From NCBI RefSeq assembly GCF_029094505.1, contig NZ_CP119108.1:2976001-3040000 (forward strand): a stretch of 64,000 bases of DNA, given 5' to 3'. The notes below the pieces were generated by a model. That model did not search any database and was not told the DNA's origin. It saw nothing but the letters and a program-made list of their open reading frames with translations. The DNA comes from Microbacterium horticulturae (GTDB lineage: Bacteria; Actinomycetota; Actinomycetes; Actinomycetales; Microbacteriaceae). A program made the position numbers and the translations under genes. Below are positions 1 through 64,000 of the stretch, piece after piece; the first letter of the stretch is position 1; each line of letters begins with the position of its first letter.

Positions 1-1228
1 AGACGACGAGCATCGCGCCGGGCACCGATCGGACGACTTCGGTCAGGGACTGCGCGAACGTGAACTGCGTCTCGAACGAACCAGACGGAAGCTCCTTGTC
101 TGTGACCAGCTGCCGCGCGTAGGCGACCCATTCGTCGATCAGGATCAGCGCCGGCGAGTACTTCGCGATCAGCGTCCGCAAGGCTTCGCCTGGGTTCGTC
201 CCGGCGCGGTCGTCTTCAGCGATGAGGTCGTACGCTTCGCGGCCGCCGAGCTGCCAGGCGAGTTCGCCCCAGAGCGTACGCACCTCGGTCCCGTCGTCCT
301 TAATCAGCGGCGATCCCGCCTTCAAGTACGTGCCGACGAGCGCGACGCGCTTCACGCCCAGCGTCGCAAGGTCGGGGTTCCCCGTCTCGGCGATGAGCTC
401 CTGCAGCTCCTGCGGAAAGTCCTTCGCGGGTGTGCCGCTGAAGAGGTGGTAGAGAGCGAGCATCGAGTGCGTCTTGCCGCCACCGAAGTTGGTCTGCAGG
501 TTGACGACCGGGCTCGCGTTGCCGTCTCCGCCGCCCACGCGTCGGAGCGCGCGCGACAGCAGATCCCGCAGACCTTCCGTGAGGTACGTACGGGTGAAGA
601 ACTCGACCGGGTCGCCATACTCGGGGCTCGTCGCCTGACCTGTTCGCACGAGATGCAGGTCGGCAGCGAACTCGGATGCCGTGAACTCGCCGCGTGCCAC
701 ATCGTCGTGCGGGCGGATCACCTCGCGCCAGGGCCGCAGACCCGAACCCGGGTCGAGGGTCACTGTCGTCCGCTTGACCTGCTTGCGCGTCTGATCCTCG
801 AAGACGGTGCGCTGCAGGTCGACGCGGAGCTTGCGGACGTCCTCAGCGGAGTCGACCGCGCCGACGGCATGGAGCAGTCGCTCGATCGTGTCGAGCGCGC
901 GCGCCGCGTCATCAGAACTGAACGGCTCGTTGTGCGCCCACAAATTTCGCGTCTCGCGCAGTTCGGAGCCGAAACCCTGTTGCGCACGCGACAGCACGTC
1001 CTTGAAACGGTAGCCCTGCTCGGTGATCGCGCGAAGCTGCACCTGGACATCGTGCTTCGTAAACGTTCGGGCGGGCCCACCCCGTCGCTGAGCGTCTTCT
1101 TGCGCCCACGCGGCGGGCCAATCCGACGTGCCGTAGGCGGCGGTCATCACTTCATCGACGGAATCAAGCAGTCCCTCCGACAACAGGTCGAAGGCCTTGC
1201 CCACGCGGTCACGGTTGTTCATCGCCAT
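1..1228 (-). CDS. Swt1-family HEPN / DUF499 ATPase (3'-truncated by window edge)
   Basis: Read on the minus strand from the ATG at 1228; the frame stays open to base 1, so only the N-terminal ~409 residues are visible. Residues ~1-125 look like a Swt1-type HEPN domain, with the R-N-x-W-A-H signature (RNLWAH, ~95-100) expected of this RNase-like fold. A P-loop follows (NFGGGKTHS, ~residue 250) in the context LQTNFGGGKTH that is typical of DUF499 ATPases, then an LIDEW Walker-B-like segment (~373). The start lies 5 bp after the methylase stop, so this is the last visible gene of the helicase-methylase operon. In that company it is probably the ATPase of an Hma-like defence system; this role is inferred. 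A second ATG at 1222 is possible. The C-terminal half cannot be judged. Confidence 0.85.
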   Translation of the reverse strand, partial: MAMNNRDRVGKAFDLLSEGLLDSVDEVMTAAYGTSDWPAAWAQEDAQRRGGPARTFTKHDVQVQLRAITEQGYRFKDVLSRAQQGFGSELRETRNLWAHNEPFSSDDAARALDTIERLLHAVGAVDSAEDVRKLRVDLQRTVFEDQTRKQVKRTTVTLDPGSGLRPWREVIRPHDDVARGEFTASEFAADLHLVRTGQATSPEYGDPVEFFTRTYLTEGLRDLLSRALRRVGGGDGNASPVVNLQTNFGGGKTHSMLALYHLFSGTPAKDFPQELQELIAETGNPDLATLGVKRVALVGTYLKAGSPLIKDDGTEVRTLWGELAWQLGGREAYDLIAEDDRAGTNPGEALRTLIAKYSPALILIDEWVAYARQLVTDKELPSGSFETQFTFAQSLTEVVRSVPGAMLVV

Positions 1229-1233
1229 CGAAC

Positions 1234-4058
1234 TCAGTCCCCATCCTCATCGAAGTCGAACGCCTGCTGAACGGCCCGCGGCGAACCGGCGTGCTTCCGC
1301 GCCTGCTCGTTCACGTCACCCCACGCACTCACCAACCCGTTGAACAGGATTGCGTCCTTGGTGTCGCGCTTCTTCTCCGCCTCATGGAAGAGCAGGAAGC
1401 CGAGCTCCTTCACCGCGTCGAGGTTCACCCGTGTCTGCACTGACGGAAGCAATCCGGCGACTTGATCGGCACCGTGCTTCGTCATCACCGCAGCCAAACG
1501 CACGGTCGCCTCCCAGACGCTGACACGCTCGTCGGCGCCCACATCCCACGCGTCTTCCAGCTGAGTCGGCGAGAGAAGGCGTGCTTTGCCGCCTTTCGCC
1601 TCGAAGATGCCACCGCGCTCAAGTGCCCCGATCGAAGTGTCGGACGAGCGTGCCAGTTGGTCAGCAATGCCGGAGTTCTCCTGCGTCCAGCCGTACTGGC
1701 GGTACCACTTGACCGCGAAACGAGTGTCCGGGTCGAAGTCAGCCTCCTGCTCGCCGATCACTTCATCGAGGGTTGCGTTGACGAGCAGCAACGCATCTTT
1801 GACAGACATGTCAGAGCCGTCTGCTTCTCGCACGCGAGAGTAGCGCGAGAACACCGAGATGCCCGGCCCGATCGCAGCCTGGGCGAGATCGACCGGGGCA
1901 ATCGCTCCTTGCATCAGTGTTCGCAGCGCTGTCGGTAGCTCGTGTTTCAGAGCTGCGACGAACGCGCGGCGTGTGGTTGCGGGCGCGTCGGCCGCTCGAG
2001 GGCGGCACGCGAGAACGATCGAGGAAGCAAGGGCATTCATCGACTGAGACATCATCCGACTAGACATTTCACTCCGCATTGGCCACGTCGCGGTGATCTC
2101 CCAACCAGCCTCGATCAAGCCATCCAGCAGCGTGTGCCATCCGGTGGACGTTGTGCCTGCCCCGCTCGAATCTTGCTGCTTGTAGGCGTAGTAGACGGTG
2201 AGGGGAACTTGCGCGTTGGCTCCCTGGCGCATGCGAGCGAAGACCGCATTGAACCCATCAATGAAGAACTTCTCGGCACCCGACTTGCCTGCGTGGCGAT
2301 AGGGATTCGCGACTAGCTCCTCCAACTTCGGCGTCTGTAGTGTCGCGACGGCGCTCGGCTGGATCGTCCCGAGGGTGCGGCGCAGCCAGACGTAGAAGAA
2401 GTCTGAGAGGTCGGAATAGCCGATGTTGTCGTAGTACGGGGGATCCGTCGAAATCACGAACCCTGCGTAGTCGCGGGTGGCGGCGTCAGCCTGGTTGACG
2501 ACTCCAAGACCCTTGCTCGGTGCCTTGGCCAACGCCTTTGCGACCCACTCCACCTGCCCGAGGAAGTTCCCCGTGGACGATGAAAACGGGTTGCTCTCAG
2601 TGAAGTCCCACGCCATCGGGATTGCCTGTCGACCGAAGACATTCCGCATCTTCTCGCCGGTGTTGTGCCAACTGCAGAGGTTGGACGAGTAGTCCGTCGT
2701 GCGGCTCACCCCGAGTGCGAGGTAAGTTGCGACAGCATCCGCATATGCTTCGGCGCCGTCACCACCATCTTCGAGTCGCGAGCCCGCCGCGTCTCCGGCC
2801 TCCAGAGCGTCGTTGAGAGCTTTCGCACGCGCGTCGGTCACCAAGTCGCTGAGTGTCGTGAGCGTAACCAACTGCCGGTTGGTGAACAGGTCAGCCCACT
2901 CCGTCATCCCATAGGTCTGAGTCTTGATGTCCCGTGGGTAGTAGCCGATCTTCCCATCGGGAACGTTCTCGGGTCGACTCACGTCTGCGGTATCTGCCTG
3001 AACCTTCGAGGCCGACACATAGAGGCGGCTGCGGATCCCCTCTCCGACGACGGCAATGAGGCGTGCACCGATTCGCCCTGCCCGGCCCTCTTCGCGGATG
3101 TAGTTCAGTGACATTGGGGTACCGTCGCCGACGGCATGGCCGCCCTTACGCCCTACCGTCCCATCTTCGTCTCCGAGAGGACCGTTGGCGTCATGCCTCA
3201 CCTCGTACCGGACTTCGCCATCGACGACCGACGCGTGAACCCACGCCTCCTTTCCCTTCTTCTTACTCAGCCACCACGTCTTTACAAGTGGGACCTCAAT
3301 CGGGTTGGCAGGGTTCGGGTTCGCTACAGTTCTCGCCCAGATCCAGGCGATCACGGTGTGCTCGGTCCCGTCGGGTGCGGTGACCTTTGGGTAGAGGTGT
3401 CCGACGCGCCGCTGTGCCTCGTCTCGCATCCACTCTCCGTATCGGCGCACGTCTTCGGCGAGGCCGTCTGACCCGGCCCAGCCATTGCGAGTCGCAGCGG
3501 CGCCTGGAAAGACCGGCGGTCGGCCGGCGAACCTGGGTGGAAACTCGATCAGCGCTTTGTTGATTAGGACGGCGAGCGGGTTGAGATCGCTCGCGAAAGC
3601 GTCCAAGCCGAGCCGCTGCGCTTCAAAGGGAATCGCGCCACCGCCTGCGAACGGGTCGAGCAAAGGTGGCAGCTCGCCCCCGTTGCTCCTGCGAATCTCG
3701 TGTCGTGCTTGGCTGAGGAGGGTCTCATCGTCGCTGTTCTCCCACACGACCAGCTGCTCGAGAAGTCTGTGAAGTCGGGCACGTTCGGCGTCTTGCTCCT
3801 CGACGGTGGGAAACTCTTCTGGTCGAGACGCGGGGTCGTCGACGAGTTGCGCAAACAGGACTGCGCGTGCTGCCGCTAGTGGGCGGCGCGCCCAGTAAAG
3901 GTGCAGGGTCGAAGGATGCCCATGACGGATGGACTTCTCTCGCGATGCCTCGGCGTTGATGGCTTCGAGCGGCAGAGATGTCTCGATGAGCTTCTTCTTT
4001 GGCGTTGCGTTCACTGGTGCATCTCTCGTGGCTAGGTTGGTCGGCTCGACCGGGCTAC

Positions 4059-4062
<4 letters not shown>
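1234..4062 (-). CDS. DUF1156 domain adenine-specific DNA methyltransferase
   Basis: 942 residues. Near the N-terminus (~24-50) is the DUF1156 signature: LIETSLPLEAINAEAS, then KSIRHGHPSTLHLYWARRP. SAM motif I is DPFAGGGAIPFEA (~135) and the catalytic motif IV is DPPYYDN (~545), as in amino-methyltransferases of this large type. The ATG at 4062 overlaps the helicase stop as ATGA, which favours it over the upstream ATG at 4098. The gene is followed after 5 bp by the DUF499 ATPase. It is expected to methylate adenine to mark self DNA within the helicase-methylase-ATPase set; this is inference from neighbours and family. Confidence 0.9.
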
Positions 4063-7658
<3,596 letters not shown>

Positions 7659-7728
7659 GTGGTTCCTCCCCTGGAAAATGGCAAGTCGATCAGGATACGT
7701 CGCGCCGCCGACATCTCGGCCGGCAGAG

Positions 7729-7911
7729 TCAATCCGGCGATCCGGCATCCCCCTTGCGCACCCAGTCGTCGACCTCGCTCGCCTGGAACTTCCACAGACG
7801 CCCGACCTTGTGCGCCGGCATCCCCTTCTCGGAGATCCAGGCGTAGACCGTGTCTTTGGTCACGCCCAAGTGCTCAGCGATGTCGTCGGCAGAGAGCCAC
7901 GGCTCGGACAT
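7729..7911 (-). CDS. Excisionase-family helix-turn-helix protein (AlpA/HTH_17)
   Basis: 60 residues, almost entirely one winged-HTH domain of the excisionase type (WLSADDIAEHLGVTKDTVYAW, then MPAHKVGRLWKFQASEVDDW). It is the first gene of the leftward defence operon, 70 bp before the helicase start. Such proteins either regulate or help excise mobile and defence modules; either role fits here and the sequence does not decide between them. Confidence 0.85.
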   Translation of the reverse strand: MSEPWLSADDIAEHLGVTKDTVYAWISEKGMPAHKVGRLWKFQASEVDDWVRKGDAGSPD

Positions 7912-7959
7912 TCACGCCCCCATGCGGATTGAGCCGGATGTATCCGGGTATGGCCGATC

Positions 7960-8769
7960 CTATCGGGAACCCTGACCGTCGTCGCCTTTGACTTGCTCGA
8001 CGTCGTCGACGGCGGCCAGCAGTTCTTCGAGGTGCATGTGAAGTTCGTCGAAGGCCTGCATGAAGAACATCAAGTCCATGCTCGATGGCGGCGTGTCGTC
8101 CAGGTCGGCGATGACCTCCCGTGCCTCGCGGACTGCAGTCTGCAGCCGCGTCTCGATTTCAGGCAAGCCGCGGATCCAGGCGTCGATCACGCTGAACGGG
8201 ATCGGCGCGAAGTCGTGAGCGTCGACGCCCACGTGGAACTGATGACCGTTCGGGCCGTGGTCGCGCGCGTGGGTGTGCCCGTGGAGGAGCGGGATGCCGT
8301 CGTCCCAGCGGGGGCGATGTGATGTGTGACGATCGGTGGGCTGGCTGTCGCCCGCGTAGGGATAGTGCGAGGCGATGATCCTGTACCCGTGGCGGGTTCC
8401 CTCGATGACCTCCGGGAGGATCTCCCAGCCCGCCGCTTCGTACATGGGCAGGAATCGCTCGATGGCTCTCTTCGACTGCGTCGCGGGCGAGACGCGGTCG
8501 TGGTTGCCGGGGACGAGGAGTCGGCGTCCGTGCAGGTGCGCGGTGAGCGGAAGGGATTCAGCGATCGCTCCGAGCGCGAGATCTCCCAGGTGCAGCACGA
8601 CGGAGTCAGGAGCGACAACGTCGTTCCATCGGCCAATCAGCGCGGCATCCATCTCCGCGACGGTTGAGAAGGGACGGTCGGCGAGCTCGCTGATGCGGGC
8701 ATGACTGAAGTGGGTGTCAGAGGTCACGAAGTCGACTTGGTCGAAGTCGAACCAGGGGTACTCACGCAT
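7960..8769 (-). CDS. Calcineurin-like metallophosphoesterase
   Basis: 269 residues from the ATG at 8769; the longer open frame up to 9018 is shadow coding. Metallophosphoesterase motifs appear in order: SDTHFSH (~14), LGDLAL (~60), GNHDR (~90), SHYPYAGD (~135) and GHTHAR (~165), giving a complete set of Asp/His/Asn metal ligands. The start overlaps the end of the upstream small gene by 8 bp, so the two are probably cotranslated. The substrate is unknown; relatives include nucleotide and Ap4A-type phosphoesterases. It lies between the defence operon and the recombinases, so it may be cargo of the element. Confidence 0.85.
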   Translation of the reverse strand: MREYPWFDFDQVDFVTSDTHFSHARISELADRPFSTVAEMDAALIGRWNDVVAPDSVVLHLGDLALGAIAESLPLTAHLHGRRLLVPGNHDRVSPATQSKRAIERFLPMYEAAGWEILPEVIEGTRHGYRIIASHYPYAGDSQPTDRHTSHRPRWDDGIPLLHGHTHARDHGPNGHQFHVGVDAHDFAPIPFSVIDAWIRGLPEIETRLQTAVREAREVIADLDDTPPSSMDLMFFMQAFDELHMHLEELLAAVDDVEQVKGDDGQGSR

Positions 8770-9169
8770 CGCCAGGATCCGGGGCGTCGGGATCCATCTC
8801 GAAGGCTCGAAGCAGCGCTCGTTCGAGGTCGCTGACCGGCTCCGGCGGCATCCCAGCGATCTCGTCACGCAGCTGACCGAGAGCGGCCTCGATCGCGGTC
8901 CGATGCTCGTCGCGCCAGGCGCGAACGCTCGGATCGCGCAGGACTCCGTCGTCACGACTGCCCGGATAGTCGAGCAGGAGCTCGGTCTCGATCGCCGACG
9001 CCATTGCGCGTGCATCAACTGCGCTGGTCATGCGGAGAACCGAGAGGTGGGTCGCGGCGTCCGAGCCCGACACCTCGACGAGGTAGCGCTGGATATCGCC
9101 ATCCTCGCCGTGCGTGGTAGCGACGAGCGAGACCGTGACCGTACGGCCTGCGATTGAGATCTCGCGCAT
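8762..9169 (-). CDS. Hypothetical protein, coupled to the metallophosphoesterase
   Basis: 135 residues, start MREISIAGRTVTVSL, not recognised. The N-terminal half alternates polar and hydrophobic residues in a beta-rich pattern; the C-terminal half (~70-130) is helical and acidic. It overlaps the phosphoesterase start by 8 bp (ATGCGTGA), suggesting a functional partnership. No transmembrane segment or signal peptide is seen. Confidence 0.65.
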   Translation of the reverse strand: MREISIAGRTVTVSLVATTHGEDGDIQRYLVEVSGSDAATHLSVLRMTSAVDARAMASAIETELLLDYPGSRDDGVLRDPSVRAWRDEHRTAIEAALGQLRDEIAGMPPEPVSDLERALLRAFEMDPDAPDPGDA

Positions 9170-9216
9170 GCTTCCTCCTCGACGTAGAACCGGCCAACCT
9201 ATCAGGCGGTGATGGA

Positions 9217-9657
9217 TCAGTCAGTCTCCGGCTCGGGATAGATTCGTCCCGGCCGTACGACGTCGTCGTGTCCGGGGATGAAGGCGATCGCGCCCAGTCG
9301 GGTCCAGTAGCTGATCAGCCAGCGTTGGATGAGCTCGGTCTGTTCGCGGCGTTCGAGGAGTGTCCGTCCCGGGTCTTCGATGACGTCGCCCCACGCGATG
9401 CTCGTGAACATCGCGTTCAAGAGTTCGGTGCACGACGGCCCAGTGCCATGTGTGTCCCACCATGCGATCGTCAACCTGCCGGCTTGGGCTGCGGTGCTGG
9501 ATCCGGCGGGCTCCTCGATCGTTCCGATCAGGGCGGTGAGGTAGGGATCTTCCACCGCCATGACGAACGACTCCTGGTTGAGTTCCGCAGCGCCCATACA
9601 GTGCAGAATGCCATACAGATTAGGCCTCTCTTGGTAGTCGCGGACTGTCACCCGCAA
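9217..9657 (-). CDS. Hypothetical protein downstream of XRE regulator
   Basis: Up to 146 residues from the TTG at 9657, which has a weak GAGG about 10 bp upstream; an ATG at 9597 (126 residues) is an alternative. The second choice would leave the 16-bp repeat at 9611-9626 just upstream as an operator instead of inside the gene. The protein is soluble and rich in Trp and Thr in its middle (IAWWDTHGTG, ISYWTRLG). No family recognised. It follows the XRE gene on the same strand by 12 bp (long start) or 72 bp (short start). Confidence 0.55.
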   Translation of the reverse strand: MRVTVRDYQERPNLYGILHCMGAAELNQESFVMAVEDPYLTALIGTIEEPAGSSTAAQAGRLTIAWWDTHGTGPSCTELLNAMFTSIAWGDVIEDPGRTLLERREQTELIQRWLISYWTRLGAIAFIPGHDDVVRPGRIYPEPETD

Positions 9658-10000
9658 CGCCGAAGTGCCTCAGCGGATCGTGAGGTCGGGCGTCGCGCTG
9701 GGCAAGAGGTCCGTGAGCTGAACGTCGAGCACCTGAGCTACCGCCAGCAGAGTCTTGACGGTCGGATTCGCGGGAGTTCCGGGCTTCGACTCGCCCTTCT
9801 CGAGCTTCTGGTACGTGTAGCGGCTCAGGTTGGACTCGTACGCCACACGGTCCTGGCTGTACCCGACACGCGCTCGCTCCCGCTGGATGTTCTGGCCGAG
9901 CTCGCGAGCGTAGTGGTCCCACGCATCAGGCGAGGTCGCGGGAGAAGGCACCCCTCAAGCGTCACGATTAGGCCTCTGCAGTAAGGCCTAATCTGTATGG
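9611..10000. repeat. Inverted 16-bp repeats flanking the XRE gene (candidate operators)
   Basis: CCATACAGATTAGGCC at 9611-9626 is the exact reverse complement of GGCCTAATCTGTATGG at 9985-10000. A third half-site, GATTAGGCCTCT, stands at 9966-9977 as a direct copy of 9618-9629, and with 9985-9993 forms a palindrome (9-bp arms, 10-bp spacer). The copies sit upstream of the XRE gene and at the start of the following gene, where an autoregulator would bind. Similarity extends a few bases past the 16 bp, so a small duplicated coding remnant is an alternative. Confidence 0.5.
9670..9951 (-). CDS. XRE-family helix-turn-helix regulator
   Basis: 93 residues from the GTG at 9951. Residues ~17-80 form a Cro/CI-type HTH: QNIQRERARVGYSQDRVAYE, then SNLSRYTYQKLEKGESKPGT and TLLAVAQVLDVQLTDLLP. 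Immediately upstream lies a palindrome with GATTAGGCC arms (9966-9993), plus a 16-bp sequence repeated in inverted orientation inside or before the next gene. The likely role is autoregulation and control of the unknown gene downstream. Residues 1-15 are poorly constrained, so the start is uncertain. Confidence 0.8.
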   Translation of the reverse strand: MPSPATSPDAWDHYARELGQNIQRERARVGYSQDRVAYESNLSRYTYQKLEKGESKPGTPANPTVKTLLAVAQVLDVQLTDLLPSATPDLTIR

Positions 10001-10037
10001 CAATCTCGATGGCTCTATGATCCGGCTCGGACACAAA

Positions 10038-10062
10038 GACGCCCTCCACGAGGGAGGGCGTC
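10038..10062 (-). terminator. Stem-loop, possible minus-strand terminator
   Basis: Perfect 10-bp stem (GACGCCCTCC / GGAGGGCGTC) with a 5-nt loop. Read on the minus strand it is followed by TTTGTGT, so it could stop leftward transcripts coming from the recombinase operon before the XRE gene. On the plus strand there is no T-tract. Confidence 0.45.
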
Positions 10063-10093
10063 GGGCCACGGTTGGGATGAACAACCGGGCGGG

Positions 10094-10112
10094 GTGTATC
10101 CACACTATACAC
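10094..10112. promoter_or_regulatory. Short inverted repeat upstream of the NYN gene
   Basis: GTGTAT and ATACAC separated by 7 bp, 53 bp before the NYN start. It could be an operator, or part of a promoter around CTATAC. Only position and symmetry support this. Confidence 0.3.
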
Positions 10113-10164
10113 ACGATCGCTGGTAGGAAGGTGATCACCTCGTGCACCGATTTGGAGTCGTCTG

Positions 10165-10806
10165 TTGTCAGCCTCACCCGTTCCTGGACCGCCGCACGAG
10201 CGCCTCATCGTCTACATCGACGGCTTCAACTTCTATCACGGCATGCACGACAAGTTCGGACGCTCGACGCTCTGGATCGACTTCGTCGCACTCGCGCAGA
10301 GCCTGCGCCCACGCAGCCACATCGTCGCGGTGAAGTACTTCACCGCACCTGTGCTGGGCGATGCGGGCGCGGCCAGTCGTCAGGCCTACCATCAGGCAGC
10401 CGTCGCTGCGCGTCACACCAACGTCTTCAGCGTCACGCAGGGCCGATATCAAGCGAAGACCGTGACGTGCTTCAACTGTCGCGCAACGCGTACGGTGCAC
10501 GAGGAGAAGGAGACCGACGTCAACATCGCCGTTGCTCTTGTGGGCGACGCCGCTGCGAACGCGATGGACTCGGCACTGATCATCAGCGCCGACAGCGATC
10601 TTGCGCCCGCGGTCAGGGCGGCCAAACAATTCCGCCCGCACATGTTCATCGGCGCCGCCTTCCCACCCAAGCGGTTCTCGAGCGAACTCAAGCAGCTGAT
10701 GCCCGCGTCGTCGCAGATCGGTCGCGACAAGATCCGCCAGGCTCTTCTGCCCGAGAGCTTCACCGTCGGCGCGACCACGTACACCCGACCTCCGAAGTGG
10801 CGATGA
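10165..10806 (+). CDS. NYN (PIN-like) domain protein, putative RNase
   Basis: 213 residues from a TTG start at 10165, supported by GGAG 7 bp upstream. The NYN fold acidic residues are visible: YIDGFNFYHG (~18), EKETDVNIAV (~115) and IISADSDLAP (~140), i.e. the Asp cluster that binds the catalytic metal. A CxxC pair (CFNCR, ~103) is present between strands. The family contains metal-dependent RNases, often linked to defence or RNA turnover. It is the only rightward gene between the defence operon and the recombinases and converges on the small recombinase-associated gene. Confidence 0.85.
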   Translation: MSASPVPGPPHERLIVYIDGFNFYHGMHDKFGRSTLWIDFVALAQSLRPRSHIVAVKYFTAPVLGDAGAASRQAYHQAAVAARHTNVFSVTQGRYQAKTVTCFNCRATRTVHEEKETDVNIAVALVGDAAANAMDSALIISADSDLAPAVRAAKQFRPHMFIGAAFPPKRFSSELKQLMPASSQIGRDKIRQALLPESFTVGATTYTRPPKWR

Positions 10807-10827
10807 CACGAGCAGCAGCAGCGCCCG

Positions 10828-11244
10828 TCATCCCCGGCGTGAGTCCGCGTTCGGGCGCTTCATCGGAGTGACGTTGTGGCTCGGGTCGTCGCCACGCAGC
10901 AACTGGTTCTCGACGTGCAGCTCGGCGATGGCGGTCGCGGCGATCGTCAGCTGTGCTTCGAGGCTGCTCACTCGCTCGCGGAGCTGTTTGATCTGGGCTG
11001 CACGATCGGCCAGCGAGCTTCGCAACGACTCGATCTCACGATCTCGCGGCTGGGACCCGTCGACGCGACGTGCCCACTCATCCATGACCGCAGTCGCACG
11101 GTTCATGGTGGCGCGGCTGACGCCAGCTTCGCGATAGAGGTTCTCCTTGATGAGGCGTCCGTCGGTGCGGATCGCCGCGCCGGCGAGCAGGCGCTCCATC
11201 GCGTCGCGCAGTCGGCGTTCGGTCGCGGCAGAGATCTCAGGCAT
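10828..11244 (-). CDS. TnpC-like coiled-coil protein of the recombinase operon
   Basis: 138 residues from the ATG at 11244, which overlaps the third recombinase stop by 8 bp (ATGCCTGA). Residues ~1-50 include a helical segment with GVSRATMNRA resembling a small HTH. Residues ~65-115 are a heptad-like coiled coil (IESLRSSLADRAAQIKQLRE...SLEAQL). Size, position as last gene and coiled coil match the accessory protein TnpC of Tn554-type elements. It is probably a recombination accessory or DNA-binding factor; this is inferred from context. Confidence 0.65.
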   Translation of the reverse strand: MPEISAATERRLRDAMERLLAGAAIRTDGRLIKENLYREAGVSRATMNRATAVMDEWARRVDGSQPRDREIESLRSSLADRAAQIKQLRERVSSLEAQLTIAATAIAELHVENQLLRGDDPSHNVTPMKRPNADSRRG

Positions 11245-13342
11245 CCGTGAACTTCCTCGTGATACGGCGAACGTCTTCAAGTTCTGTCTCGAGTTGTTCG
11301 CGATTGTGTGGTGCCATCTTTCGGTCGCGCAGCTTCGCGACGAGGTCGCGTTCCTCCGCGATCCAGATCGGCGCGTGCTCCTCGGTGACGACGGAATTGC
11401 CGCAGGCGGTGGGTCGGCAGCGATTAGGCATGACGCCTCCTGCGGCTGCTTCGGCGGGCAGCCCCTTCAAGCACGCCGCCTGCTCAGGGATGCCGAGGCA
11501 GTGGTTGACGGTTCCCCATCGGAGCGTGCTGAAGCGATCGCGCAGGAGTGCGCGCAGTGTGCGCTCGTCGCCGACTTTGACCTCGTTGCTTGCGACGGCC
11601 TCGACCTTCTCGAGCTCGCCTCGGAAGCGCTGTGCGCCTGCGCCTGCGAGCCTCATCTCGTGGTCTTGGTGAGAAGACCAGGCGCCGACCAACCGTGACG
11701 CGACAGCTTCCTGAAGCTCATGCTCGAACTCCGCGGCCCATTCCGGCGTCTCGCTCGCGTACCCGGAGGTCGTGCCGTTCGCGACGGCGCGTCGCGCTGC
11801 GTGCTTGAGCTGGATGCCGAGGGCGATCTCGCCGTCTGGCTGTTGCGCGGTGATCACGGCCATCGTCCGCCGGAACATGTGCGGCGCAAGATGGAACGCG
11901 GGGATCGATTCGAGACCGGCATCCGCGGATTGACCATTGAGTTGAGAGATGAACTGCTTCAGCTCGCTGTGACGATCGAACCGACCTGCTCCGTCGTGCG
12001 CTCGATGTTCACGTCGAACAGAGCTGAAGACGTCGTCGCCGAGAGCAAGTCGTTCCGCGACGGCGATTGCTTGCGCAACGGGTTCGATGATCCACCAGTT
12101 GCGTCGCTGGGTCCCACGCCGACCCTTCCGGAGCTGGGAGGTGACGGCGGGCGCCCCGTACGAGGTGGTGAGCGCTCCCTTCTTGATGCTCAGCAGTTCC
12201 GAGTCGCGCATCATCGTGAGAGCCGCGCAGAAGACGTAGCACGCGTTGCGGAGGAGCTTCAGTTGGACTCGGATCGTCGCCGGGTCGAATCCGTCGATCC
12301 ACGGACCGACGGATCCATCGGCGCGTTCGATCGCCGTCGCTTGCGTGGCGAGCCCACCGCGCGCGGTCGCGAGCGTGCCGGAGCCGATCGCGTCGACGAT
12401 GTCCTGACGTCGGCGGAGGACGTCAGGACGGTCCAACTCGGAGAACATCTGCTTGCTGTGCCCATCGGAGACGAGCAAGGAAAGAAGTGTCCAGTGGATC
12501 TCGCCCTCGCGGAATCTGCCGTACGTCATCCGATGCAGGGGCACCCGATTTCCGGGCGTTACGATCCATCGCGCGAGCGTGTCCTCGGGGTGTCGTACCT
12601 TCACGCGCTCGGCTTTGGGGCGGTCGAGCGCCGACCATTCCGCGGCGGCCGCAAAGATGTCGTGCGAGAACACGTTGATGTACTGCCAACACGCCCGCAG
12701 GAGCGGCCACCACACCTGCGGTGGAATCACCGGCGTGCTCAGCTCGGCGCTGGACTTCTGCCCGCTGAGCGCGATCGTGTGGAGATCTCCCCATGGACGG
12801 AATGGGATGCCTCCGCCAGAGAGGACTGCCGCGTAGGTGTGCAGTTCGCGAACAGCATCGACTGCTTGTCGCGTTCTGGAGGGGATCCCCATCGTCTTGA
12901 CCTCAGTGAGGAAGCCGTCGAGGTGCGACTGATGGAGATCACGGAGTGGAGTGTCAGGGAGGTTGTCGGCGTACCACGCGGCGAACCGCTTCAGGCCCTC
13001 GAGCTTGGAACGGATCGTCTTCACATGGGCGGGCGTTGCTCGCAGATAGATCATCTGCCCGCGCAGCACGGGATGCACGGGGTTGAGAAGTGCCATTGCG
13101 AGTTCGCGAGCACGAAGGTTCCACTCACCGATGAACGAGTCGAACAACAGCACCGCGGAATGGCGGCCCGCAGCAGGGTTCCACCCCAGGGCGCTGAGGT
13201 CCCAGCGATCCTCATCTCCGAAGAAGGGGATGGGGAAGTCATGTTCGAGGTGTCGATCTGAGATGACCGCCGTGTCGCTCGCCCAGTAGTCGCTCGCGAA
13301 CAGCGACACCGGCTCGGCAGAGTACTCGCGATCGACGCTCAC
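11237..13342 (-). CDS. Tyrosine recombinase, third of the trio
   Basis: 701 residues from a GTG at 13342 that overlaps the previous stop as GTGA; the open frame to 13654 is not needed. The C-terminal catalytic domain shows the first Arg in MMRDSELLSIKKG (~445), the H-x-x-R box in APHMFRRTMAV (~560) and a likely nucleophile Tyr in TTSGYAS (~600). After it comes a Cys-containing tail (GIPEQAACLKG, NRCRPTACGNS) like that of long Tn554-type recombinases. It probably works with the two upstream recombinases to move the island. Confidence 0.8.
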   Translation of the reverse strand: MSVDREYSAEPVSLFASDYWASDTAVISDRHLEHDFPIPFFGDEDRWDLSALGWNPAAGRHSAVLLFDSFIGEWNLRARELAMALLNPVHPVLRGQMIYLRATPAHVKTIRSKLEGLKRFAAWYADNLPDTPLRDLHQSHLDGFLTEVKTMGIPSRTRQAVDAVRELHTYAAVLSGGGIPFRPWGDLHTIALSGQKSSAELSTPVIPPQVWWPLLRACWQYINVFSHDIFAAAAEWSALDRPKAERVKVRHPEDTLARWIVTPGNRVPLHRMTYGRFREGEIHWTLLSLLVSDGHSKQMFSELDRPDVLRRRQDIVDAIGSGTLATARGGLATQATAIERADGSVGPWIDGFDPATIRVQLKLLRNACYVFCAALTMMRDSELLSIKKGALTTSYGAPAVTSQLRKGRRGTQRRNWWIIEPVAQAIAVAERLALGDDVFSSVRREHRAHDGAGRFDRHSELKQFISQLNGQSADAGLESIPAFHLAPHMFRRTMAVITAQQPDGEIALGIQLKHAARRAVANGTTSGYASETPEWAAEFEHELQEAVASRLVGAWSSHQDHEMRLAGAGAQRFRGELEKVEAVASNEVKVGDERTLRALLRDRFSTLRWGTVNHCLGIPEQAACLKGLPAEAAAGGVMPNRCRPTACGNSVVTEEHAPIWIAEERDLVAKLRDRKMAPHNREQLETELEDVRRITRKFTDA

Positions 13343-15153
13343 AGGTGGACTCCTCTCTGGGAGAGCGGCACATGGACAGAGGCGGTCTCGCACGCCGTCC
13401 GCGCGTTCTCGATCTCCGTCGGGGAGAACTCGTGGAGGATGCGTTCGACGTTGACCAACTGCTGACCGTGTACCGCCGCGAACTGGGCCGGGGGCATCTC
13501 GTTCTCGTGACCGCGGAGAATCTCTCGGTACGCGAGGACTCGCGGCAGGTGATCTGCGAACACGATCGCGTTCGGGCACGCGAAGCACATCGATGGCCGA
13601 TGCTCGCAGAGCCGCCCCGCCGGCGTGAAGGGCGATTCGTACGGTGACGTGCACTGAGTCACGTTGATTCCCTGGTCGGTGGCGCTCGAGGCCAACTCGG
13701 CGGCTGCGGCAGCACCCAGGTCGCCTGCTGCGTCGTCGACGGTGCTGGCCGCAGCACGAACGAAGACCGGCCCTCGTACTCGATCGAACACCTGACTCTG
13801 CGCCGCGTTCACTGCGTTGCCGGCCAGAACATGCACGGTTGTCGACTGCGCGTAATGGCGTTGGTAGACAGCGATGCTGTGGTCGTCTCCCGCCGCGGCG
13901 TCAGCGCTGCGGAGCACTGCTGCACGAACACTCTTCACTGTCTTACGTAGCCGGCGGGAATCGTATGGCTTTGATATCTCGGGCGAGATCGACATCAGAA
14001 GCGACGTGAAGGGGCGGCGCGAGAATGACTCCTGGCGCGCGACGAGATGCCTGGACGCGGTGCGCTGCACGGTGATGAACAAGGCGTCCGCGTCGGAGCA
14101 GCCCACCTCCTTTGCCTCCTCCCGAGCTGCCTCGGTGACAGCGATCAGGCGAAGTATGAGATCCCCTGCTCTCCACCCGGTGCCATCGCGAGACCCGGTG
14201 ATCGCGCATCGCACGGTTCGAGTTCGGTGGGCTCGCGCCTTGTGGAGCCGTACGCGGACCGAGTCTGTCGTGTGCTCGATGTCTGTGAGTCGAACGTCCG
14301 ACCACTCTTCCGGCGCCGCACCACTCTCCAACTGCAGGAGTGTGCGAAACGCAACGAGGTCCTCGCTGGACGGATAGAGGTGGGTCAGTAGTCGTCGCGT
14401 GATCCGGCCGGCATTGGCGCGGACCGGTGACTGTTCGAGCGCGAAGTCGTCGTGGAGGTCGTCGAGCACACCTGATGCGCACGCGCGGAGGACATCAGCC
14501 TCGATCGACGCTCCGGGACGTCGTCCGAGATGGCGAATGCCCCACAGGACATCGGCGCTTCGTTCCCACCCTGTGCTTCGGGGATCGTCTGCGCTGGCGA
14601 GCAGCCGACGTCCGACTGCCAGACGAGCCTCCAATTCGCGGATTCGGGCGCGGCAGGCGTTGCGAATCGCGAGTCGCTCCGCGTTCGAGAACTCATCGAG
14701 CGGCGTGGAGTCGCCGCCCTGGTGCAGCACGTGCGCCTGCGCCCAACGGAGCGTGGCGTCGCTGACGTCACGACCGTTCGCTGCGTGGACGCGGACGAGA
14801 GCGCGGATCTGTCTGCCGTACTTGTACGGGATCGCGCTCTCCGGCGGGTAGTTGCCGGCCAACGCGGATTCCCACGCGTGCAACGCGTCGATGAGGGCGA
14901 GTCCCGGTGTTGCGAGACTCACAGTTCGCGGGCAAGCGTCAGGTAGACCGCGCAGGAGGCTCATCAGCGCCCGGCGGTACTGATACGCGGTGCCGTCGGT
15001 GTGACCCATGGCTCGACGCATGTCGATCAGCGCATCCGCGAGCTCAGCCGCAAGGACGGCGTGTGCGAAGTCGAGCGGGGCGAGTGTTCCATCGACGTTC
15101 GCGGTCGGAAGAACGAACTGCATCTGCCGCGGGGTGAGGTCGATGTTCGTCAC
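13339..15153 (-). CDS. Tyrosine recombinase-like protein, second of the trio (possibly non-catalytic)
   Basis: 604 residues, GTG start at 15153 overlapping the previous stop (GTGA). The order and size match the second member of recombinase trios. The expected first catalytic Arg segment reads LESGAAPEEWSDVR, with no Arg in the usual T-G-x-R position, and the H-x-x-R box is replaced by SRRLRKT (~410). A VYQRHYAQST segment (~435) may hold the Tyr. Near the C-terminus a Cys cluster (CEHRPSMCFACP, ~520-535) may bind zinc. It may be a structural or targeting subunit rather than a catalyst. Remote homology is inferred from position and these motifs. Confidence 0.7.
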   Translation of the reverse strand: MTNIDLTPRQMQFVLPTANVDGTLAPLDFAHAVLAAELADALIDMRRAMGHTDGTAYQYRRALMSLLRGLPDACPRTVSLATPGLALIDALHAWESALAGNYPPESAIPYKYGRQIRALVRVHAANGRDVSDATLRWAQAHVLHQGGDSTPLDEFSNAERLAIRNACRARIRELEARLAVGRRLLASADDPRSTGWERSADVLWGIRHLGRRPGASIEADVLRACASGVLDDLHDDFALEQSPVRANAGRITRRLLTHLYPSSEDLVAFRTLLQLESGAAPEEWSDVRLTDIEHTTDSVRVRLHKARAHRTRTVRCAITGSRDGTGWRAGDLILRLIAVTEAAREEAKEVGCSDADALFITVQRTASRHLVARQESFSRRPFTSLLMSISPEISKPYDSRRLRKTVKSVRAAVLRSADAAAGDDHSIAVYQRHYAQSTTVHVLAGNAVNAAQSQVFDRVRGPVFVRAAASTVDDAAGDLGAAAAAELASSATDQGINVTQCTSPYESPFTPAGRLCEHRPSMCFACPNAIVFADHLPRVLAYREILRGHENEMPPAQFAAVHGQQLVNVERILHEFSPTEIENARTACETASVHVPLSQRGVHL

Positions 15154-16565
15154 ACGACGTTCCGATCAGCGAGGACTGCGTCGGCGTATGTCATGCCCTC
15201 GTCGCTCCAGCTCTCGAATACGTCCTGGATGAGCGCATCGGTGTCCTCGATGTAGCGCAGGTAGACCATTGTCGTCGCCGGGTTCGAGTGCCCCAGCAGC
15301 CGCTGCACTGTAAGTCGCGGGTTGATGGCGATGTGTTCGGAGATCGTGGCTGGTCCCACGTTGCCTGCCCGTCGCTCCGCCTCGCGGGCCAGCGCCACAT
15401 CGGTCAGCGATTTCAGGAGCACGACAGCGAAAGTGTGGCGCAGATCGTGCGGGGTGATCCGTGCACGGCGACCGCCCATCTCGTCCTGAGCGAGCCTCAG
15501 AGCACGCCCGCTTGCAGCCTCGAACGTCGCGTGCCATTGCCTGCGGCTGATCGGCAAACCGCCTCGACCGACGAACAGCCCCAGCGCCTCCAGCCCGTGG
15601 TCCCGCTCGATGACGGCAATTCGTCGCAGGTGCGGAGGCAGCTGGTGCAGCCGCCATCTCGATCGCCGCCCATTCACCCGGCCTCGCAGGACGCCTGCCG
15701 ACACGTCGATCTCGTCGACGATGAAGAGCTCGGAGCGGCGTCGCCAGAGGGAGGCAGCTGACGCGCGGACGACTGCTCGGCGCTCCGTCTGCCGGTAGAG
15801 ATCGACCGCCCGAAGCGTCGTGAGGGGGACGTGGACGCGTCGACGCTTCTGGTACTTCGCGCACGCCTCGAGCAAGACGGAGATGCCGGTGCCCGTCGGC
15901 GGCGGGACTTCAGCGTCGAGCAGTGTGGAGAACTCACCGAGGCGCATCCCCGTCGTCACGGCCAGCTGCGCGCCCGCCTTTGAACGCAGGCTCGTTGTGC
16001 CCCGCCAACTCTCGTCCAGATCGCCCGCGGCGGTTCGTCCGCCGAGACCGACGTCGAGGAACGTGCGCCACTGCGCCTGCGTCAGCGGCCGAATGTCGGG
16101 CTCGCTCCTCCAACGCATCCGGAGCGGCGACGACCTTCCGATGGTGATCCACGGTTCGCGCTGGATCTGCCCGGTCTGAGTGAGCAGCTGATAGATCCCG
16201 CGGATCACGACCACGTCGCGTCGCCACGTCGCCGGCGACACCGGGCGCTCGGAACCGCTCAGCCGCCATTCGCGGAACGCGACGATGTCGTCGCTCGACG
16301 CATGGATGACGTCGGTCTGTCGCGTGGCGAGGAACGACGCAAACCGCATGGCGTCGTATGCGTACGCGCGAAGCGTCGCCGGGTCTGTCGACGCTGCGAC
16401 GATCCGGAAGTACGTCAACCACGGCTCAACCGGCCGCCACCGATCGTCAAGAAGGATCGGCATCCCCGCGGGGAGCGAACGGGTGCGCGAGCAGATGTCT
16501 ATGGCGCGCGCGTCGAAGTCGGCGGAGGGGGCGAGTTGGTGGTCGATGAAACGCAGATGCATCAT
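15150..16565 (-). CDS. Tyrosine recombinase/integrase, first of the trio
   Basis: 471 residues from the ATG at 16565 (a second ATG follows at 16562; GGAG is close upstream). The longer open frame to 17042 runs antisense through the methyltransferase fragment and is rejected. It has a SAM-like N-terminal core-binding region (~45-150), then a complete catalytic set: Arg in TTGMRLGEFS (~210), HDLRHTFAV (~375), LLGHSNPATTMVYLRY (~430) with the nucleophile Tyr. It starts the four-gene recombinase operon, whose 5' end lies within about 60 bp of the broken methyltransferase, consistent with it lying at the element terminus. Confidence 0.88.
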   Translation of the reverse strand: MMHLRFIDHQLAPSADFDARAIDICSRTRSLPAGMPILLDDRWRPVEPWLTYFRIVAASTDPATLRAYAYDAMRFASFLATRQTDVIHASSDDIVAFREWRLSGSERPVSPATWRRDVVVIRGIYQLLTQTGQIQREPWITIGRSSPLRMRWRSEPDIRPLTQAQWRTFLDVGLGGRTAAGDLDESWRGTTSLRSKAGAQLAVTTGMRLGEFSTLLDAEVPPPTGTGISVLLEACAKYQKRRRVHVPLTTLRAVDLYRQTERRAVVRASAASLWRRRSELFIVDEIDVSAGVLRGRVNGRRSRWRLHQLPPHLRRIAVIERDHGLEALGLFVGRGGLPISRRQWHATFEAASGRALRLAQDEMGGRRARITPHDLRHTFAVVLLKSLTDVALAREAERRAGNVGPATISEHIAINPRLTVQRLLGHSNPATTMVYLRYIEDTDALIQDVFESWSDEGMTYADAVLADRNVV

Positions 16566-16622
16566 GCTCCGGGGGTGCAGTCGGGTGGGTCGTTGAGACA
16601 CTGACCGAACGTACACATAACG

Positions 16623-17153
16623 GCCTGCGGGTCGGGCAACTTCCTCATTCCCGTCCTCGAGCGCAAGTTCGCCGCGGTACGGGCCCGGCACGGGCGTAGC
16701 GAGTTCGAGAAGCAGCACTACGCGCTGTTCGCACTGATGTGCATCTACGGCATCGAGTTGCTGCCAGACAACGCAGCGGAGTGCCGCGAGAACCTTAAGG
16801 GTACTTTCGCCCGGTTTCTTTCGCCCTCGGAGCAATGGCTCCGTGCGGCCGATACCGTGCTCGCCGCGAACATCGTGCAGGGCGATGCCCTGAAGATGAT
16901 GGATGCCGCGGGCCAGCCGATCGTCTTCCCCGAGTGGGGCTACCTCGGACGTGGCCGCTACCAGCGACGGGACTTCCGCTACGACAGCCTCACGCAGCGA
17001 GCCGCCGCGTCGAAGGGACTGTTCGCACACTTCGAAGAACACGAGATCTTCACGCCGGTGCGCACATACCCGCCGATGTCGGTGGCCGACCTCGCGGCTG
17101 TGCCGGTCGCCCCGCGAGCGCAGCGAGTCGAAACGACCGAGGCCGGCGCATGA
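16623..17153 (+). pseudogene. DNA methyltransferase cut at SAM motif I
   Basis: The frame is open from about 16605 and becomes recognisable at 16623 as A-C-G-S-G-N-F-L-I-P-V-L, the second half of the DPACGSGNFL motif I of N6-adenine methylases. It continues through IYGIELLPDNAAECRENL (~38-55) to a stop at 17151-17153. Everything before the motif is missing: leftward lies the recombinase operon on the other strand. The fragment keeps no start with ribosome site, so it is probably dead, although an internal ATG at 16737 exists. Its last codons derive from a REP-type repeat (17115-17138). The stop overlaps the next gene as ATGA, showing it was once the first gene of the restriction operon. Confidence 0.8.
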
Positions 17154-18761
17154 GCGTCCCCGTCATCGACGGCAAGGCTTCCTTCGCTCTTCGCGGCCAC
17201 AACCCCGACGTACTGACCTGCATCGCGAATCTCTCCAACGACGAGGTATTCACCCCACCCGAGCTGGCGAACCAGATGCTCGACACGGTGGCGGACGCCT
17301 GGGCTGAGGCGCACGACGGCGCAAGTATCTGGAGCGATCCCGACGTGACGTTCCTCGACCCATTCACGAAGTCGGGCGTCTTCCTGCGCGAGATCACGCG
17401 GCGTCTCACCGAGGGGCTTGCAGAGCAGATCCCTGATCTCTGGAAGCGCGTCGACCACATTCTTACGAAGCAGGTTTACGGCATCGGGATCACGCGGCTG
17501 ACGGCACTGCTCGCGCGACGCAGCGTCTATTGCTCGAAGGATGCCACGGGCGAGCACTCGATCGCGACCTCGTTCGACCGCGACTGGGGCAACATCTGGT
17601 TCGAGCGCACCGAGCACACCTGGGCTGGCGACAAGTGTGCGTATTGCGGAGCCAGCAAGCAGGCGTATGACCGCGCGGGTGATCTCGAGACCCACGCCTA
17701 CGCCTTCATCCACACCACCGATATCAAGAAGCGCCTCGCGCACATGTTTGGAGCCGACGTGCAGTTCGACGTCATTATCGGGAATCCGCCTTACCAGCTG
17801 GGGGAGAGCGGCGGGGAGGCGGTCGGAAGCTTCGCGATGCCTGTGTACCAGAAGTTCGTCGACGTGGCCAAGCAGCTCGAGCCTCGCTTCCTCGAGATGG
17901 TGACACCGTCCCGGTGGTTTGCCGGTGGTCGAGGATTGGCTGAATTCCGCGCGGAAATGCTCGGAGACCGGCGGCTCAAGGCGCTCGTTGACTACCCCGA
18001 CTCGCGTGACGTGTTCGCGGGCGTGGATATCGCGGGCGGGGTGTCTTATTTTCTCTGGGATCGAGCGTGGGATGGTGCTTGCGAAGTCTCGACGGTTATC
18101 GACGGAGTCGCGGAAACGCCGATGTCACGCTATCTGGATGAATACGATCTGCTGGTAAGAAGCAACCGTGCGGTATCTATACTCCACAAGGTGCTCACAG
18201 TCTCTGCAGGCGCGGAGTTCGCGAGCCTAGCCAGCGTCGTTGCGCCGATCCAGCCGTTCAGCATCCGGACCAATTTCCGAGGAGCAGAGACCTCAGCTGA
18301 AATGGTCGATCCCGTAAAGATCTACCAGAACGGCGGTTTCGGCTGGATCGAACGGACAGCGATCCCGAGGAACGTCGAATGGGTCGATCAATGGAAAGTC
18401 ATCGTCAGCGGCGCTGTGCCCGCCGGGGGCAGACCCGATGCTCGTGGCCAGCTCTACGGACTGATCGGCATTCGGGTTCTCGCGCCGGGAACCGCCTGTA
18501 CCGAGACCTATCTCGTGGCAAACCGCTTCAGCACCGAGCAGGATGCGACGCGGTTCGCGAACTACATCAGGACCAAGTTCGTTCGTTTCCTCGTCTCAGT
18601 GCGCACGAACACCCATCACCTGTACAGCGAGCGATTCGCCTTCGTCCCCGACCTCCCGATGGATCGGGTGTGGACCGACCAGGAGCTGTACGAGAAGTAC
18701 GCGCTCAGCGACATCGAGGTCTCCTACATCGAGTCGGCCATGCGAGCAAGCGAGCCCGCCG

Positions 18762-18769
<8 letters not shown>
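17150..18769 (+). CDS. Eco57I-type DNA methylase of a restriction-modification operon
   Basis: 539 residues, start ATG overlapping the fragment's stop (ATGA). Motif I is LDPFTKSGVFL (~60), a variant of DPACGSG with Lys-Ser in place of Cys-Gly; the catalytic motif is IIGNPPYQL (~210). A CxxC (CAYCGAS, ~163) may bind zinc. The C-terminal region (~330-520) fits a target-recognition role. Eco57I-like proteins methylate adenine, sometimes with fused nuclease; no nuclease motif is obvious here, so cleavage is probably by the next gene. Both genes overlap by 8 bp. Since the partner methyltransferase is broken, modification may be altered. Confidence 0.85.
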
Positions 18770-21292
<2,523 letters not shown>

Positions 21293-21305
<13 letters not shown>

Positions 21306-23056
21306 GACGCAACGTCTGAGGGGCGGTCAGCCAGGCGTGTTCGCATCCACTCCCGCAAGCCCGGGTCGCTGACGTACACGAACGTACCGCGGATGCCGCG
21401 GGTGAGAAGGACTCCGTATATGTTGCGGATGTAGACGAGGAGCTCATCGTCGGTGTACGTCTTCTTCGTGTACCCGTTGTTCTCCTTACCTTTGCGATCC
21501 ATGTACGACGCACGGTCGATGAAGATCCGCCCCGTCGCCGGGTCACGGCGCAGGTCGGGTCCGATGATGACGCCGGCGTAGTTGAGGTCATACCCCTGCA
21601 CGGTGTGGATCGAGCCGACCTCGTCGATCGCGCCGGGTGCGCTGATCCAGTCGGTAGGTACGCTGTTCCACCGCATCCGCTCCCCGTCGAGCTCGATGTC
21701 GAAGGCGGTCTTGTCCTTCTTCGAACGCCACTTCCACGCGTAGCCGGCGACCATGCGGGCCAGTCCGTGCGCGGCATCCATTCGTCGGATCTCGCGCCGC
21801 ATCGCGCCGACATCATCGAAGAATCGGAGGTCGTACTCACCGAGATCGGGCACCGGCACGGCGTCACCACGCAGCAGCCGACGGATGTACCCGACATAGT
21901 CTGCCTCGACCTTCACCCGCATCTGGGTCAGCAGTCGGAACCGGCGATGCGCACGCCCGGCCTCCCGCAGGATCGTCGCGACCGTCTCGTACGGAAGGTC
22001 TGCCGGACGCACCGTCTGCTCGGCGTCCATCAGGAGCACCTGATGCCGGCTGCGCGAGGTGATCCAGTCGAGCTGCGTGTACCGCACGTCATCCGCGCCG
22101 AAGAGCCGCTCGTTGACAGTGGCAAACCGGGTGTTCATCGGGCCCGAGCCCTGGCTGGCCCGCTGACTCAGACGATGCGCCTCGTCGACGATGAGCAAGT
22201 CGAACGGCTCGCCGGCATCGGCGACCTCCCACGGCGACAGGACCATCTGCGCGCGCAACTTCGGTGTCTTCTTGAAGACCCGTCTGACGGATTCGCGGAG
22301 AGACTGTTGGGGAATGACCAGCCCCATCCGGATGCCCGCGAGCATCTCTCGGTAACCCTCCGCGAAGAACTCCGCGAAACGCCCATCGGGATCGGTGTCG
22401 GTATCGGTGCTCTCGGCGATGTCGGCGATGAGCTTCATCAGGTAGATCGCGACGACGGTCTTGCCGGTGCCAGGCTGCCCCTCGACCACCGACTGCGTCG
22501 TCGAGCTCGGCTGTTCGAGATCGGCCAGCAGCGCTTCGAGAATCTGCTCGACGGCCACCGCCTGCGTCTCGGTCAGCGCCTTGAACGGTGAGAGCTTGAA
22601 CAGGTCGGAGTTCTCGATCTGCGCGATCGAACGCGTGAACAGGCCACGCGCGTGCAGCTCGTCGAAGACCGCACGGAACGACGAACGGTAGCGATCGCGG
22701 TTGTAGTACTGCGCATCGGTGATGCCTTCGTTGCCGTTGAGGACCGACCGGATGCCGTCACCGGCGAACCATCGGATCAGATGCGATTCGAGGTCGAGGC
22801 AGGCCGACTTGTTGAACTCGTCGTCGATGATCACGCGCACGTCGCGAAGGCCCATGCCTCGCTTCGGTCCGTCGAGGTGCTGCTTCATGCGAGCCGCGGC
22901 ATTGATGGTCTCACCGACGTAGACAGCGCCGGCCCCGCTTCCGGGACCGTCGATCACGTAGACGACCGGCCAATTGCGGTGCCGCGGGCTCAGTTCGGCC
23001 CACACCCCGACGGCTGCTCTGTCGAAATCGATCGGCTCGATGCTAAAGGGCGTCAT
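21293..23056 (-). CDS. GIY-YIG / DUF2075 NTPase
   Basis: 587 residues. An N-terminal GIY-YIG-type domain (VVYVIDGPG, AVYVGETINAAARMKQHL, ~28-60) is followed by a DUF2075 superfamily-1-like ATPase: Walker A VEGQPGTGKTVVAIYL (~195), LIVDEAHRLSQR (~290), and late motifs IHTVQGYDLNYAGVIIG (~480). Such proteins are common in defence islands as candidate nuclease-helicases. The start overlaps the MazG-like gene by 14 bp, which argues for a two-gene unit. The exact function is not established. Confidence 0.85.
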
Positions 23057-23363
23057 ACTTCGTGCTCCGTCCCCGCGCCCTGTCGACGGGGTACTTACGC
23101 CGCGTGAGCTCGAGTTTCTCGAGCACGATCGCGTCAGGGTCCACGTCGAGCCGATCTGCGAGGAGCAGACAATAGGTCAGCACATCGGCGAGCTCTTCAC
23201 GGACCCGGCCGGTGTCGGCATCCGGCCCCCACTGAAAGCATTCGAGAAGCTCGCCGGCCTCGATCGCGACGCTCTTCGCGAGATTCTCAGGCGAGTGGAA
23301 CTGCGCCCAGTCACGTTCGGCGATGAACTCCCGAAGCGTCTGCCTCACGTTCTCCGTCACCAC
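23043..23363 (-). CDS. MazG-like nucleotide pyrophosphohydrolase
   Basis: 106 residues from a GTG at 23363, all one MazG/dUTPase-like helical domain. Metal-binding Glu/Asp motifs are visible: SVAIEAGELLECFQW (~31-45) with E-x-x-E, and REELADVLTYCLLLAD (~55-70) with E-E-x-x-D. The family hydrolyses NTPs to NMP and pyrophosphate. Coupling to the DUF2075 protein suggests nucleotide surveillance or depletion during a phage response; that is inference. Confidence 0.88.
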   Translation of the reverse strand: MVTENVRQTLREFIAERDWAQFHSPENLAKSVAIEAGELLECFQWGPDADTGRVREELADVLTYCLLLADRLDVDPDAIVLEKLELTRRKYPVDRARGRSTKYDAL

Positions 23364-23423
23364 GATGCGACCGTACCAGGAGGGCGTCGACCGTGGGCCT
23401 GTGCGTGCGCCGCGGCGAGCGTC

Positions 23424-23563
23424 GTTTCGACTCGCTTCGCGCGCTCAACGACCGGGAGCCGGCGCGCGGCGCGCGTTTCGACTCGCTGCGTGCGCTCAAC
23501 GACCGGGAGTCGACGCGGGGTGAGCGTCGTTTCGACTCGCTTCGCGCGCTCAACGACCGGGAG
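23424..23563. repeat. Three copies of a 35-bp REP-type repeat
   Basis: Near-identical 35-bp copies at 23424-23458, 23475-23509 and 23529-23563, all in the same direction, spaced 51 and 54 bp. Each starts GTTTCGACTCGCT and ends CAACGACCGGGAG. On the minus strand the core is GGTCGTTGAG, and the third copy supplies the stop codon of the adjacent oxidase gene. Diverged relatives occur near 17115-17138, 24916-24962 and 51601-51640. The inner inverted symmetry (CGAG...CTCG) would form imperfect hairpins. The 23364-23549 gap holds nothing else. Confidence 0.8.
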
Positions 23564-24884
23564 CCGCGACCACCTCGCGGAGCGCGCCGCGGTCGAGGTC
23601 GGCTACCGCGGTCAGGCCCGCAAGCCCGAGCGAGATGTCGAGCTCGGCGAGCACGTGCCGAATCACAGCGGCCACGCCCTCCTCCCCCGCGATCGCCAGC
23701 CCGTAGGCATACGGTCGGCCGAGCGCCACCTCCGTCGCGCCCAGCGCTAGCGCGATCGCCGCGTCGGCACCCGAGCGCACGCCCGAGTCGAACACGATCG
23801 GCACCCGGCCGGCGATCCGGTCGGCGATGGTCGGCAGCACCTCGAGCGTGGGCACCGACCGGTCGATCTGGCGGCCCCCGTGGTTGGAGATCCAGATGCC
23901 GTCGGCTCCGGCATCCAACGCCCTGATCGCATCGTCGGGATGCACGATGCCCTTCAGAATGATCGGCAGCTTCGTCCACTCGCGGGCGCGGGCGATGTCT
24001 TCCCACGCGATCGCGGGGGTCGAGAACACGTCGAGGAACGTCTCGACCGCCGCGCGCGGCAGCGGCGAGCGCAGGCTTTCGCGCAGTCCGGTGCCGGTGA
24101 GCGCCGCCCCCTTGCGCGCGATCGACACCCCGGCGGCGATCGTCTTGGGCGTGATCCGCACCGACGCTGCCGGCCCGCCGGTCGCCGCGCGCTCGCGCAC
24201 CAGCCCGGCGAAGACCGGGTCGCTCGTGTACTGCGCGATACCGAGGCCGCGGGTGAACGGCAGGTATCCGAGATCGAGGTCGCGCGTGCGCCACCCCAGC
24301 AGATGCGTGTCGAGCGTGATCACGACGGCCTCGCAGCCCAGCTGCTCGGCGCGCTGCAGCAGCGACGCGTTCAGCTCGTCGGAGCTCGACCAGTAGAGCT
24401 GGAACATCCGGGGACCGGCGGGCGCAGCATCCACCACCTGCTCCATCGCGACGGAAGCCTGGTTGCTGAGCACGGAGGGAAGACCGAGGGATGCCGCGGC
24501 CCGCGCCACGGCGATGTCGGCGTCGCGGTGCACCATCTCCATGACGCCGAGCGGCGCGAGGATCAGCGGCGTCGGCCGCGTCGCGCCGAGGAACTCGACC
24601 GACAGGTCGCGCTCTGACACGTCGCGCAACGGGCGCGGCCAGACCTGCCACCGGTCGAACGCCGCGCGGTTGGCGGCCATGGTGTGCTCAGAGCCTGCTC
24701 CCCCGGCGACATACGCGAACGCCTCGGCGCTCATGGCCTTGCGCGCGAACCGCTCGAGGACCGCGGGCTCGACGGGCACGACGGGCTTCGCCCCGCCGAT
24801 GCCGGCGCGGTAGATGTCGGACTGCACCTGTCGGCCGATGCCGCGCACGGCGGCGGCCGGGTCTTCGGGGGCGACGCTGCTCAT
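23550..24884 (-). CDS. FMN-dependent alpha-hydroxy-acid oxidase (lactate 2-monooxygenase-like)
   Basis: 444 residues. Family landmarks: YVAGGAGSEHT (~59), PLILAPLGVMEMVH (~105), the FMN/catalytic segment ISNHGGRQIDR with its active-site His and Arg (~324), and DSGVRSGADAAIALALGA (~362) for phosphate binding. Length and the long insert between strands 4 and 5 fit lactate monooxygenase-type members better than short glycolate oxidases. It would oxidise an L-2-hydroxy acid to a 2-oxo acid or its decarboxylated product. The stop codon lies inside a REP-type repeat (GGTCGTTGAG). Confidence 0.88.
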   Translation of the reverse strand: MSSVAPEDPAAAVRGIGRQVQSDIYRAGIGGAKPVVPVEPAVLERFARKAMSAEAFAYVAGGAGSEHTMAANRAAFDRWQVWPRPLRDVSERDLSVEFLGATRPTPLILAPLGVMEMVHRDADIAVARAAASLGLPSVLSNQASVAMEQVVDAAPAGPRMFQLYWSSSDELNASLLQRAEQLGCEAVVITLDTHLLGWRTRDLDLGYLPFTRGLGIAQYTSDPVFAGLVRERAATGGPAASVRITPKTIAAGVSIARKGAALTGTGLRESLRSPLPRAAVETFLDVFSTPAIAWEDIARAREWTKLPIILKGIVHPDDAIRALDAGADGIWISNHGGRQIDRSVPTLEVLPTIADRIAGRVPIVFDSGVRSGADAAIALALGATEVALGRPYAYGLAIAGEEGVAAVIRHVLAELDISLGLAGLTAVADLDRGALREVVAAPGR

Positions 24885-24915
24885 GGGGGTCAGCCTACGG
24901 GTGCCGGCGTGGCGG

Positions 24916-24962
24916 CGCGGGCCCGGTCGTTGAGTGAGTACAGCGGGTCAAGACGTCCCGGC
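24916..24962. repeat. Diverged REP-type repeat
   Basis: CCGGTCGTTGAGTGAGTACA followed by a degenerate second half, in the 150-bp gap between the oxidase and the methyltransferase. The first 14 bases match the GGTCGTTGAG core of the three copies near 23.5 kb. Confidence 0.45.
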
Positions 24963-25036
24963 CACCCGGCGACTGTCACGCTCGGCTGGGCCGCCTGTCA
25001 TAAGACACCGCGATCGGGACGTTGCAGACTGGGGGC

Positions 25037-25630
25037 ATGCCCACGAAACCCCCGATGATCGATGACGACGCGCTCGACGACCTCGAGCGCGAACTGATGG
25101 GTCGCGCCCGCGGTCGCGTGCTCGAGCTGGGCGCGGGACGCGGGGAGAACTTCGGCGCGTTCGACCCTGACATCACCTGGCACGGTCTCGAGCCCGACGC
25201 GGAGCGGCGCGAGGAGCTCGCCCGCCGCGCACATGAGTGGAGCCATGCCGCCGAGCCGCTCGACGCCGTCGCCGAGCACGTTCCGCTGGCCGCGGCATCC
25301 ATCGACACCGTCGTCGCGACGTACGTGCTCTGCACCGTCGACGACGTCACCGCCGCGCTCGCCGAGGCGCGGCGCGTGCTCGTTCCCGGTGGGCGCGTGT
25401 TGCTGGTCGAGCACATCCTCGCGCCGCACAGCGCGACGCTGCGCACCCTGCAGCGCGTCGCGACCCCGTTCACGCGGCGGTGGTGCGGCGGATGCCACCA
25501 GGACCGCGATCCGCTCCCCGCGCTGCGCGCCGCCGGCTTCGCCGACGTCGACGTGCAGCACCGGCGCGTACACGATCGGCCGCTGCCGCCCGAGTCGATC
25601 CTGCTGTACGAGGGGGTTGCGCCGGTGTGA
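25037..25630 (+). CDS. Class I SAM-dependent methyltransferase
   Basis: 197 residues from the ATG at 25037 (GGGGG just upstream); a TTG at 25022 is an alternative. Motif I is VLELGAGRGENFGAF (~30), followed by an acidic strand end (GLEPD, ~55), the post-II region SIDTVVATYVLCTVDDV (~95) and LVPGGRVLLVEH (~125). This is a Methyltransf_11 type small-molecule methyltransferase; the substrate cannot be told. It converges on the menC-like gene. Confidence 0.85.
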   Translation: MPTKPPMIDDDALDDLERELMGRARGRVLELGAGRGENFGAFDPDITWHGLEPDAERREELARRAHEWSHAAEPLDAVAEHVPLAAASIDTVVATYVLCTVDDVTAALAEARRVLVPGGRVLLVEHILAPHSATLRTLQRVATPFTRRWCGGCHQDRDPLPALRAAGFADVDVQHRRVHDRPLPPESILLYEGVAPV

Positions 25631-25652
25631 CACGGCGCGCGCGTTCCGTCGA

Positions 25653-25710
25653 CATGCTCAGATGGCGTCGGGGACCGCGAACCGCGCGCACATCAGCGTT
25701 TGAGCATGTC
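25653..25710. repeat. Inverted repeat in a convergent intergenic gap
   Basis: GACATGCTCA (25653-25662) and TGAGCATGTC (25701-25710) are perfect 10-bp arms around a 38-bp GC-rich spacer, with GATG/CATC next to the arms. It lies between two convergent genes, so a bidirectional transcription barrier or a structured RNA is possible. Confidence 0.4.
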
Positions 25711-25740
25711 TTCGACACGTGAGGTGCGTGCAACCCGCCG

Positions 25741-26880
25741 TCAGCGCCGCACTTCGACCCGCTCGACCGTGAAGTCGTCGAGCGCGACCGAGTCCACCCC
25801 CACGCCCAGGCCCGGCGCGGTCGGCACCGCGATGTGCCCGTTCTCGAGCACGGCGGGCTCGGTGACGATGTCGCGCTCGTAGAAGCGGCTCGACGCCGAC
25901 ACGTCTCCGGGCAGCGTGAATCCGGGCAGGGCGGCGAGCGCGGCGTTCGCGGCACGGCCGAGCCCGGTCTCGAGCATGCCGCCGCACCAGACCGGGATCG
26001 CGGCATCCCGACACAGATCATGGATGCGCACGGCCTCGAGGTATCCGCCGATGCGTCCCGCCTTGATGTTGATGATGGATGCCGCGCCCAGCGCTATCGC
26101 GTCGCGCGCCGCCTTTGCCGACACGATGGACTCGTCGAGACAGAGCGGGGTGCGCAGGCGCTTGGCCAGCGCCGCGTGGTCGACGAGGTCGTCCTCCTGC
26201 AGCGGCTGCTCGATGAGCAGCAGGTCGAAGCGGTCGAGCTCGGCGAGCGTGTCGGCATCGGCGAGCGTGTAGGCCGAGTTCGCGTCGACCTGCAGCGGAA
26301 TGGTGCCGAACGCGTCGCGCACGGCGGCGGTCTCGGCCACGTCGCGGCCGGGTTTGATCTTGATCTTGATGCGCACGTAGCCCTCGTCGAGGTACCCGGC
26401 GACCGTGTCGACGAGCGCGGCCGGATCACGCTGGATGCCCACCGACACTCCGCTCGGCACCCTGTCGACGATCGCGCCGAGGTACTCGCCGAGCGGGCGG
26501 CCCTCGGCGCGCAGCGCGGCGTCGAGCACGGCCATCTCGAGCCCGGCCTTGGCCATGCGATGCCCGATGAAGGGCTCGAGCGTCGGCGCGACCTGCTCGG
26601 GGGCCACCGTGTGGGCGTCGAGCAGCGCCGGAATCAGGAAGCGGCAGGCGACGTCCCACGCACCCTGGGTGTACTCGCTCGAGTAGAGCGGGGCGTTCCC
26701 GGTGACGATCTCGCCCCAGCCGTCGCCGTCGGGCGTGAGCGCGCGCACGATGATGACCTCACGCACCGCCTCGGTGCCGAACGACGTCGTGAACGGCGCC
26801 ACGAGCGGGAGGTGCAGCACCCGCAGCTCGAAGCCGTCAAGGCGAATGGATGCCGCGGGCCGGGTGATGGGCATGGCCAC
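25741..26880 (-). CDS. menC: Enolase-superfamily o-succinylbenzoate synthase / N-acylamino acid racemase
   Basis: 379 residues (GTG at 26880; ATG at 26874 also possible). Muconate-lactonising subgroup motifs: KIKIKPG with the K-x-K catalytic lysines (~170), metal ligands in VDANSAY (~196), LIEQPL (~222) and CLDESI (~247), and the second-face Lys in NIKAGRIGG (~271). In this family o-succinylbenzoate synthase (menaquinone synthesis) and N-acylamino acid racemase overlap. The acetyltransferase of the COG3375 type two genes upstream is a frequent neighbour of both. The first ~200 bp upstream is entirely the 20-bp repeat array. Confidence 0.85.
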   Translation of the reverse strand: MAMPITRPAASIRLDGFELRVLHLPLVAPFTTSFGTEAVREVIIVRALTPDGDGWGEIVTGNAPLYSSEYTQGAWDVACRFLIPALLDAHTVAPEQVAPTLEPFIGHRMAKAGLEMAVLDAALRAEGRPLGEYLGAIVDRVPSGVSVGIQRDPAALVDTVAGYLDEGYVRIKIKIKPGRDVAETAAVRDAFGTIPLQVDANSAYTLADADTLAELDRFDLLLIEQPLQEDDLVDHAALAKRLRTPLCLDESIVSAKAARDAIALGAASIINIKAGRIGGYLEAVRIHDLCRDAAIPVWCGGMLETGLGRAANAALAALPGFTLPGDVSASSRFYERDIVTEPAVLENGHIAVPTAPGLGVGVDSVALDDFTVERVEVRR

Positions 26881-26900
26881 AGGCTACGCCGCCGCCCCTG

Positions 26901-27072
26901 CGCGAGGTCGTACCTGATCTCGCGAGGTCGTACCTAATCTCACGAGGTCGTACCTGTTTTCGCGAGGTCGTAGCTCTTCTCGCGAGGTCGTATCTGTTTT
27001 CGCGAGGTCGTAGCTCTTCTCGCGAGGTCGTATCTGTTTTCGCGAGGTCGTAGCTCTTCTCGCGAGGTCGTA
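26901..27072 (+). repeat. Left array of a 20-bp tandem repeat
   Basis: Eight exact 20-bp units (26901-27060) and a partial ninth, each beginning CGCGAGGTCGTA (one CACGAGG variant) followed by an 8-bp variable tail. Units 4, 6 and 8 share the tail GCTCTTCT; units 5 and 7 share TCTGTTTT, so part of the array grew as 40-bp dimers. It fills the gap between the menC-like gene start and the stop of the small gene at 27077. Units are too short and spacers too uniform for CRISPR. Confidence 0.9.
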
Positions 27073-27076
27073 CGCG

Positions 27077-27457
27077 TCAGCGGGTGAAGATGCGCCCGTC
27101 GGGGTCATCGGCACGACGCGGACGCAGCGCGGCCGGCGCCGGCCACTCGAGCTCGAACCTCTCGACCGGGGCGTCGATCGCTCCGAAGTCGTCGGTCTGC
27201 ACCACGACATGGTCGGGCGTCACCTCGACCATGCGCACGCGCAGGGGCGCGGCATCCACTCTCTCGAGCATCCAGATGTCGGCGAGCCAGGCGATGCCGC
27301 GTTCTTCGAGGGCTTCTTCGGCCTCGAGCCAGTCGACGGGGGTGGATGCTGCGCGCCCGAGCAGGTCCACGGCGACCCAGTCATCGCCGGCCGGGTGGAT
27401 CCAGCCGAGCAGTTCGCCGTCGTCGCGGCGGTGGGGCGTCCAGTCTGCGGGAAGCAT
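27077..27457 (-). CDS. Hypothetical protein enclosed by repeat arrays
   Basis: 126 residues, start MLPADWTPHRRDDG. A WIHPAGDDWVAVDLLGR stretch (~19-35) and WLEAEEALEERGIAWLA (~43-59) suggest a small beta-strand/helix domain of the kind seen in many actinobacterial unknowns. No membrane segment, no recognised family. It is bounded on both sides by 20-bp repeat arrays in opposite orientation, which occupy both its upstream and downstream non-coding DNA. Confidence 0.7.
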   Translation of the reverse strand: MLPADWTPHRRDDGELLGWIHPAGDDWVAVDLLGRAASTPVDWLEAEEALEERGIAWLADIWMLERVDAAPLRVRMVEVTPDHVVVQTDDFGAIDAPVERFELEWPAPAALRPRRADDPDGRIFTR

Positions 27458-27480
27458 CCGTCCACCCTATCGAGCACGAA

Positions 27481-27594
27481 GACGACCTCGCGAGATCAGG
27501 TACGACCTCGCGAAAAGAGCTACGACCTCGCGAAAAGAGCTACGACCTCGCGAAAGAAGGTACGACCTCGCGAAACAAGGTACGACCTCGCCGG
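27481..27594 (-). repeat. Right array of the 20-bp repeat, inverted relative to the left array
   Basis: Five 20-bp units plus a partial sixth with core TACGACCTCGCGA, the reverse complement of the left-array core. The unit at 27501-27520 differs from the complement of a left unit by one base. The array lies 23 bp upstream of the small gene's start, and downstream of the acetyltransferase. Confidence 0.9.
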
Positions 27595-27640
27595 CGACGG
27601 GTGCGCGGGGGCGAGGGGTGTGCACGCGCAGGGTGGGGGA

Positions 27641-28354
27641 TCACGCGCGCACGAAGAGGTAGCCGCGCTCGTCGTCGAAGCCGCGGCAGACCAGGCCCTC
27701 GAGGCGGCACTCCTCGAACTCCTCGCGCACGCGCAGGCGCCAGGCCGCCGCATCCCTCGGCGACTCGCTCCGCAGCGACTCGACATCGCGCGGCACGCGC
27801 ACGGCCGCGGCCACGTCGGCATCGGCCGGAGTCGGCACGGGCGGCGCGGCGAGCACCCAGGTCACCATGATCCGGTCGGACTCGTCGCCGCGGTTCACCC
27901 CGTCGTCCATGGGCCCGTAGTGGTTCACGAGGTACTCGGTGACCCGTGTGCCGAGCACGCGCAGGTTGAAGTGCGCGTTGCGGGCGACGAGCGGGTCGAA
28001 GGTCCACGTGATCTGACCGACGTCGCGCGCCAGCGCCCATTCACGCTGGTGCTGCTTGAGCGCGCGCCCCAGCTCGTGCCCGCGATACGGCGGCAGAATC
28101 CCGGTGATGTGCGAGTGCATCGACCGCGCAGCGGGCGCGGCGAAGAAAGCGACGGATGCCCCGATCATCAGGTCTCCGTCGTAGAGCCCGACGGCGTAGT
28201 TACCCGAGTGCGCCAGGGCGCGCAGCAGGTTCGGCGGCATGCCCGACCGGTCGCCGCCCCACACCTCGCTGAGCACCTCGGATGCCGCGAACACCTGCTC
28301 GACCGTCTGCAGCGGTTCGATCCGCACATCGACGGGAACCGAAACCCCCACCAT
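27641..28354 (-). CDS. GNAT acetyltransferase, COG3375 type
   Basis: 237 residues from ATG 28354 (MVGVSVPVDVRIEPL); an in-frame codon at 28381 would be weaker. The family pattern SEVWGGDRSGMPPNLLRALA (~30) and the acetyl-CoA loop ILPPYRGHELGRALKQHQR (~87) are clear, followed by TWTFDPLVARNAHFNLRVLG. Such proteins often accompany N-acylamino acid racemase/MenC genes; the menC-like gene lies two genes downstream on the same strand. It probably acylates an amino acid or amine; the substrate is unknown. Confidence 0.85.
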   Translation of the reverse strand: MVGVSVPVDVRIEPLQTVEQVFAASEVLSEVWGGDRSGMPPNLLRALAHSGNYAVGLYDGDLMIGASVAFFAAPAARSMHSHITGILPPYRGHELGRALKQHQREWALARDVGQITWTFDPLVARNAHFNLRVLGTRVTEYLVNHYGPMDDGVNRGDESDRIMVTWVLAAPPVPTPADADVAAAVRVPRDVESLRSESPRDAAAWRLRVREEFEECRLEGLVCRGFDDERGYLFVRA

Positions 28355-28389
28355 GAACCCAGTGTGACACCGCCCGAGCATGCCGACCA

Positions 28390-28521
28390 GTGCCCGAGCG
28401 CGGCGGCGTTCCAGCCCTCCTTCGGGCTGGCGGGGCGGCCGCGGTCATCGCGCTCGTGGTCGCGATGTTCATTCCCGCCGCGCGCGAGGCCGCGGAGCGG
28501 CATCCCTCCCTCCCGGAATGA
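28390..28521 (+). CDS. Possible 43-residue single-pass membrane protein
   Basis: Open frame from GTG 28390 to TGA 28519-28521 with a hydrophobic segment (AAAVIALVVAMFIPA, ~17-31) and a polar C-terminal tail (REAAERHPSLPE). No convincing ribosome site is seen. It lies alone in the 230-bp gap before the POT transporter. A short stem (CCAGCCC / GGGCTGG, 28411-28430) falls inside it. Only composition supports it as a gene. Confidence 0.3.
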   Translation: MPERGGVPALLRAGGAAAVIALVVAMFIPAAREAAERHPSLPE

Positions 28522-28585
28522 CGCGCGGCGCCTGTCCGCCGAAGAGGGGGAGGCGCCCGCCACCACGCCTCGCTACCGTTGTCCC

Positions 28586-30049
28586 ATGAGCGAGACCAAG
28601 GAATCGCACGGGAGCACCGACACGCGCTTCTTCGGACAGCCCTGGGCCCTCGCCCACCTGTTCGGCGTCGAGATGTGGGAGCGGTTCAGCTTCTACGGCA
28701 TGCAGGGCATCCTGCTCATCTACCTCTACTACTCGGTCACCCGCGGGGGTCTGGGCATCGACCAGGGCGTCGCCGGCGGCATCGTCGGTGCCTATGGCGG
28801 GGCCGTGTACCTGTCGACGATCCTGGGTGCGTGGATCGCCGACCGCATGCTCGGCTCCGAACGCGTGCTGTTCATCAGCGCGATCGTCATCATGTGCGGG
28901 CACATCGCGCTGGCCCTGCTCCCGGGACTGGCCGGCGTCGCCGTCGGCCTGATCCTGGTCGCGGTCGGATCGGGCGGGCTGAAGGCCAATGCGACGGCCG
29001 TGGTCGGCACGCTGTACGACACGGATGACGACAGACGGGATGCCGGATTCTCACTGTTCTACCTCGGCATCAACCTCGGCGCGTTCTTCGGTCCGATCCT
29101 CACCGGTCTGCTGCAGTCGACGCTCGGATTCCATTGGGGCTTCGGCCTGGCCGCGGTCGGCATGGCCCTCGGCCTCGTCCAGTACTCGTTCGGCCGCAAG
29201 CAGTTGCCCGAGCAGGCGCGACATGTGCCCAACCCGCTGCCGCGCAACCGCTACGTGTGGGTCGCGGCGATCGCCGCGGTCGCGATCGTCCTGATCGCCG
29301 TGCTGGTGCTGGTCGGGGTCATCCGCGCCGAGAACCTCTCGACGATAGTGATCATGGGCACGGTGGTCGCCGCCATCGCCTACTTCGCGGTGATCCTGTC
29401 GAGCCGTCGCATCGACGCGACCGAGCGCTCGCGGGTCTGGGGCTTCCTGCCGCTGTTCATCACGAGCGTCGCTTTCTGGTCGCTGTACCAGCAGCAGTTC
29501 ACGGTGCTGACCGTCTACTCCGACAAGCGTCTGGACCGCAACCTGTTCGGCTTCGAGATGCCGGTCTCGTGGGTGCAATCGATCAACCCGATCTTCATCA
29601 TCATCCTGTCGGGTGTGTTCGCCGCGATCTGGACGCGCCTGGGCCACCGCCAGCCGTCGACCCCGGTGAAGTTCGCGCTGGCCGCCATCATCATGGGCGG
29701 CGCGTTCCTCCTGTTCCTCCCGTTCGCCGGCGGCGGGCCCAACTCGACGCCGCTGCTGGCGATCGTGGGCATCCTGTTCGTGTTCACGGTCGCCGAGCTG
29801 CTGCTGTCTCCGGTCGGACTCTCGGTGGCGACCAAGCTCGCACCCGCGTCGTTCCAGACGCAGATGGTCGCGCTGTTCTTCCTCTCGGTGGCGCTGGGCA
29901 CGGCGATCTCGGGCTGGCTCGTGCAGTTCTACGACCCGAACAATGAAGTGCCGTACTTCTCGATCCTCGGCCTCATCGCCGTGCTGGTCGGCATCGGGCT
30001 GTGGTTGGGCAGCAAGCCGGTGCTCGCCCTCATGAAGGGCGTGCGCTAG
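28586..30049 (+). CDS. POT/PTR2-family proton-dependent peptide transporter
   Basis: 487 residues from ATG 28586; upstream open frame is antisense shadow. About 14 hydrophobic segments. The N-terminal POT signature HLFGVEMWERFSFYGMQG (with the E-x-x-E-R proton-coupling type motif) and the second signature around FSLFYLGINLGAFFGP (~155) are present. It would import di- and tripeptides with protons across the cytoplasmic membrane. It stands alone, followed by a small acidic gene. Confidence 0.92.
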   Translation: MSETKESHGSTDTRFFGQPWALAHLFGVEMWERFSFYGMQGILLIYLYYSVTRGGLGIDQGVAGGIVGAYGGAVYLSTILGAWIADRMLGSERVLFISAIVIMCGHIALALLPGLAGVAVGLILVAVGSGGLKANATAVVGTLYDTDDDRRDAGFSLFYLGINLGAFFGPILTGLLQSTLGFHWGFGLAAVGMALGLVQYSFGRKQLPEQARHVPNPLPRNRYVWVAAIAAVAIVLIAVLVLVGVIRAENLSTIVIMGTVVAAIAYFAVILSSRRIDATERSRVWGFLPLFITSVAFWSLYQQQFTVLTVYSDKRLDRNLFGFEMPVSWVQSINPIFIIILSGVFAAIWTRLGHRQPSTPVKFALAAIIMGGAFLLFLPFAGGGPNSTPLLAIVGILFVFTVAELLLSPVGLSVATKLAPASFQTQMVALFFLSVALGTAISGWLVQFYDPNNEVPYFSILGLIAVLVGIGLWLGSKPVLALMKGVR

Positions 30050-30122
30050 ACGCGTTTGTCAAGCCCGTCGGAGAGTGGATGCCGCGGGTCTAGCGTCTGT
30101 GGCACCGACAGAAGGAGACACC

Positions 30123-30299
30123 ATGTCTACCGGACCGTTCCCTCCCCCACTCCCCTTCGACGCCGACGGCGACCCGCACGAAGATGCGCCGCTGCGCGAA
30201 GAGGACGGCGAAGAGGTGCTCGATGAGGACGCCAACGACGACCTCATCGACAGCGCCGACGCCGACCGCATTGCTGCCGAGGGCGACGAAGACGAGTAG
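30123..30299 (+). CDS. Small acidic hypothetical protein
   Basis: 58 residues from ATG 30123 with AAGGAG 7-8 bp upstream. Composition is extreme: Asp plus Glu make up over 40 percent (EEDGEEVLDEDANDDLIDS), after a Pro-rich N-terminus. Probably disordered and cytosolic. Ribosome site and codon use support a real gene, role unknown. Confidence 0.7.
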   Translation: MSTGPFPPPLPFDADGDPHEDAPLREEDGEEVLDEDANDDLIDSADADRIAAEGDEDE

Positions 30300-30302
30300 G
30301 CC

Positions 30303-31205
30303 TCACCCCCGCTCGGCGGCGACCTGCCGGATCAGCGCGTGCTGGCGACGCAGCTGGTCGGCCGCGCGGTACAGCTCGTGGTGTCCTTCGTACTCGCTCG
30401 AGAACCAGCCGGTGTAGCCGGCGTCCAGAGCGACATCGAGGATCTGTCGCCAGGGGATGTAGAGATCGGTGAGGTCGTCCTCGATCTCGTAGAACTTCGC
30501 CTGGAAGTAGACGACGTGCTCCATGACCTCGGCAAGGTCCGAGACGGGCACGAACGGCACCTCCGGGGGTCGCGCCGACCCCGTGCCCATCTGGAACGCC
30601 GCGCCGCCGCCGCGGCGGGCGAAGCGCTGCACGTCGAAGACGCCGGTGTCGATGAGCAGGCCGAACTGGGTGGTGCCCGTGCGCTCCTTGAACTCGAGGT
30701 ACTCCTCCACCACGGGAGACTTGATGACCGTGGGCCAGTGGATCTCGGGGCAGATGACGATTCCCAGTTCGCCGGCGAGCTCGAGGTTGCGCTCGACGGC
30801 CTCGGACCAGATCGGGTCGACGCGGAGGTCCTCGCTGATCACGCCGATCTTCGGCCGCACGAACGAGAAGCCGAGCTGCGCGGCCAGGCGCAGATCCAGC
30901 TCGAGTTGCTGCGCCCCTTCGGCCACGGTCATCCCGCGTCCCGGGAAGCGGCGCGTGTCCAGCCACGAGCCGTACAGCGTCGGCGTCAGGCCGAGCCGCT
31001 CGTTGCGGGCATGCCACGCGTCGATCCACGCGGTCGACGGGTTCGGGTAGTCGCGGATGTGCGCCTCGCCGAGGATCTCCAATCCACTGGCGCCCAGATC
31101 CGCGACATCCTCGATGCAGTCCTCCACTGTCATCGTCACGCCGATGTCTTCGGTGTAGCTGTACAGGGAGACTCCGAGGCCGAACGGCAGGTTGTCGGTG
31201 CTCAT
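30303..31205 (-). CDS. C-glycoside deglycosidase alpha-subunit-like (sugar isomerase fold)
   Basis: 300 residues, TIM barrel of the sugar phosphate isomerase/epimerase type. The likely metal ligands are Glu in CPEIHWP (~157), Asp in LLIDTGVFD (~190) and Glu in FSSEYEGHHE (~273). Where the other alpha subunits here have His (HxK-F), this one has Gln (YFQAKFYEI, ~243). Start ATG overlaps the beta-subunit stop (ATGA), and the oxidase and MFS genes are upstream, so the operon order is MFS, oxidase, beta, alpha. With the beta subunit it would cleave the C-C bond of a 3-keto C-glycoside. The assignment rests on gene order and motif similarity to the Car/CGD families. Confidence 0.75.
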   Translation of the reverse strand: MSTDNLPFGLGVSLYSYTEDIGVTMTVEDCIEDVADLGASGLEILGEAHIRDYPNPSTAWIDAWHARNERLGLTPTLYGSWLDTRRFPGRGMTVAEGAQQLELDLRLAAQLGFSFVRPKIGVISEDLRVDPIWSEAVERNLELAGELGIVICPEIHWPTVIKSPVVEEYLEFKERTGTTQFGLLIDTGVFDVQRFARRGGGAAFQMGTGSARPPEVPFVPVSDLAEVMEHVVYFQAKFYEIEDDLTDLYIPWRQILDVALDAGYTGWFSSEYEGHHELYRAADQLRRQHALIRQVAAERG

Positions 31206-31603
31206 CGGACGATCACCGCCTTTCGCTTCGCCGTCCAGATCGACGGCTGCAGTTCTTCGGGAATGTACGACATCCGCACGCGCAGCACGAACGTCACATC
31301 ATGGATGCCGCGGGCCAGCCCCCCGGCCTTGGGAACCGTGAGCACGGCCGCCTCGTCCATCGGCCAGCGCGCGTCGGTCGAGGTCTGCAGCTCGGCGAAC
31401 GAGTAGTCGCCGGTGGGCAGGGTCCAGCGGATGTCGTCGCCGTCGAACTCTTCACCGTCGACGATGACCGTCGGCTTGTCGAGCAGGTTGCCCCACATGC
31501 CGCGGTAATAGGGACTGCGCACGCGCAGCTGGAACCCCGTGGGGGCGTCTTCAGGTCCGGTGTTGTGGAACCCCGCGGCCTGGATGAGCGGTTCTTCAAG
31601 CAT
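31202..31603 (-). CDS. C-glycoside deglycosidase beta-subunit-like (DUF6379-type)
   Basis: 133 residues from ATG 31603, which overlaps the oxidase stop by 8 bp. A small beta-sandwich protein: FQLRVRSPYYRGMWGNLL (~24-41), IVDGEEFDGDDIRWTLPTG (~47-65), FVLRVRMSYIPEELQ (~107). The same pattern (core of hydrophobic strand, VDG, then a Y-I-P region) recurs in the other beta-type genes of this window. It partners the TIM-barrel subunit downstream. Confidence 0.75.
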   Translation of the reverse strand: MLEEPLIQAAGFHNTGPEDAPTGFQLRVRSPYYRGMWGNLLDKPTVIVDGEEFDGDDIRWTLPTGDYSFAELQTSTDARWPMDEAAVLTVPKAGGLARGIHDVTFVLRVRMSYIPEELQPSIWTAKRKAVIVR

Positions 31604-33188
31604 GCTCTTCCTCTCTGTTCGATGTGAGGTCGTCGGCCAGCTGTCGTGCACCGCGCACGGCGAGGGCGACGCTGGTCAGGGTCGGGTTCATGGTGTTCGC
31701 GGTCGGGATGAGCCCGTTGCCGCCCACGACGAGGTTCTCGTACCCCCACACCCGTGAGTAGGGGTCGGCGACCGAGGTGCCGTCGTCGCTCTCGCCCATC
31801 CGCATCGTGCCCATGTAGTGCAGGCTCGATCCGTTCGGCAGCAGGCGCGGCTGGGCGACGAACTCGCCGAGCGCGCCTCCCGCGCGACGGAGCAGCGCGG
31901 TGGCCTGCTCGATCTCGCTCTCTTCGCGCTCGGTCAGCGCGTACTCGATCGTCATGTTCGGCAGCCCGCGGTAGTCGAGCTCGTCTTCATCGAACCGCAC
32001 GCCGTCTTCGACACGGGGATGCTTGCGGACCCCGTACCCCATGTTCACGTATCCCCATCGGTTGCCGGCGGCGGGATGCTCGGGGTCGAGCGCGAACGGC
32101 GGGTTCTCGGCATACATCACCTGCAGCGAGTACGGGTGGTCGGGTTCGGAGAACGGGATGCGGTTGACGGCCGCCACCGGATCCGTGGGGTTCTGCGCGC
32201 GCCGTGCGAGTTCCTGCGCGAGCTCGTCGTCGCTGACCAGGCGCGACATCCGTGCCCCGTCCAGAGCGACGGTGCTGATGATCACGTGGTGCTCGGTGAG
32301 ATAGCGGCCCAGCGCCGCGGGGCGGATGCCCGAGGCCCAGAGCAGCTGCGGCGTCCGGAAGGCGTCCGCGGCGACGACGACCACATCGGCCGGCACCGTC
32401 TCCTGCTCATGCGTGCGCAGGTCTTCGACCGTGACGCCGGTGACGCGGGTTCCGTCGTGCTCGACCCGCCGCACCAGCGTGAGATCGCGCAGGGTGAACC
32501 GCGACGACTCGGACGTGCCGGGCTCGATCAGCGGCCCCAGCACGAAATCGGCCCCCGCCCACACCATGGTGCCGTCAGCCTGCGGGTCGCCGGCGACCGG
32601 CAGAGTGCTCGGTCCGAAGCCCGCGGGCAGTTCGCCGGCGAACTCGTCGGCCAGCTGCGTCGAGATCGCCCGTGAGATGGCCGAGTCGGCGAAGGCGTCG
32701 GTGCGCACGTGCAGCAGCCGGTCGGCTTCAGCGAGCAGGCCTGCCCACTCCTCATCGCCGATGAACGGCACACGCTCGCTGAACGACGGCGACGGAGTCG
32801 CGCACGTCCAGTGGGCGCCCATGCCTCCGACGTTGGTGGAGGCCGCTCCCGCAGGAAACTGCGTCGCGTGCGCTGCCCCGGGACCGCCGAAGTCGAGCAG
32901 GTACGTGCCGCCGCGGGCGGTGAACATGCCCTCGGCGACGACCGACTCGGGAATGCCGAGCGATTCGCGATACCGGCCGGCCTGCGGCCCCTGCGACCGC
33001 TCGCGAGCGCGCTCTTTCTCGTCAGGGTCGGCGATGTTGCGCACGCTCGCGCCGGGCACCTCGGTCAGCTGGGGCCCCGCCTCGAACATGATCAGGCGGG
33101 CATCGGGCAGCTGCTCGAGGAGCACCCGCGCGTAGGCGGCGCCGATCGGCCCGCTGCCGACGACGGCGATGGTGGGGACTCTGCTCAT
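31596..33188 (-). CDS. CarA-like FAD-dependent C-glycoside 3-oxidase (GMC/pyranose oxidase type)
   Basis: 530 residues. FAD-binding GSGPIGAAYARVL (~11-23), an acidic MFEAGPQ strand end (~35), a glycine-rich NVGGMGAHWTC (~118) near the isoalloxazine, and the C-terminal catalytic pair: His in SSLHYMGTMRMG (~455) and Asn in ANTMNPTLTSVALAVRG (~495-511), as in pyranose 2-oxidase relatives. Such enzymes oxidise the sugar C3 hydroxyl of C-glycosides, making the C-C bond labile. It sits between an MFS transporter (ATGA overlap) and the deglycosidase pair (8-bp overlap). A paralogue lies at 53142-54713. Confidence 0.85.
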   Translation of the reverse strand: MSRVPTIAVVGSGPIGAAYARVLLEQLPDARLIMFEAGPQLTEVPGASVRNIADPDEKERARERSQGPQAGRYRESLGIPESVVAEGMFTARGGTYLLDFGGPGAAHATQFPAGAASTNVGGMGAHWTCATPSPSFSERVPFIGDEEWAGLLAEADRLLHVRTDAFADSAISRAISTQLADEFAGELPAGFGPSTLPVAGDPQADGTMVWAGADFVLGPLIEPGTSESSRFTLRDLTLVRRVEHDGTRVTGVTVEDLRTHEQETVPADVVVVAADAFRTPQLLWASGIRPAALGRYLTEHHVIISTVALDGARMSRLVSDDELAQELARRAQNPTDPVAAVNRIPFSEPDHPYSLQVMYAENPPFALDPEHPAAGNRWGYVNMGYGVRKHPRVEDGVRFDEDELDYRGLPNMTIEYALTEREESEIEQATALLRRAGGALGEFVAQPRLLPNGSSLHYMGTMRMGESDDGTSVADPYSRVWGYENLVVGGNGLIPTANTMNPTLTSVALAVRGARQLADDLTSNREEEHA

Positions 33189-34693
33189 GATCGGGCACTC
33201 CTTACGGGATGCCGCGGCTCGGTCGCCGCGGGAAGGTCGGGTGATTCGTCTGACAGTCGTCCGGGTGGCAGCAGCAGCGACGCGATGACGCCGACCAGGT
33301 AGGTCGCGGCGAGCGCGATGAAGATCGGCGCGAACACATCGCGGTACAGGGCCGCGATCTGCGCCTGCACGGCGGGGGATGCGGCGTGCACCGTGGTGGG
33401 CGTCAGGGTCGCGGCATCCAATCCCGCCGGCAATCCGGCGGCGACAGCGAATCCGATGACCCCGCCGATGAGCGCGGTGGCGACGGTGGCACCCACCTGC
33501 CGGACGAGATTCACGGTCGCCGTCACGGCTCCCGTCTCGCCGACCGGGGCCGCACTCTGCACGACGGTGACGATCAGGCTCATGAAGGCTCCGGTGCCCA
33601 GCCCCACGATGGCCATGACCACCATCGGCACCCAGAGCGGCAGTCCGACCGGCAGCACCGCCATCACGGCGAGGCCGGCAGCACCGAGGATCGTGCCGGC
33701 GATCGGGAAGACACGATAGTGCCCCGTGCGGCTGGCCAGCCAGCCGCTGATCAGATTGCTCACCAGCATCCCGAACACCGTCGCTATCGGAACCAGTCCC
33801 GACACAGTGGCACTCGTCCGGTAGGCCATCTGGAAGTAGGTGGGGAGGTACGAGGTGATGGAGAAGAGGCCGATGCCCACGATCGCCGAGATGACGATCC
33901 CGGCGCCGATGGTGCGGTTGGCGAGATGCCGGAGAGGGACGATCGGGTCAGCGGCGCGCAGCTCGACCAGGATGAACGCCGCCAGGCACGCCGCCGTCAC
34001 AGCGAACGCGATGAGGGCAGCGGCGAGCTGTTCGCGGTCGACGACCCAGGTCACGGCGAGCACCAGCGCCACCACCGCGACTCCCAGCGTGGCGGCGCCT
34101 GCGACGTCGAACCGCGAACTGCCGACACCCTCGATGTGCGGGACGGCCACGGCCGCCAGGACCAGCGCGATGATCCCCACCGGCGCGTTCACCCAGAAGA
34201 CCCACGGCCAGCTCCAGTAGTCGGTGATCAGGCCTCCGACCACCGGTCCGACGAGGATGGCGATCGGAAAGGCCGCACCGATGATCGCCATGTACTGCGG
34301 GCGCTGCCGGGGTGTCGTGGTCAACGCGATGATCGTCTGCGACATCAGCTGAAGGCCGGCCGAGCTCATTCCCTGCACGACGCGGGCGAAGATGAGCCAG
34401 CCCATCGACGGCGCGAATCCGCACCCCAGCGACGAGAGGATGAACACCACGAGCGAGATCAGGAACACCGCACGCGGGCCGACGATGTCGCCGAGCTTGC
34501 CGAGCACGGGCAGCAGCACCGTGCTGGCGAGGGTGTAGCCGACGACGATCCAGCTCATCTGCTCGAGCGCGCCCAGCTGCCCCGCGACCGTCGCGAGGGC
34601 GGTCGAGACCACGGTGTTGTCGAGAGCGCCGAGGAACGAGACGGTCAGAAGAGAGATGACGAGGAAGCGGAGTTTCAACGGTGAAAGCGGCAT
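33185..34693 (-). CDS. MFS transporter, DHA2 (14-TM) family
   Basis: 502 residues from ATG 34693 (MPLSPLKLRF), preceded by GGTGAT about 7 bp away. An ATG at 34795 is open but lies at the predicted transcription start. Typical motifs: FLGALDNTVVSTALATV (~19), LGDIVGPRAVF (motif A-like, ~65), and GPVVGGLITDYWSWPWVFWV (motif C region, ~130). About 14 membrane segments. First gene of the oxidase/deglycosidase operon, so it probably imports the glycoside or exports the aglycone. Confidence 0.88.
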   Translation of the reverse strand: MPLSPLKLRFLVISLLTVSFLGALDNTVVSTALATVAGQLGALEQMSWIVVGYTLASTVLLPVLGKLGDIVGPRAVFLISLVVFILSSLGCGFAPSMGWLIFARVVQGMSSAGLQLMSQTIIALTTTPRQRPQYMAIIGAAFPIAILVGPVVGGLITDYWSWPWVFWVNAPVGIIALVLAAVAVPHIEGVGSSRFDVAGAATLGVAVVALVLAVTWVVDREQLAAALIAFAVTAACLAAFILVELRAADPIVPLRHLANRTIGAGIVISAIVGIGLFSITSYLPTYFQMAYRTSATVSGLVPIATVFGMLVSNLISGWLASRTGHYRVFPIAGTILGAAGLAVMAVLPVGLPLWVPMVVMAIVGLGTGAFMSLIVTVVQSAAPVGETGAVTATVNLVRQVGATVATALIGGVIGFAVAAGLPAGLDAATLTPTTVHAASPAVQAQIAALYRDVFAPIFIALAATYLVGVIASLLLPPGRLSDESPDLPAATEPRHPVRSARS

Positions 34694-34793
34694 GCCGGGA
34701 TCACCCGATAGATCGGGCCGTCGACGCGACGGGATGTGCCCTCGCCGCAGCATCACGGTGAGGAACGGGCCGGACGGCCCCAACGTCACCTCC

Positions 34794-34822
34794 ATTGTAT
34801 GCCCACTTACGCACTAAAGCAA
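34794..34822 (-). promoter_or_regulatory. Sigma-70-type promoter of the MFS-oxidase-deglycosidase operon
   Basis: Read on the minus strand: -35 TTGCTT (34822-34817), 17-bp spacer, -10 TACAAT (34799-34794). Predicted transcription start is about 34787, giving a leader of ~94 nt before ATG 34693. Confidence 0.6.
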
Positions 34823-34830
34823 CATAAGTG
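34804..34830. promoter_or_regulatory. Candidate operator overlapping the -35 region
   Basis: Inverted repeat CACTTA (34804-34809) / TAAGTG (34825-34830), 15 bp apart, covering the spacer and -35 box. It includes the recurrent minus-strand motif ACTTATGTTGCTT (34829-34817). Confidence 0.45.
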
Positions 34831-34841
34831 TGGAAGTTTCG

Positions 34842-35852
34842 TCAAGAAGGAGAAGAAGCGTGTCCGAGCAGCGCGTCGGCGTTGCCGCTGAGAATGAGCT
34901 CGGTCACCCCGTCGTCGAGCAGGGCACCGCGCACGAACCCGACCGGGTCATCAAGCCCCATGTCGAACGGGAAGTCGCTGCCGAGCACCACCTGCGACGC
35001 TCCAACGACCGCGATGAGGTGCCGCAGCGCGGCATGGTCGTGCACGACGGTATCGAACCAGATCCGGCGCAGGTAGCTCGACGGCTCGTGCGCGCACCCC
35101 TGCGCGTCGGGCCGCACCCGCCAGGCGTGGTCGCTGCGGCCGATCGCGGTGGGCAGGTATCCGCCGCCGTGCGCCGCAACGATCTTCAGTTCGGGATGCC
35201 GGTCGAGCACGCCTGCGAAGATCAGGTGCGACAGAGCGACGGCGTTCTCGACGGGCTGGCCCACGGTGTTGGCGAGATAGAAGCGGTCGAGTCGCTCATC
35301 GAGGCTGCAGCCGAACGGGTGCAGGAAGATGATCGCGTCGAGCTCTTCGGCTCGCGCCCAGAACGGTTCGAGTCGCTCGTCGGAGAGCTCGACGTCGCCG
35401 GCGAACGACGAGATCTCGACACCGGCGAGGCCGCGACCGAGGACGGCGTCGTCGAGGCACTCCACGATGCGGGAGGGATGCTGCAGCGGCACGAATCCCA
35501 GCCCGCTCAATCGGTCGGGAGCCTGAGCGACGTGCTCGGCCACCTGCCGGTTGGCCTCGCACGCGATCCAGACCGCCAGCTGCTCGCCGGCCCAGGGGGA
35601 GAAGTGGCTGGGCGATGCGCTCACCCACTGCCGGTCGACGGCCTGGGCGTCCATTGCCGCCAGGCGTTCGCCCACGTCGGTGAGCTGCGGGATGCGCGCT
35701 CCGACCATCGGCCCGGAGACGGCCTGGCTGCTCGCCCCGTTGCGTCGCAGTTCGAGCCGATCGGCTGCCTCGAACCCGTCGGGGTCGCGCCGGCGCACCT
35801 CGGCCTGCAGGGTCGGCAGCAGCAGGTGCGCATGCACGTCGGTGACGGTCAT
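34842..35852 (-). CDS. Amidohydrolase-family decarboxylase (ACMSD/gamma-resorcylate type)
   Basis: 336 residues from ATG 35852, overlapping the upstream hydroxylase stop (ATGA). Metal and catalytic residues of the ACMSD group are all present: H-x-H in DVHAHLLLP (~7), His in IFLHPFG (~177), catalytic His in VAAHGGGYLP (~223), Asp in LGSDFPFD (~289). These enzymes non-oxidatively decarboxylate aromatic acids or ring-cleavage products. Third gene of an operon with an extradiol dioxygenase and a flavin hydroxylase, so a step in aglycone ring breakdown is likely. Confidence 0.85.
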   Translation of the reverse strand: MTVTDVHAHLLLPTLQAEVRRRDPDGFEAADRLELRRNGASSQAVSGPMVGARIPQLTDVGERLAAMDAQAVDRQWVSASPSHFSPWAGEQLAVWIACEANRQVAEHVAQAPDRLSGLGFVPLQHPSRIVECLDDAVLGRGLAGVEISSFAGDVELSDERLEPFWARAEELDAIIFLHPFGCSLDERLDRFYLANTVGQPVENAVALSHLIFAGVLDRHPELKIVAAHGGGYLPTAIGRSDHAWRVRPDAQGCAHEPSSYLRRIWFDTVVHDHAALRHLIAVVGASQVVLGSDFPFDMGLDDPVGFVRGALLDDGVTELILSGNADALLGHASSPS

Positions 35853-36985
35853 GCCGGTTGCGCCATCTGCCGGGCGATGCCGAAGATCAGGCCTCCGGCG
35901 TCGGCGTCGCGGTTGCCGTCGATCTGCCATTGTCCGAGTTGCACGGACGCGTCGACCACCGCCCGTGCACGCGGCAGGCGGCGGGCGTGGAACTCGTCCC
36001 ACAGCGTCTGGTCCACCGCATCCCGCTCGATCAACAGCTCGGTGAGCACGACCGCGTCTTCCAGCCCCTGCGCGGCTCCCTGCGCGATGGTGGGCGGGCA
36101 CGAGTGCGCAGCGTCGCCGATGATCACGGTGCGCCCGCGGTTCCAGGGCGCCTCGACGATGTGCTGTGTGAACCAGGTGTAGTTCACGTGCGCGTCGGCA
36201 GATCCGAGGTCGGCACGGATGGAGTTCCTCGGCCCTTCGTAGGCCCACGAATCGTGGAGCATGATCTGCACGGCCTCCGCGTCGGTGACGCCGAAGCGGT
36301 CCTGCGCCTTCTCGACGAGGAACGCGTACATGGTGTCGTCGCCGGTCGGCGTGTAGCCGGCGATGTAGACCGGCCCGCCGTAGTACAGCTCGCTGCGCTG
36401 CACCTCGGCGGGGCGCGAGACGAACGACCGCCAGATGCCCATCCCGGTGGGCTGCGGCGCGGTGTCGATGCCGATGAGGCCGCGCACCGCAGAGTGCAGG
36501 CCGTCAGCCCCGATGACCAGGTCATACGTGCCCGCCACGGCGTCATCGGCGAGCACCTCGACCGCCTCCCCCACCGACCGGATGCCGCTGACGGTCGCGC
36601 CGAAGCGGATCTTCGCGCCCGCCTGCTCAGCATGGGCGAGCAGGATCTTCGCCAGATCGGGCCGATACATGCCCATGCCGGCCGGATAGTCGGGTCCCCC
36701 GGTCTTCACGTCGCCGAGCTCAGCGACCACCGGTGCGCCCGGACCGGGCGCACGCAGCGTGAGACCCTCGAACGCGAAGCCCGCGGCGCGCACGTCGTCC
36801 CACACGCCGAGCGTGTCGAAGGCGCGCAGGGCGTTGCCCTGCAGGGTGATGCCCGAGCCCAACGGGTTCAGCTCGGGCCGGGCCTCGAACACTTCGACAT
36901 CGATGCCCGCGCGGGCGAGGCGGATGGCGGCGGCGAGGCCGGTGATGCCGGCGCCGACGACGGCGACGGAAGCTACCGCGCTCAT
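35849..36985 (-). CDS. FAD-dependent aromatic hydroxylase
   Basis: 378 residues. Rossmann FAD site VAVVGAGITGLAAAIRLARA (~8-27), the DG motif IGADGLHSAVR (~152) and GDAAHSCPPTIAQGAAQG (~287), all diagnostic of class A flavoprotein monooxygenases such as salicylate hydroxylase. Uses NAD(P)H and O2 to hydroxylate a phenolic ring, here feeding the extradiol dioxygenase encoded upstream. Stop overlaps the decarboxylase start. The 67-bp gap to the dioxygenase gene shows no terminator. Confidence 0.9.
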   Translation of the reverse strand: MSAVASVAVVGAGITGLAAAIRLARAGIDVEVFEARPELNPLGSGITLQGNALRAFDTLGVWDDVRAAGFAFEGLTLRAPGPGAPVVAELGDVKTGGPDYPAGMGMYRPDLAKILLAHAEQAGAKIRFGATVSGIRSVGEAVEVLADDAVAGTYDLVIGADGLHSAVRGLIGIDTAPQPTGMGIWRSFVSRPAEVQRSELYYGGPVYIAGYTPTGDDTMYAFLVEKAQDRFGVTDAEAVQIMLHDSWAYEGPRNSIRADLGSADAHVNYTWFTQHIVEAPWNRGRTVIIGDAAHSCPPTIAQGAAQGLEDAVVLTELLIERDAVDQTLWDEFHARRLPRARAVVDASVQLGQWQIDGNRDADAGGLIFGIARQMAQPA

Positions 36986-37052
36986 GGAAGAACCTCTCTG
37001 TTCTGTGCAGTTGATGGTGACGCGAGCACGCCGCGTGGCGTCGAGGCGCAGG

Positions 37053-38069
37053 TCAGCCGCGCCCCTGCTTCGCGTACGGGTTCAGCAGCGCATCGCGGAT
37101 CTCGTCGGGCACGCCCTCTTCGGTCGCGCTCGGACCGTCAGCGGGCGGAAACGACTCGGTCATCGACATCGGCATCGCGCCGTTGCGGTAGAAGTTGTTG
37201 GACCCCTGCGAGGGGCGCCAGGTGTTCGGCTCCCAGTCCGGCACGTAGTTGCGGTACCCGCCCGTGTTCAGCTCGATGCGCAGGGTCGACGGCTCACGGT
37301 AGTAGAGGAAGTTCTGCTCGCCGATGCCGTGGATCGACGGCCCGTACTCGATCGGGATGCCGCGCTCCAGGAGCGTGTCGGCGGCGATGAGCAGCTCTTC
37401 GCGGGTGTCGACCCAGAAGGCATAGTGGTTGATGCGCCCCGGCGTCTGCGACCCGTCGAGCACCACGCCGAGATCATGCGACTTCTCATTCGTCGTGAGC
37501 ACAGAGAAGACCGAGATGGGGGCCTCGTCGAGCAGAGTGCGCGCCATGATCCGGAAGCCGAAGACGTCGCTGTACCACGCAGCGAACGCGTCGACGTCGC
37601 TGCATGCGAGGGTCACATGATCGAGCTGGCGCGGGGCGCCGGCCATCTTGCTGCGTCGCTCGGGACGGTCAGGATAGCAGGATGCCGCAGCCGCGGTCGC
37701 CTGGTGACGGGTGACGTCCCAGTGCAAGGTCATGGTGTGCCCCCACGGCCCGGTGAAGCGGTACGCCCGACCGATCCGGTGCACATCGACCCATTCTCCG
37801 GTCACACCGGCCGCCTCGATGCGGGAGACGGCTTCGTCGAGCGCCTCCGGGCTCGAGGTGCGCCAGGCCATGGTGTCCATCGCGGGCTGTTCGCCGGGAA
37901 GGACGACCACGGAGTAGGCGTAGTGGTCGCCCCAGCAGCGAAGGTAGACCGCGTCATCGATGCGGTCTACGACGGTCAGACCGACTTCTTCCTCGTAGAA
38001 CCGCACGGACGCTTCGACGTCCGGGCTCGTGACTGCCACGTACGAGAGATGGGCCAGCAGCTTGATCAT
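37053..38069 (-). CDS. Extradiol (catechol 2,3-type) dioxygenase, VOC fold
   Basis: 338 residues from ATG 38069 with AGGAA upstream. Two vicinal-oxygen-chelate domains; the C-terminal one carries the iron ligands: His in QLDHVTLACSD (~151), His in RINHYAFWVD (~212), Glu in LRIELNTGG (~265). It opens catechol-type rings next to the hydroxyls. It heads the dioxygenase-hydroxylase-decarboxylase operon. The frame remains open to 38171, but the ribosome site supports 38069. Confidence 0.88.
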   Translation of the reverse strand: MIKLLAHLSYVAVTSPDVEASVRFYEEEVGLTVVDRIDDAVYLRCWGDHYAYSVVVLPGEQPAMDTMAWRTSSPEALDEAVSRIEAAGVTGEWVDVHRIGRAYRFTGPWGHTMTLHWDVTRHQATAAAASCYPDRPERRSKMAGAPRQLDHVTLACSDVDAFAAWYSDVFGFRIMARTLLDEAPISVFSVLTTNEKSHDLGVVLDGSQTPGRINHYAFWVDTREELLIAADTLLERGIPIEYGPSIHGIGEQNFLYYREPSTLRIELNTGGYRNYVPDWEPNTWRPSQGSNNFYRNGAMPMSMTESFPPADGPSATEEGVPDEIRDALLNPYAKQGRG

Positions 38070-38177
38070 CGTCGATCGTTCCTTTCCGAGGGTGGCGGGT
38101 CTCCCGACCGATCCCAGTCTGGGTCGCGCGACGTCATCGGGGAAGCCGATTCTGACAATGCCGGAGATCACCGTTGT

Positions 38178-38987
38178 TTATGCAGACGTGAGGATCCGCG
38201 CGGCCAGGCCGACGTCGTGTGCGAAGTCGGCGAGATCAGTCGTGCGCTCACCCGTTCGCACGGCGGCGATCGCCCGGCGCAGCGCAAGGCGGCCCCGCGT
38301 CTCCCAGCGCGGCGGGAGAACCCGGGCGCCCTGCCCCTCGTCGTGGATCACCCGTGCGCTCCTTCCCGCGGCGAGTTCGATTTCGGTGCGCTCCGTGCCG
38401 AATGCGGACGCTGAGATCCGGCCACGGTCGGTGCGGAGCTCGCCCGCGCCGGCGAGCGCCGTCGCCGTCAGCGTGGCCGGCGCGCCGAAAGCCGTGTCGA
38501 ACAGCGCGAGGGCTCCCCGCGACGTGGCCGTGGCAGAGCGCAGTCGCAGCGTCCCCCCGGTGAGAACGCGCAGCCAGCCGACGGTGTCGGCGATCGCATC
38601 GGCGAGGACGGGGGACGCAGCCGCGCAGCGCGCTGTCGTCAGGGGCGCCGGCGCGCTGCCCGCCGCGTCGGATGCGACATCCCATCGCAGTCGCATGCGG
38701 TCGAGGATGATCGGCGCCCCTTTCGCCCGCTCGTCCAAGGCCCGCAGGGCAGCGGTGTCCTCGGTCGCCGGCTCGACGACGATGACCGCGCGCGCACCCT
38801 CAGCGAGCGCGCGCGCCGCGGTGGCCGACCAGCCCTTGGCCCCGGCGACGACGACCACGGCTTCAGCCGCCGTCGACGCCAGCTGCGCCTGCAGCGGCAG
38901 TTCGGCGACCGCGGCGGCCAGGCCGCCCTCCCAGCCCACGCCGGCATCGCCCTGGAGAGCCACGGCATGCGCCTGCGGCCGGGTCAT
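38178..38987 (-). CDS. Hypothetical Gfo/Idh-associated protein
   Basis: 269 residues, overlapping the Gfo/Idh stop by ATGA. Ala-rich; the N-terminal third (~40-75) has two hydrophobic strands (EAVVVVAGAKG, ARAVIVVEPA) like half a Rossmann fold but no G-x-G-x-x-G. The C-terminal part (~145-245) resembles the beta-sheet domain of Gfo/Idh oxidoreductases. It may be a non-catalytic partner of the upstream oxidoreductase. Confidence 0.55.
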   Translation of the reverse strand: MTRPQAHAVALQGDAGVGWEGGLAAAVAELPLQAQLASTAAEAVVVVAGAKGWSATAARALAEGARAVIVVEPATEDTAALRALDERAKGAPIILDRMRLRWDVASDAAGSAPAPLTTARCAAASPVLADAIADTVGWLRVLTGGTLRLRSATATSRGALALFDTAFGAPATLTATALAGAGELRTDRGRISASAFGTERTEIELAAGRSARVIHDEGQGARVLPPRWETRGRLALRRAIAAVRTGERTTDLADFAHDVGLAARILTSA

Positions 38988-40027
38988 GCCGCCACCCCCG
39001 CTCGCACTGCAGCCGCGGCCGCATCTGCGATGTCGATGGCGTAGAGCGCGTCGTGCAGGATCTCGTCGTACTCGACGGGCTCACCGTCTTCGAGCGCCGA
39101 TGCCAGAGCCCGCCACTCGGCGACGTAGCCGTCTTCCGGCTCGGGCGGGTATTCGGTCATGCGGCCGTCGGGGGCGTGCACCCGGACATCGGCGCTGCCC
39201 GCGTGCACGAACGTCGGCGGGAAGTCGACCTCGAGTTCGTCGGTCGCGGTGCCGATCGTCATCCGCCAGCGGGCGTCGGGCCCGCCCGGAAGCATGACGG
39301 CAGACAGCTGCACCAGCACGCCACTCGCGATCAGGCCGATCACGTAGCCGATCGGCGGCACCGGGCGGGCGAACACCACCCGCTCGAAGTGCGGCGCCAG
39401 GTCGCGCAGTGCGGGGAGATCGTGGATGCCCAGACCCAGCACCAGCTCCCGGACGATCGCGGCGGCCAGGTCAGGGTCGCTCCAGTCCGGACGGGGCCGC
39501 GACGCATTCTGCCCGGCCGGAGCGAGTTCGCTGACGACGTCGTGGTACCGCCCGTTCGGAGGAAGCGCGATAGTGATCTCGACCGTGCGAACACGGCCCT
39601 CGTTCGCGACGAGATGATGCTTCGCGCGCGCCCAGGCGGGGTCGAAGTGGTGGTTCGTACCCACCACGAGCGCGGTGTGGGAGCGACGGCACGCATCGAC
39701 GACGGCATTCGCCTCCTGCCGAGTGCAGGCGATCGGCTTCTCGCAGAGGATCGCGCGCTTGCCCGCCGCGATCGCCGCGAGGATCTGCGCGGCGTGCTGC
39801 GTGGGCGGGCTGCAGATGGCCACGACATCGACGGCCGGGTCGGCCAGCAGTTCGGCCGTCCCCGCGGAGGAACGGGCACCCGTCCGTCTCGCCAGCGCCG
39901 CAGCCCGCCCACTGCCGGCATCCGCGAGATGCGTCACCGTGAAGTGTTCGGCAAGGCGCGCGAGAGTGGGCAGGTGCAGGGCCGCCACACCCGGCCCGGC
40001 ACCGATGACACCGACTCCTGCCGCCAT
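38984..40027 (-). CDS. Gfo/Idh/MocA-family oxidoreductase
   Basis: 347 residues from ATG 40027 (GGAGAGG upstream). NAD(P)-binding GVGVIGAGPGVAALHLP (~4-20), ICSPPTQHA (~70), and the family's E-K-P motif CEKPIACT (~95). The C-terminal domain has GLGIHDLPALRD (~188). It likely interconverts keto- and hydroxy-sugars released from glycosides. Divergent from the ROK regulator; the shared 116-bp gap holds a 25-bp imperfect palindrome. Confidence 0.87.
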   Translation of the reverse strand: MAAGVGVIGAGPGVAALHLPTLARLAEHFTVTHLADAGSGRAAALARRTGARSSAGTAELLADPAVDVVAICSPPTQHAAQILAAIAAGKRAILCEKPIACTRQEANAVVDACRRSHTALVVGTNHHFDPAWARAKHHLVANEGRVRTVEITIALPPNGRYHDVVSELAPAGQNASRPRPDWSDPDLAAAIVRELVLGLGIHDLPALRDLAPHFERVVFARPVPPIGYVIGLIASGVLVQLSAVMLPGGPDARWRMTIGTATDELEVDFPPTFVHAGSADVRVHAPDGRMTEYPPEPEDGYVAEWRALASALEDGEPVEYDEILHDALYAIDIADAAAAAVRAGVAA

Positions 40028-40048
40028 GTTCGCACCCTCTCCTTCGAG

Positions 40049-40073
40049 ACTTATGTCTAAGGCATACCTAAGT
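40049..40073. promoter_or_regulatory. Imperfect palindrome in the Gfo/Idh-ROK divergent promoter
   Basis: ACTTA (40049-40053) and TAAGT (40069-40073) are the outer arms, with partly symmetric GT/AC bases inside. The left half is ACTTATGTCTAAG, the plus-strand version of the motif shared with other units in this island. It lies 22 bp before the Gfo/Idh start and 70 bp before the ROK start. Confidence 0.5.
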
Positions 40074-40143
40074 GAGTGCCCTCGGCGGCGCACGAGGCGG
40101 TGACTTCTCCGCCTAGCTCCCGCGGTTGTGTCAGAATCAGTCC

Positions 40144-41409
40144 ATGGCCACCGAGTCCACCCTGCGCTTCGGCGCTCAGACCGACGAGGTGACGAGCCTC
40201 CTGCGCATCGTCAACCTCGTGCGCACCGCCGAGGCGACGACCCGCCCCGAGATCGGCCGCCTCACCGGGCTCGGCCGGGGCGTGGTGACACAGCGCGTCG
40301 ATCAGGCGATCGACATGGGCTTTCTTGAGGACGGCGAGTTCGGTCCTTCCTCGGGCGGTCGCGCCCCGCGCACCCTCCGGTTCCGTTCCGAGCAGGCGCG
40401 GATCGTGGTCTGCGCCCTCGGTGCGCTGCATGTGCACGTGGGCCTCGCCGCCCTCGACGGCGACATCATCGACCAGACGCATCAGGACTGGGACATCGCG
40501 CGGGGCCCCGCCGAGACGATCGACACCGTCATGACGCTCATCGACGAGCTGTCAGCTCGCAACGGAGAGACACCTGTGTGGGCGGTGGTCGTCGGCATTC
40601 CCGGCCCGGTCGACTTCGACAGCGGCCGACCGGTCGCGCCGCCGATCATGCCCGGCTGGAACGGCTTCGACGTGCGCCGCCGCTTCGAGCAGCGCTTCGA
40701 CGCCCCTGTCTGGGTCGACAACGACGTGAATCTTCTCGCCCTCAGCGAGCGGGCCCGCCGCGGGTCTGAGCACGTCGACCTCATCTATTGCAAGGTCGGC
40801 TCCGGGATCGGGGCGGGCCTGCTTTCGCAGGGCCGGATCCATCGCGGCGCGAACGGGGCCGCGGGTGACATCGGTCATGTGCGCGTGCGCGATTCTGACA
40901 CGCCCTGCCGCTGCGGCAAGGTGGGCTGCCTCGAAGCGGTCGCCGGTGGGTGGGCTCTCGTGCGCGATGCAGAAGCCGCCATCGCTGACGGGGCCACGGG
41001 CGTGCTCGCGCGGGCAGCCGCCGAGGGCGAGTCCCCCACACCCGAGCGCATCGCGCGCGCTGCCGAGGATGGTGACGCCCTGGCGATCTCGCTCGTGCAG
41101 CGCTCGGCACGGGTCGTGGGCGAGTCGATAGCCGCGCTGGTCAACATGTTCAATCCCGGCGTCATCGTCATCGGCGGCGCCGTGGCGGCCGCGGGCGAGA
41201 TGTTTCTCGCCGAGGTGCGCCAGCGCGTCTATGAGCTGTCGCTGCCGCTGGCCACGCGAGACCTGTCGATCGTGAACTCGATGGATGACGAGCGTGAACC
41301 GCTGCGCGGTGGGGCCGAGCTGGCGCGCGAGCAGCTGTTCGACGCGACGTTCCCCCGGTGGTTCGCTGACGGGCGCCCCACGATCGAGGGCGTGCGCGCG
41401 GCATCCTGA
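40144..41409 (+). CDS. ROK-family transcriptional regulator
   Basis: 421 residues from ATG 40144. N-terminal winged HTH (~18-75: TRPEIGRLTGLGRGVVTQRV), then a sugar-kinase-like ROK domain: VVVGIPGPVDFD (~154), GAAGDIGHVRV (~242) and the zinc-binding C-x-C-G-x-x-G-C-L-E (CRCGKVGCLEAVAGG, ~255-269). It probably senses a sugar or sugar derivative. Neighbouring candidate targets are its own divergent promoter and the palindrome before the deglycosidase pair at 41485. Confidence 0.9.
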   Translation: MATESTLRFGAQTDEVTSLLRIVNLVRTAEATTRPEIGRLTGLGRGVVTQRVDQAIDMGFLEDGEFGPSSGGRAPRTLRFRSEQARIVVCALGALHVHVGLAALDGDIIDQTHQDWDIARGPAETIDTVMTLIDELSARNGETPVWAVVVGIPGPVDFDSGRPVAPPIMPGWNGFDVRRRFEQRFDAPVWVDNDVNLLALSERARRGSEHVDLIYCKVGSGIGAGLLSQGRIHRGANGAAGDIGHVRVRDSDTPCRCGKVGCLEAVAGGWALVRDAEAAIADGATGVLARAAAEGESPTPERIARAAEDGDALAISLVQRSARVVGESIAALVNMFNPGVIVIGGAVAAAGEMFLAEVRQRVYELSLPLATRDLSIVNSMDDEREPLRGGAELAREQLFDATFPRWFADGRPTIEGVRAAS

Positions 41410-41426
41410 ATCCTCTCCTCCACTTC

Positions 41427-41455
41427 TTACGAAATCCGACGAAAGTGTGTATCTT
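41427..41455 (+). promoter_or_regulatory. Promoter of the second deglycosidase pair
   Basis: TTACGA (41427-41432), 17-bp spacer, TATCTT (41450-41455); predicted start near 41462. It sits 30 bp before the coding start, immediately after the ROK gene. Confidence 0.5.
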
Positions 41456-41477
41456 GTGATCTCACGTCGATCACAAG
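41453..41477. promoter_or_regulatory. Perfect-arm operator overlapping -10 and ribosome site
   Basis: CTTGTGAT (41453-41460) and ATCACAAG (41470-41477) are exact 8-bp inverted arms 9 bp apart. They cover the -10 box, the transcription start and the AAGGA ribosome site, the layout of a repressor site. The ROK protein encoded directly upstream is the obvious candidate. Confidence 0.55.
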
Positions 41478-41484
41478 GACCACG

Positions 41485-41859
41485 ATGACTCTCACTGCTC
41501 TGCGCGCCGATGCGCTCTCGACGACGCCCGGCGGCTTCGAGCTGCGGCTGTCGCTGCCCTGGATCCGCGCTCTCCCGCTGCAGAGCCTGCACGATGTCGC
41601 GGTGCAGCTCGACGGCACGGCCGTCGGCGATCTGCGCTTCCCCGATGCGAGTGAGCGGTGGTGGCCCGCACAGGATCGTGTGGTCCTGCGGGGCGGTGAG
41701 CCGGTGGCACCCGGCCCCCACGATGTCATCATCGACTTCGCTCTTCTCGTCCCCTATCTGCAGATGGGGCCTGACGGCCCCCTGCGGCTCCCGTTCCACG
41801 AGCAGCGGACGCTGCAGACGGATGCCGCGCTCACGAGCGTCTCGGAGGACATCGCGTGA
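41485..41859 (+). CDS. C-glycoside deglycosidase beta-subunit-like protein
   Basis: 124 residues from ATG 41485 (AAGGAC upstream). It shares the pattern of the other beta genes: FELRLSLPWIRALPLQSLHD (~18-37), VQLDGTAVGDLRF (~40), WWPAQDRVVL (~58), IIDFALLVPYLQM (~80). The stop overlaps the next start as GTGA, so a stoichiometric complex with the TIM-barrel protein is expected. Confidence 0.7.
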   Translation: MTLTALRADALSTTPGGFELRLSLPWIRALPLQSLHDVAVQLDGTAVGDLRFPDASERWWPAQDRVVLRGGEPVAPGPHDVIIDFALLVPYLQMGPDGPLRLPFHEQRTLQTDAALTSVSEDIA

Positions 41860-42854
41860 CCGCGCTGCCTGAGACGTGGACGCTGGCGGCGTCGGCATTC
41901 AACTGGACCCCCGACGTGCTGCGCGCCGAGCACTCGACGCACGAGATCGCGAGCGCGATACCGGGGTCGGGTATCGCGTCGACCATCGAGATCGAACTGG
42001 GTCAGACGCTGCGGACCTTTCCGGATGTGGACGCCACCGAGGTGCGAGCCCTGCGTGCAGCGCTCAACGCGGTCGGCGGAGGCATCTCGATCGTGGGGAT
42101 CTCGCTCGACGACTGGCAGCTGTCCGCCGACGGCGCGGCCCGGCGGCGCACCGAGGACGAGCGCCTCGCATTCCTCGTCCCGCAGTTGAGCGCCGCCCAC
42201 GACCTCGGCGCCACGGGCGTGCGCCTGCCCATCGGCCAGGCCGGCGCCGCCCTGCTCGAGCGCACCATGCCGCTGCTGTACGAACTCGACCTCGTCTTGT
42301 ACGAAGAGGTGCAGGGGCGCCAGACCCCGCACGATCCCGCGTACGCCGACGCGTACGAGGTTGTGGCGCGGTTCGACGATCCGCGTCTGCGGCTTCTCGT
42401 GGACATCAGCATGCTCATGCCTGCGCTGCCGGTGAGCTACCTCACGGCGCTCACCGCAGGCGGCGTCGATCCCGCATTGGTTCGTCTGCTGGAGACCGAA
42501 TGGCGTGCTCCCGAGACGCAGGCTGCTGTGTTCGACGCGCTGCGGGCCGGCTCCGTACCGCCCGGCGTGCACACGTTGTTCATGGATCTCGTCGTGCGAT
42601 TCGGTCGGTCGGATGCCGCCGACCTGCGCGAGATCCTGCCGCTCGTCGGCGGCTTCCATCTCAAGTTCTGGGACCTCGATGACACCGACGCTCGGGTGTC
42701 GAAGCCGATGCGCGATCTGGGTGCGCTGCTGCGCGCGAGCGCCTTCACCGGCACCCTGTGCAGCGAGTGGGGCGGGCACGAATGGCTGGAGGCCGATGCC
42801 ACCGAGATGACAAGGGAGCACCTGGCCCTGGCATCCCGCGCCCTCAGCGCATAG
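41856..42854 (+). CDS. C-glycoside deglycosidase alpha-subunit-like TIM-barrel protein
   Basis: 332 residues, GTG start overlapping the beta stop. Presumed metal ligands: Glu in LVLYEEVQ (~147), Asp in LLVDISMLM (~180), His in GGFHLKFWDLDD (~267), Glu in LCSEWGGHEW (~306). It lacks the longer N-terminal segments of the alpha subunit at 51580, so it is a divergent member. With its beta partner it would cleave a 3-oxidised C-glycoside or a related substrate; specificity is unknown. Confidence 0.7.
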   Translation: MTALPETWTLAASAFNWTPDVLRAEHSTHEIASAIPGSGIASTIEIELGQTLRTFPDVDATEVRALRAALNAVGGGISIVGISLDDWQLSADGAARRRTEDERLAFLVPQLSAAHDLGATGVRLPIGQAGAALLERTMPLLYELDLVLYEEVQGRQTPHDPAYADAYEVVARFDDPRLRLLVDISMLMPALPVSYLTALTAGGVDPALVRLLETEWRAPETQAAVFDALRAGSVPPGVHTLFMDLVVRFGRSDAADLREILPLVGGFHLKFWDLDDTDARVSKPMRDLGALLRASAFTGTLCSEWGGHEWLEADATEMTREHLALASRALSA

Positions 42855-42906
42855 CCCCCGCGCCCCTCGCCGAGCGAACCCCCACCTCGACGAGGGACGC
42901 CCCCGA

Positions 42907-43779
42907 TCACCCCTCGAGGTTGTAGTAGGGCCACGGCAAGAAGCGGCGCTCGCCCCGGCGATCCGGACCTTCGAGCGTCACGTCGCCGGTGGCCGCCCAC
43001 TCGACGCCGCGCGGGAACATCCGAATGAACTCGATCCGTCGGAACGTGTCGATGTCGTGCCCGATAGTGATCGTGAACGACCGACCTTTGCCGTACTCGT
43101 TGATCCACGCGATGGGCTGGTCGGTGTTCATCCCCGGCAGCGCCGCGATGCCCTCTGGAGGAATGTCGACGGGGTAGTGCGACATCGGCCAGACAGGCGC
43201 GTTCTCGTAGGACTCGAGATCGTCGAAGGTGGTCAGAAGCACCTGCGCCCCGTCGTAGAGCTGGACCCCGGTGAGGATGTCGTCACCGGCCACCGTCCAG
43301 CGCGCGCTGATTCCCTCGGTGATGGGATGCCGCGGCTCGACCGTGTCAAGCTGCGCTTCGCCCCACGGCCGGGGCCGGAGGCCGGTCTCCCATGCGCTGA
43401 GCTTCGCCCCGCGCATGACGTTGTACTCCTCGGGGTAGCCCCAGGAGTCCTCCTGCGCCGCTGACCCGTGGAACCAGACGATGCCCTTGCCGTCGTCGTG
43501 GACGAATCGCAGCAGCGCCGCGTCGGTCTCGGCCCCGAAGCCGATCGCCTTGTCGTGGTAGCCGTCGCGCCCTTCGAACACGACCAGCACGACGTCGTAC
43601 TTGTCGATGATCTCGGCGCCCAGACCGCGCGGGTCTTCGACGACGCGGACGCGGAAGCGCCCCGTGTTCTCGAGGAGCGTGGTCAGCCAGTCGTTGTGCT
43701 GACGAAAGCTGCGCACCTCGTTGTCGTGCTCGCGGGTCATGTGTCCCGACAGGATGAGAACGTTCAGTATCTCGGGCAT
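42907..43779 (-). CDS. ThuA-domain protein
   Basis: 290 residues. ThuA (glutamine-amidotransferase-like fold) pattern: LNVLILSGHMTREHDN (~5-20), YDVVLVVFEG (~61), KGIVWFHGSAAQEDSWGYPE (~97-116), and INEYGKGRSFTITIGHD (~226). ThuA proteins act on 3-keto-glycosides such as 3-keto-trehalose, which matches the chemistry proposed for this island. Last gene of the leftward isomerase/binding-protein operon, 10 bp after the SnoaL-like gene. Confidence 0.85.
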   Translation of the reverse strand: MPEILNVLILSGHMTREHDNEVRSFRQHNDWLTTLLENTGRFRVRVVEDPRGLGAEIIDKYDVVLVVFEGRDGYHDKAIGFGAETDAALLRFVHDDGKGIVWFHGSAAQEDSWGYPEEYNVMRGAKLSAWETGLRPRPWGEAQLDTVEPRHPITEGISARWTVAGDDILTGVQLYDGAQVLLTTFDDLESYENAPVWPMSHYPVDIPPEGIAALPGMNTDQPIAWINEYGKGRSFTITIGHDIDTFRRIEFIRMFPRGVEWAATGDVTLEGPDRRGERRFLPWPYYNLEG

Positions 43780-43789
43780 GGTCGCGCTC

Positions 43790-44566
43790 CTACCGGAAGG
43801 TATCGGAGAAGGTCTCGTGCGGCACCGGTGGCACCGGATCGAGCCGCTGCACCGACGTCGGGCTGTACGGATGATTCTCGGTCGGGACCGGCTCGTCGGC
43901 CGGCGGCATGAAGACCGGCTTGCCGTCTTCGCCGAAGTACATGAGGTCGAGATCGAACGCCGCCTGATTCTTCAGCCCGAAGCTCACCCAGTTCTCGTCG
44001 AACGGTGCACGCGCCAGCTCATAGCAACGGAACTTCCAGATCTTCCACTCGCCGTCCTGACGCAGGAAGTCGATAGCGTACTTGCACCAGACCCAGTGTG
44101 CCCAGACCTTCTGGCCGAGGACCTCGCCCTCCGAGTACATGTCGGGAAAGGCCTTCGCGACCTCCGGATCGGTCAGTCCCGACTCGGTACCCGCCATGAG
44201 CCAGACGCCCTTGGCGGTCTCGCCGTCGCCGGCCACCTCGATCACCGGCGTCGAGGTGGTGTGCAGGATCAGCTTGCCCTCGGGATGCGGGCGCCCGCGG
44301 TGGTAGCGCACGACGCTCTCCCACGTCGTGTACTGGCCCGCGTTGGTATAGCGGGCGCGGATCCCTTCGGTGCCCTCAGCCACCCACAGCGGGATGATCT
44401 GCTCGTCTTCGAAGGCGTTGTGCAGGTGCATGTAGCGGCTGAACAGGTTCTCGATCTCGCCGCGGTCGGCAGCGCGGCGAGCGAGAGAGCGGACGATCGC
44501 CACCTCCTCGCGCAGACGTGCGAGTTCAGCGGTCAGGTCGGCGGTGCTGACGACGGTGTCAGACAT
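43790..44566 (-). CDS. SnoaL/NTF2-like protein
   Basis: 258 residues from ATG 44566 (GGAGAAACACC upstream). An N-terminal helix (~12-30) precedes the NTF2 cone: EIENLFSRYMHLHNAFEDE (~37-55), HTTSTPVIEV (~102), WKIWKFRCYELAR (~172). The long C-terminal tail (~200-258) is unusual for the family. SnoaL_4-type proteins include lyases and dehydratases on sugar or polyketide substrates. Its place between the binding protein and ThuA suggests a step on the keto-sugar. Confidence 0.8.
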   Translation of the reverse strand: MSDTVVSTADLTAELARLREEVAIVRSLARRAADRGEIENLFSRYMHLHNAFEDEQIIPLWVAEGTEGIRARYTNAGQYTTWESVVRYHRGRPHPEGKLILHTTSTPVIEVAGDGETAKGVWLMAGTESGLTDPEVAKAFPDMYSEGEVLGQKVWAHWVWCKYAIDFLRQDGEWKIWKFRCYELARAPFDENWVSFGLKNQAAFDLDLMYFGEDGKPVFMPPADEPVPTENHPYSPTSVQRLDPVPPVPHETFSDTFR

Positions 44567-44619
44567 GGTGTTTCTCCTTCGTGGAATTGGTTCTGATTCG
44601 CAAGTGACCCGCGGTGCAC

Positions 44620-45882
44620 TCACTTCCAGGCGGCATCCATCGCCTTCAAGACGTCGTCGATCGTCCGCTGCCCCGTCAGCAGCCCCTGCACGCCGGACCC
44701 GAGCGCGTCGTAGACCGCCGCGTTCGCCCAGCTGGAGTTCGGGAGCGGCATGTAGTGCTTCGCCTCGACGATGTCGGCGACGGGTGCGTAGATCGTTCCG
44801 GAGAGGTCACTGCCGACGGGAAGCGAGCCTGCCGCATCGGCGAAGGTCTTCTGCCCCTCCTTCGTGGCCGCCCAGTCGAGGAACTTCTTCACCGCGTCGG
44901 CGTGCTTCGACGACTTTGCCAGCGAGATCGCGTAATCCGCGCCGGCGATCGCGTACGGCTCGCCACCGGCGGCAGGCGGGAATGCGTTGATCGAGAAGGT
45001 CTGATCGGCTGCGTTCTGCTTGAGATCCGACGCGCTGTTGGCGGGCACGAACGCGGCCACCGAGGTCCCCTGCAGCATGCCGTTGGTGATGGCGTCGAAG
45101 CCGGCGCCCTGCACGCCCTTCTGGAAGCAACCCGCGTCTTTCATGTCGAGGACCGCCTGGAGCGTGTCCTTCCAGCCCTGGCTGTCGGCGAACGTGACCG
45201 TGCCGGAGGCACGTTCTTCGTTCCAGGTCGGGTCCGCCGCGTACACGCGCGTCGCGGAGATCACGAGCGCCATGAGGCCGGTGTTCGGCGGCATGCCTCC
45301 CGCCAGCGCATACATCGACGCCCCCTGCTGGGTGAGCGACCCGCACTCGGAGAGCAGCGCGTCCCATTCGGTCGGGGCCGTGGCGCCCAGTTTCTCGGCA
45401 GTGGTGTTGTTCTGGACGGTGCCGACGAAGGTGAGCCCCAGCGCGGTCCCATAGGTCTTGCCGTCGACCTGCAGCTGCGACTTCGAGCCGGCCGGGATGA
45501 CGGCCTCGGCCGACGGCCCCAGCGGCGCGAGGAGCCCGTTCTCGGCGAGGGTGACGATGCTGTACGTCTGCCCGACGCCGGGCGCCGCCTGGAACGCGTC
45601 CGACGAGCTGCCGGCATTGAGCTGTGTGGTGAGGGTCTGACCGTAAGAGTCGAGCGGGATCTCGTTGGTCGTGATCTTGACGTCGGGGTGCGCCTTCATA
45701 TAGGTCTGGGCGAGCACCTTGTAAGGGCTCGTGACCGCGCTGTTGCTGACGGCGTAGGCGAGCGAGAACTCCTCGTCGCCGGTCGCTGCGCCTCCCCCGG
45801 AGCCGGAACAGCCCGCAAGGATCAGCGCGCCCGCTGCGACGGCGCCGATGCCGATCGCACGAGGGTGTCGGAAGTGGTTCAT
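44620..45882 (-). CDS. Carbohydrate ABC transporter substrate-binding lipoprotein (orphan paralogue)
   Basis: 420 residues from ATG 45882. Signal peptide and lipobox LILAGCSG (Cys ~25), then an extracellular solute-binding family 1 fold. It is strikingly like the binding protein at 56968: both share SYGQTLTTQLNAG, SDAFQ-APGVGQTYS, MPPNTGLMA, AGCFQKGVQGAGFD and a similar C-terminus. No permease genes accompany this copy, so it probably feeds the permeases at 55101-56900. Its start is 1 bp from the stop of the upstream isomerase. Confidence 0.9.
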   Translation of the reverse strand: MNHFRHPRAIGIGAVAAGALILAGCSGSGGGAATGDEEFSLAYAVSNSAVTSPYKVLAQTYMKAHPDVKITTNEIPLDSYGQTLTTQLNAGSSSDAFQAAPGVGQTYSIVTLAENGLLAPLGPSAEAVIPAGSKSQLQVDGKTYGTALGLTFVGTVQNNTTAEKLGATAPTEWDALLSECGSLTQQGASMYALAGGMPPNTGLMALVISATRVYAADPTWNEERASGTVTFADSQGWKDTLQAVLDMKDAGCFQKGVQGAGFDAITNGMLQGTSVAAFVPANSASDLKQNAADQTFSINAFPPAAGGEPYAIAGADYAISLAKSSKHADAVKKFLDWAATKEGQKTFADAAGSLPVGSDLSGTIYAPVADIVEAKHYMPLPNSSWANAAVYDALGSGVQGLLTGQRTIDDVLKAMDAAWK

Positions 45883-45883
45883 T

Positions 45884-46855
45884 TCAGCCTTTCTGACCGA
45901 GTTCGTGTCGCACATACCAGGAGTTGAGCATCGCCATCTCGGCGGGCTCGCCCGCGTGGTCGCTCTCCACGACGACCCAGCCGGCGTACTGCCGTTCACG
46001 AAGGGCGGCGACGAAGCCCTTCACACCCACACGGCCACCCTCGGTGCCGAGCTCGTAGAACCAGCGCTCGATGCGGCGCCCGGCCCCGCCCTGCAGCATC
46101 GTCTGCTCGGCGCCGGGAGTCAGGTACTCCTCGCCCGTGTCTGCCTCGCGTACGTCTTTGAGATGAACGTGCGTGACGCGGTCGGAGTGGTCGCGGTAGA
46201 ACGCGATCGGGTCGATGCCACCGATCGTGAACTCGGCCGTGTCGAGGGCGAGACCGACCACCGCCGGGTCGGTCGCGTCGAGCAGCGTCTCCAGCTGCTC
46301 TCGGGAGTGGATGCCGCTAAGGCAGTCGTAGTGCAGCGCGAGACCGACGCCGGCCTCCTGCGCCCGGGCGCCCACGCGGTTCCACAATGAGCCGAGCAGT
46401 CGAATCGCGCCGTCGTCGAGCGGCCCCGTCATCCATGCCGACGGAGCCGGACGGACCACCAGCTGCTCCCCGCCGACGGAGGCGAGGAATGCGATGAAGG
46501 GGTCGGCGGCGGCGACGATGGCATCGTGCTGGCTCGGGTCGAGCGGCATGAAGAAGGCGAATCCGGTCTCCTCCGCGGGCAGCCCCGGGTCCCAGAAGTG
46601 GCTGGAGACGCCACGCACAGAAGCCTCGGCGAGGAAGCGGCCGAAGCCCGCCGCATCCCCGTGATTGTCGAGGATCACCTCCGGCCGGCCGATGTTGTCC
46701 CAGCGTCCGCCCATGCCCGCGGCGAGCTCGATGTGGTCGAAGCCGAGCGCCGACACGGTCTTGAGCGCGCGCTGCTGGTGGTCATGGCGGATGAAGACGT
46801 CCATGCGGTAGTTCCACTGATTGAGGGCGTACGCCCACCGGAGTGCGTCGTTCAT
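45884..46855 (-). CDS. Sugar phosphate isomerase/epimerase family protein
   Basis: 323 residues from ATG 46855 (ATGA overlap with the preceding gene). TIM barrel with candidate metal ligands in VGLALDTAEF (Asp, ~215), THVHLKDVRE (His, ~240) and WVVVESDHAG (Glu, ~300). Part of a run of three isomerases followed by the binding protein. Probably converts the keto- or inosose-like sugar released from glycosides; the exact reaction is unknown. Confidence 0.82.
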   Translation of the reverse strand: MNDALRWAYALNQWNYRMDVFIRHDHQQRALKTVSALGFDHIELAAGMGGRWDNIGRPEVILDNHGDAAGFGRFLAEASVRGVSSHFWDPGLPAEETGFAFFMPLDPSQHDAIVAAADPFIAFLASVGGEQLVVRPAPSAWMTGPLDDGAIRLLGSLWNRVGARAQEAGVGLALHYDCLSGIHSREQLETLLDATDPAVVGLALDTAEFTIGGIDPIAFYRDHSDRVTHVHLKDVREADTGEEYLTPGAEQTMLQGGAGRRIERWFYELGTEGGRVGVKGFVAALRERQYAGWVVVESDHAGEPAEMAMLNSWYVRHELGQKG

Positions 46856-47820
46856 CGGGCCGCCCCTTCCGTCGCCTCGACCTCTGCCTGGGCCTGGGCG
46901 AGGACGTTGTCGATGTACCACTTGGCCACACACGTCGCTTCGGCGTAGCTGCCCCCGAACGTGTCGGCCTTGTCGTGCTCGACCGTCAGCCATCCGTCGT
47001 AGCCGGACGTCACTATCTCCTTCATCAGCGCGGGAAAGTCGACGAGGCCGCCGTCGGTGCCCATCTCGTAGAACCAGCGGTCGATCCCCGGCGACATGAC
47101 CTCCGGGTCGGGTGGGGTGCGGTAGGCCTCATTCCGATCGACGTCGTGCGTGTCCTTGAAGTGGAAGCCCGTGCACCGGTCGCCGTACTCGCGGAACAGC
47201 TCGACGGGGTCGACGCCGGCGATGGTGTGCTGCGCGGTGTCGCAGAAGAAGAACACCGCCTCCGGATCGCTGTAGTCGAAGAACGTGGCCAGCTGCTCGC
47301 GCGTGCGCACAGCACCCCAGAACTCGAAGTGGCACGTCGTCTTCATGCCGTGCTCGCGTGTCATGGCGCCCACCCGCGACCAGAGCTCGGCCATGGCCTT
47401 GATCTTGTCGTCGGTCACGGGCTCGGTCTGGTGATACGTGCTCGAGGGCATGACGATGAAGTTCTCGACGGCGAGTCCGTCGAGTGCCTGCACGGTGCGC
47501 AGCGAGTCGGCGAAGATCCGGTCGTGGGTCTCACGCACGTGCGGTGCCGTGTACGGCGTCGCCGACGGGTAGGCGGTGAAGACGCCGGTGATCTTCTCCA
47601 TGCCGACCTCGTTCAGCTTCGCCTCGAAGCCCTGCAGCGACCCGTACATCGCGGCGAGCGCGGGCAGGGTGAAGAAGAACGTGTCGAATCCGGTGAAACC
47701 GGCCGCCGCCAGCTGCTTGAGGTACCGGTCCATGTGCGCACGGTTGAACTGCGGCGGCAACGGCCCCTGGGGCGTCTGCGTCACCCAGTGATCCATGTAC
47801 GACCATTTGCTCCAGGCCAT
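46852..47820 (-). CDS. Sugar phosphate isomerase/epimerase family protein
   Basis: 322 residues. N-terminus MAWSKWSYMDHWV, barrel residues FFFCDTAQHT (Asp, ~191), TGFHFKDTHDVDR (His, ~214) and WLTVEHDKAD (Glu, ~286), plus GIDRWFYEMGTDGG (~243), a segment closely matched in the next gene (RIERWFYELGTEGG). The two are therefore probably paralogues from a tandem duplication. Overlap with the next gene is ATGA. Confidence 0.82.
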   Translation of the reverse strand: MAWSKWSYMDHWVTQTPQGPLPPQFNRAHMDRYLKQLAAAGFTGFDTFFFTLPALAAMYGSLQGFEAKLNEVGMEKITGVFTAYPSATPYTAPHVRETHDRIFADSLRTVQALDGLAVENFIVMPSSTYHQTEPVTDDKIKAMAELWSRVGAMTREHGMKTTCHFEFWGAVRTREQLATFFDYSDPEAVFFFCDTAQHTIAGVDPVELFREYGDRCTGFHFKDTHDVDRNEAYRTPPDPEVMSPGIDRWFYEMGTDGGLVDFPALMKEIVTSGYDGWLTVEHDKADTFGGSYAEATCVAKWYIDNVLAQAQAEVEATEGAAR

Positions 47821-47844
47821 GTCGATCTCCTTTCCGGTGCCGGG

Positions 47845-48642
47845 TCAGGCCGCTGCCGCGATCTCGCGGATGAGGGCGGTGGATGCTGCGGACTCCTGCG
47901 TCGGGTAGTACTCCAGGCCGATCGGCCCGTCATAGCCGACGGTGCGCAGAATGCGCAGACGTTCGGCCCAGTCCAGCTCTCCCGTTCCCGGTTCACCGCG
48001 GCCGGGGGCGTCGGCGAGCTGCACGTAGGCCAGCACATCGGCGGCGTTCTTCAGTTCGGCGGCCATGTCTTCGCCCTCGACGGCGGAGTGATAGATGTCG
48101 TAGAGCACGCCGAAGAACGGTGAATCCACTCCCCGCGCGACGTACACCGCCTCGGCCGTGCGGTCGAGCAGCGAACCGGGGTGGTCGACCCGCACGTTCA
48201 CGGGCTCGAGCGCGAGCGTGATGCCCGACCCGTCGATCTGCGCGATCGCCTTCTGGTAGATCTCGACCAGCTTGTCCAGCTGCACCTGCCGCTTCCAGCC
48301 GCCGAAGCCGGTACCGCTGCCGACGACCATGCGCGGGCAGCCGAGATCCTGCGCGATGGCCACGCCTTCGTCGAGCTTGCGGAAGAACTCCGAGTGATCC
48401 CACGGCGGGATCATGAACTGCGTGCGCGGCTCTGCGAGCTGCGCCGTCAGCTGCGTGCCGGTCTCTTCGAGCGCCGCCTTCAGCGCGGGCAGATCCTTGG
48501 GCGTCGCGGGTGCGTCGACACCGGTCGGCCCCCACATCTCCACAGCGTCGAAGCCCGCGGCCGCGGCGGCGCGCACTCGGTCGTGGTAGTCACCTGCCTC
48601 GGTGAAGAGCAGTTCGATGTTCGGGGCCAGTTGGTACGTCAT
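47845..48642 (-). CDS. Hydroxypyruvate-isomerase-like TIM barrel protein
   Basis: 265 residues. The N-terminus LAPNIELLFTEAGDYHDRV (~5-23) is typical of the hydroxypyruvate isomerase group, followed by ITLALEPVN (Glu, ~145), GVLYDIYHS (Asp, ~177), YVQLADAPGRGEPG (~204) and IGLEYYPT (Glu, ~247). First gene of the isomerase/binding-protein operon. Divergent from a TetR gene across an 88-bp promoter region. Confidence 0.83.
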   Translation of the reverse strand: MTYQLAPNIELLFTEAGDYHDRVRAAAAAGFDAVEMWGPTGVDAPATPKDLPALKAALEETGTQLTAQLAEPRTQFMIPPWDHSEFFRKLDEGVAIAQDLGCPRMVVGSGTGFGGWKRQVQLDKLVEIYQKAIAQIDGSGITLALEPVNVRVDHPGSLLDRTAEAVYVARGVDSPFFGVLYDIYHSAVEGEDMAAELKNAADVLAYVQLADAPGRGEPGTGELDWAERLRILRTVGYDGPIGLEYYPTQESAASTALIREIAAAA

Positions 48643-48730
48643 GCGGGGACCGTAGCACGAATCCCGACTCTTCCGTAAGTATTAATTACCGACTTCGGTG
48701 AACGTTTTCATTCTGTGATTTGATTGCCGC

Positions 48731-49339
48731 GTGGCAGACCGCAGCAACGGATACGTGACCGGGCGCGCGCGCCGCGAACGGCTGCTCGACGCAGCGATCG
48801 CCGCGTTCGGCCAGTCGGGCTTCCACACCGCGACGCTCACCGAGATCGCTCGTGCGTGCGGTATCTCCCGGCCGGGCCTGCTCCATCATTTCGACAGCAA
48901 GGAAGCGCTGCTCACCGCGGTCCTGGAACGACGTGATCAGATCGACGGCGAGGCGTTCACCGCCGCGATCGCCCGATCCACCTCGCCGCTGCAGGCGCTC
49001 GTCGACATCACCGCCGAGAACGCGAAGACCCCCGGCCTCACGGAGCTGTACGCCGTCTTGTCAGCGGAGGCGACCAACCCGCGGCATCCCGCTCACGAAT
49101 ATTTCGCCACGTTGTACGGGCGTCTGCGGGCGAACCTCACCGAGGCGCTCGAGGTGATGCGCATCGCGGGAGAACTGCCCGCGCATCTGCCGGCAGACGA
49201 GCTGGCGAGCGAGATCATCGCTCTGAAAGACGGACTATCGCTCCAGGCGCTGCTGCTGCCGGGCACCATACACCCGGCAGCAGCACTGGCGACCGCGATC
49301 GAGCGGCTCACCGGCGTCGCCGTCAGAACGACGCGGTGA
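48731..49339 (+). CDS. TetR-family transcriptional regulator
   Basis: 202 residues from a GTG at 48731. N-terminal HTH (~15-60): RERLLDAAIAAFGQSGFHTA then LTEIARACGISRPGLLHHFD, the classic TetR recognition helix. C-terminal helical ligand domain. The divergent isomerase operon is its likely target; the gap between them contains GTAA-N7-TTAC symmetry near 48676-48690. Confidence 0.88.
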   Translation: MADRSNGYVTGRARRERLLDAAIAAFGQSGFHTATLTEIARACGISRPGLLHHFDSKEALLTAVLERRDQIDGEAFTAAIARSTSPLQALVDITAENAKTPGLTELYAVLSAEATNPRHPAHEYFATLYGRLRANLTEALEVMRIAGELPAHLPADELASEIIALKDGLSLQALLLPGTIHPAAALATAIERLTGVAVRTTR

Positions 49340-49342
49340 ACC

Positions 49343-50344
49343 TCACTTCGTCGAGAACGCGGCGTCGAACGCGGCCTCCGGCGGAGTGATGGCGTTCAGG
49401 TCGCGCACGAAGCCGAGCGCCTCGGGCGCGCCCTGGAGGCGCTCCATGCCGGCGTCCTCCCACTCGACCGACGTCGGGCCCGTGTAACCGATCGCGTTCA
49501 GGGCGCGGAAGATCGGCTCCCAGGGCACCTCACCGTGCCCCGTCGACACGAACGTCCAGCCGCGGCGCGGGTTGGCCCACGGCAGATGCGAGCCGAGCAC
49601 GCCGTTGCGACCGTCGAGATTCGTGACCGATTCCTTCACATGCACGTGGAAGATGTCGTCGGCGAAGTCGAGGATGAAGGCCACCGGGTCGAGCTGCTGC
49701 CACATGAAGTGCGAGGGGTCGAAGTTGAACCCGAAGCTCTTCCGGTGCCCGATCGCATCGAGCGTGGCCTTGGCCGTCCAGTAGTCGTACGCGATCTCGG
49801 ACGGGTGCGGCTCGAGCGCGAAGCGCACGCCCTCCTGCTCGAACACGTCGAGGATGGGGTTCCATCGGTCGGCGAAGTCGCGGTACCCCTCCGCGATCAT
49901 CTCATCGGAGGCGGGCGGGAACATCGCCACATACTTCCAGATCGACGACCCGGTGAATCCGGTCACCGTCTTCACACCGAGCCGCGCGGCCAGCCGCGCC
50001 GTGTTCTTCAGCTCTTCGGCGGCACGCTGCCGCACGCCCTCCGGGTCGCCGTCGCCCCACACCGAGTCGGGCAGGATCTCGCGGTGACGCTGATCGATGG
50101 GGTCGTCGCACACCGCCTGCCCCTTCAGGTGGTTCGAGATGGTCCACACCTTCAGGCCGTTGCGCTCGAGAACATCGAGCTTTCCCTGCACGTAGGCGTC
50201 GTCATCCCACCTGTTCGGGTCGAGGTGATCGCCCCAGCAGGCGATCTCGAGACCGTCGTAGCCCCACTCACCCGCAAGTCGGCACACCTCGTCGAACGGC
50301 AGATCGGCCCATTGACCGGTGAACAGCGTGATCGGACGTGTCAT
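49343..50344 (-). CDS. Sugar phosphate isomerase/epimerase family protein
   Basis: 333 residues. Well-defined barrel motifs: [15 protein letters not shown] (~30), [14 protein letters not shown] (Glu, ~173), [17 protein letters not shown] (Asp, ~204), [10 protein letters not shown] (His, ~230), [13 protein letters not shown] (Glu, ~290). This subgroup usually occurs beside Gfo/Idh oxidoreductases in sugar or inositol catabolism, as here (31 bp from the Gfo/Idh stop). Last gene of the large leftward operon that starts with the ABC binding protein at 58.2 kb. Confidence 0.88.
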
Positions 50345-50374
50345 CTTCTTCGCTCCTTCGCGTTTCGTCTGCGC

Positions 50375-51583
50375 TCAATGGCCCGTGGCGAGCGCCGGAA
50401 CCTCTGTGCGCTCCCAGGCCGAGTCGTTCGCGGCGCTGCGCTCGACCGCAGCGAGCACCCGCTGCACGCTGAGGCCTTCGGCGAACGACGGATGTGGCTG
50501 GCGGTCGTCGTGGATCGCCTGCACGAGGTCAACGACCTGGTGGACGAAGCCGTGCTCGTAGCCGAGCATATGTCCCGCGGGCCACCAGGAGGACAGGTAG
50601 GGATGCTGCGGCTCGGTCACCAGGATCTTCGTAAAGCCCTGCCGATCCGCGGGCGCCGTGCGGTCATAGAACTGCAGGCTGTTGAGGTCTTCCAGGTCGA
50701 ACACGAGAGCCCCGCGATCTCCCGACACCTCGATCGTGAGAGCGTTCTTGCGGCCGGTCGCGAACCGGGTCGCCTCGAACGAGACCAGCGCGCCGCCCGA
50801 CAGCCGGCCCGTGAAGATCGCCGCATCGTCGACGGTGACCTCGTCGTACCCCTCGCCCGCCGTGCCGGTGAAGCCCGACGCCGCAGCCGCCCGCGGGCGC
50901 TGCGTGACGATCGTCTCGACCGTGCCCGAGACGGCTTCGACCCTCTGGCCGGTCACGAACTGCGTCATGTCGATGATGTGCGCGCCGATGTCGCCGAGCG
51001 CCCCCGAGCCCGCGTGCTCCTTCTGCAGCCGCCACGCCATCGGTGCCTGCGGATCGACGAGCCAGTCCTGCCGATACGCGGCACGCACCTGCTGCACCGT
51101 GCCCACGGCCCCCTGCGCGATCAGATCGCGCAGGAATGTGACGGCGGGAACACGCCGATAGGTGAACCCGACCATCGCCTTGGCTCCCCGCCCGGCCGCG
51201 CGCTCGGCGGCTGCGAGCATCGCCTCGGCCTCGGCGACCGAGTTTGCCAGCGGCTTCTCGCACAGCACGTGCTTGCCTGCGTCGAGAGCTGCGATGGCGA
51301 TCTCGGCGTGCGCGTCGCCGGGGGTCACGATGTCGACGATGTCGATGTCGGGACGCCCGATCACCTCACGCCAGTCCGTCGCCGACTCCGCCCAGCCCCA
51401 GTGGGCGGCAGCATCCGCCACCGCATCCGGGCGGCGACCGACGAGGACCGCCATCTCGACGCCTTCGGGAAGATCGAACACGTGCGGCGCCTGGCGCCAT
51501 CCCACCGAATGGGTCGCCCCCATGAATCCGTAGCCGATCATAGCGACCCGCAAGGGCCGCCGGGCACCGTTGCCGTCGCTCAT
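50375..51583 (-). CDS. Gfo/Idh/MocA-family oxidoreductase
   Basis: 402 residues from ATG 51583 (ATGA overlap with the deglycosidase alpha stop). NAD(P) site VAMIGYGFMGATHS (~13), IVTPGDAHAEIA (~83), E-K-P motif CEKPLANSVAEAEA (~109), GSGALGDIGAHIID (~190) with the conserved Asp/His pair. Probably reduces or oxidises the keto-sugar product of the deglycosidase encoded immediately upstream. Confidence 0.9.
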   Translation of the reverse strand: MSDGNGARRPLRVAMIGYGFMGATHSVGWRQAPHVFDLPEGVEMAVLVGRRPDAVADAAAHWGWAESATDWREVIGRPDIDIVDIVTPGDAHAEIAIAALDAGKHVLCEKPLANSVAEAEAMLAAAERAAGRGAKAMVGFTYRRVPAVTFLRDLIAQGAVGTVQQVRAAYRQDWLVDPQAPMAWRLQKEHAGSGALGDIGAHIIDMTQFVTGQRVEAVSGTVETIVTQRPRAAAASGFTGTAGEGYDEVTVDDAAIFTGRLSGGALVSFEATRFATGRKNALTIEVSGDRGALVFDLEDLNSLQFYDRTAPADRQGFTKILVTEPQHPYLSSWWPAGHMLGYEHGFVHQVVDLVQAIHDDRQPHPSFAEGLSVQRVLAAVERSAANDSAWERTEVPALATGH

Positions 51584-52704
51584 GCGCGTGCTCCCGTCGT
51601 GGTGGGTTTCGTCTCGCTTCGCTCGCTCAGCCACCTGTGGAGTTGCGGGCGAGCGGTGACGGCATCCGTCACCATCTGCGAACCGGCATCTCGTGCCGCC
51701 GACCGCTGCACGGCCTGCTCGCCCCCGACGATCTCGAAGGCGCTCTGCCAGTTGTTCCAGTGCCAGCCCTCGTACTCGCTCGAGATCGCGCCGTTGTAGC
51801 CGTTCTCCACGAACAGTCGGATGAGGTCGCGCACCGGCACCGAGGGCTCTTCGCCGGTCTCGTCGATACCGAAGAACTTGCCGTGGATATGACGGATCCA
51901 GGGCATGATCTCGAGCCAGTCGTCCACACGCGCAGGGCCGAACAGACCGGTGCCGTTGATAGCGAAGTCGATGCCCAGATCGGGCCGGCCGCCCTGCGCA
52001 CCGAGGGCGATGAACCGCCCGAACCGCTGCCCGTGGTCGGCCTGATCGGCCGGCGGGCCCTCTTGCGAGAACTCATCCCACAGCGCCACGACCTGCGCGA
52101 GCAGCTCATCGGAGGCCCCCCGGCGCCGATAAGCCTCGATGAGCGAGGGGGCGAACCCCGACGTGGTGGCGCCCCAGTCGGCGGTGAAGCCCAGGAAAGG
52201 CGACCCGACCTTCTCGTACCGGTCGCGCAGCGCGAGGATGCGCGGGTGCGACGCGTACTGGTCGGCGTGCACCTCGAGCGCGAGCGTAACCCCGTTCTTC
52301 TCAGCGAGCGGTGCGAGGCGCTCCATCGAGTCGGGCTCGAGCGAGATCTGCACGCGGGCGATCGGGAACCCGAGCTTGGCGGCCGCTTCGATCTGCGGAC
52401 GCATGTATTCGATGAGTTCGTCGTCGGTGAGCAGACGATCGCGGTGGATGCCGATGTCGGCGTTGATGGCCAGCGAGGTCTGCACGAGCCCGAGCTCGTC
52501 GACGAGCTCACGGAAACGCTCGGCGAACGCATCGTCGATCGCGGGGAATCCGCGGAAGCTCGAGAAGCCGACGATCTCCAGGCCCGGCCCGTACCCGTCG
52601 TCGGCGACCTTGCGCAGCAGCTGCTCGAGGTCGTACTCGCGCCCGTGGAATGCGCGGGTGAAGCTGTAGAGCGTGACTCCCTGGATCGGTGCGCCGAGGC
52701 TCAT
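51580..52704 (-). CDS. C-glycoside deglycosidase alpha-subunit-like protein
   Basis: 374 residues. TIM barrel with metal ligands Glu in LALEVHADQ (~142), Asp in GFTADWGATT (~178), His in IRHIHGKFFGID (~270), Glu in ISSEYEGWHWNN (~306). Overlaps both neighbours by ATGA. The C-terminal tail (WLSERSETKPTTTGARA) is encoded by a copy of the REP-type repeat (51601-51640), so the original terminus was probably shorter. Partners the beta gene upstream and the CarA-like oxidase two genes upstream. Confidence 0.8.
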   Translation of the reverse strand: MSLGAPIQGVTLYSFTRAFHGREYDLEQLLRKVADDGYGPGLEIVGFSSFRGFPAIDDAFAERFRELVDELGLVQTSLAINADIGIHRDRLLTDDELIEYMRPQIEAAAKLGFPIARVQISLEPDSMERLAPLAEKNGVTLALEVHADQYASHPRILALRDRYEKVGSPFLGFTADWGATTSGFAPSLIEAYRRRGASDELLAQVVALWDEFSQEGPPADQADHGQRFGRFIALGAQGGRPDLGIDFAINGTGLFGPARVDDWLEIMPWIRHIHGKFFGIDETGEEPSVPVRDLIRLFVENGYNGAISSEYEGWHWNNWQSAFEIVGGEQAVQRSAARDAGSQMVTDAVTARPQLHRWLSERSETKPTTTGARA

Positions 52705-53111
52705 GCCGCCACCTCCGTCGTCGTCGCCGGCATCGTCTTGGAGTCGCGCTCCTCGATGCGCAGCACCTGATCACCATCGATGACGATGTACGGGATGTAG
52801 AGCTTGAGCTCGACGTCGACCCGATGGTCGTCGGCGCCGATCGTCACCGGGATGTCGCCGGAGACGACAGCCGAGTCCACCGGGAACCACCACTGCTCGG
52901 TGTCGTCGGCGAGGTCGGCGAGGCGGAAGGTGCGGCCGTTCATGGTCCAGCGCAACGACTCGGCGGGGGCCGGCACGCCGTCGACGGAGAACGACACCTC
53001 CGAGATGCACGATCCGGGCAGGGCTCGATACCACGGGATGCGCACCTCGACAGCACTACGGGTGCCGTCGGTCGTGAGCGTGCCCTGCTCGATGATGCGG
53101 TCGGGAATCAC
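52701..53111 (-). CDS. C-glycoside deglycosidase beta-subunit-like protein
   Basis: 136 residues from a GTG at 53111 with GGAGG 6-7 bp upstream. Beta-sandwich pattern: VEVRIPWYRALPGSCISEV (~21-39), FSVDGVPAP (~41), WWFPVDSAVVSG (~73), LKLYIPYIVIDG (~103). It is very similar in layout to the first 130 residues of the fused protein at 59475. It has its own promoter inside the end of the oxidase gene. Confidence 0.8.
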   Translation of the reverse strand: MIPDRIIEQGTLTTDGTRSAVEVRIPWYRALPGSCISEVSFSVDGVPAPAESLRWTMNGRTFRLADLADDTEQWWFPVDSAVVSGDIPVTIGADDHRVDVELKLYIPYIVIDGDQVLRIEERDSKTMPATTTEVAA

Positions 53112-53141
53112 CGCGACCTCCTTCAGACTTATTCTTTGTTT

Positions 53142-54713
53142 CTACAGCTTAATGTCGGATTTAGACATAAGCAAGAGTTCAGCGACGATGTGACGCGCAC
53201 CGCGGACCGCGAGCGCCACCGAGGTGAGGGTCGGATTGCAGGCGGTCGCGGTGGGGATCACGCCGTTGCCGGCGACGAAGAGGCCTGGGACAGTCCACAC
53301 TTCGCTGTCCGGCCCGCATACGCTGCGCCCGTCGTCGCGCTCGCCCATGCGCACGGTGCCCTGGTAGTGCAGCGACGCGCCGGGCGGCATCGTGAAGGGG
53401 CGCTCGTCGAGCGGCTCGCCCACCGCGTGCCCGAGCCGCACGATCTCGGCGCGGGCACGGTCCAACACCTCGTGATCCTGTTCGGTGAGCCGGTAATGGA
53501 GGCGCATCGCCGGCATACCGTACGAGTCGGTCTCATCGTCGGCGAAGACGACGCGATCGTCCCACTGCAGATCCTTCGCAGTGAACAGGCCCAGACCGAC
53601 GATGGAGCCCGGTACGGCCGGATCGTCGTCGGCGAGCGGCACGGGCGATGCGTCCAGCTGCATGATCTGCCCATGGAACGGCTCGGCATCAGTGAACGGC
53701 ACCCAGCTGACGCCGCTCTGCTCGCTGAGCGCGCCGCCGACGACATCGTGCTCGTCGGACTGGCCGGCGGGGCCGGATGGCACACCCGGCGGCGTCTCTC
53801 GGATGCGCGAAGCGAAGACCACTTGCGATTGGTCGTTGAGCATGCGACCGAGTGCGGCGGGACGGATGCCGGAGGCCCACAGCACCTGCGGTGTGCGCAG
53901 CGCGTCGGCGGCCACGACGACGAACCGGGCACCCACGGTGTGGGCCTCGCCGGTGCGCAGATCGCGTACTTCCACGGCGGCCGCGTGACCGGCGTCGACG
54001 AGAACACGCGTCACGAGCGATTCGTCGTACAGCGTGAAGTTCTCATTCGCGCGGGTCACGTCGCCGAAGACGACGTCGGACCCCGACCAGACGAGCCGGC
54101 CGTCCGCGCGCCGGTGCACGGCCAGCGGCATCCGCTGCACTCTGCGGTCGGGTGCGCGCCCGTCATCGACGGCCGCCGCGAGCCGCTCACGGACCAGTTC
54201 GGTGTAGGGCGCGCCGTCGAATGCGTCAGTGGTGACGCCGAGCAGGCGGTCACCCTCGTCGAGCAGCTCGTCGAGATCGTCGAGAAAGTCGATGCGCTCG
54301 CTGTCACCGGGCCGCGGGCACGCCGCGGTCCAGTGCGCGCCCATGCCCCCGACGTTGCTCGAGAACGCGGCGACGGGCAGCCCGTCCTCGTCCGGCTGTC
54401 GAAAGCCGTCGGCCAGCAGGTACGTGCCGGGCCGGGCGAGTCGATCACCCGATTTCACGGCACCGGGCGAGTTCACGGTCGCCTCTCCCGCGCCCGGGCC
54501 CTCGGAGCGCTCCTGAGCGCGCGCGCGGGCCGCGGCATCCACGATGTTCTTCACATGCGATCCGGGCGGATCGGAGACCGTCGGGCCCACCTCGAACATC
54601 GCGATGCGGGCGCGCGGCGCGCGTTCGCTGAGGATGCGCGCATAGGCGGCGCCGGTCGGTCCGCTGCCGACGATGACGACGTCCACGTCGTGCGGATAGG
54701 AGCGTGTACTCAT
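53142..54713 (-). CDS. CarA-like FAD-dependent C-glycoside 3-oxidase, second copy
   Basis: 523 residues. FAD site VVIVGSGPTGAAYARIL (~12-28), NVGGMGAHWTAACPRPGDSE (~119-138), catalytic His in ASLHYQGTVRMG (~450) and Asn in ATACNPTLTSVALAVRGARH (~489-508). Same architecture as the oxidase at 31596, with clear divergence in the middle. In the operon it follows the ABC permeases and an NTF2-like gene and precedes the deglycosidase pair, a complete uptake-oxidation-cleavage cassette. Confidence 0.86.
   Translation of the reverse strand: MSTRSYPHDVDVVIVGSGPTGAAYARILSERAPRARIAMFEVGPTVSDPPGSHVKNIVDAAARARAQERSEGPGAGEATVNSPGAVKSGDRLARPGTYLLADGFRQPDEDGLPVAAFSSNVGGMGAHWTAACPRPGDSERIDFLDDLDELLDEGDRLLGVTTDAFDGAPYTELVRERLAAAVDDGRAPDRRVQRMPLAVHRRADGRLVWSGSDVVFGDVTRANENFTLYDESLVTRVLVDAGHAAAVEVRDLRTGEAHTVGARFVVVAADALRTPQVLWASGIRPAALGRMLNDQSQVVFASRIRETPPGVPSGPAGQSDEHDVVGGALSEQSGVSWVPFTDAEPFHGQIMQLDASPVPLADDDPAVPGSIVGLGLFTAKDLQWDDRVVFADDETDSYGMPAMRLHYRLTEQDHEVLDRARAEIVRLGHAVGEPLDERPFTMPPGASLHYQGTVRMGERDDGRSVCGPDSEVWTVPGLFVAGNGVIPTATACNPTLTSVALAVRGARHIVAELLLMSKSDIKL
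53146..53174 (-). promoter_or_regulatory. Internal promoter before the beta/alpha deglycosidase genes
   Basis: Minus strand: -35 TTGCTT (53174-53169), 17-bp spacer, -10 TAAGCT (53151-53146), start near 53139, 28 nt before the beta-subunit GTG. The recurrent motif GCTTATGTCTAAA (53172-53160) lies over the -35 and spacer. It sits within the last codons of the oxidase gene. Confidence 0.5.
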
Positions 54714-54724
54714 GGCTCTCCCGT

Positions 54725-55096
54725 TCAGAACATCGGGTGGTCGTGGGCGGCGTACGTGGGGACGGGCTGCAGAACGTCCCAGTGCTCGACGATCCGACCG
54801 TCTTCGAACCGGTAGATGTCTGCGACGGCGGCGTCGGGCGCACCCGGCCTGGAGGCTTTCACATGCACCATCGCGAGATCCCCATCGACGAGGATGCGCT
54901 GGATCTCGAAGCGCGCGTCCGGTGAGCCGTCGAATTTCGGCGTCAGCATCTCGACCGCCGGGGCCGGCCCGTCGGCAATCGTCGGGTTGTGCTGCCGGTA
55001 GCCGTCGGCGACGAGGAAGGCGAAGGCGTCCGCCACCCGCTTCTGCGTGTAGAACAGGTCGCAGAACCGCTCGAAGGCGGCACGTTGGTCTGCCAT
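54725..55096 (-). CDS. NTF2/SnoaL-like protein
   Basis: 123 residues, a minimal SnoaL_2-type cone: FERFCDLFYTQKRVADAF (~8-25), VADGYRQHNPTIADGP (~29), VDGDLAMVHVKAS (~69), ADIYRFEDGRIVEHWDVLQ (~91). The Y-x-Q-H-N-P and E-H-W-D motifs are those of the SnoaL-like predicted isomerases/lyases. It lies 4 bp after the permease gene and 11 bp before the oxidase. Could act on the keto-glycoside or the released sugar. Confidence 0.85.
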   Translation of the reverse strand: MADQRAAFERFCDLFYTQKRVADAFAFLVADGYRQHNPTIADGPAPAVEMLTPKFDGSPDARFEIQRILVDGDLAMVHVKASRPGAPDAAVADIYRFEDGRIVEHWDVLQPVPTYAAHDHPMF

Positions 55097-55100
55097 CGCC

Positions 55101-55937
55101 TCAGCCCTTGAGCCCGCCGGCGAAGCCCTGGATGAACTTCTTCTGTGCGAACAGATAGAACAGCAGGATCGGGACCATCGAGATGATGACGATCGCGAAG
55201 ATGGAGTTCCACTTCGAGACGAGCGAGCCGATGAAGAAGTACATCGACACCGGCAGCGTCTGGTTCTCCGATCCGCCCAGGAAGATCAGCGACGTGAAGA
55301 AGTCGTTCCAGACGATGAGGCCCGCGAGGATCGCGACGGTGCCTGTCGCCGGCGACATCAGCGGCAGCACTATGCGGAAGAAGATCTGCGTACGGTTGGC
55401 GCCGTCGATGGCGGCGGCCTCTTCGTACTCCGTCCCGAGCCCGCGGAAGAAGCCAGCGTACAGGAAGATCGACAGTGGCAGCAGCATCCCCGTGTAGAGC
55501 ACGATCATGCCCCAGACACTGCCGGTCAGTCCGATCGTGCGGGCGCCGATATAGAGCGGGACGGTGCCGAGTTGCGTGGGCAGCACGATGGCCACGAGGA
55601 AGAGGTAGTAGACGCCGCGCGACCATCGCCGCGTGCTGCGCGAGATGACGTAGCCGGTGAGTGCACCGAGAAGGACCAGACCGAGAATGGACCCGGCGGT
55701 CATGATGATGCTGTTGATCAGACCGTGCACGATGTCGGCGTTGCCCTGGCCGTTCAGCGCCGTCGCGAAGCTCTCAAGAGACGGATGCTGCGGCCACGCG
55801 AGCGTCGAGGTGCTGTAGATCTCGCTGTCGGGCTTCAGCGCCATCGCGATGAGGAAGTAGAACGGGAGCAGGAAGATCAGGGCGAGCACCCATAGTCCGA
55901 TCTCACGCAGAGCGGTGCGCTTCGTATAGCGGAACAC
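55101..55937 (-). CDS. Carbohydrate ABC transporter permease (MalG type)
   Basis: 278 residues, six hydrophobic segments starting LWVLALIFLLPFYFLIAMAL (~15). The cytoplasmic EAA loop reads EYEEAAAIDGANRTQIFFRI (~189-208), the ATPase contact site. Pairs with the MalF-type permease 3 bp upstream and the binding protein at 56968. No ATPase gene is present; a shared MsmK/UgpC-like ATPase elsewhere is presumed. Confidence 0.93.
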   Translation of the reverse strand: MFRYTKRTALREIGLWVLALIFLLPFYFLIAMALKPDSEIYSTSTLAWPQHPSLESFATALNGQGNADIVHGLINSIIMTAGSILGLVLLGALTGYVISRSTRRWSRGVYYLFLVAIVLPTQLGTVPLYIGARTIGLTGSVWGMIVLYTGMLLPLSIFLYAGFFRGLGTEYEEAAAIDGANRTQIFFRIVLPLMSPATGTVAILAGLIVWNDFFTSLIFLGGSENQTLPVSMYFFIGSLVSKWNSIFAIVIISMVPILLFYLFAQKKFIQGFAGGLKG

Positions 55938-55940
55938 GGT

Positions 55941-56900
55941 TCATGCCTCCTCGGGGCGGCTCGCCGTCAACCGTTGCTGGATGACGGCGAAGATGAGAAT
56001 GATGAGCGCAAGAAGCAGCGCGAGCGCGGCGCCGTAGCCGAAGTTGCCCAGCGAGAATGCCTGCTTGTACACCTGGGTGGCGAGAGTCTCGGTGGCACCG
56101 GCAGGCCCGCCGTTGGTCAGCGCCATGATCTGATCGAAGATGCGCAACCCGTTGACGATGCCGAGGGTTGTCGCGATCGCCACGGCCGGCCGGATGGCGG
56201 GAAGCACGACATGCCAGAATCGCTGCCACAGGCCGGCGCCGTCGATGGCGGCGGCTTCTTCGATCTCGGGCGGCACGGCGGCCAGACCCGCCATGTAGAT
56301 GACCATCGCGAACCCGGTCTGCTGCCACACGATGACCACCAGCACCGCCCAGATCGCGAACGACGGGTCGGCCAGCCAGGGCCGGACCCACGACTGGAGA
56401 CCGAGGGAGTTCAGGATCGCGTTGATGGGCCCGTTGAAGTCGAAGATGAATTTCCAGATGTACGAGACCGCGAGGGGGCTGAGCACGACCGGCATGAAGA
56501 ACAGCACTCGCAGCGCATAGCGGGTCTTGATCAGCCGGTTGAGGCCGAGCGCGAGACCGAGTCCGATGACGTTCGTCAACAGCACGGAGGCGATCGCCAG
56601 GAAGAGCGTGTTACCCAGAGCTCCGATCTTCGTCGGGTCTTGGAAGATCGCGACGAAATTGTCGAGCCCGATCCAGTGGAACGCGCCGATTCCGGTCCAG
56701 TCAGTGAAGGCGTACGCCCCGCCCACGGCCGTGGCCACGTAGTGGATGCCGATGACGAGGACGATTCCCGGCAGGGCCCACCACCAATGGCCGAACGACA
56801 ACACTCCGGCACGACGTGGGCGGGTACCCTGACGCTGTTCCCTGCGGCGTCGCTTCGGGACGATCACCACTTCGGTCTCGGAATACATCGTCGCGCTCAT
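55941..56900 (-). CDS. Carbohydrate ABC transporter permease (MalF type)
   Basis: 319 residues from ATG 56900 (GAGGAGAA just upstream). A basic N-terminus (PKRRRREQRQGTRPRRAG) precedes about six membrane segments. EAA loop: EIEEAAAIDGAGLWQRFWHV (~213-232). Inner-membrane channel half for the same importer as its neighbours. Confidence 0.93.
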   Translation of the reverse strand: MSATMYSETEVVIVPKRRRREQRQGTRPRRAGVLSFGHWWWALPGIVLVIGIHYVATAVGGAYAFTDWTGIGAFHWIGLDNFVAIFQDPTKIGALGNTLFLAIASVLLTNVIGLGLALGLNRLIKTRYALRVLFFMPVVLSPLAVSYIWKFIFDFNGPINAILNSLGLQSWVRPWLADPSFAIWAVLVVIVWQQTGFAMVIYMAGLAAVPPEIEEAAAIDGAGLWQRFWHVVLPAIRPAVAIATTLGIVNGLRIFDQIMALTNGGPAGATETLATQVYKQAFSLGNFGYGAALALLLALIILIFAVIQQRLTASRPEEA

Positions 56901-56967
56901 TTCTCCTCGTGATCTTCTCGGGAAGGCGCCGTCGGCCGACGAGCCGGCCGACGGCGCGAGGTCGGGC

Positions 56968-58236
56968 TTATCCCCAGGCCTTGTCCATGTCGGCAAGCAC
57001 CTGATCGACGGTCTTCTGCCCCGTGAGGAGGCCCTGGACGCCGCTGCCGAGCGCGTCGTACACCGCGGCGTTCGGCCAGCTCGCGTTCGGCAGCGGGACG
57101 AAGTCGCCCTTGTCGACGATGTCCGCGACGGGCGCGAACGGCGTATCGGACAGGTCTTGTCCCACCGGGAGTGAGCCCGCCGCGTCGGCGAACACCTTCT
57201 GCCCGTCGGCCGTGGCCACCCAGTCGGCGAATTTCTGTGCCGCAGCCTTGTTCTTCGACTTCTTCGAGATCGACAGCGCATAGTCGGCTCCGGCGATGCC
57301 GAACGCTTCGCCCCCGGCCGCCGGCGGGATCGCCTGGATCTGGAACTCCTGATCCTTCGCGTTCTGCTTCAGGTCAGAGGCCGATCCGCTCGGCACGAAC
57401 GCGGCGAGCGACGAACCCTGGAGCATGTTCGAGGTGATGGAGTCGAAGCCGGCCCCCTGGACGCCCTTCTGGAAACAGCCCGCCTTGTTCATGTCGACGA
57501 TGTCCTCGAGGGTGTCCTTCCAGCCCTGCGACGACGCGAACGTCGTCTTGTCGGCCGCACGCTCCTCGTTCCAGGTCGGGTCATCGGCGTAGACGCGCGT
57601 CGCCGAGATCGACATCGCCATGAGGCCGGTGTTCGGCGGCATGGAGCCGGCGAGGACGAAGAGCGACTTGCCCTTCGCTGCGACATCCTTGCAGGAGGAG
57701 ATGAGCCCGTCCCAGTCCGTCGGGTACGTGAATCCGGCCGACTTCGCGGTCGTGGCGTTGAGTACCGAACCGACGAAGGTGAGCCCGAGGGCGACGCCGA
57801 AGGTGTCACCCTCGACCTCGAACTGCGACTCGGATCCGCTCGGAATGACCTTGGTCGCGCTGTCGGCGAGCGGCTCGAGCAGACCCGCCTTGGCCAGTGT
57901 CACGGTGCTGTAGGTCTGCCCCACGCCCGGCGCCGTCTGGAACGCATCGGACGCGTTGCCCGCATTCAGCTGCGTCGTCAGCGTCTGCCCGTAAGAATCG
58001 TTCGGCACCTCGTTGAGGGTGATCTTGACGTCGGGATTCTCCTTCATATACGCCTCGGCGAGGGCCTTGTACGGCGCGACGACGGCACTGTTGGTGACAG
58101 CGTATGAGAGCGTGAACCCGGTGGATGCTGCGTTGTCGTCCCCGGCGCCGGAACATCCGGCGAGGATGAGTGCGCCTGCGGCCGCAGCGGCGACGAGGCC
58201 GGTGCGAACCACGCGGGAGCGGTGATGCTGTGACAT
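56968..58236 (-). CDS. Carbohydrate ABC transporter substrate-binding lipoprotein
   Basis: 422 residues from ATG 58236. Signal peptide with lipobox LILAGCSG (Cys ~29), mature family-1 binding protein. First gene of the nine-gene operon (binding protein, two permeases, NTF2-like, oxidase, beta, alpha, Gfo/Idh, isomerase). It presumably delivers the C-glycoside or its sugar part. The paralogue at 44620 shares long identical stretches. Upstream, two CATAAG motifs and an inverted repeat lie between it and the LysR gene. Confidence 0.93.
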   Translation of the reverse strand: MSQHHRSRVVRTGLVAAAAAGALILAGCSGAGDDNAASTGFTLSYAVTNSAVVAPYKALAEAYMKENPDVKITLNEVPNDSYGQTLTTQLNAGNASDAFQTAPGVGQTYSTVTLAKAGLLEPLADSATKVIPSGSESQFEVEGDTFGVALGLTFVGSVLNATTAKSAGFTYPTDWDGLISSCKDVAAKGKSLFVLAGSMPPNTGLMAMSISATRVYADDPTWNEERAADKTTFASSQGWKDTLEDIVDMNKAGCFQKGVQGAGFDSITSNMLQGSSLAAFVPSGSASDLKQNAKDQEFQIQAIPPAAGGEAFGIAGADYALSISKKSKNKAAAQKFADWVATADGQKVFADAAGSLPVGQDLSDTPFAPVADIVDKGDFVPLPNASWPNAAVYDALGSGVQGLLTGQKTVDQVLADMDKAWG

Positions 58237-58314
58237 GATGCAAGCCCTTCTGACTTCCTTGTCGGCGGCGCGTTCGGGAAGAATCCGCGCCGTATGCATC
58301 AGTATGACCTAGAT

Positions 58315-58394
58315 GCGACGGATTTACACATAAGTTTTATCGATATGCGGCATAAGCCTGCGAGGGAATGGATGGTCCTGCCCTTATCCGTCGC
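58315..58394. promoter_or_regulatory. Spaced inverted repeat and shared motif in the LysR-ABC promoter region
   Basis: GCGACGGAT (58315-58323) and ATCCGTCGC (58386-58394) are exact arms 62 bp apart. Between them, on the minus strand, lie ACTTATGTGTAAA (58335-58323) and GCTTATGCCGCAT (58357-58345). The 233-bp gap between binding-protein and LysR starts contains nothing else recognisable. Confidence 0.45.
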
Positions 58395-58469
58395 ACGCAT
58401 GCGTTCCCGGTGCCGTATCGATACGACTGATAGATTCGTCCCTATCCGCACCCGAAGGATCACGACGAC

Positions 58470-59414
58470 GTGGCTGATGACGCGCTCCTTTCCCGACTTG
58501 ATCTGAACCTGCTCGTTTCACTCGACGCGCTTCTCATCGAGCGCAGCGTCACACGTGCTGCCGAACGGCTTCATCTGAGCCAGCCGGCACTCAGCGCGTC
58601 GCTCGCCCGACTGCGCGCGCACTTCGGCGACCCGATTCTTGCGCGCCGTGGCAACACGTACGAGCTCACCCCCTTCGCTCTGCGACTCATCGATCACACG
58701 GCCACCGCCCTCGAGGCGGCCCGCAGGGTCTTTGAGAGCCAGGCCACATGGGAGCCCGCAGAATCGACGCGCGAGTTCTCGATCTACGGCTCCGACTACG
58801 GTTTCACGACGCTCGGCCGTGTCGTCTCCGAGCTCGCCGCAGAGCGGGCGCCCGGGGTGCGCTTCCGGTTCATGCTGCACAACCCCGTGGTCGTCGAGGA
58901 CGCAGCCAATCGGCTGCGCTCCGTGGACGGGATGGTCATCCCCCACGGCTTCCTCTCCGACCTGTCGTATGCGGACCTGTGGCGCGACGATTGGGTCGCC
59001 ATCGTCGCCCGCGACAACGCCGAGGTGGGCGACGAACTGTCTCTGGCCGAGCTCGCGCAGATGCCGTGGGTCATGAACTACCAGACGCGTTCGGCGTTCA
59101 CCTCCGCCGAGCGGCAGGTGCAGCAACTCGGCATCGAGCCGCACGTCGAGGTCGTGGTGGAGAGCTTCTTGGCGATGCCCTACTTCATCCAGGGAACCAA
59201 GCGCGTCGGCATCATCCAGGCGGCACTCGCCCCGCACGCGGTGCGCACCGAGGACGTCCGCGTTGTCGGGCTGCCCTTCGAACCCACGTCGCTCATGAAC
59301 GCCCTGTGGTGGCACCCCGCGCACAGCCGGGACCCCGAGCACACCTGGATGCGCGATCTGTTCGTCGAAGCCGGCAGAATCGTCGCTTCGAGCCTGCCGG
59401 GCGCCACCGGCTGA
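58470..59414 (+). CDS. LysR-family transcriptional regulator
   Basis: 314 residues from a GTG at 58470 (AAGGAT about 10 bp upstream). N-terminal LysR HTH: LDLNLLVSLDALLIERSVTR (~10-29) then AAERLHLSQPALSASLARLR, as in NodD/PcpR-type members. The ligand-binding domain follows (~95-300). Divergent from the nine-gene C-glycoside operon, so it is the prime candidate activator of that operon; phenolic aglycones are typical effectors of this subgroup (inference). Confidence 0.9.
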   Translation: MADDALLSRLDLNLLVSLDALLIERSVTRAAERLHLSQPALSASLARLRAHFGDPILARRGNTYELTPFALRLIDHTATALEAARRVFESQATWEPAESTREFSIYGSDYGFTTLGRVVSELAAERAPGVRFRFMLHNPVVVEDAANRLRSVDGMVIPHGFLSDLSYADLWRDDWVAIVARDNAEVGDELSLAELAQMPWVMNYQTRSAFTSAERQVQQLGIEPHVEVVVESFLAMPYFIQGTKRVGIIQAALAPHAVRTEDVRVVGLPFEPTSLMNALWWHPAHSRDPEHTWMRDLFVEAGRIVASSLPGATG

Positions 59415-59474
59415 TCACCGCGGGTCGGTGCGTCGCGCAACCTTCCGGAAGCGCGGCGCCCGTGGACGATGCCG

Positions 59475-60953
59475 TCAGGCCGGCTGACCCACGGAACGCA
59501 TCGCCGAGCGGATGAGGTCGTGCTGCTTGCGCACGAGCAGCAGCGGGTCCACCTCGCCGAGCTCGGCGAAGGCGTGCCCCTCCCATTCGCTCGACCAGTA
59601 CCCGCGGTACCCGCCGTCGACGAACACGCGCACCAGCTCCGGATAGTCGATGGCCGGCTCCTGGCCGTTCTCGTCGATGTCGTAGAACTTCGCATGCACA
59701 TGCAGGATCTGCGGCATGATGTCGGCCCACTCGTGCGGATCGACGTGACCGTGCATGTTGAAGGCGAGGTGGGCGAACGATCCCAGGCGGCCCGGTTCGA
59801 AGCCACGTCCGCGCAGGTAGCCGATGAACTCCTCCTGCCGGTCGCGCATGGTGGCATCCGTCGCCCAGATGCGCTGCAGGGTCCCGAGCGCTTCATCGTC
59901 GAGACCGGCCCGTTGCAGGGCCCGGAGCATGGTCGGCGACATAGCGTGCATCGTCGCGGAGAAGTCGGTGACGAAGCCGAGCAGCGGCGAGTCGAGATCG
60001 GCGTAGGTCTCGCGCACGCGCAGGATCTCCGGCGCGTTGGGCCCCATGGGCGCGTGGATCTCATAGGCGAGCTTCAAGTCCAGGTCTTCTGCGACCGGCA
60101 GCAGCCGTCGCAGAAGGTCGGGCTTGGCCGACTGGATGCGCACCAGGGGGAACCCGAGCTTCTTCGCGCCCTCGAACATGAGCTTCGAGAACTCGAACTC
60201 CTCATCGGGCGTCATGTCGCGATCGCGACGACGCCCCATGTCGAGATTCGCTCCGAACGAGCTCTCATTGAAGCCATGGCGGTCGAAGGCGGCGCGCCAG
60301 GTGCGCACGAAGTCGTCCGACACGTGCGGGTAGGTCGGCAGGACTTGGGATGCCACGATCTCGATGCCAGGACCGATTCCCAGTTCGGCGACGCGGTCGA
60401 GCAGGCCGTCGAAGTCGAACCAGCCGGCGCGGAACTCGGCACTGGCCGAGTACAGCGTCAGCCCGAGCCGGAACGGATCGTCCTCGGACGCGGGCGGCGG
60501 GGGTGTGACATCCGACACGAGCGCCGGCGCCGGCGCATCGTGATCGGTCGCGGTGAGAGTGAGCTGTTGGTGCACGATGTTGGGCACGTAGATGCCCGGG
60601 CCGCCGTTCTCACCCGGGGCAATCTGCATGTACGGCAGGCGGAGTTCGCCATGGATCGTGATGTCGTGCTGCTCACCGAGCGAGAGCGGCGCCTCACGAC
60701 GGACGATCAACAGCGGGTGCTCCTGCAGATACCAGAGCACCTCGCTCTGCCCGGGCAGCTCACTGAGTGCATAGCGCGTACCGGCGAGCTCGAAAGTGAG
60801 GTCATCCTCCGGCACGTCCTCACCGTCGATGCTCAACCGGATCGTCGTGACCGACGACAGCCACAGGCTGCGGTACCACGGGATGGTGAGTGAGATCGCG
60901 AACCCTTCGGGGTGGATGCGCAGACTGTCTTCAGCGATGAGTCCGTTGGGCAT
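59475..60953 (-). CDS. Single-chain C-glycoside deglycosidase: beta-alpha fusion
   Basis: 492 residues from ATG 60953 (AAGGAG 6 bp upstream). Residues ~1-130 match the separate beta subunits: FAISLTIPWYRSLWLSSVTT (~19-38), LSIDGEDVPEDDL (~40), LWYLQEHPLLIV (~72), LRLPYMQIAPGE (~102). A Pro-rich linker (PPPPASEDD, ~150) joins a complete TIM barrel like the alpha subunits: LTLYSASAEF (~164), LAYEIHAPMG (Glu, ~293), GFVTDFSATM (Asp, ~330), ILHVHAKFYDIDE (His, ~418), WSSEWEGHAF (Glu, ~455). No stop or frameshift interrupts it. It converges on the LysR gene and has its own promoter region. Confidence 0.82.
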   Translation of the reverse strand: MPNGLIAEDSLRIHPEGFAISLTIPWYRSLWLSSVTTIRLSIDGEDVPEDDLTFELAGTRYALSELPGQSEVLWYLQEHPLLIVRREAPLSLGEQHDITIHGELRLPYMQIAPGENGGPGIYVPNIVHQQLTLTATDHDAPAPALVSDVTPPPPASEDDPFRLGLTLYSASAEFRAGWFDFDGLLDRVAELGIGPGIEIVASQVLPTYPHVSDDFVRTWRAAFDRHGFNESSFGANLDMGRRRDRDMTPDEEFEFSKLMFEGAKKLGFPLVRIQSAKPDLLRRLLPVAEDLDLKLAYEIHAPMGPNAPEILRVRETYADLDSPLLGFVTDFSATMHAMSPTMLRALQRAGLDDEALGTLQRIWATDATMRDRQEEFIGYLRGRGFEPGRLGSFAHLAFNMHGHVDPHEWADIMPQILHVHAKFYDIDENGQEPAIDYPELVRVFVDGGYRGYWSSEWEGHAFAELGEVDPLLLVRKQHDLIRSAMRSVGQPA

Positions 60954-60994
60954 GATCGCTCCTTCATTGAGCACGGGTGGTCCGGCTGCTAACA

Positions 60995-61034
60995 CTAGCA
61001 ACTTCTATGTTCTTTTTGGGCATAAGTTTGCTAG
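60995..61034. promoter_or_regulatory. Candidate operator upstream of the fused deglycosidase
   Basis: CTAGCAA (60995-61001) and TTGCTAG (61028-61034) are exact 7-bp arms, followed inward by similar CTTCTATG/CATAAG bases. The minus-strand motif ACTTATGCCCAAA (61027-61015) lies within. It is 42-81 bp upstream of the coding start. Confidence 0.45.
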
Positions 61035-61129
61035 ATGGACACATAACCCTGGTCGATTGCGCGTCTGGCTGGCCCGGGACACATACATGACAGCCAGGAA
61101 GAGGCCACTCCCGGTGCGGTTTGGAATCC

Positions 61130-61633
61130 TCACCGCCCCTTGCGATCGAGGGAGCGATAACCTGCTCTGAAGAACAGCAGCGGTTCTGGGTCGTCAACGA
61201 CGGAGTTGAGGGTGCGCACGTGCCCCACGGCGATGTAGTGATCGCCGCCCGGGAATACGTCGGCGATCTCGCACTCGATGTGGGCGATGGCCCCGTCGAG
61301 CAGGGGAAGACCGAGCTGCCCGGGAAGCCACCTGACGCCGGAGAACTTGTCGTCCCTGTGCTGGGCGAAACGACTGCTGAGCTCATGCTGGTGTCCACCG
61401 AGAACATTGATGGCGAACCGGCCGCCGGCCGCGATGCGCCCCCAGCTCTTCGAATCGCGCGCGGGGCTGACCATCACCAGCGGTGGGTCCAGTGACAGCG
61501 AAACGAATGACTGGGCGGTCATGCCCGCCGGCTCGCCCACCTCGTCGATGCCGGTGATGACCACGACGCCGGTCGCAAAGTGGGACATCACCGTTCGGAG
61601 ATGCTCGGCGTCAATCTCTGCCACGGTGATCAT
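61130..61633 (-). CDS. Flavin reductase family protein
   Basis: 167 residues. Split-barrel FMN-binding fold: MSHFATGVVVITG (~16), GMTAQSFVSLSLDPPLVMVS (~37-56), FAINVLGGHQHELSSRFA (~73), CEIADVFPGGDHYIAVGHV (~121). HpaC/NtaB-type reductases supply reduced flavin to a partner monooxygenase; the LLM oxygenase three genes upstream is the likely partner. The start overlaps the amidohydrolase stop (ATGA). Confidence 0.9.
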   Translation of the reverse strand: MITVAEIDAEHLRTVMSHFATGVVVITGIDEVGEPAGMTAQSFVSLSLDPPLVMVSPARDSKSWGRIAAGGRFAINVLGGHQHELSSRFAQHRDDKFSGVRWLPGQLGLPLLDGAIAHIECEIADVFPGGDHYIAVGHVRTLNSVVDDPEPLLFFRAGYRSLDRKGR

Positions 61634-62634
61634 CGTCCCTCCGGAATGGGCAGGCGCAGCAGTTCTTGTGCGTTCACGTCGAGGATGCGGTGCTTGTCGT
61701 CATCGGTGAGATCGGCGCAGCCCTGCACCATCTCGACGGCCTCGGTGAGGCTGGCGAAGATGGCGTCGGAACCGAGCAGGATCCGCTCGACTCCGAGCGC
61801 CTGCTTCGTCAGACGCAGCGCCGCGGGTATGTCCTGCACTGAGGTGTCGAAGTAGGTGTTGCGCCGGAACAGGCCCATTGGGTCGTCGCGCTCGAAGGGC
61901 AGCTCATCCATCCACGCGAACAGGCCGGCACCGACGGCTTTGACCGCCGACATGTCCAGTCCGCGATGCAGGTTCCGCTCGTACCGCTGCCAGAGGTACG
62001 GCAGTGTTCCGCCGCACAGAGCGAAGATGAAGGAGATGTTGGGATGTCGCGTCGTGATGCCCGAGAGACCCACCCGCAGTGCCGCCATGGCGATCTGAGT
62101 GGTCGAGCCCAGCAACATGTTGAGACCGAACTGCTCGAGCCCCGGATGTGCGTTCGAGTCGGTCCCGACCGGGTGAACATAGACGGCGACCGAGCGAGGC
62201 TTGCGCCCGAGGTGTTCCCACAGCGGCGCGTACGCCGCGTCGTCGATCGGCACACCGCCAACCAAGCACGGCAGCGCGATGCCCGCGAGCCCGAGCTCGT
62301 CGATGGCACGGTCGGCCTCAGCGATCGCGGCGTCGACATGCGGTAGCGGCAGCGACGCGAAGCCCCCAAACCGACCGCCGGACTGAATAGCTATCGTCGC
62401 GTATAGGTCGTTGATGTGCTGGGTGGCGGCGAGGGATGCCGCGGCGTCTTCAACCTCGGTGTTCAATCCGACGGCAGAGAAGAGCTGTACGTCTACACCG
62501 AGCCGATCCATTTCGGCGAGCCGTTCGCCGAGATCGTTCTCCTGTCCGGCGAACGCGAGGTCGCGACGACCTGCGGCGACGAGCAGATCAATGTACGAGC
62601 GCGCCCAGTAGTGCGCGTGCACGTCGATCCTCAT
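61630..62634 (-). CDS. ACMSD-type amidohydrolase lacking the catalytic His
   Basis: 334 residues from ATG 62634 (ATGA overlap with the TetR stop). The metal site looks intact: IDVHAHYW (~3-10), VYVHPVG (~178), LGSDAIFAS (~295). But where the family has A-H-G-G-G, with the catalytic His, this protein reads FALCGGTLPYLW (~226), i.e. Cys. Non-oxidative decarboxylation may therefore be lost or changed to hydrolysis. Operon: LLM oxygenase, TetR, this gene, flavin reductase. Confidence 0.82.
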   Translation of the reverse strand: MRIDVHAHYWARSYIDLLVAAGRRDLAFAGQENDLGERLAEMDRLGVDVQLFSAVGLNTEVEDAAASLAATQHINDLYATIAIQSGGRFGGFASLPLPHVDAAIAEADRAIDELGLAGIALPCLVGGVPIDDAAYAPLWEHLGRKPRSVAVYVHPVGTDSNAHPGLEQFGLNMLLGSTTQIAMAALRVGLSGITTRHPNISFIFALCGGTLPYLWQRYERNLHRGLDMSAVKAVGAGLFAWMDELPFERDDPMGLFRRNTYFDTSVQDIPAALRLTKQALGVERILLGSDAIFASLTEAVEMVQGCADLTDDDKHRILDVNAQELLRLPIPEGR

Positions 62635-63224
62635 TCTTCTTCTCCCTTCAGAATGAACCCCGCCATCGCACGGTCGAAGGCATCCTTCACCGGAGCGTCG
62701 GGATCGAGCAGAATCAACGTCTGCAGTCCGTTGATGAGCGCCATGATCGCCGTCGCGGACGAGGCGACGGTCCATCCCGGCGCGAGGATGCCCAGTGCAT
62801 CGGCGCGCTGCGCACGCTGGAAGATCTGGTCATGGATGACGCGGTTACGCTCGAGAATGAACGCCCGGGTGTCTGCGTCGCCGGCGATTGCCTCCCCTTG
62901 CAGCACGTGCTGCAGCCGAATGCGCGCCCGCCCCTCTTCTCCGAGTCCGAGGAACCGGATCAGCGAGGCGAACGGCGAAGCGTCGTCGATGGATGCCGCC
63001 GCAATGAGCATTTGATCGGCCCAGTGACGGTCGCGGTCGAGCACGGCACGGAACAGGTCCCGTTTGCTGGGAAACCGTCCGAGCACGGACTGTCGGGTCA
63101 CGCCAAGCCGCTCGGCGACCTGGTCTAGCGTCGATGCCGAGAATCCGTTCGCGGCGAACACCTCAGCTGCCGCATCGATCACCGTCTCGGCTGCGAGTTC
63201 GTGGCCGCGGCGCGGCCGGGCCAT
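62631..63224 (-). CDS. TetR-family transcriptional regulator
   Basis: 197 residues. HTH at ~15-60: AAAEVFAANGFSASTLDQVA then ERLGVTRQSVLGRFPSKRDLF. The C-terminal half is helical. Its ATG shares one base with the LLM stop (TGATG) and its stop overlaps the amidohydrolase start (ATGA), so it is embedded in the operon it may control. Confidence 0.88.
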   Translation of the reverse strand: MARPRRGHELAAETVIDAAAEVFAANGFSASTLDQVAERLGVTRQSVLGRFPSKRDLFRAVLDRDRHWADQMLIAAASIDDASPFASLIRFLGLGEEGRARIRLQHVLQGEAIAGDADTRAFILERNRVIHDQIFQRAQRADALGILAPGWTVASSATAIMALINGLQTLILLDPDAPVKDAFDRAMAGFILKGEEE

Positions 63225-64000
63225 CAGGCGACCCCTTTCGCCAGATGCAGCGGGTCGACCTCGTCATCGCGCAGCGCAGGGAACAACTCGTGGCCGATGT
63301 TGGGCAGCACTTCCCGGGTGAACAGCTCGTACGACTCGGCAACCAAGGCCGGGTCGGCGGTTCCCGCGGTGAACCGAATGTTGACATGTTCGACTCCCGC
63401 GGCCGCATACCCTCGGAACGTCTCGATGAGCTGGTCGGGGGTTCCTCCGGCCATCCACTCCTGCACGTGTCGAGAGTTCCGCGGAGCCGGGTCGCCTGTC
63501 AGATCCGCCTTCGACAGCTCGCGCAGACTGCGCCTGTCGACGGAGCGGTCCATCATCGGGTTGCGGCCGGCCAGTGCCTCGGCGATCTCCCACGCGCGCT
63601 CCTCCGTGCGGCCGCAGAACACGTGACGGGTCACCAGCGACAGGCGGGCGGCTTCTCTCCGCTGCTGCTCAGGAATGCCGGCCTCTTCCATCGCGGCGCG
63701 ATGCCGGGCGAGCTTCTCGGCCGCCGCCTCGGGCAAGCAGGGGCCGAGGAACAGCGGGTAGCCCCGGCGCGCGACGCCGTCGATCTTGACATCGGTGTTC
63801 GTGCCGATCGCCTTGAGAGGTCCGCGGACGCGCCATGAGGCCGGCATCATCCGCCCGGCCAGCTCGCCGTGGTCCCACTCCGAACCCAGCTGGAGCGGAG
63901 CATCCCCCGTACGTAGCGCATGGATGCGATTCACGTCGTCGAGCTTGGCGTTGAAGATCTCATCCTTACGCTCCATCGGCAGGTCCCACACCCGGAAATC
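63224..64000 (-). CDS. LLM-class flavin-dependent oxygenase (5'-truncated by window edge)
   Basis: The frame is open to the right edge, so 258 C-terminal residues are visible and the start is outside. Luciferase-like features: YPLFLGPCLPEAAAEKLARH, LVTRHVFCGRTEERAWEIAE, MAGGTPDQLIETFRGYAAAG and the C-terminal VEHVNIRFTAG strand (each typical of the bacterial LLM C-terminal half). Reduced flavin probably comes from the reductase encoded at 61130. Likely hydroxylates or cleaves an aromatic or heterocyclic compound. Confidence 0.85.
   Translation of the reverse strand, partial: DFRVWDLPMERKDEIFNAKLDDVNRIHALRTGDAPLQLGSEWDHGELAGRMMPASWRVRGPLKAIGTNTDVKIDGVARRGYPLFLGPCLPEAAAEKLARHRAAMEEAGIPEQQRREAARLSLVTRHVFCGRTEERAWEIAEALAGRNPMMDRSVDRRSLRELSKADLTGDPAPRNSRHVQEWMAGGTPDQLIETFRGYAAAGVEHVNIRFTAGTADPALVAESYELFTREVLPNIGHELFPALRDDEVDPLHLAKGVA

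What the first reader, a model, noticed from the sequence alone, without database searches (positions are those of the whole stretch)
59475..60953. Natural beta-alpha fusion of a C-glycoside deglycosidase
Seen: one uninterrupted 492-codon frame whose first ~130 residues match the separate beta genes at 41485 and 52701, and whose last ~330 match the separate alpha genes at 51580 and 41856, joined by a Pro-rich linker. Known C-glycoside deglycosidases (DfgAB, DgpBC, CarBC, AgCGD families) are described as two-gene alpha/beta complexes, with the gene order variable. A single-chain version with all metal ligands present would be a new architecture, and its separate promoter suggests a distinct substrate.
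Basis: partly seen in the sequence, partly recalled or inferred. Interest (0 to 1): 0.78.

Follow-up and report, generated by a model that had tools for sequence, protein, structure and literature searches.

The report
Single-chain C-glycoside-cleaving enzyme, common in Microbacteriaceae
The gene is real and joins the two usually separate halves of an enzyme that removes sugar attached by a carbon-carbon bond, but such joined enzymes are common in this bacterial family and one relative already has a solved structure, so it is a neat example rather than a new architecture.

Summary
Window 59475-60953 (-) is one 492-codon frame (ATG behind AAGGAG): N-terminal CGDB beta domain, Pro/Ala-rich linker, C-terminal TIM-barrel alpha domain. 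All metal ligands, the catalytic His and the aglycone Tyr are present. An AlphaFold model (pLDDT 88) matches both AgCGD2 subunits.

Of 80 genome loci kept, 68 carry the same fusion. Databases already name such proteins C-glycoside deglycosidases. A natural 435-aa beta-alpha chain from Microbacterium testaceum has solved structures, 8QRZ and 8UN2.

Less obvious: the window gene is not in the 8QRZ clade. Fused chains sit in three CGD clades, and one clade of all fused rows is rejected on alpha and beta trees. Nine loci have a still-split orthologue, five with ATGA-overlapping genes. The A. globiformis contig that encodes AgCGD2 carries both fusion types. My paper searches found no mention of natural CGD fusions. 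Most likely function: single-chain metal-dependent 3-keto-C-glycoside lyase. The 'separate promoter' was not shown.

The parts
59475..60953 (-). F1: single-chain beta-alpha C-glycoside deglycosidase, 492 aa
60959..60964 (-). Shine-Dalgarno-like AAGGAG, 5 nt before the ATG
   Evidence: sequence
60552..60953 (-). beta (CGDB) domain, residues 1-134; Tyr27 aligns with PuCGE Tyr39-beta
   Evidence: role of Tyr39 from PMC13273386 (passage)
60474..60563 (-). Pro/Ala-rich linker, about residues 131-160 (overlaps the last beta-domain strand)
59487..60473 (-). alpha TIM-barrel domain, residues 161-489; Glu298, His300, Asp330, His420, Lys422, Glu456, Glu458 = AgCGD2 Glu147, His149, Asp179, His269, Lys271, Glu305, Glu307
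58470..59414 (+). LysR-family regulator, convergent with F1; homologue in 57 of 80 loci
56968..58299 (-). extracellular solute-binding protein (SBP_bac_1); homologue in 61 of 80 loci
55101..55937 (-). ABC permease (a second permease lies within 55941-57281); homologue in 56 of 80 loci
53142..54713 (-). GMC oxidoreductase, best NCBIfam hit pyranose oxidase (227.7 bits, below its cut-off of 544.9); likely C3 oxidation step; homologue in 46 of 80 loci
51580..53111 (-). split CGD pair: beta 52701-53111, alpha 51580-52704, ATGA overlap; in one clade with the second split pair of A. globiformis, probably AgCGD1 (that name was not tested)
41485..42854 (+). split CGD-like pair (beta 41485-41859, alpha 41856-42854, GTGA overlap); alpha has Gln at the His149 site and Gly at the Glu307 site; both Pfam matches are below the cut-offs
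30303..31651 (-). split CGD pair of the 8QRZ type (beta 31202-31651, alpha 30303-31205, ATGA overlap), fused in many relatives
31596..33188 (-). second GMC oxidoreductase, beside the 8QRZ-type pair
61130..63991 (-). genes before F1 on the same strand: flavin reductase, amidohydrolase_2, TetR, luciferase-like monooxygenase; no tblastn hit at 1e-15 in any of the 80 loci

Best explanation
The gene encodes a single-chain, metal-dependent 3-keto-C-glycoside lyase (C-glycoside deglycosidase). A GMC oxidase of the cluster first oxidises C3 of the sugar (inferred). In the fused enzyme the alpha barrel binds Mn2+ or a similar metal through Glu298, Asp330, His420, Lys422 and Glu456. His300, helped by Glu458, takes the proton from C2 of the 3-keto sugar, while the beta domain, through Tyr27 and the interface pocket, holds and activates the phenolic aglycone. 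Beta-elimination then splits the C-C bond into aglycone and 2-hydroxy-3-keto-glucal. The beta and alpha parts come from one ancestral, neighbouring and probably overlapping gene pair; the linker corresponds to the beta C-terminal strand plus the Ala/Pro-rich N-terminal tail of a once-separate alpha. Shown here: architecture, residues, fold match of each domain, fusion phylogeny. Inferred from characterised relatives: chemistry, metal, substrate, and that beta caps the active site.
Against: No activity is known to me for any F1 protein. In the window the gene stands beside aromatic-degradation-like genes (61-64 kb) and not behind the 8QRZ-type gene as in 60 of 80 loci. The Foldseek match over both domains of 8QRZ has rmsd 17.7, so the domain arrangement differs from 8QRZ or is wrongly predicted. 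AgCGD2 Thr3-beta, said to contact the aglycone, falls at or before the F1 start Met. AgCGD2 Arg123 is Gln in 88 of 88.
Confidence: 0.86

Rival explanations
1. It is simply the orthologue of the Microbacterium testaceum single-chain CGD already solved (8QRZ), so nothing separates it from that enzyme.
For: Same beta-alpha order in one chain; 8qrz_A matches in both domains, the beta part weakly (15 bits, i-E 0.08; E 0.0014 with the beta part alone); Foldseek rank 2.
Against: 8QRZ goes with the F2 type: the A. globiformis F2 frame matches it end to end at 745 bits, the window protein at 110 bits. F1 and F2 fall in separate clades on alpha and beta trees, and one clade of all fused rows is rejected (dlnL 802, p-AU 2.6e-47; dlnL 209, p-AU 3.9e-12). 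F2 has Gln for His269 in 75 of 75 and gaps at AgCGD2 columns 241, 242, 248 and 249, with 9-23 against 30-38 residues between HMM edges. 13 of the 27 family genomes with CGDB carry both as fused chains.
Confidence: 0.03
2. The fused enzyme has drifted to another 3-keto-glycoside reaction, such as O-glycoside elimination or hydration of 2-hydroxy-3-keto-glucal, with the split CGDs doing the C-C cleavage.
For: Most of these clusters carry several CGDs, and redundancy invites specialisation. [quoted passage not shown]
Against: The residues tied to C-C cleavage, including the beta Tyr and the AgCGD2-like pocket (Asn248 and Met249 in 88 of 88, Phe242 in 85 of 88), are kept.
Confidence: 0.1
3. Frame or annotation artefact: the two domains are translated separately or the fusion is an assembly error.
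For: The homologous pairs in the same window are separate genes with 4-nt overlaps; one in-frame GTG lies in the linker.
Against: 68 of 80 loci carry the same single frame; the 120 listed homologues are 487-496 aa; no ATG in the linker.
Confidence: 0.01

Closest known systems
AgCGD2 (AgCarB2-C2), Arthrobacter globiformis, PDB 7DNM/7DNN
   Same: Closest solved relative in both domains: alpha 57-58%, beta 37-38% identity; same metal ligands, His149, Glu307 and Met249/Phe242 pocket.
   Different: Two chains, genes in alpha-beta order; the window protein is one chain in beta-alpha order with a Pro/Ala linker. AgCGD2 accepted only C8-linked orientin of six compounds (PMC8563793, passages); the F1 substrate is unknown.
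Microbacterium testaceum C-glucosyl deglycosidase, PDB 8QRZ/8UN2 (435 aa)
   Same: Natural single chain, beta then alpha.
   Different: Separate clade; shorter alpha with gaps at the four lid-side columns examined, Gln at the His269 site, short linker. Its paper was not found in the held library.
DgpBC (PuCGD/PuCGE), DfgAB (EuCGD), MiCGD (CarBC), AgCGD1, MtCGD, PurBC
   Same: Same two folds and chemistry class.
   Different: Two-gene heterodimers or alpha4-beta4 octamers (PMC8563793, PMC12724307, passages).

Membership tests
C-glycoside deglycosidase (3-keto-C-glycoside lyase) | CGDB/DUF6379 beta domain | tested here: met
   PF19906 62.3 bits against a cut-off of 27.6; 7dnm_B structural match E 4.3e-14
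C-glycoside deglycosidase (3-keto-C-glycoside lyase) | xylose-isomerase-like TIM-barrel alpha | tested here: met
C-glycoside deglycosidase (3-keto-C-glycoside lyase) | metal ligands Glu147, Asp179, His269, Lys271, Glu305 (AgCGD2) | tested here: met
   all present in the window protein and in 88 of 88 fused F1 rows
C-glycoside deglycosidase (3-keto-C-glycoside lyase) | catalytic His149 with Glu307, and beta-subunit Tyr (PuCGE Tyr39) | tested here: met
   His300, Glu458, Tyr27
C-glycoside deglycosidase (3-keto-C-glycoside lyase) | beta domain packs over the alpha active site | tested here: inconclusive
   model pTM 0.88, but the coordinates could not be measured, and 8QRZ aligns over both domains only at rmsd 17.7
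C-glycoside deglycosidase (3-keto-C-glycoside lyase) | cleaves 3-keto C-glycosides | not testable with these tools
   needs an assay
8QRZ-type single-chain CGD (F2) | single beta-alpha chain | tested here: met
8QRZ-type single-chain CGD (F2) | same clade as the 435-aa chains | tested here: not met
   separate supported clades on alpha and beta trees
8QRZ-type single-chain CGD (F2) | gaps at AgCGD2 columns 241, 242, 248, 249 and Gln at the His269 site | tested here: not met
   window has residues at all four columns and His420

The most novel reading that the evidence does not exclude
F1 is an uncharacterised single-chain CGD family that arose by its own gene fusion at an overlapping beta-alpha gene pair, independently of the 8QRZ-type fusion and of a third one. 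CGD subunits would thus have been joined at least three times in Actinomycetota, perhaps to keep stoichiometry. The retained AgCGD2-like pocket predicts C8-glycoside preference.
Probability: 0.55. Interest if true: 0.42.

Novelty: new member of a known kind. Interest (0 to 1): 0.3.

Why it matters
Single-chain CGDs would be handier catalysts and models than the heterodimers for cutting or making C-glycosides. The split orthologues give a natural before-and-after pair for asking what subunit fusion changes. The A. globiformis NBRC 12137 contig that encodes AgCGD2 also carries two single-chain CGD genes, so substrate assignments in that organism may be incomplete.

Tried and rejected
Idea that the fusion is new as an architecture: rejected.

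Separate promoter: sigma-70-like and terminator scans of 59300-61300 gave 0 and 0. An inverted repeat TTGCTAGTGTTAGCA lies at 60987-61001 before F1; with up to 2 mismatches it occurs at no other place in the window, but 6 of 100 shuffles had as many matches. Not followed. Actinobacterial promoters need not fit the scan, so this is no proof of absence.

NCBIfam gave no family for F1 or for the four other CGD proteins scanned.

Papers: eight searches. Eight papers were looked at by passage only (outline of PMC8563793); in none of the passages is 'fused' or 'fusion' applied to a natural CGD. The library holds only open-licence PMC papers; the papers behind 8QRZ, 8QVC and 9M3A were not found in it, and supplements were not available. 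PMC8563793 states that the DgpB and DgpC homologues it investigated 'existed side by side'.

Tree rows: representatives at 78% identity (53 of 338 alpha rows) plus the L079 and L058 rows. The first alpha tree (57 rows) needed 8 changes of the fused label, 6 forced. For the second (52 rows) five rows were dropped: L061 (frame broken), L020 (contig edge), and L121, L065_12338, L129 (long branches); it needs 6 changes, 4 forced. Four of the 52 were left out of the beta tree (48 rows): two with no beta found and two (L064, L066) whose nearest beta lay in a frame that also holds an alpha. These two count as split in the alpha tree. L066 has its own separate beta, but in L064 an alpha and a partial beta lie in one frame in alpha-beta order, in a locus whose F1 frame is broken; it may be a frame error or a further fusion. 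Changes cannot tell gain from loss without a root. The AU group was named after the classes had been seen.

Fused means beta and alpha in one stop-free frame by my own HMMs, not a proven single start. G487 and G714 have weak CGDB matches (below the Pfam cut-off) in frames of 524 and 514 aa; my HMMs found nothing there, so distant fusions may be missed.

Full report
Observation. The frame at 59475-60953 (-) is open over 492 codons, starts with ATG behind AAGGAG, and has two Pfam domains above their curated cut-offs: CGDB at 16-108 and AP_endonuc_2 at 186-476. All three separate pairs in the window overlap by 4 nt, ATGA or GTGA.

Is it new? The protein search scored 7996 candidates and gave 899 proteins at E <= 1e-3; only the best 120 were listed. 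Those are 487-496 aa and 80-98% identical, and by eye all but one (P0044, CGDB only) carry both Pfam domains. Names include 'C-glycoside deglycosidase beta subunit domain-containing protein'. In genome contigs 202 stretches matched a peptide pattern, 113 encode a relative, and the best 80 loci were kept. In 68 of these 80 the F1 homologue is one frame. The 12 others are two frame-broken copies (L061, L064), one cut by a contig end (L062) and nine with separate beta and alpha genes (L065, L069-L075, L077). In an even draw of the window's family, 27 of 398 genomes (the window's own included) hold CGDB. Of these 27, 20 have F1 fused, 14 F2 fused, 3 F3 fused and 22 at least one fusion; 113 beta-bearing frames were found in the regions fetched, 37 fused and 76 not. 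A phylum draw found 5 of 396, the window's own included and two below the Pfam cut-off. In the regions fetched from the other four, my HMMs found no fused chain; in two of them (L131, L132) they found nothing at all. So the fusion is common in this family and was not seen elsewhere in that small draw, although one search also found it in Arthrobacter, Pseudarthrobacter and Demequina.

A solved natural fusion. 8qrz_A and 8un2_A, 'Microbacterium testaceum C-glucosyl deglycosidase (CGD), wild type', released 2025-04-23, are single chains (435 aa) that match the window protein in the beta part (24-116, weakly) and the alpha part. The A. globiformis 432-aa F2 frame matches 8qrz end to end at 745 bits. 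The architecture is therefore known from structures, although none of the papers that I could search by passage discusses it.

Several fusions. F1 (about 490 aa, 30-38 residues between HMM edges), F2 (about 435 aa, 9-23 residues, gaps at four lid-side columns) and F3 (4 rows in frames of 476-498 aa, His149 to Gln, Glu307 to Gly) are separate. On the alpha tree (52 rows) the fused label needs 6 changes, 4 forced by starred branches. Holding all 14 fused rows together costs 802 log-likelihood units (p-AU 2.6e-47). The four F1 fused rows form one side of a branch (96/88). The beta tree (48 rows) agrees: 6 changes, 4 forced, 209 units, p-AU 3.9e-12, F1 99/97. A larger alpha tree with five doubtful rows needed 8 changes, 6 forced. 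Direction is not given by the trees; fusion rather than splitting is favoured because the characterised enzymes described in the papers seen are two-gene complexes, which is inference.

How the fusion arose. In five of the nine split F1 orthologue loci (L069, L070, L072, L073, L075) the beta stop overlaps the alpha start as ATGA; L077 overlaps by 1 nt; L065, L071 and L074 have gaps of 10-12 nt. In eight of the nine the separate alpha begins with an Ala/Pro-rich tail of 16 residues before the barrel domain; L077 lacks it. The F1 linker looks like the beta C-terminal strand plus this tail. A small indel at the overlap is the simplest route (inferred).

Neighbourhood. In 60 of the 80 loci an F2-type alpha gene, fused or split, ends within 400 nt before F1 on the same strand. 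Homologues of the window's LysR occur in 57, an ABC permease in 56, a TIM-barrel isomerase in 56, the GMC oxidase in 46 and a further CGD alpha in 37 (flanks are cut in some loci, so these are lower bounds). In the window the F2 pair sits about 28 kb away beside its own GMC oxidase. In A. globiformis NBRC 12137 (L079) F2 (from 1573) and F1 (2903-4369) lie about 8.5 kb before a gene whose alpha domain (12894-13877) is identical to 7dnm_A, AgCGD2 alpha, over all 328 residues compared.

Substrate. PMC8563793 (passages) links C8 preference of AgCGD2 to its Pro241/Phe242 loop and Met249. F1 keeps Met249 in 88 of 88 and Phe242 in 85 of 88, while Pro241 is mostly Ser or Ala. C8-linked substrates are a testable guess, no more.

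Verdict. A true, functional-looking single-chain CGD and a new member of a known kind. Its origin apart from the solved single-chain enzyme is the part worth telling.

Noticed in passing
window 41856-42854: CGD-like alpha with Gln in place of the catalytic His149 and Gly for Glu307, metal ligands kept; the 4 fused rows of this clade show the same changes. It may catalyse another reaction.
   Followed up: partly
window 30303-31651: 8QRZ-type CGD is split here by an ATGA overlap but fused in 14 of the 27 family genomes with CGDB; Gln replaces the metal ligand His269.
   Followed up: partly
window 60987-61001: Inverted repeat TTGCTAGTGTTAGCA between F1 and the flavin-reductase gene, the only place in the window at up to 2 mismatches; 6 of 100 shuffles had as many matches. 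Possible operator or chance.
   Followed up: no
window 61130-63991: Flavin reductase (HsaB-like, below NCBIfam cut-off), amidohydrolase_2, TetR and luciferase-like monooxygenase before F1, without tblastn hits at 1e-15 in the 80 loci: perhaps aglycone degradation acquired separately.
   Followed up: no
window 34842-40093: Amidohydrolase, FAD monooxygenase, glyoxalase/dioxygenase-fold and Gfo/Idh/MocA genes near the second GMC oxidase: looks like an aromatic ring catabolism block.
   Followed up: no
G364, contig of 3391135 bases: 11 CGDB places over cut-off in one genome of the family, some with identical scores near the two contig ends, as if duplicated.
   Followed up: no
L064 18110-20407: An AgCGD2-type alpha and a partial beta lie in one frame in alpha-beta order, in a locus with other broken frames: a frame error or an alpha-beta fusion.
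   Followed up: no
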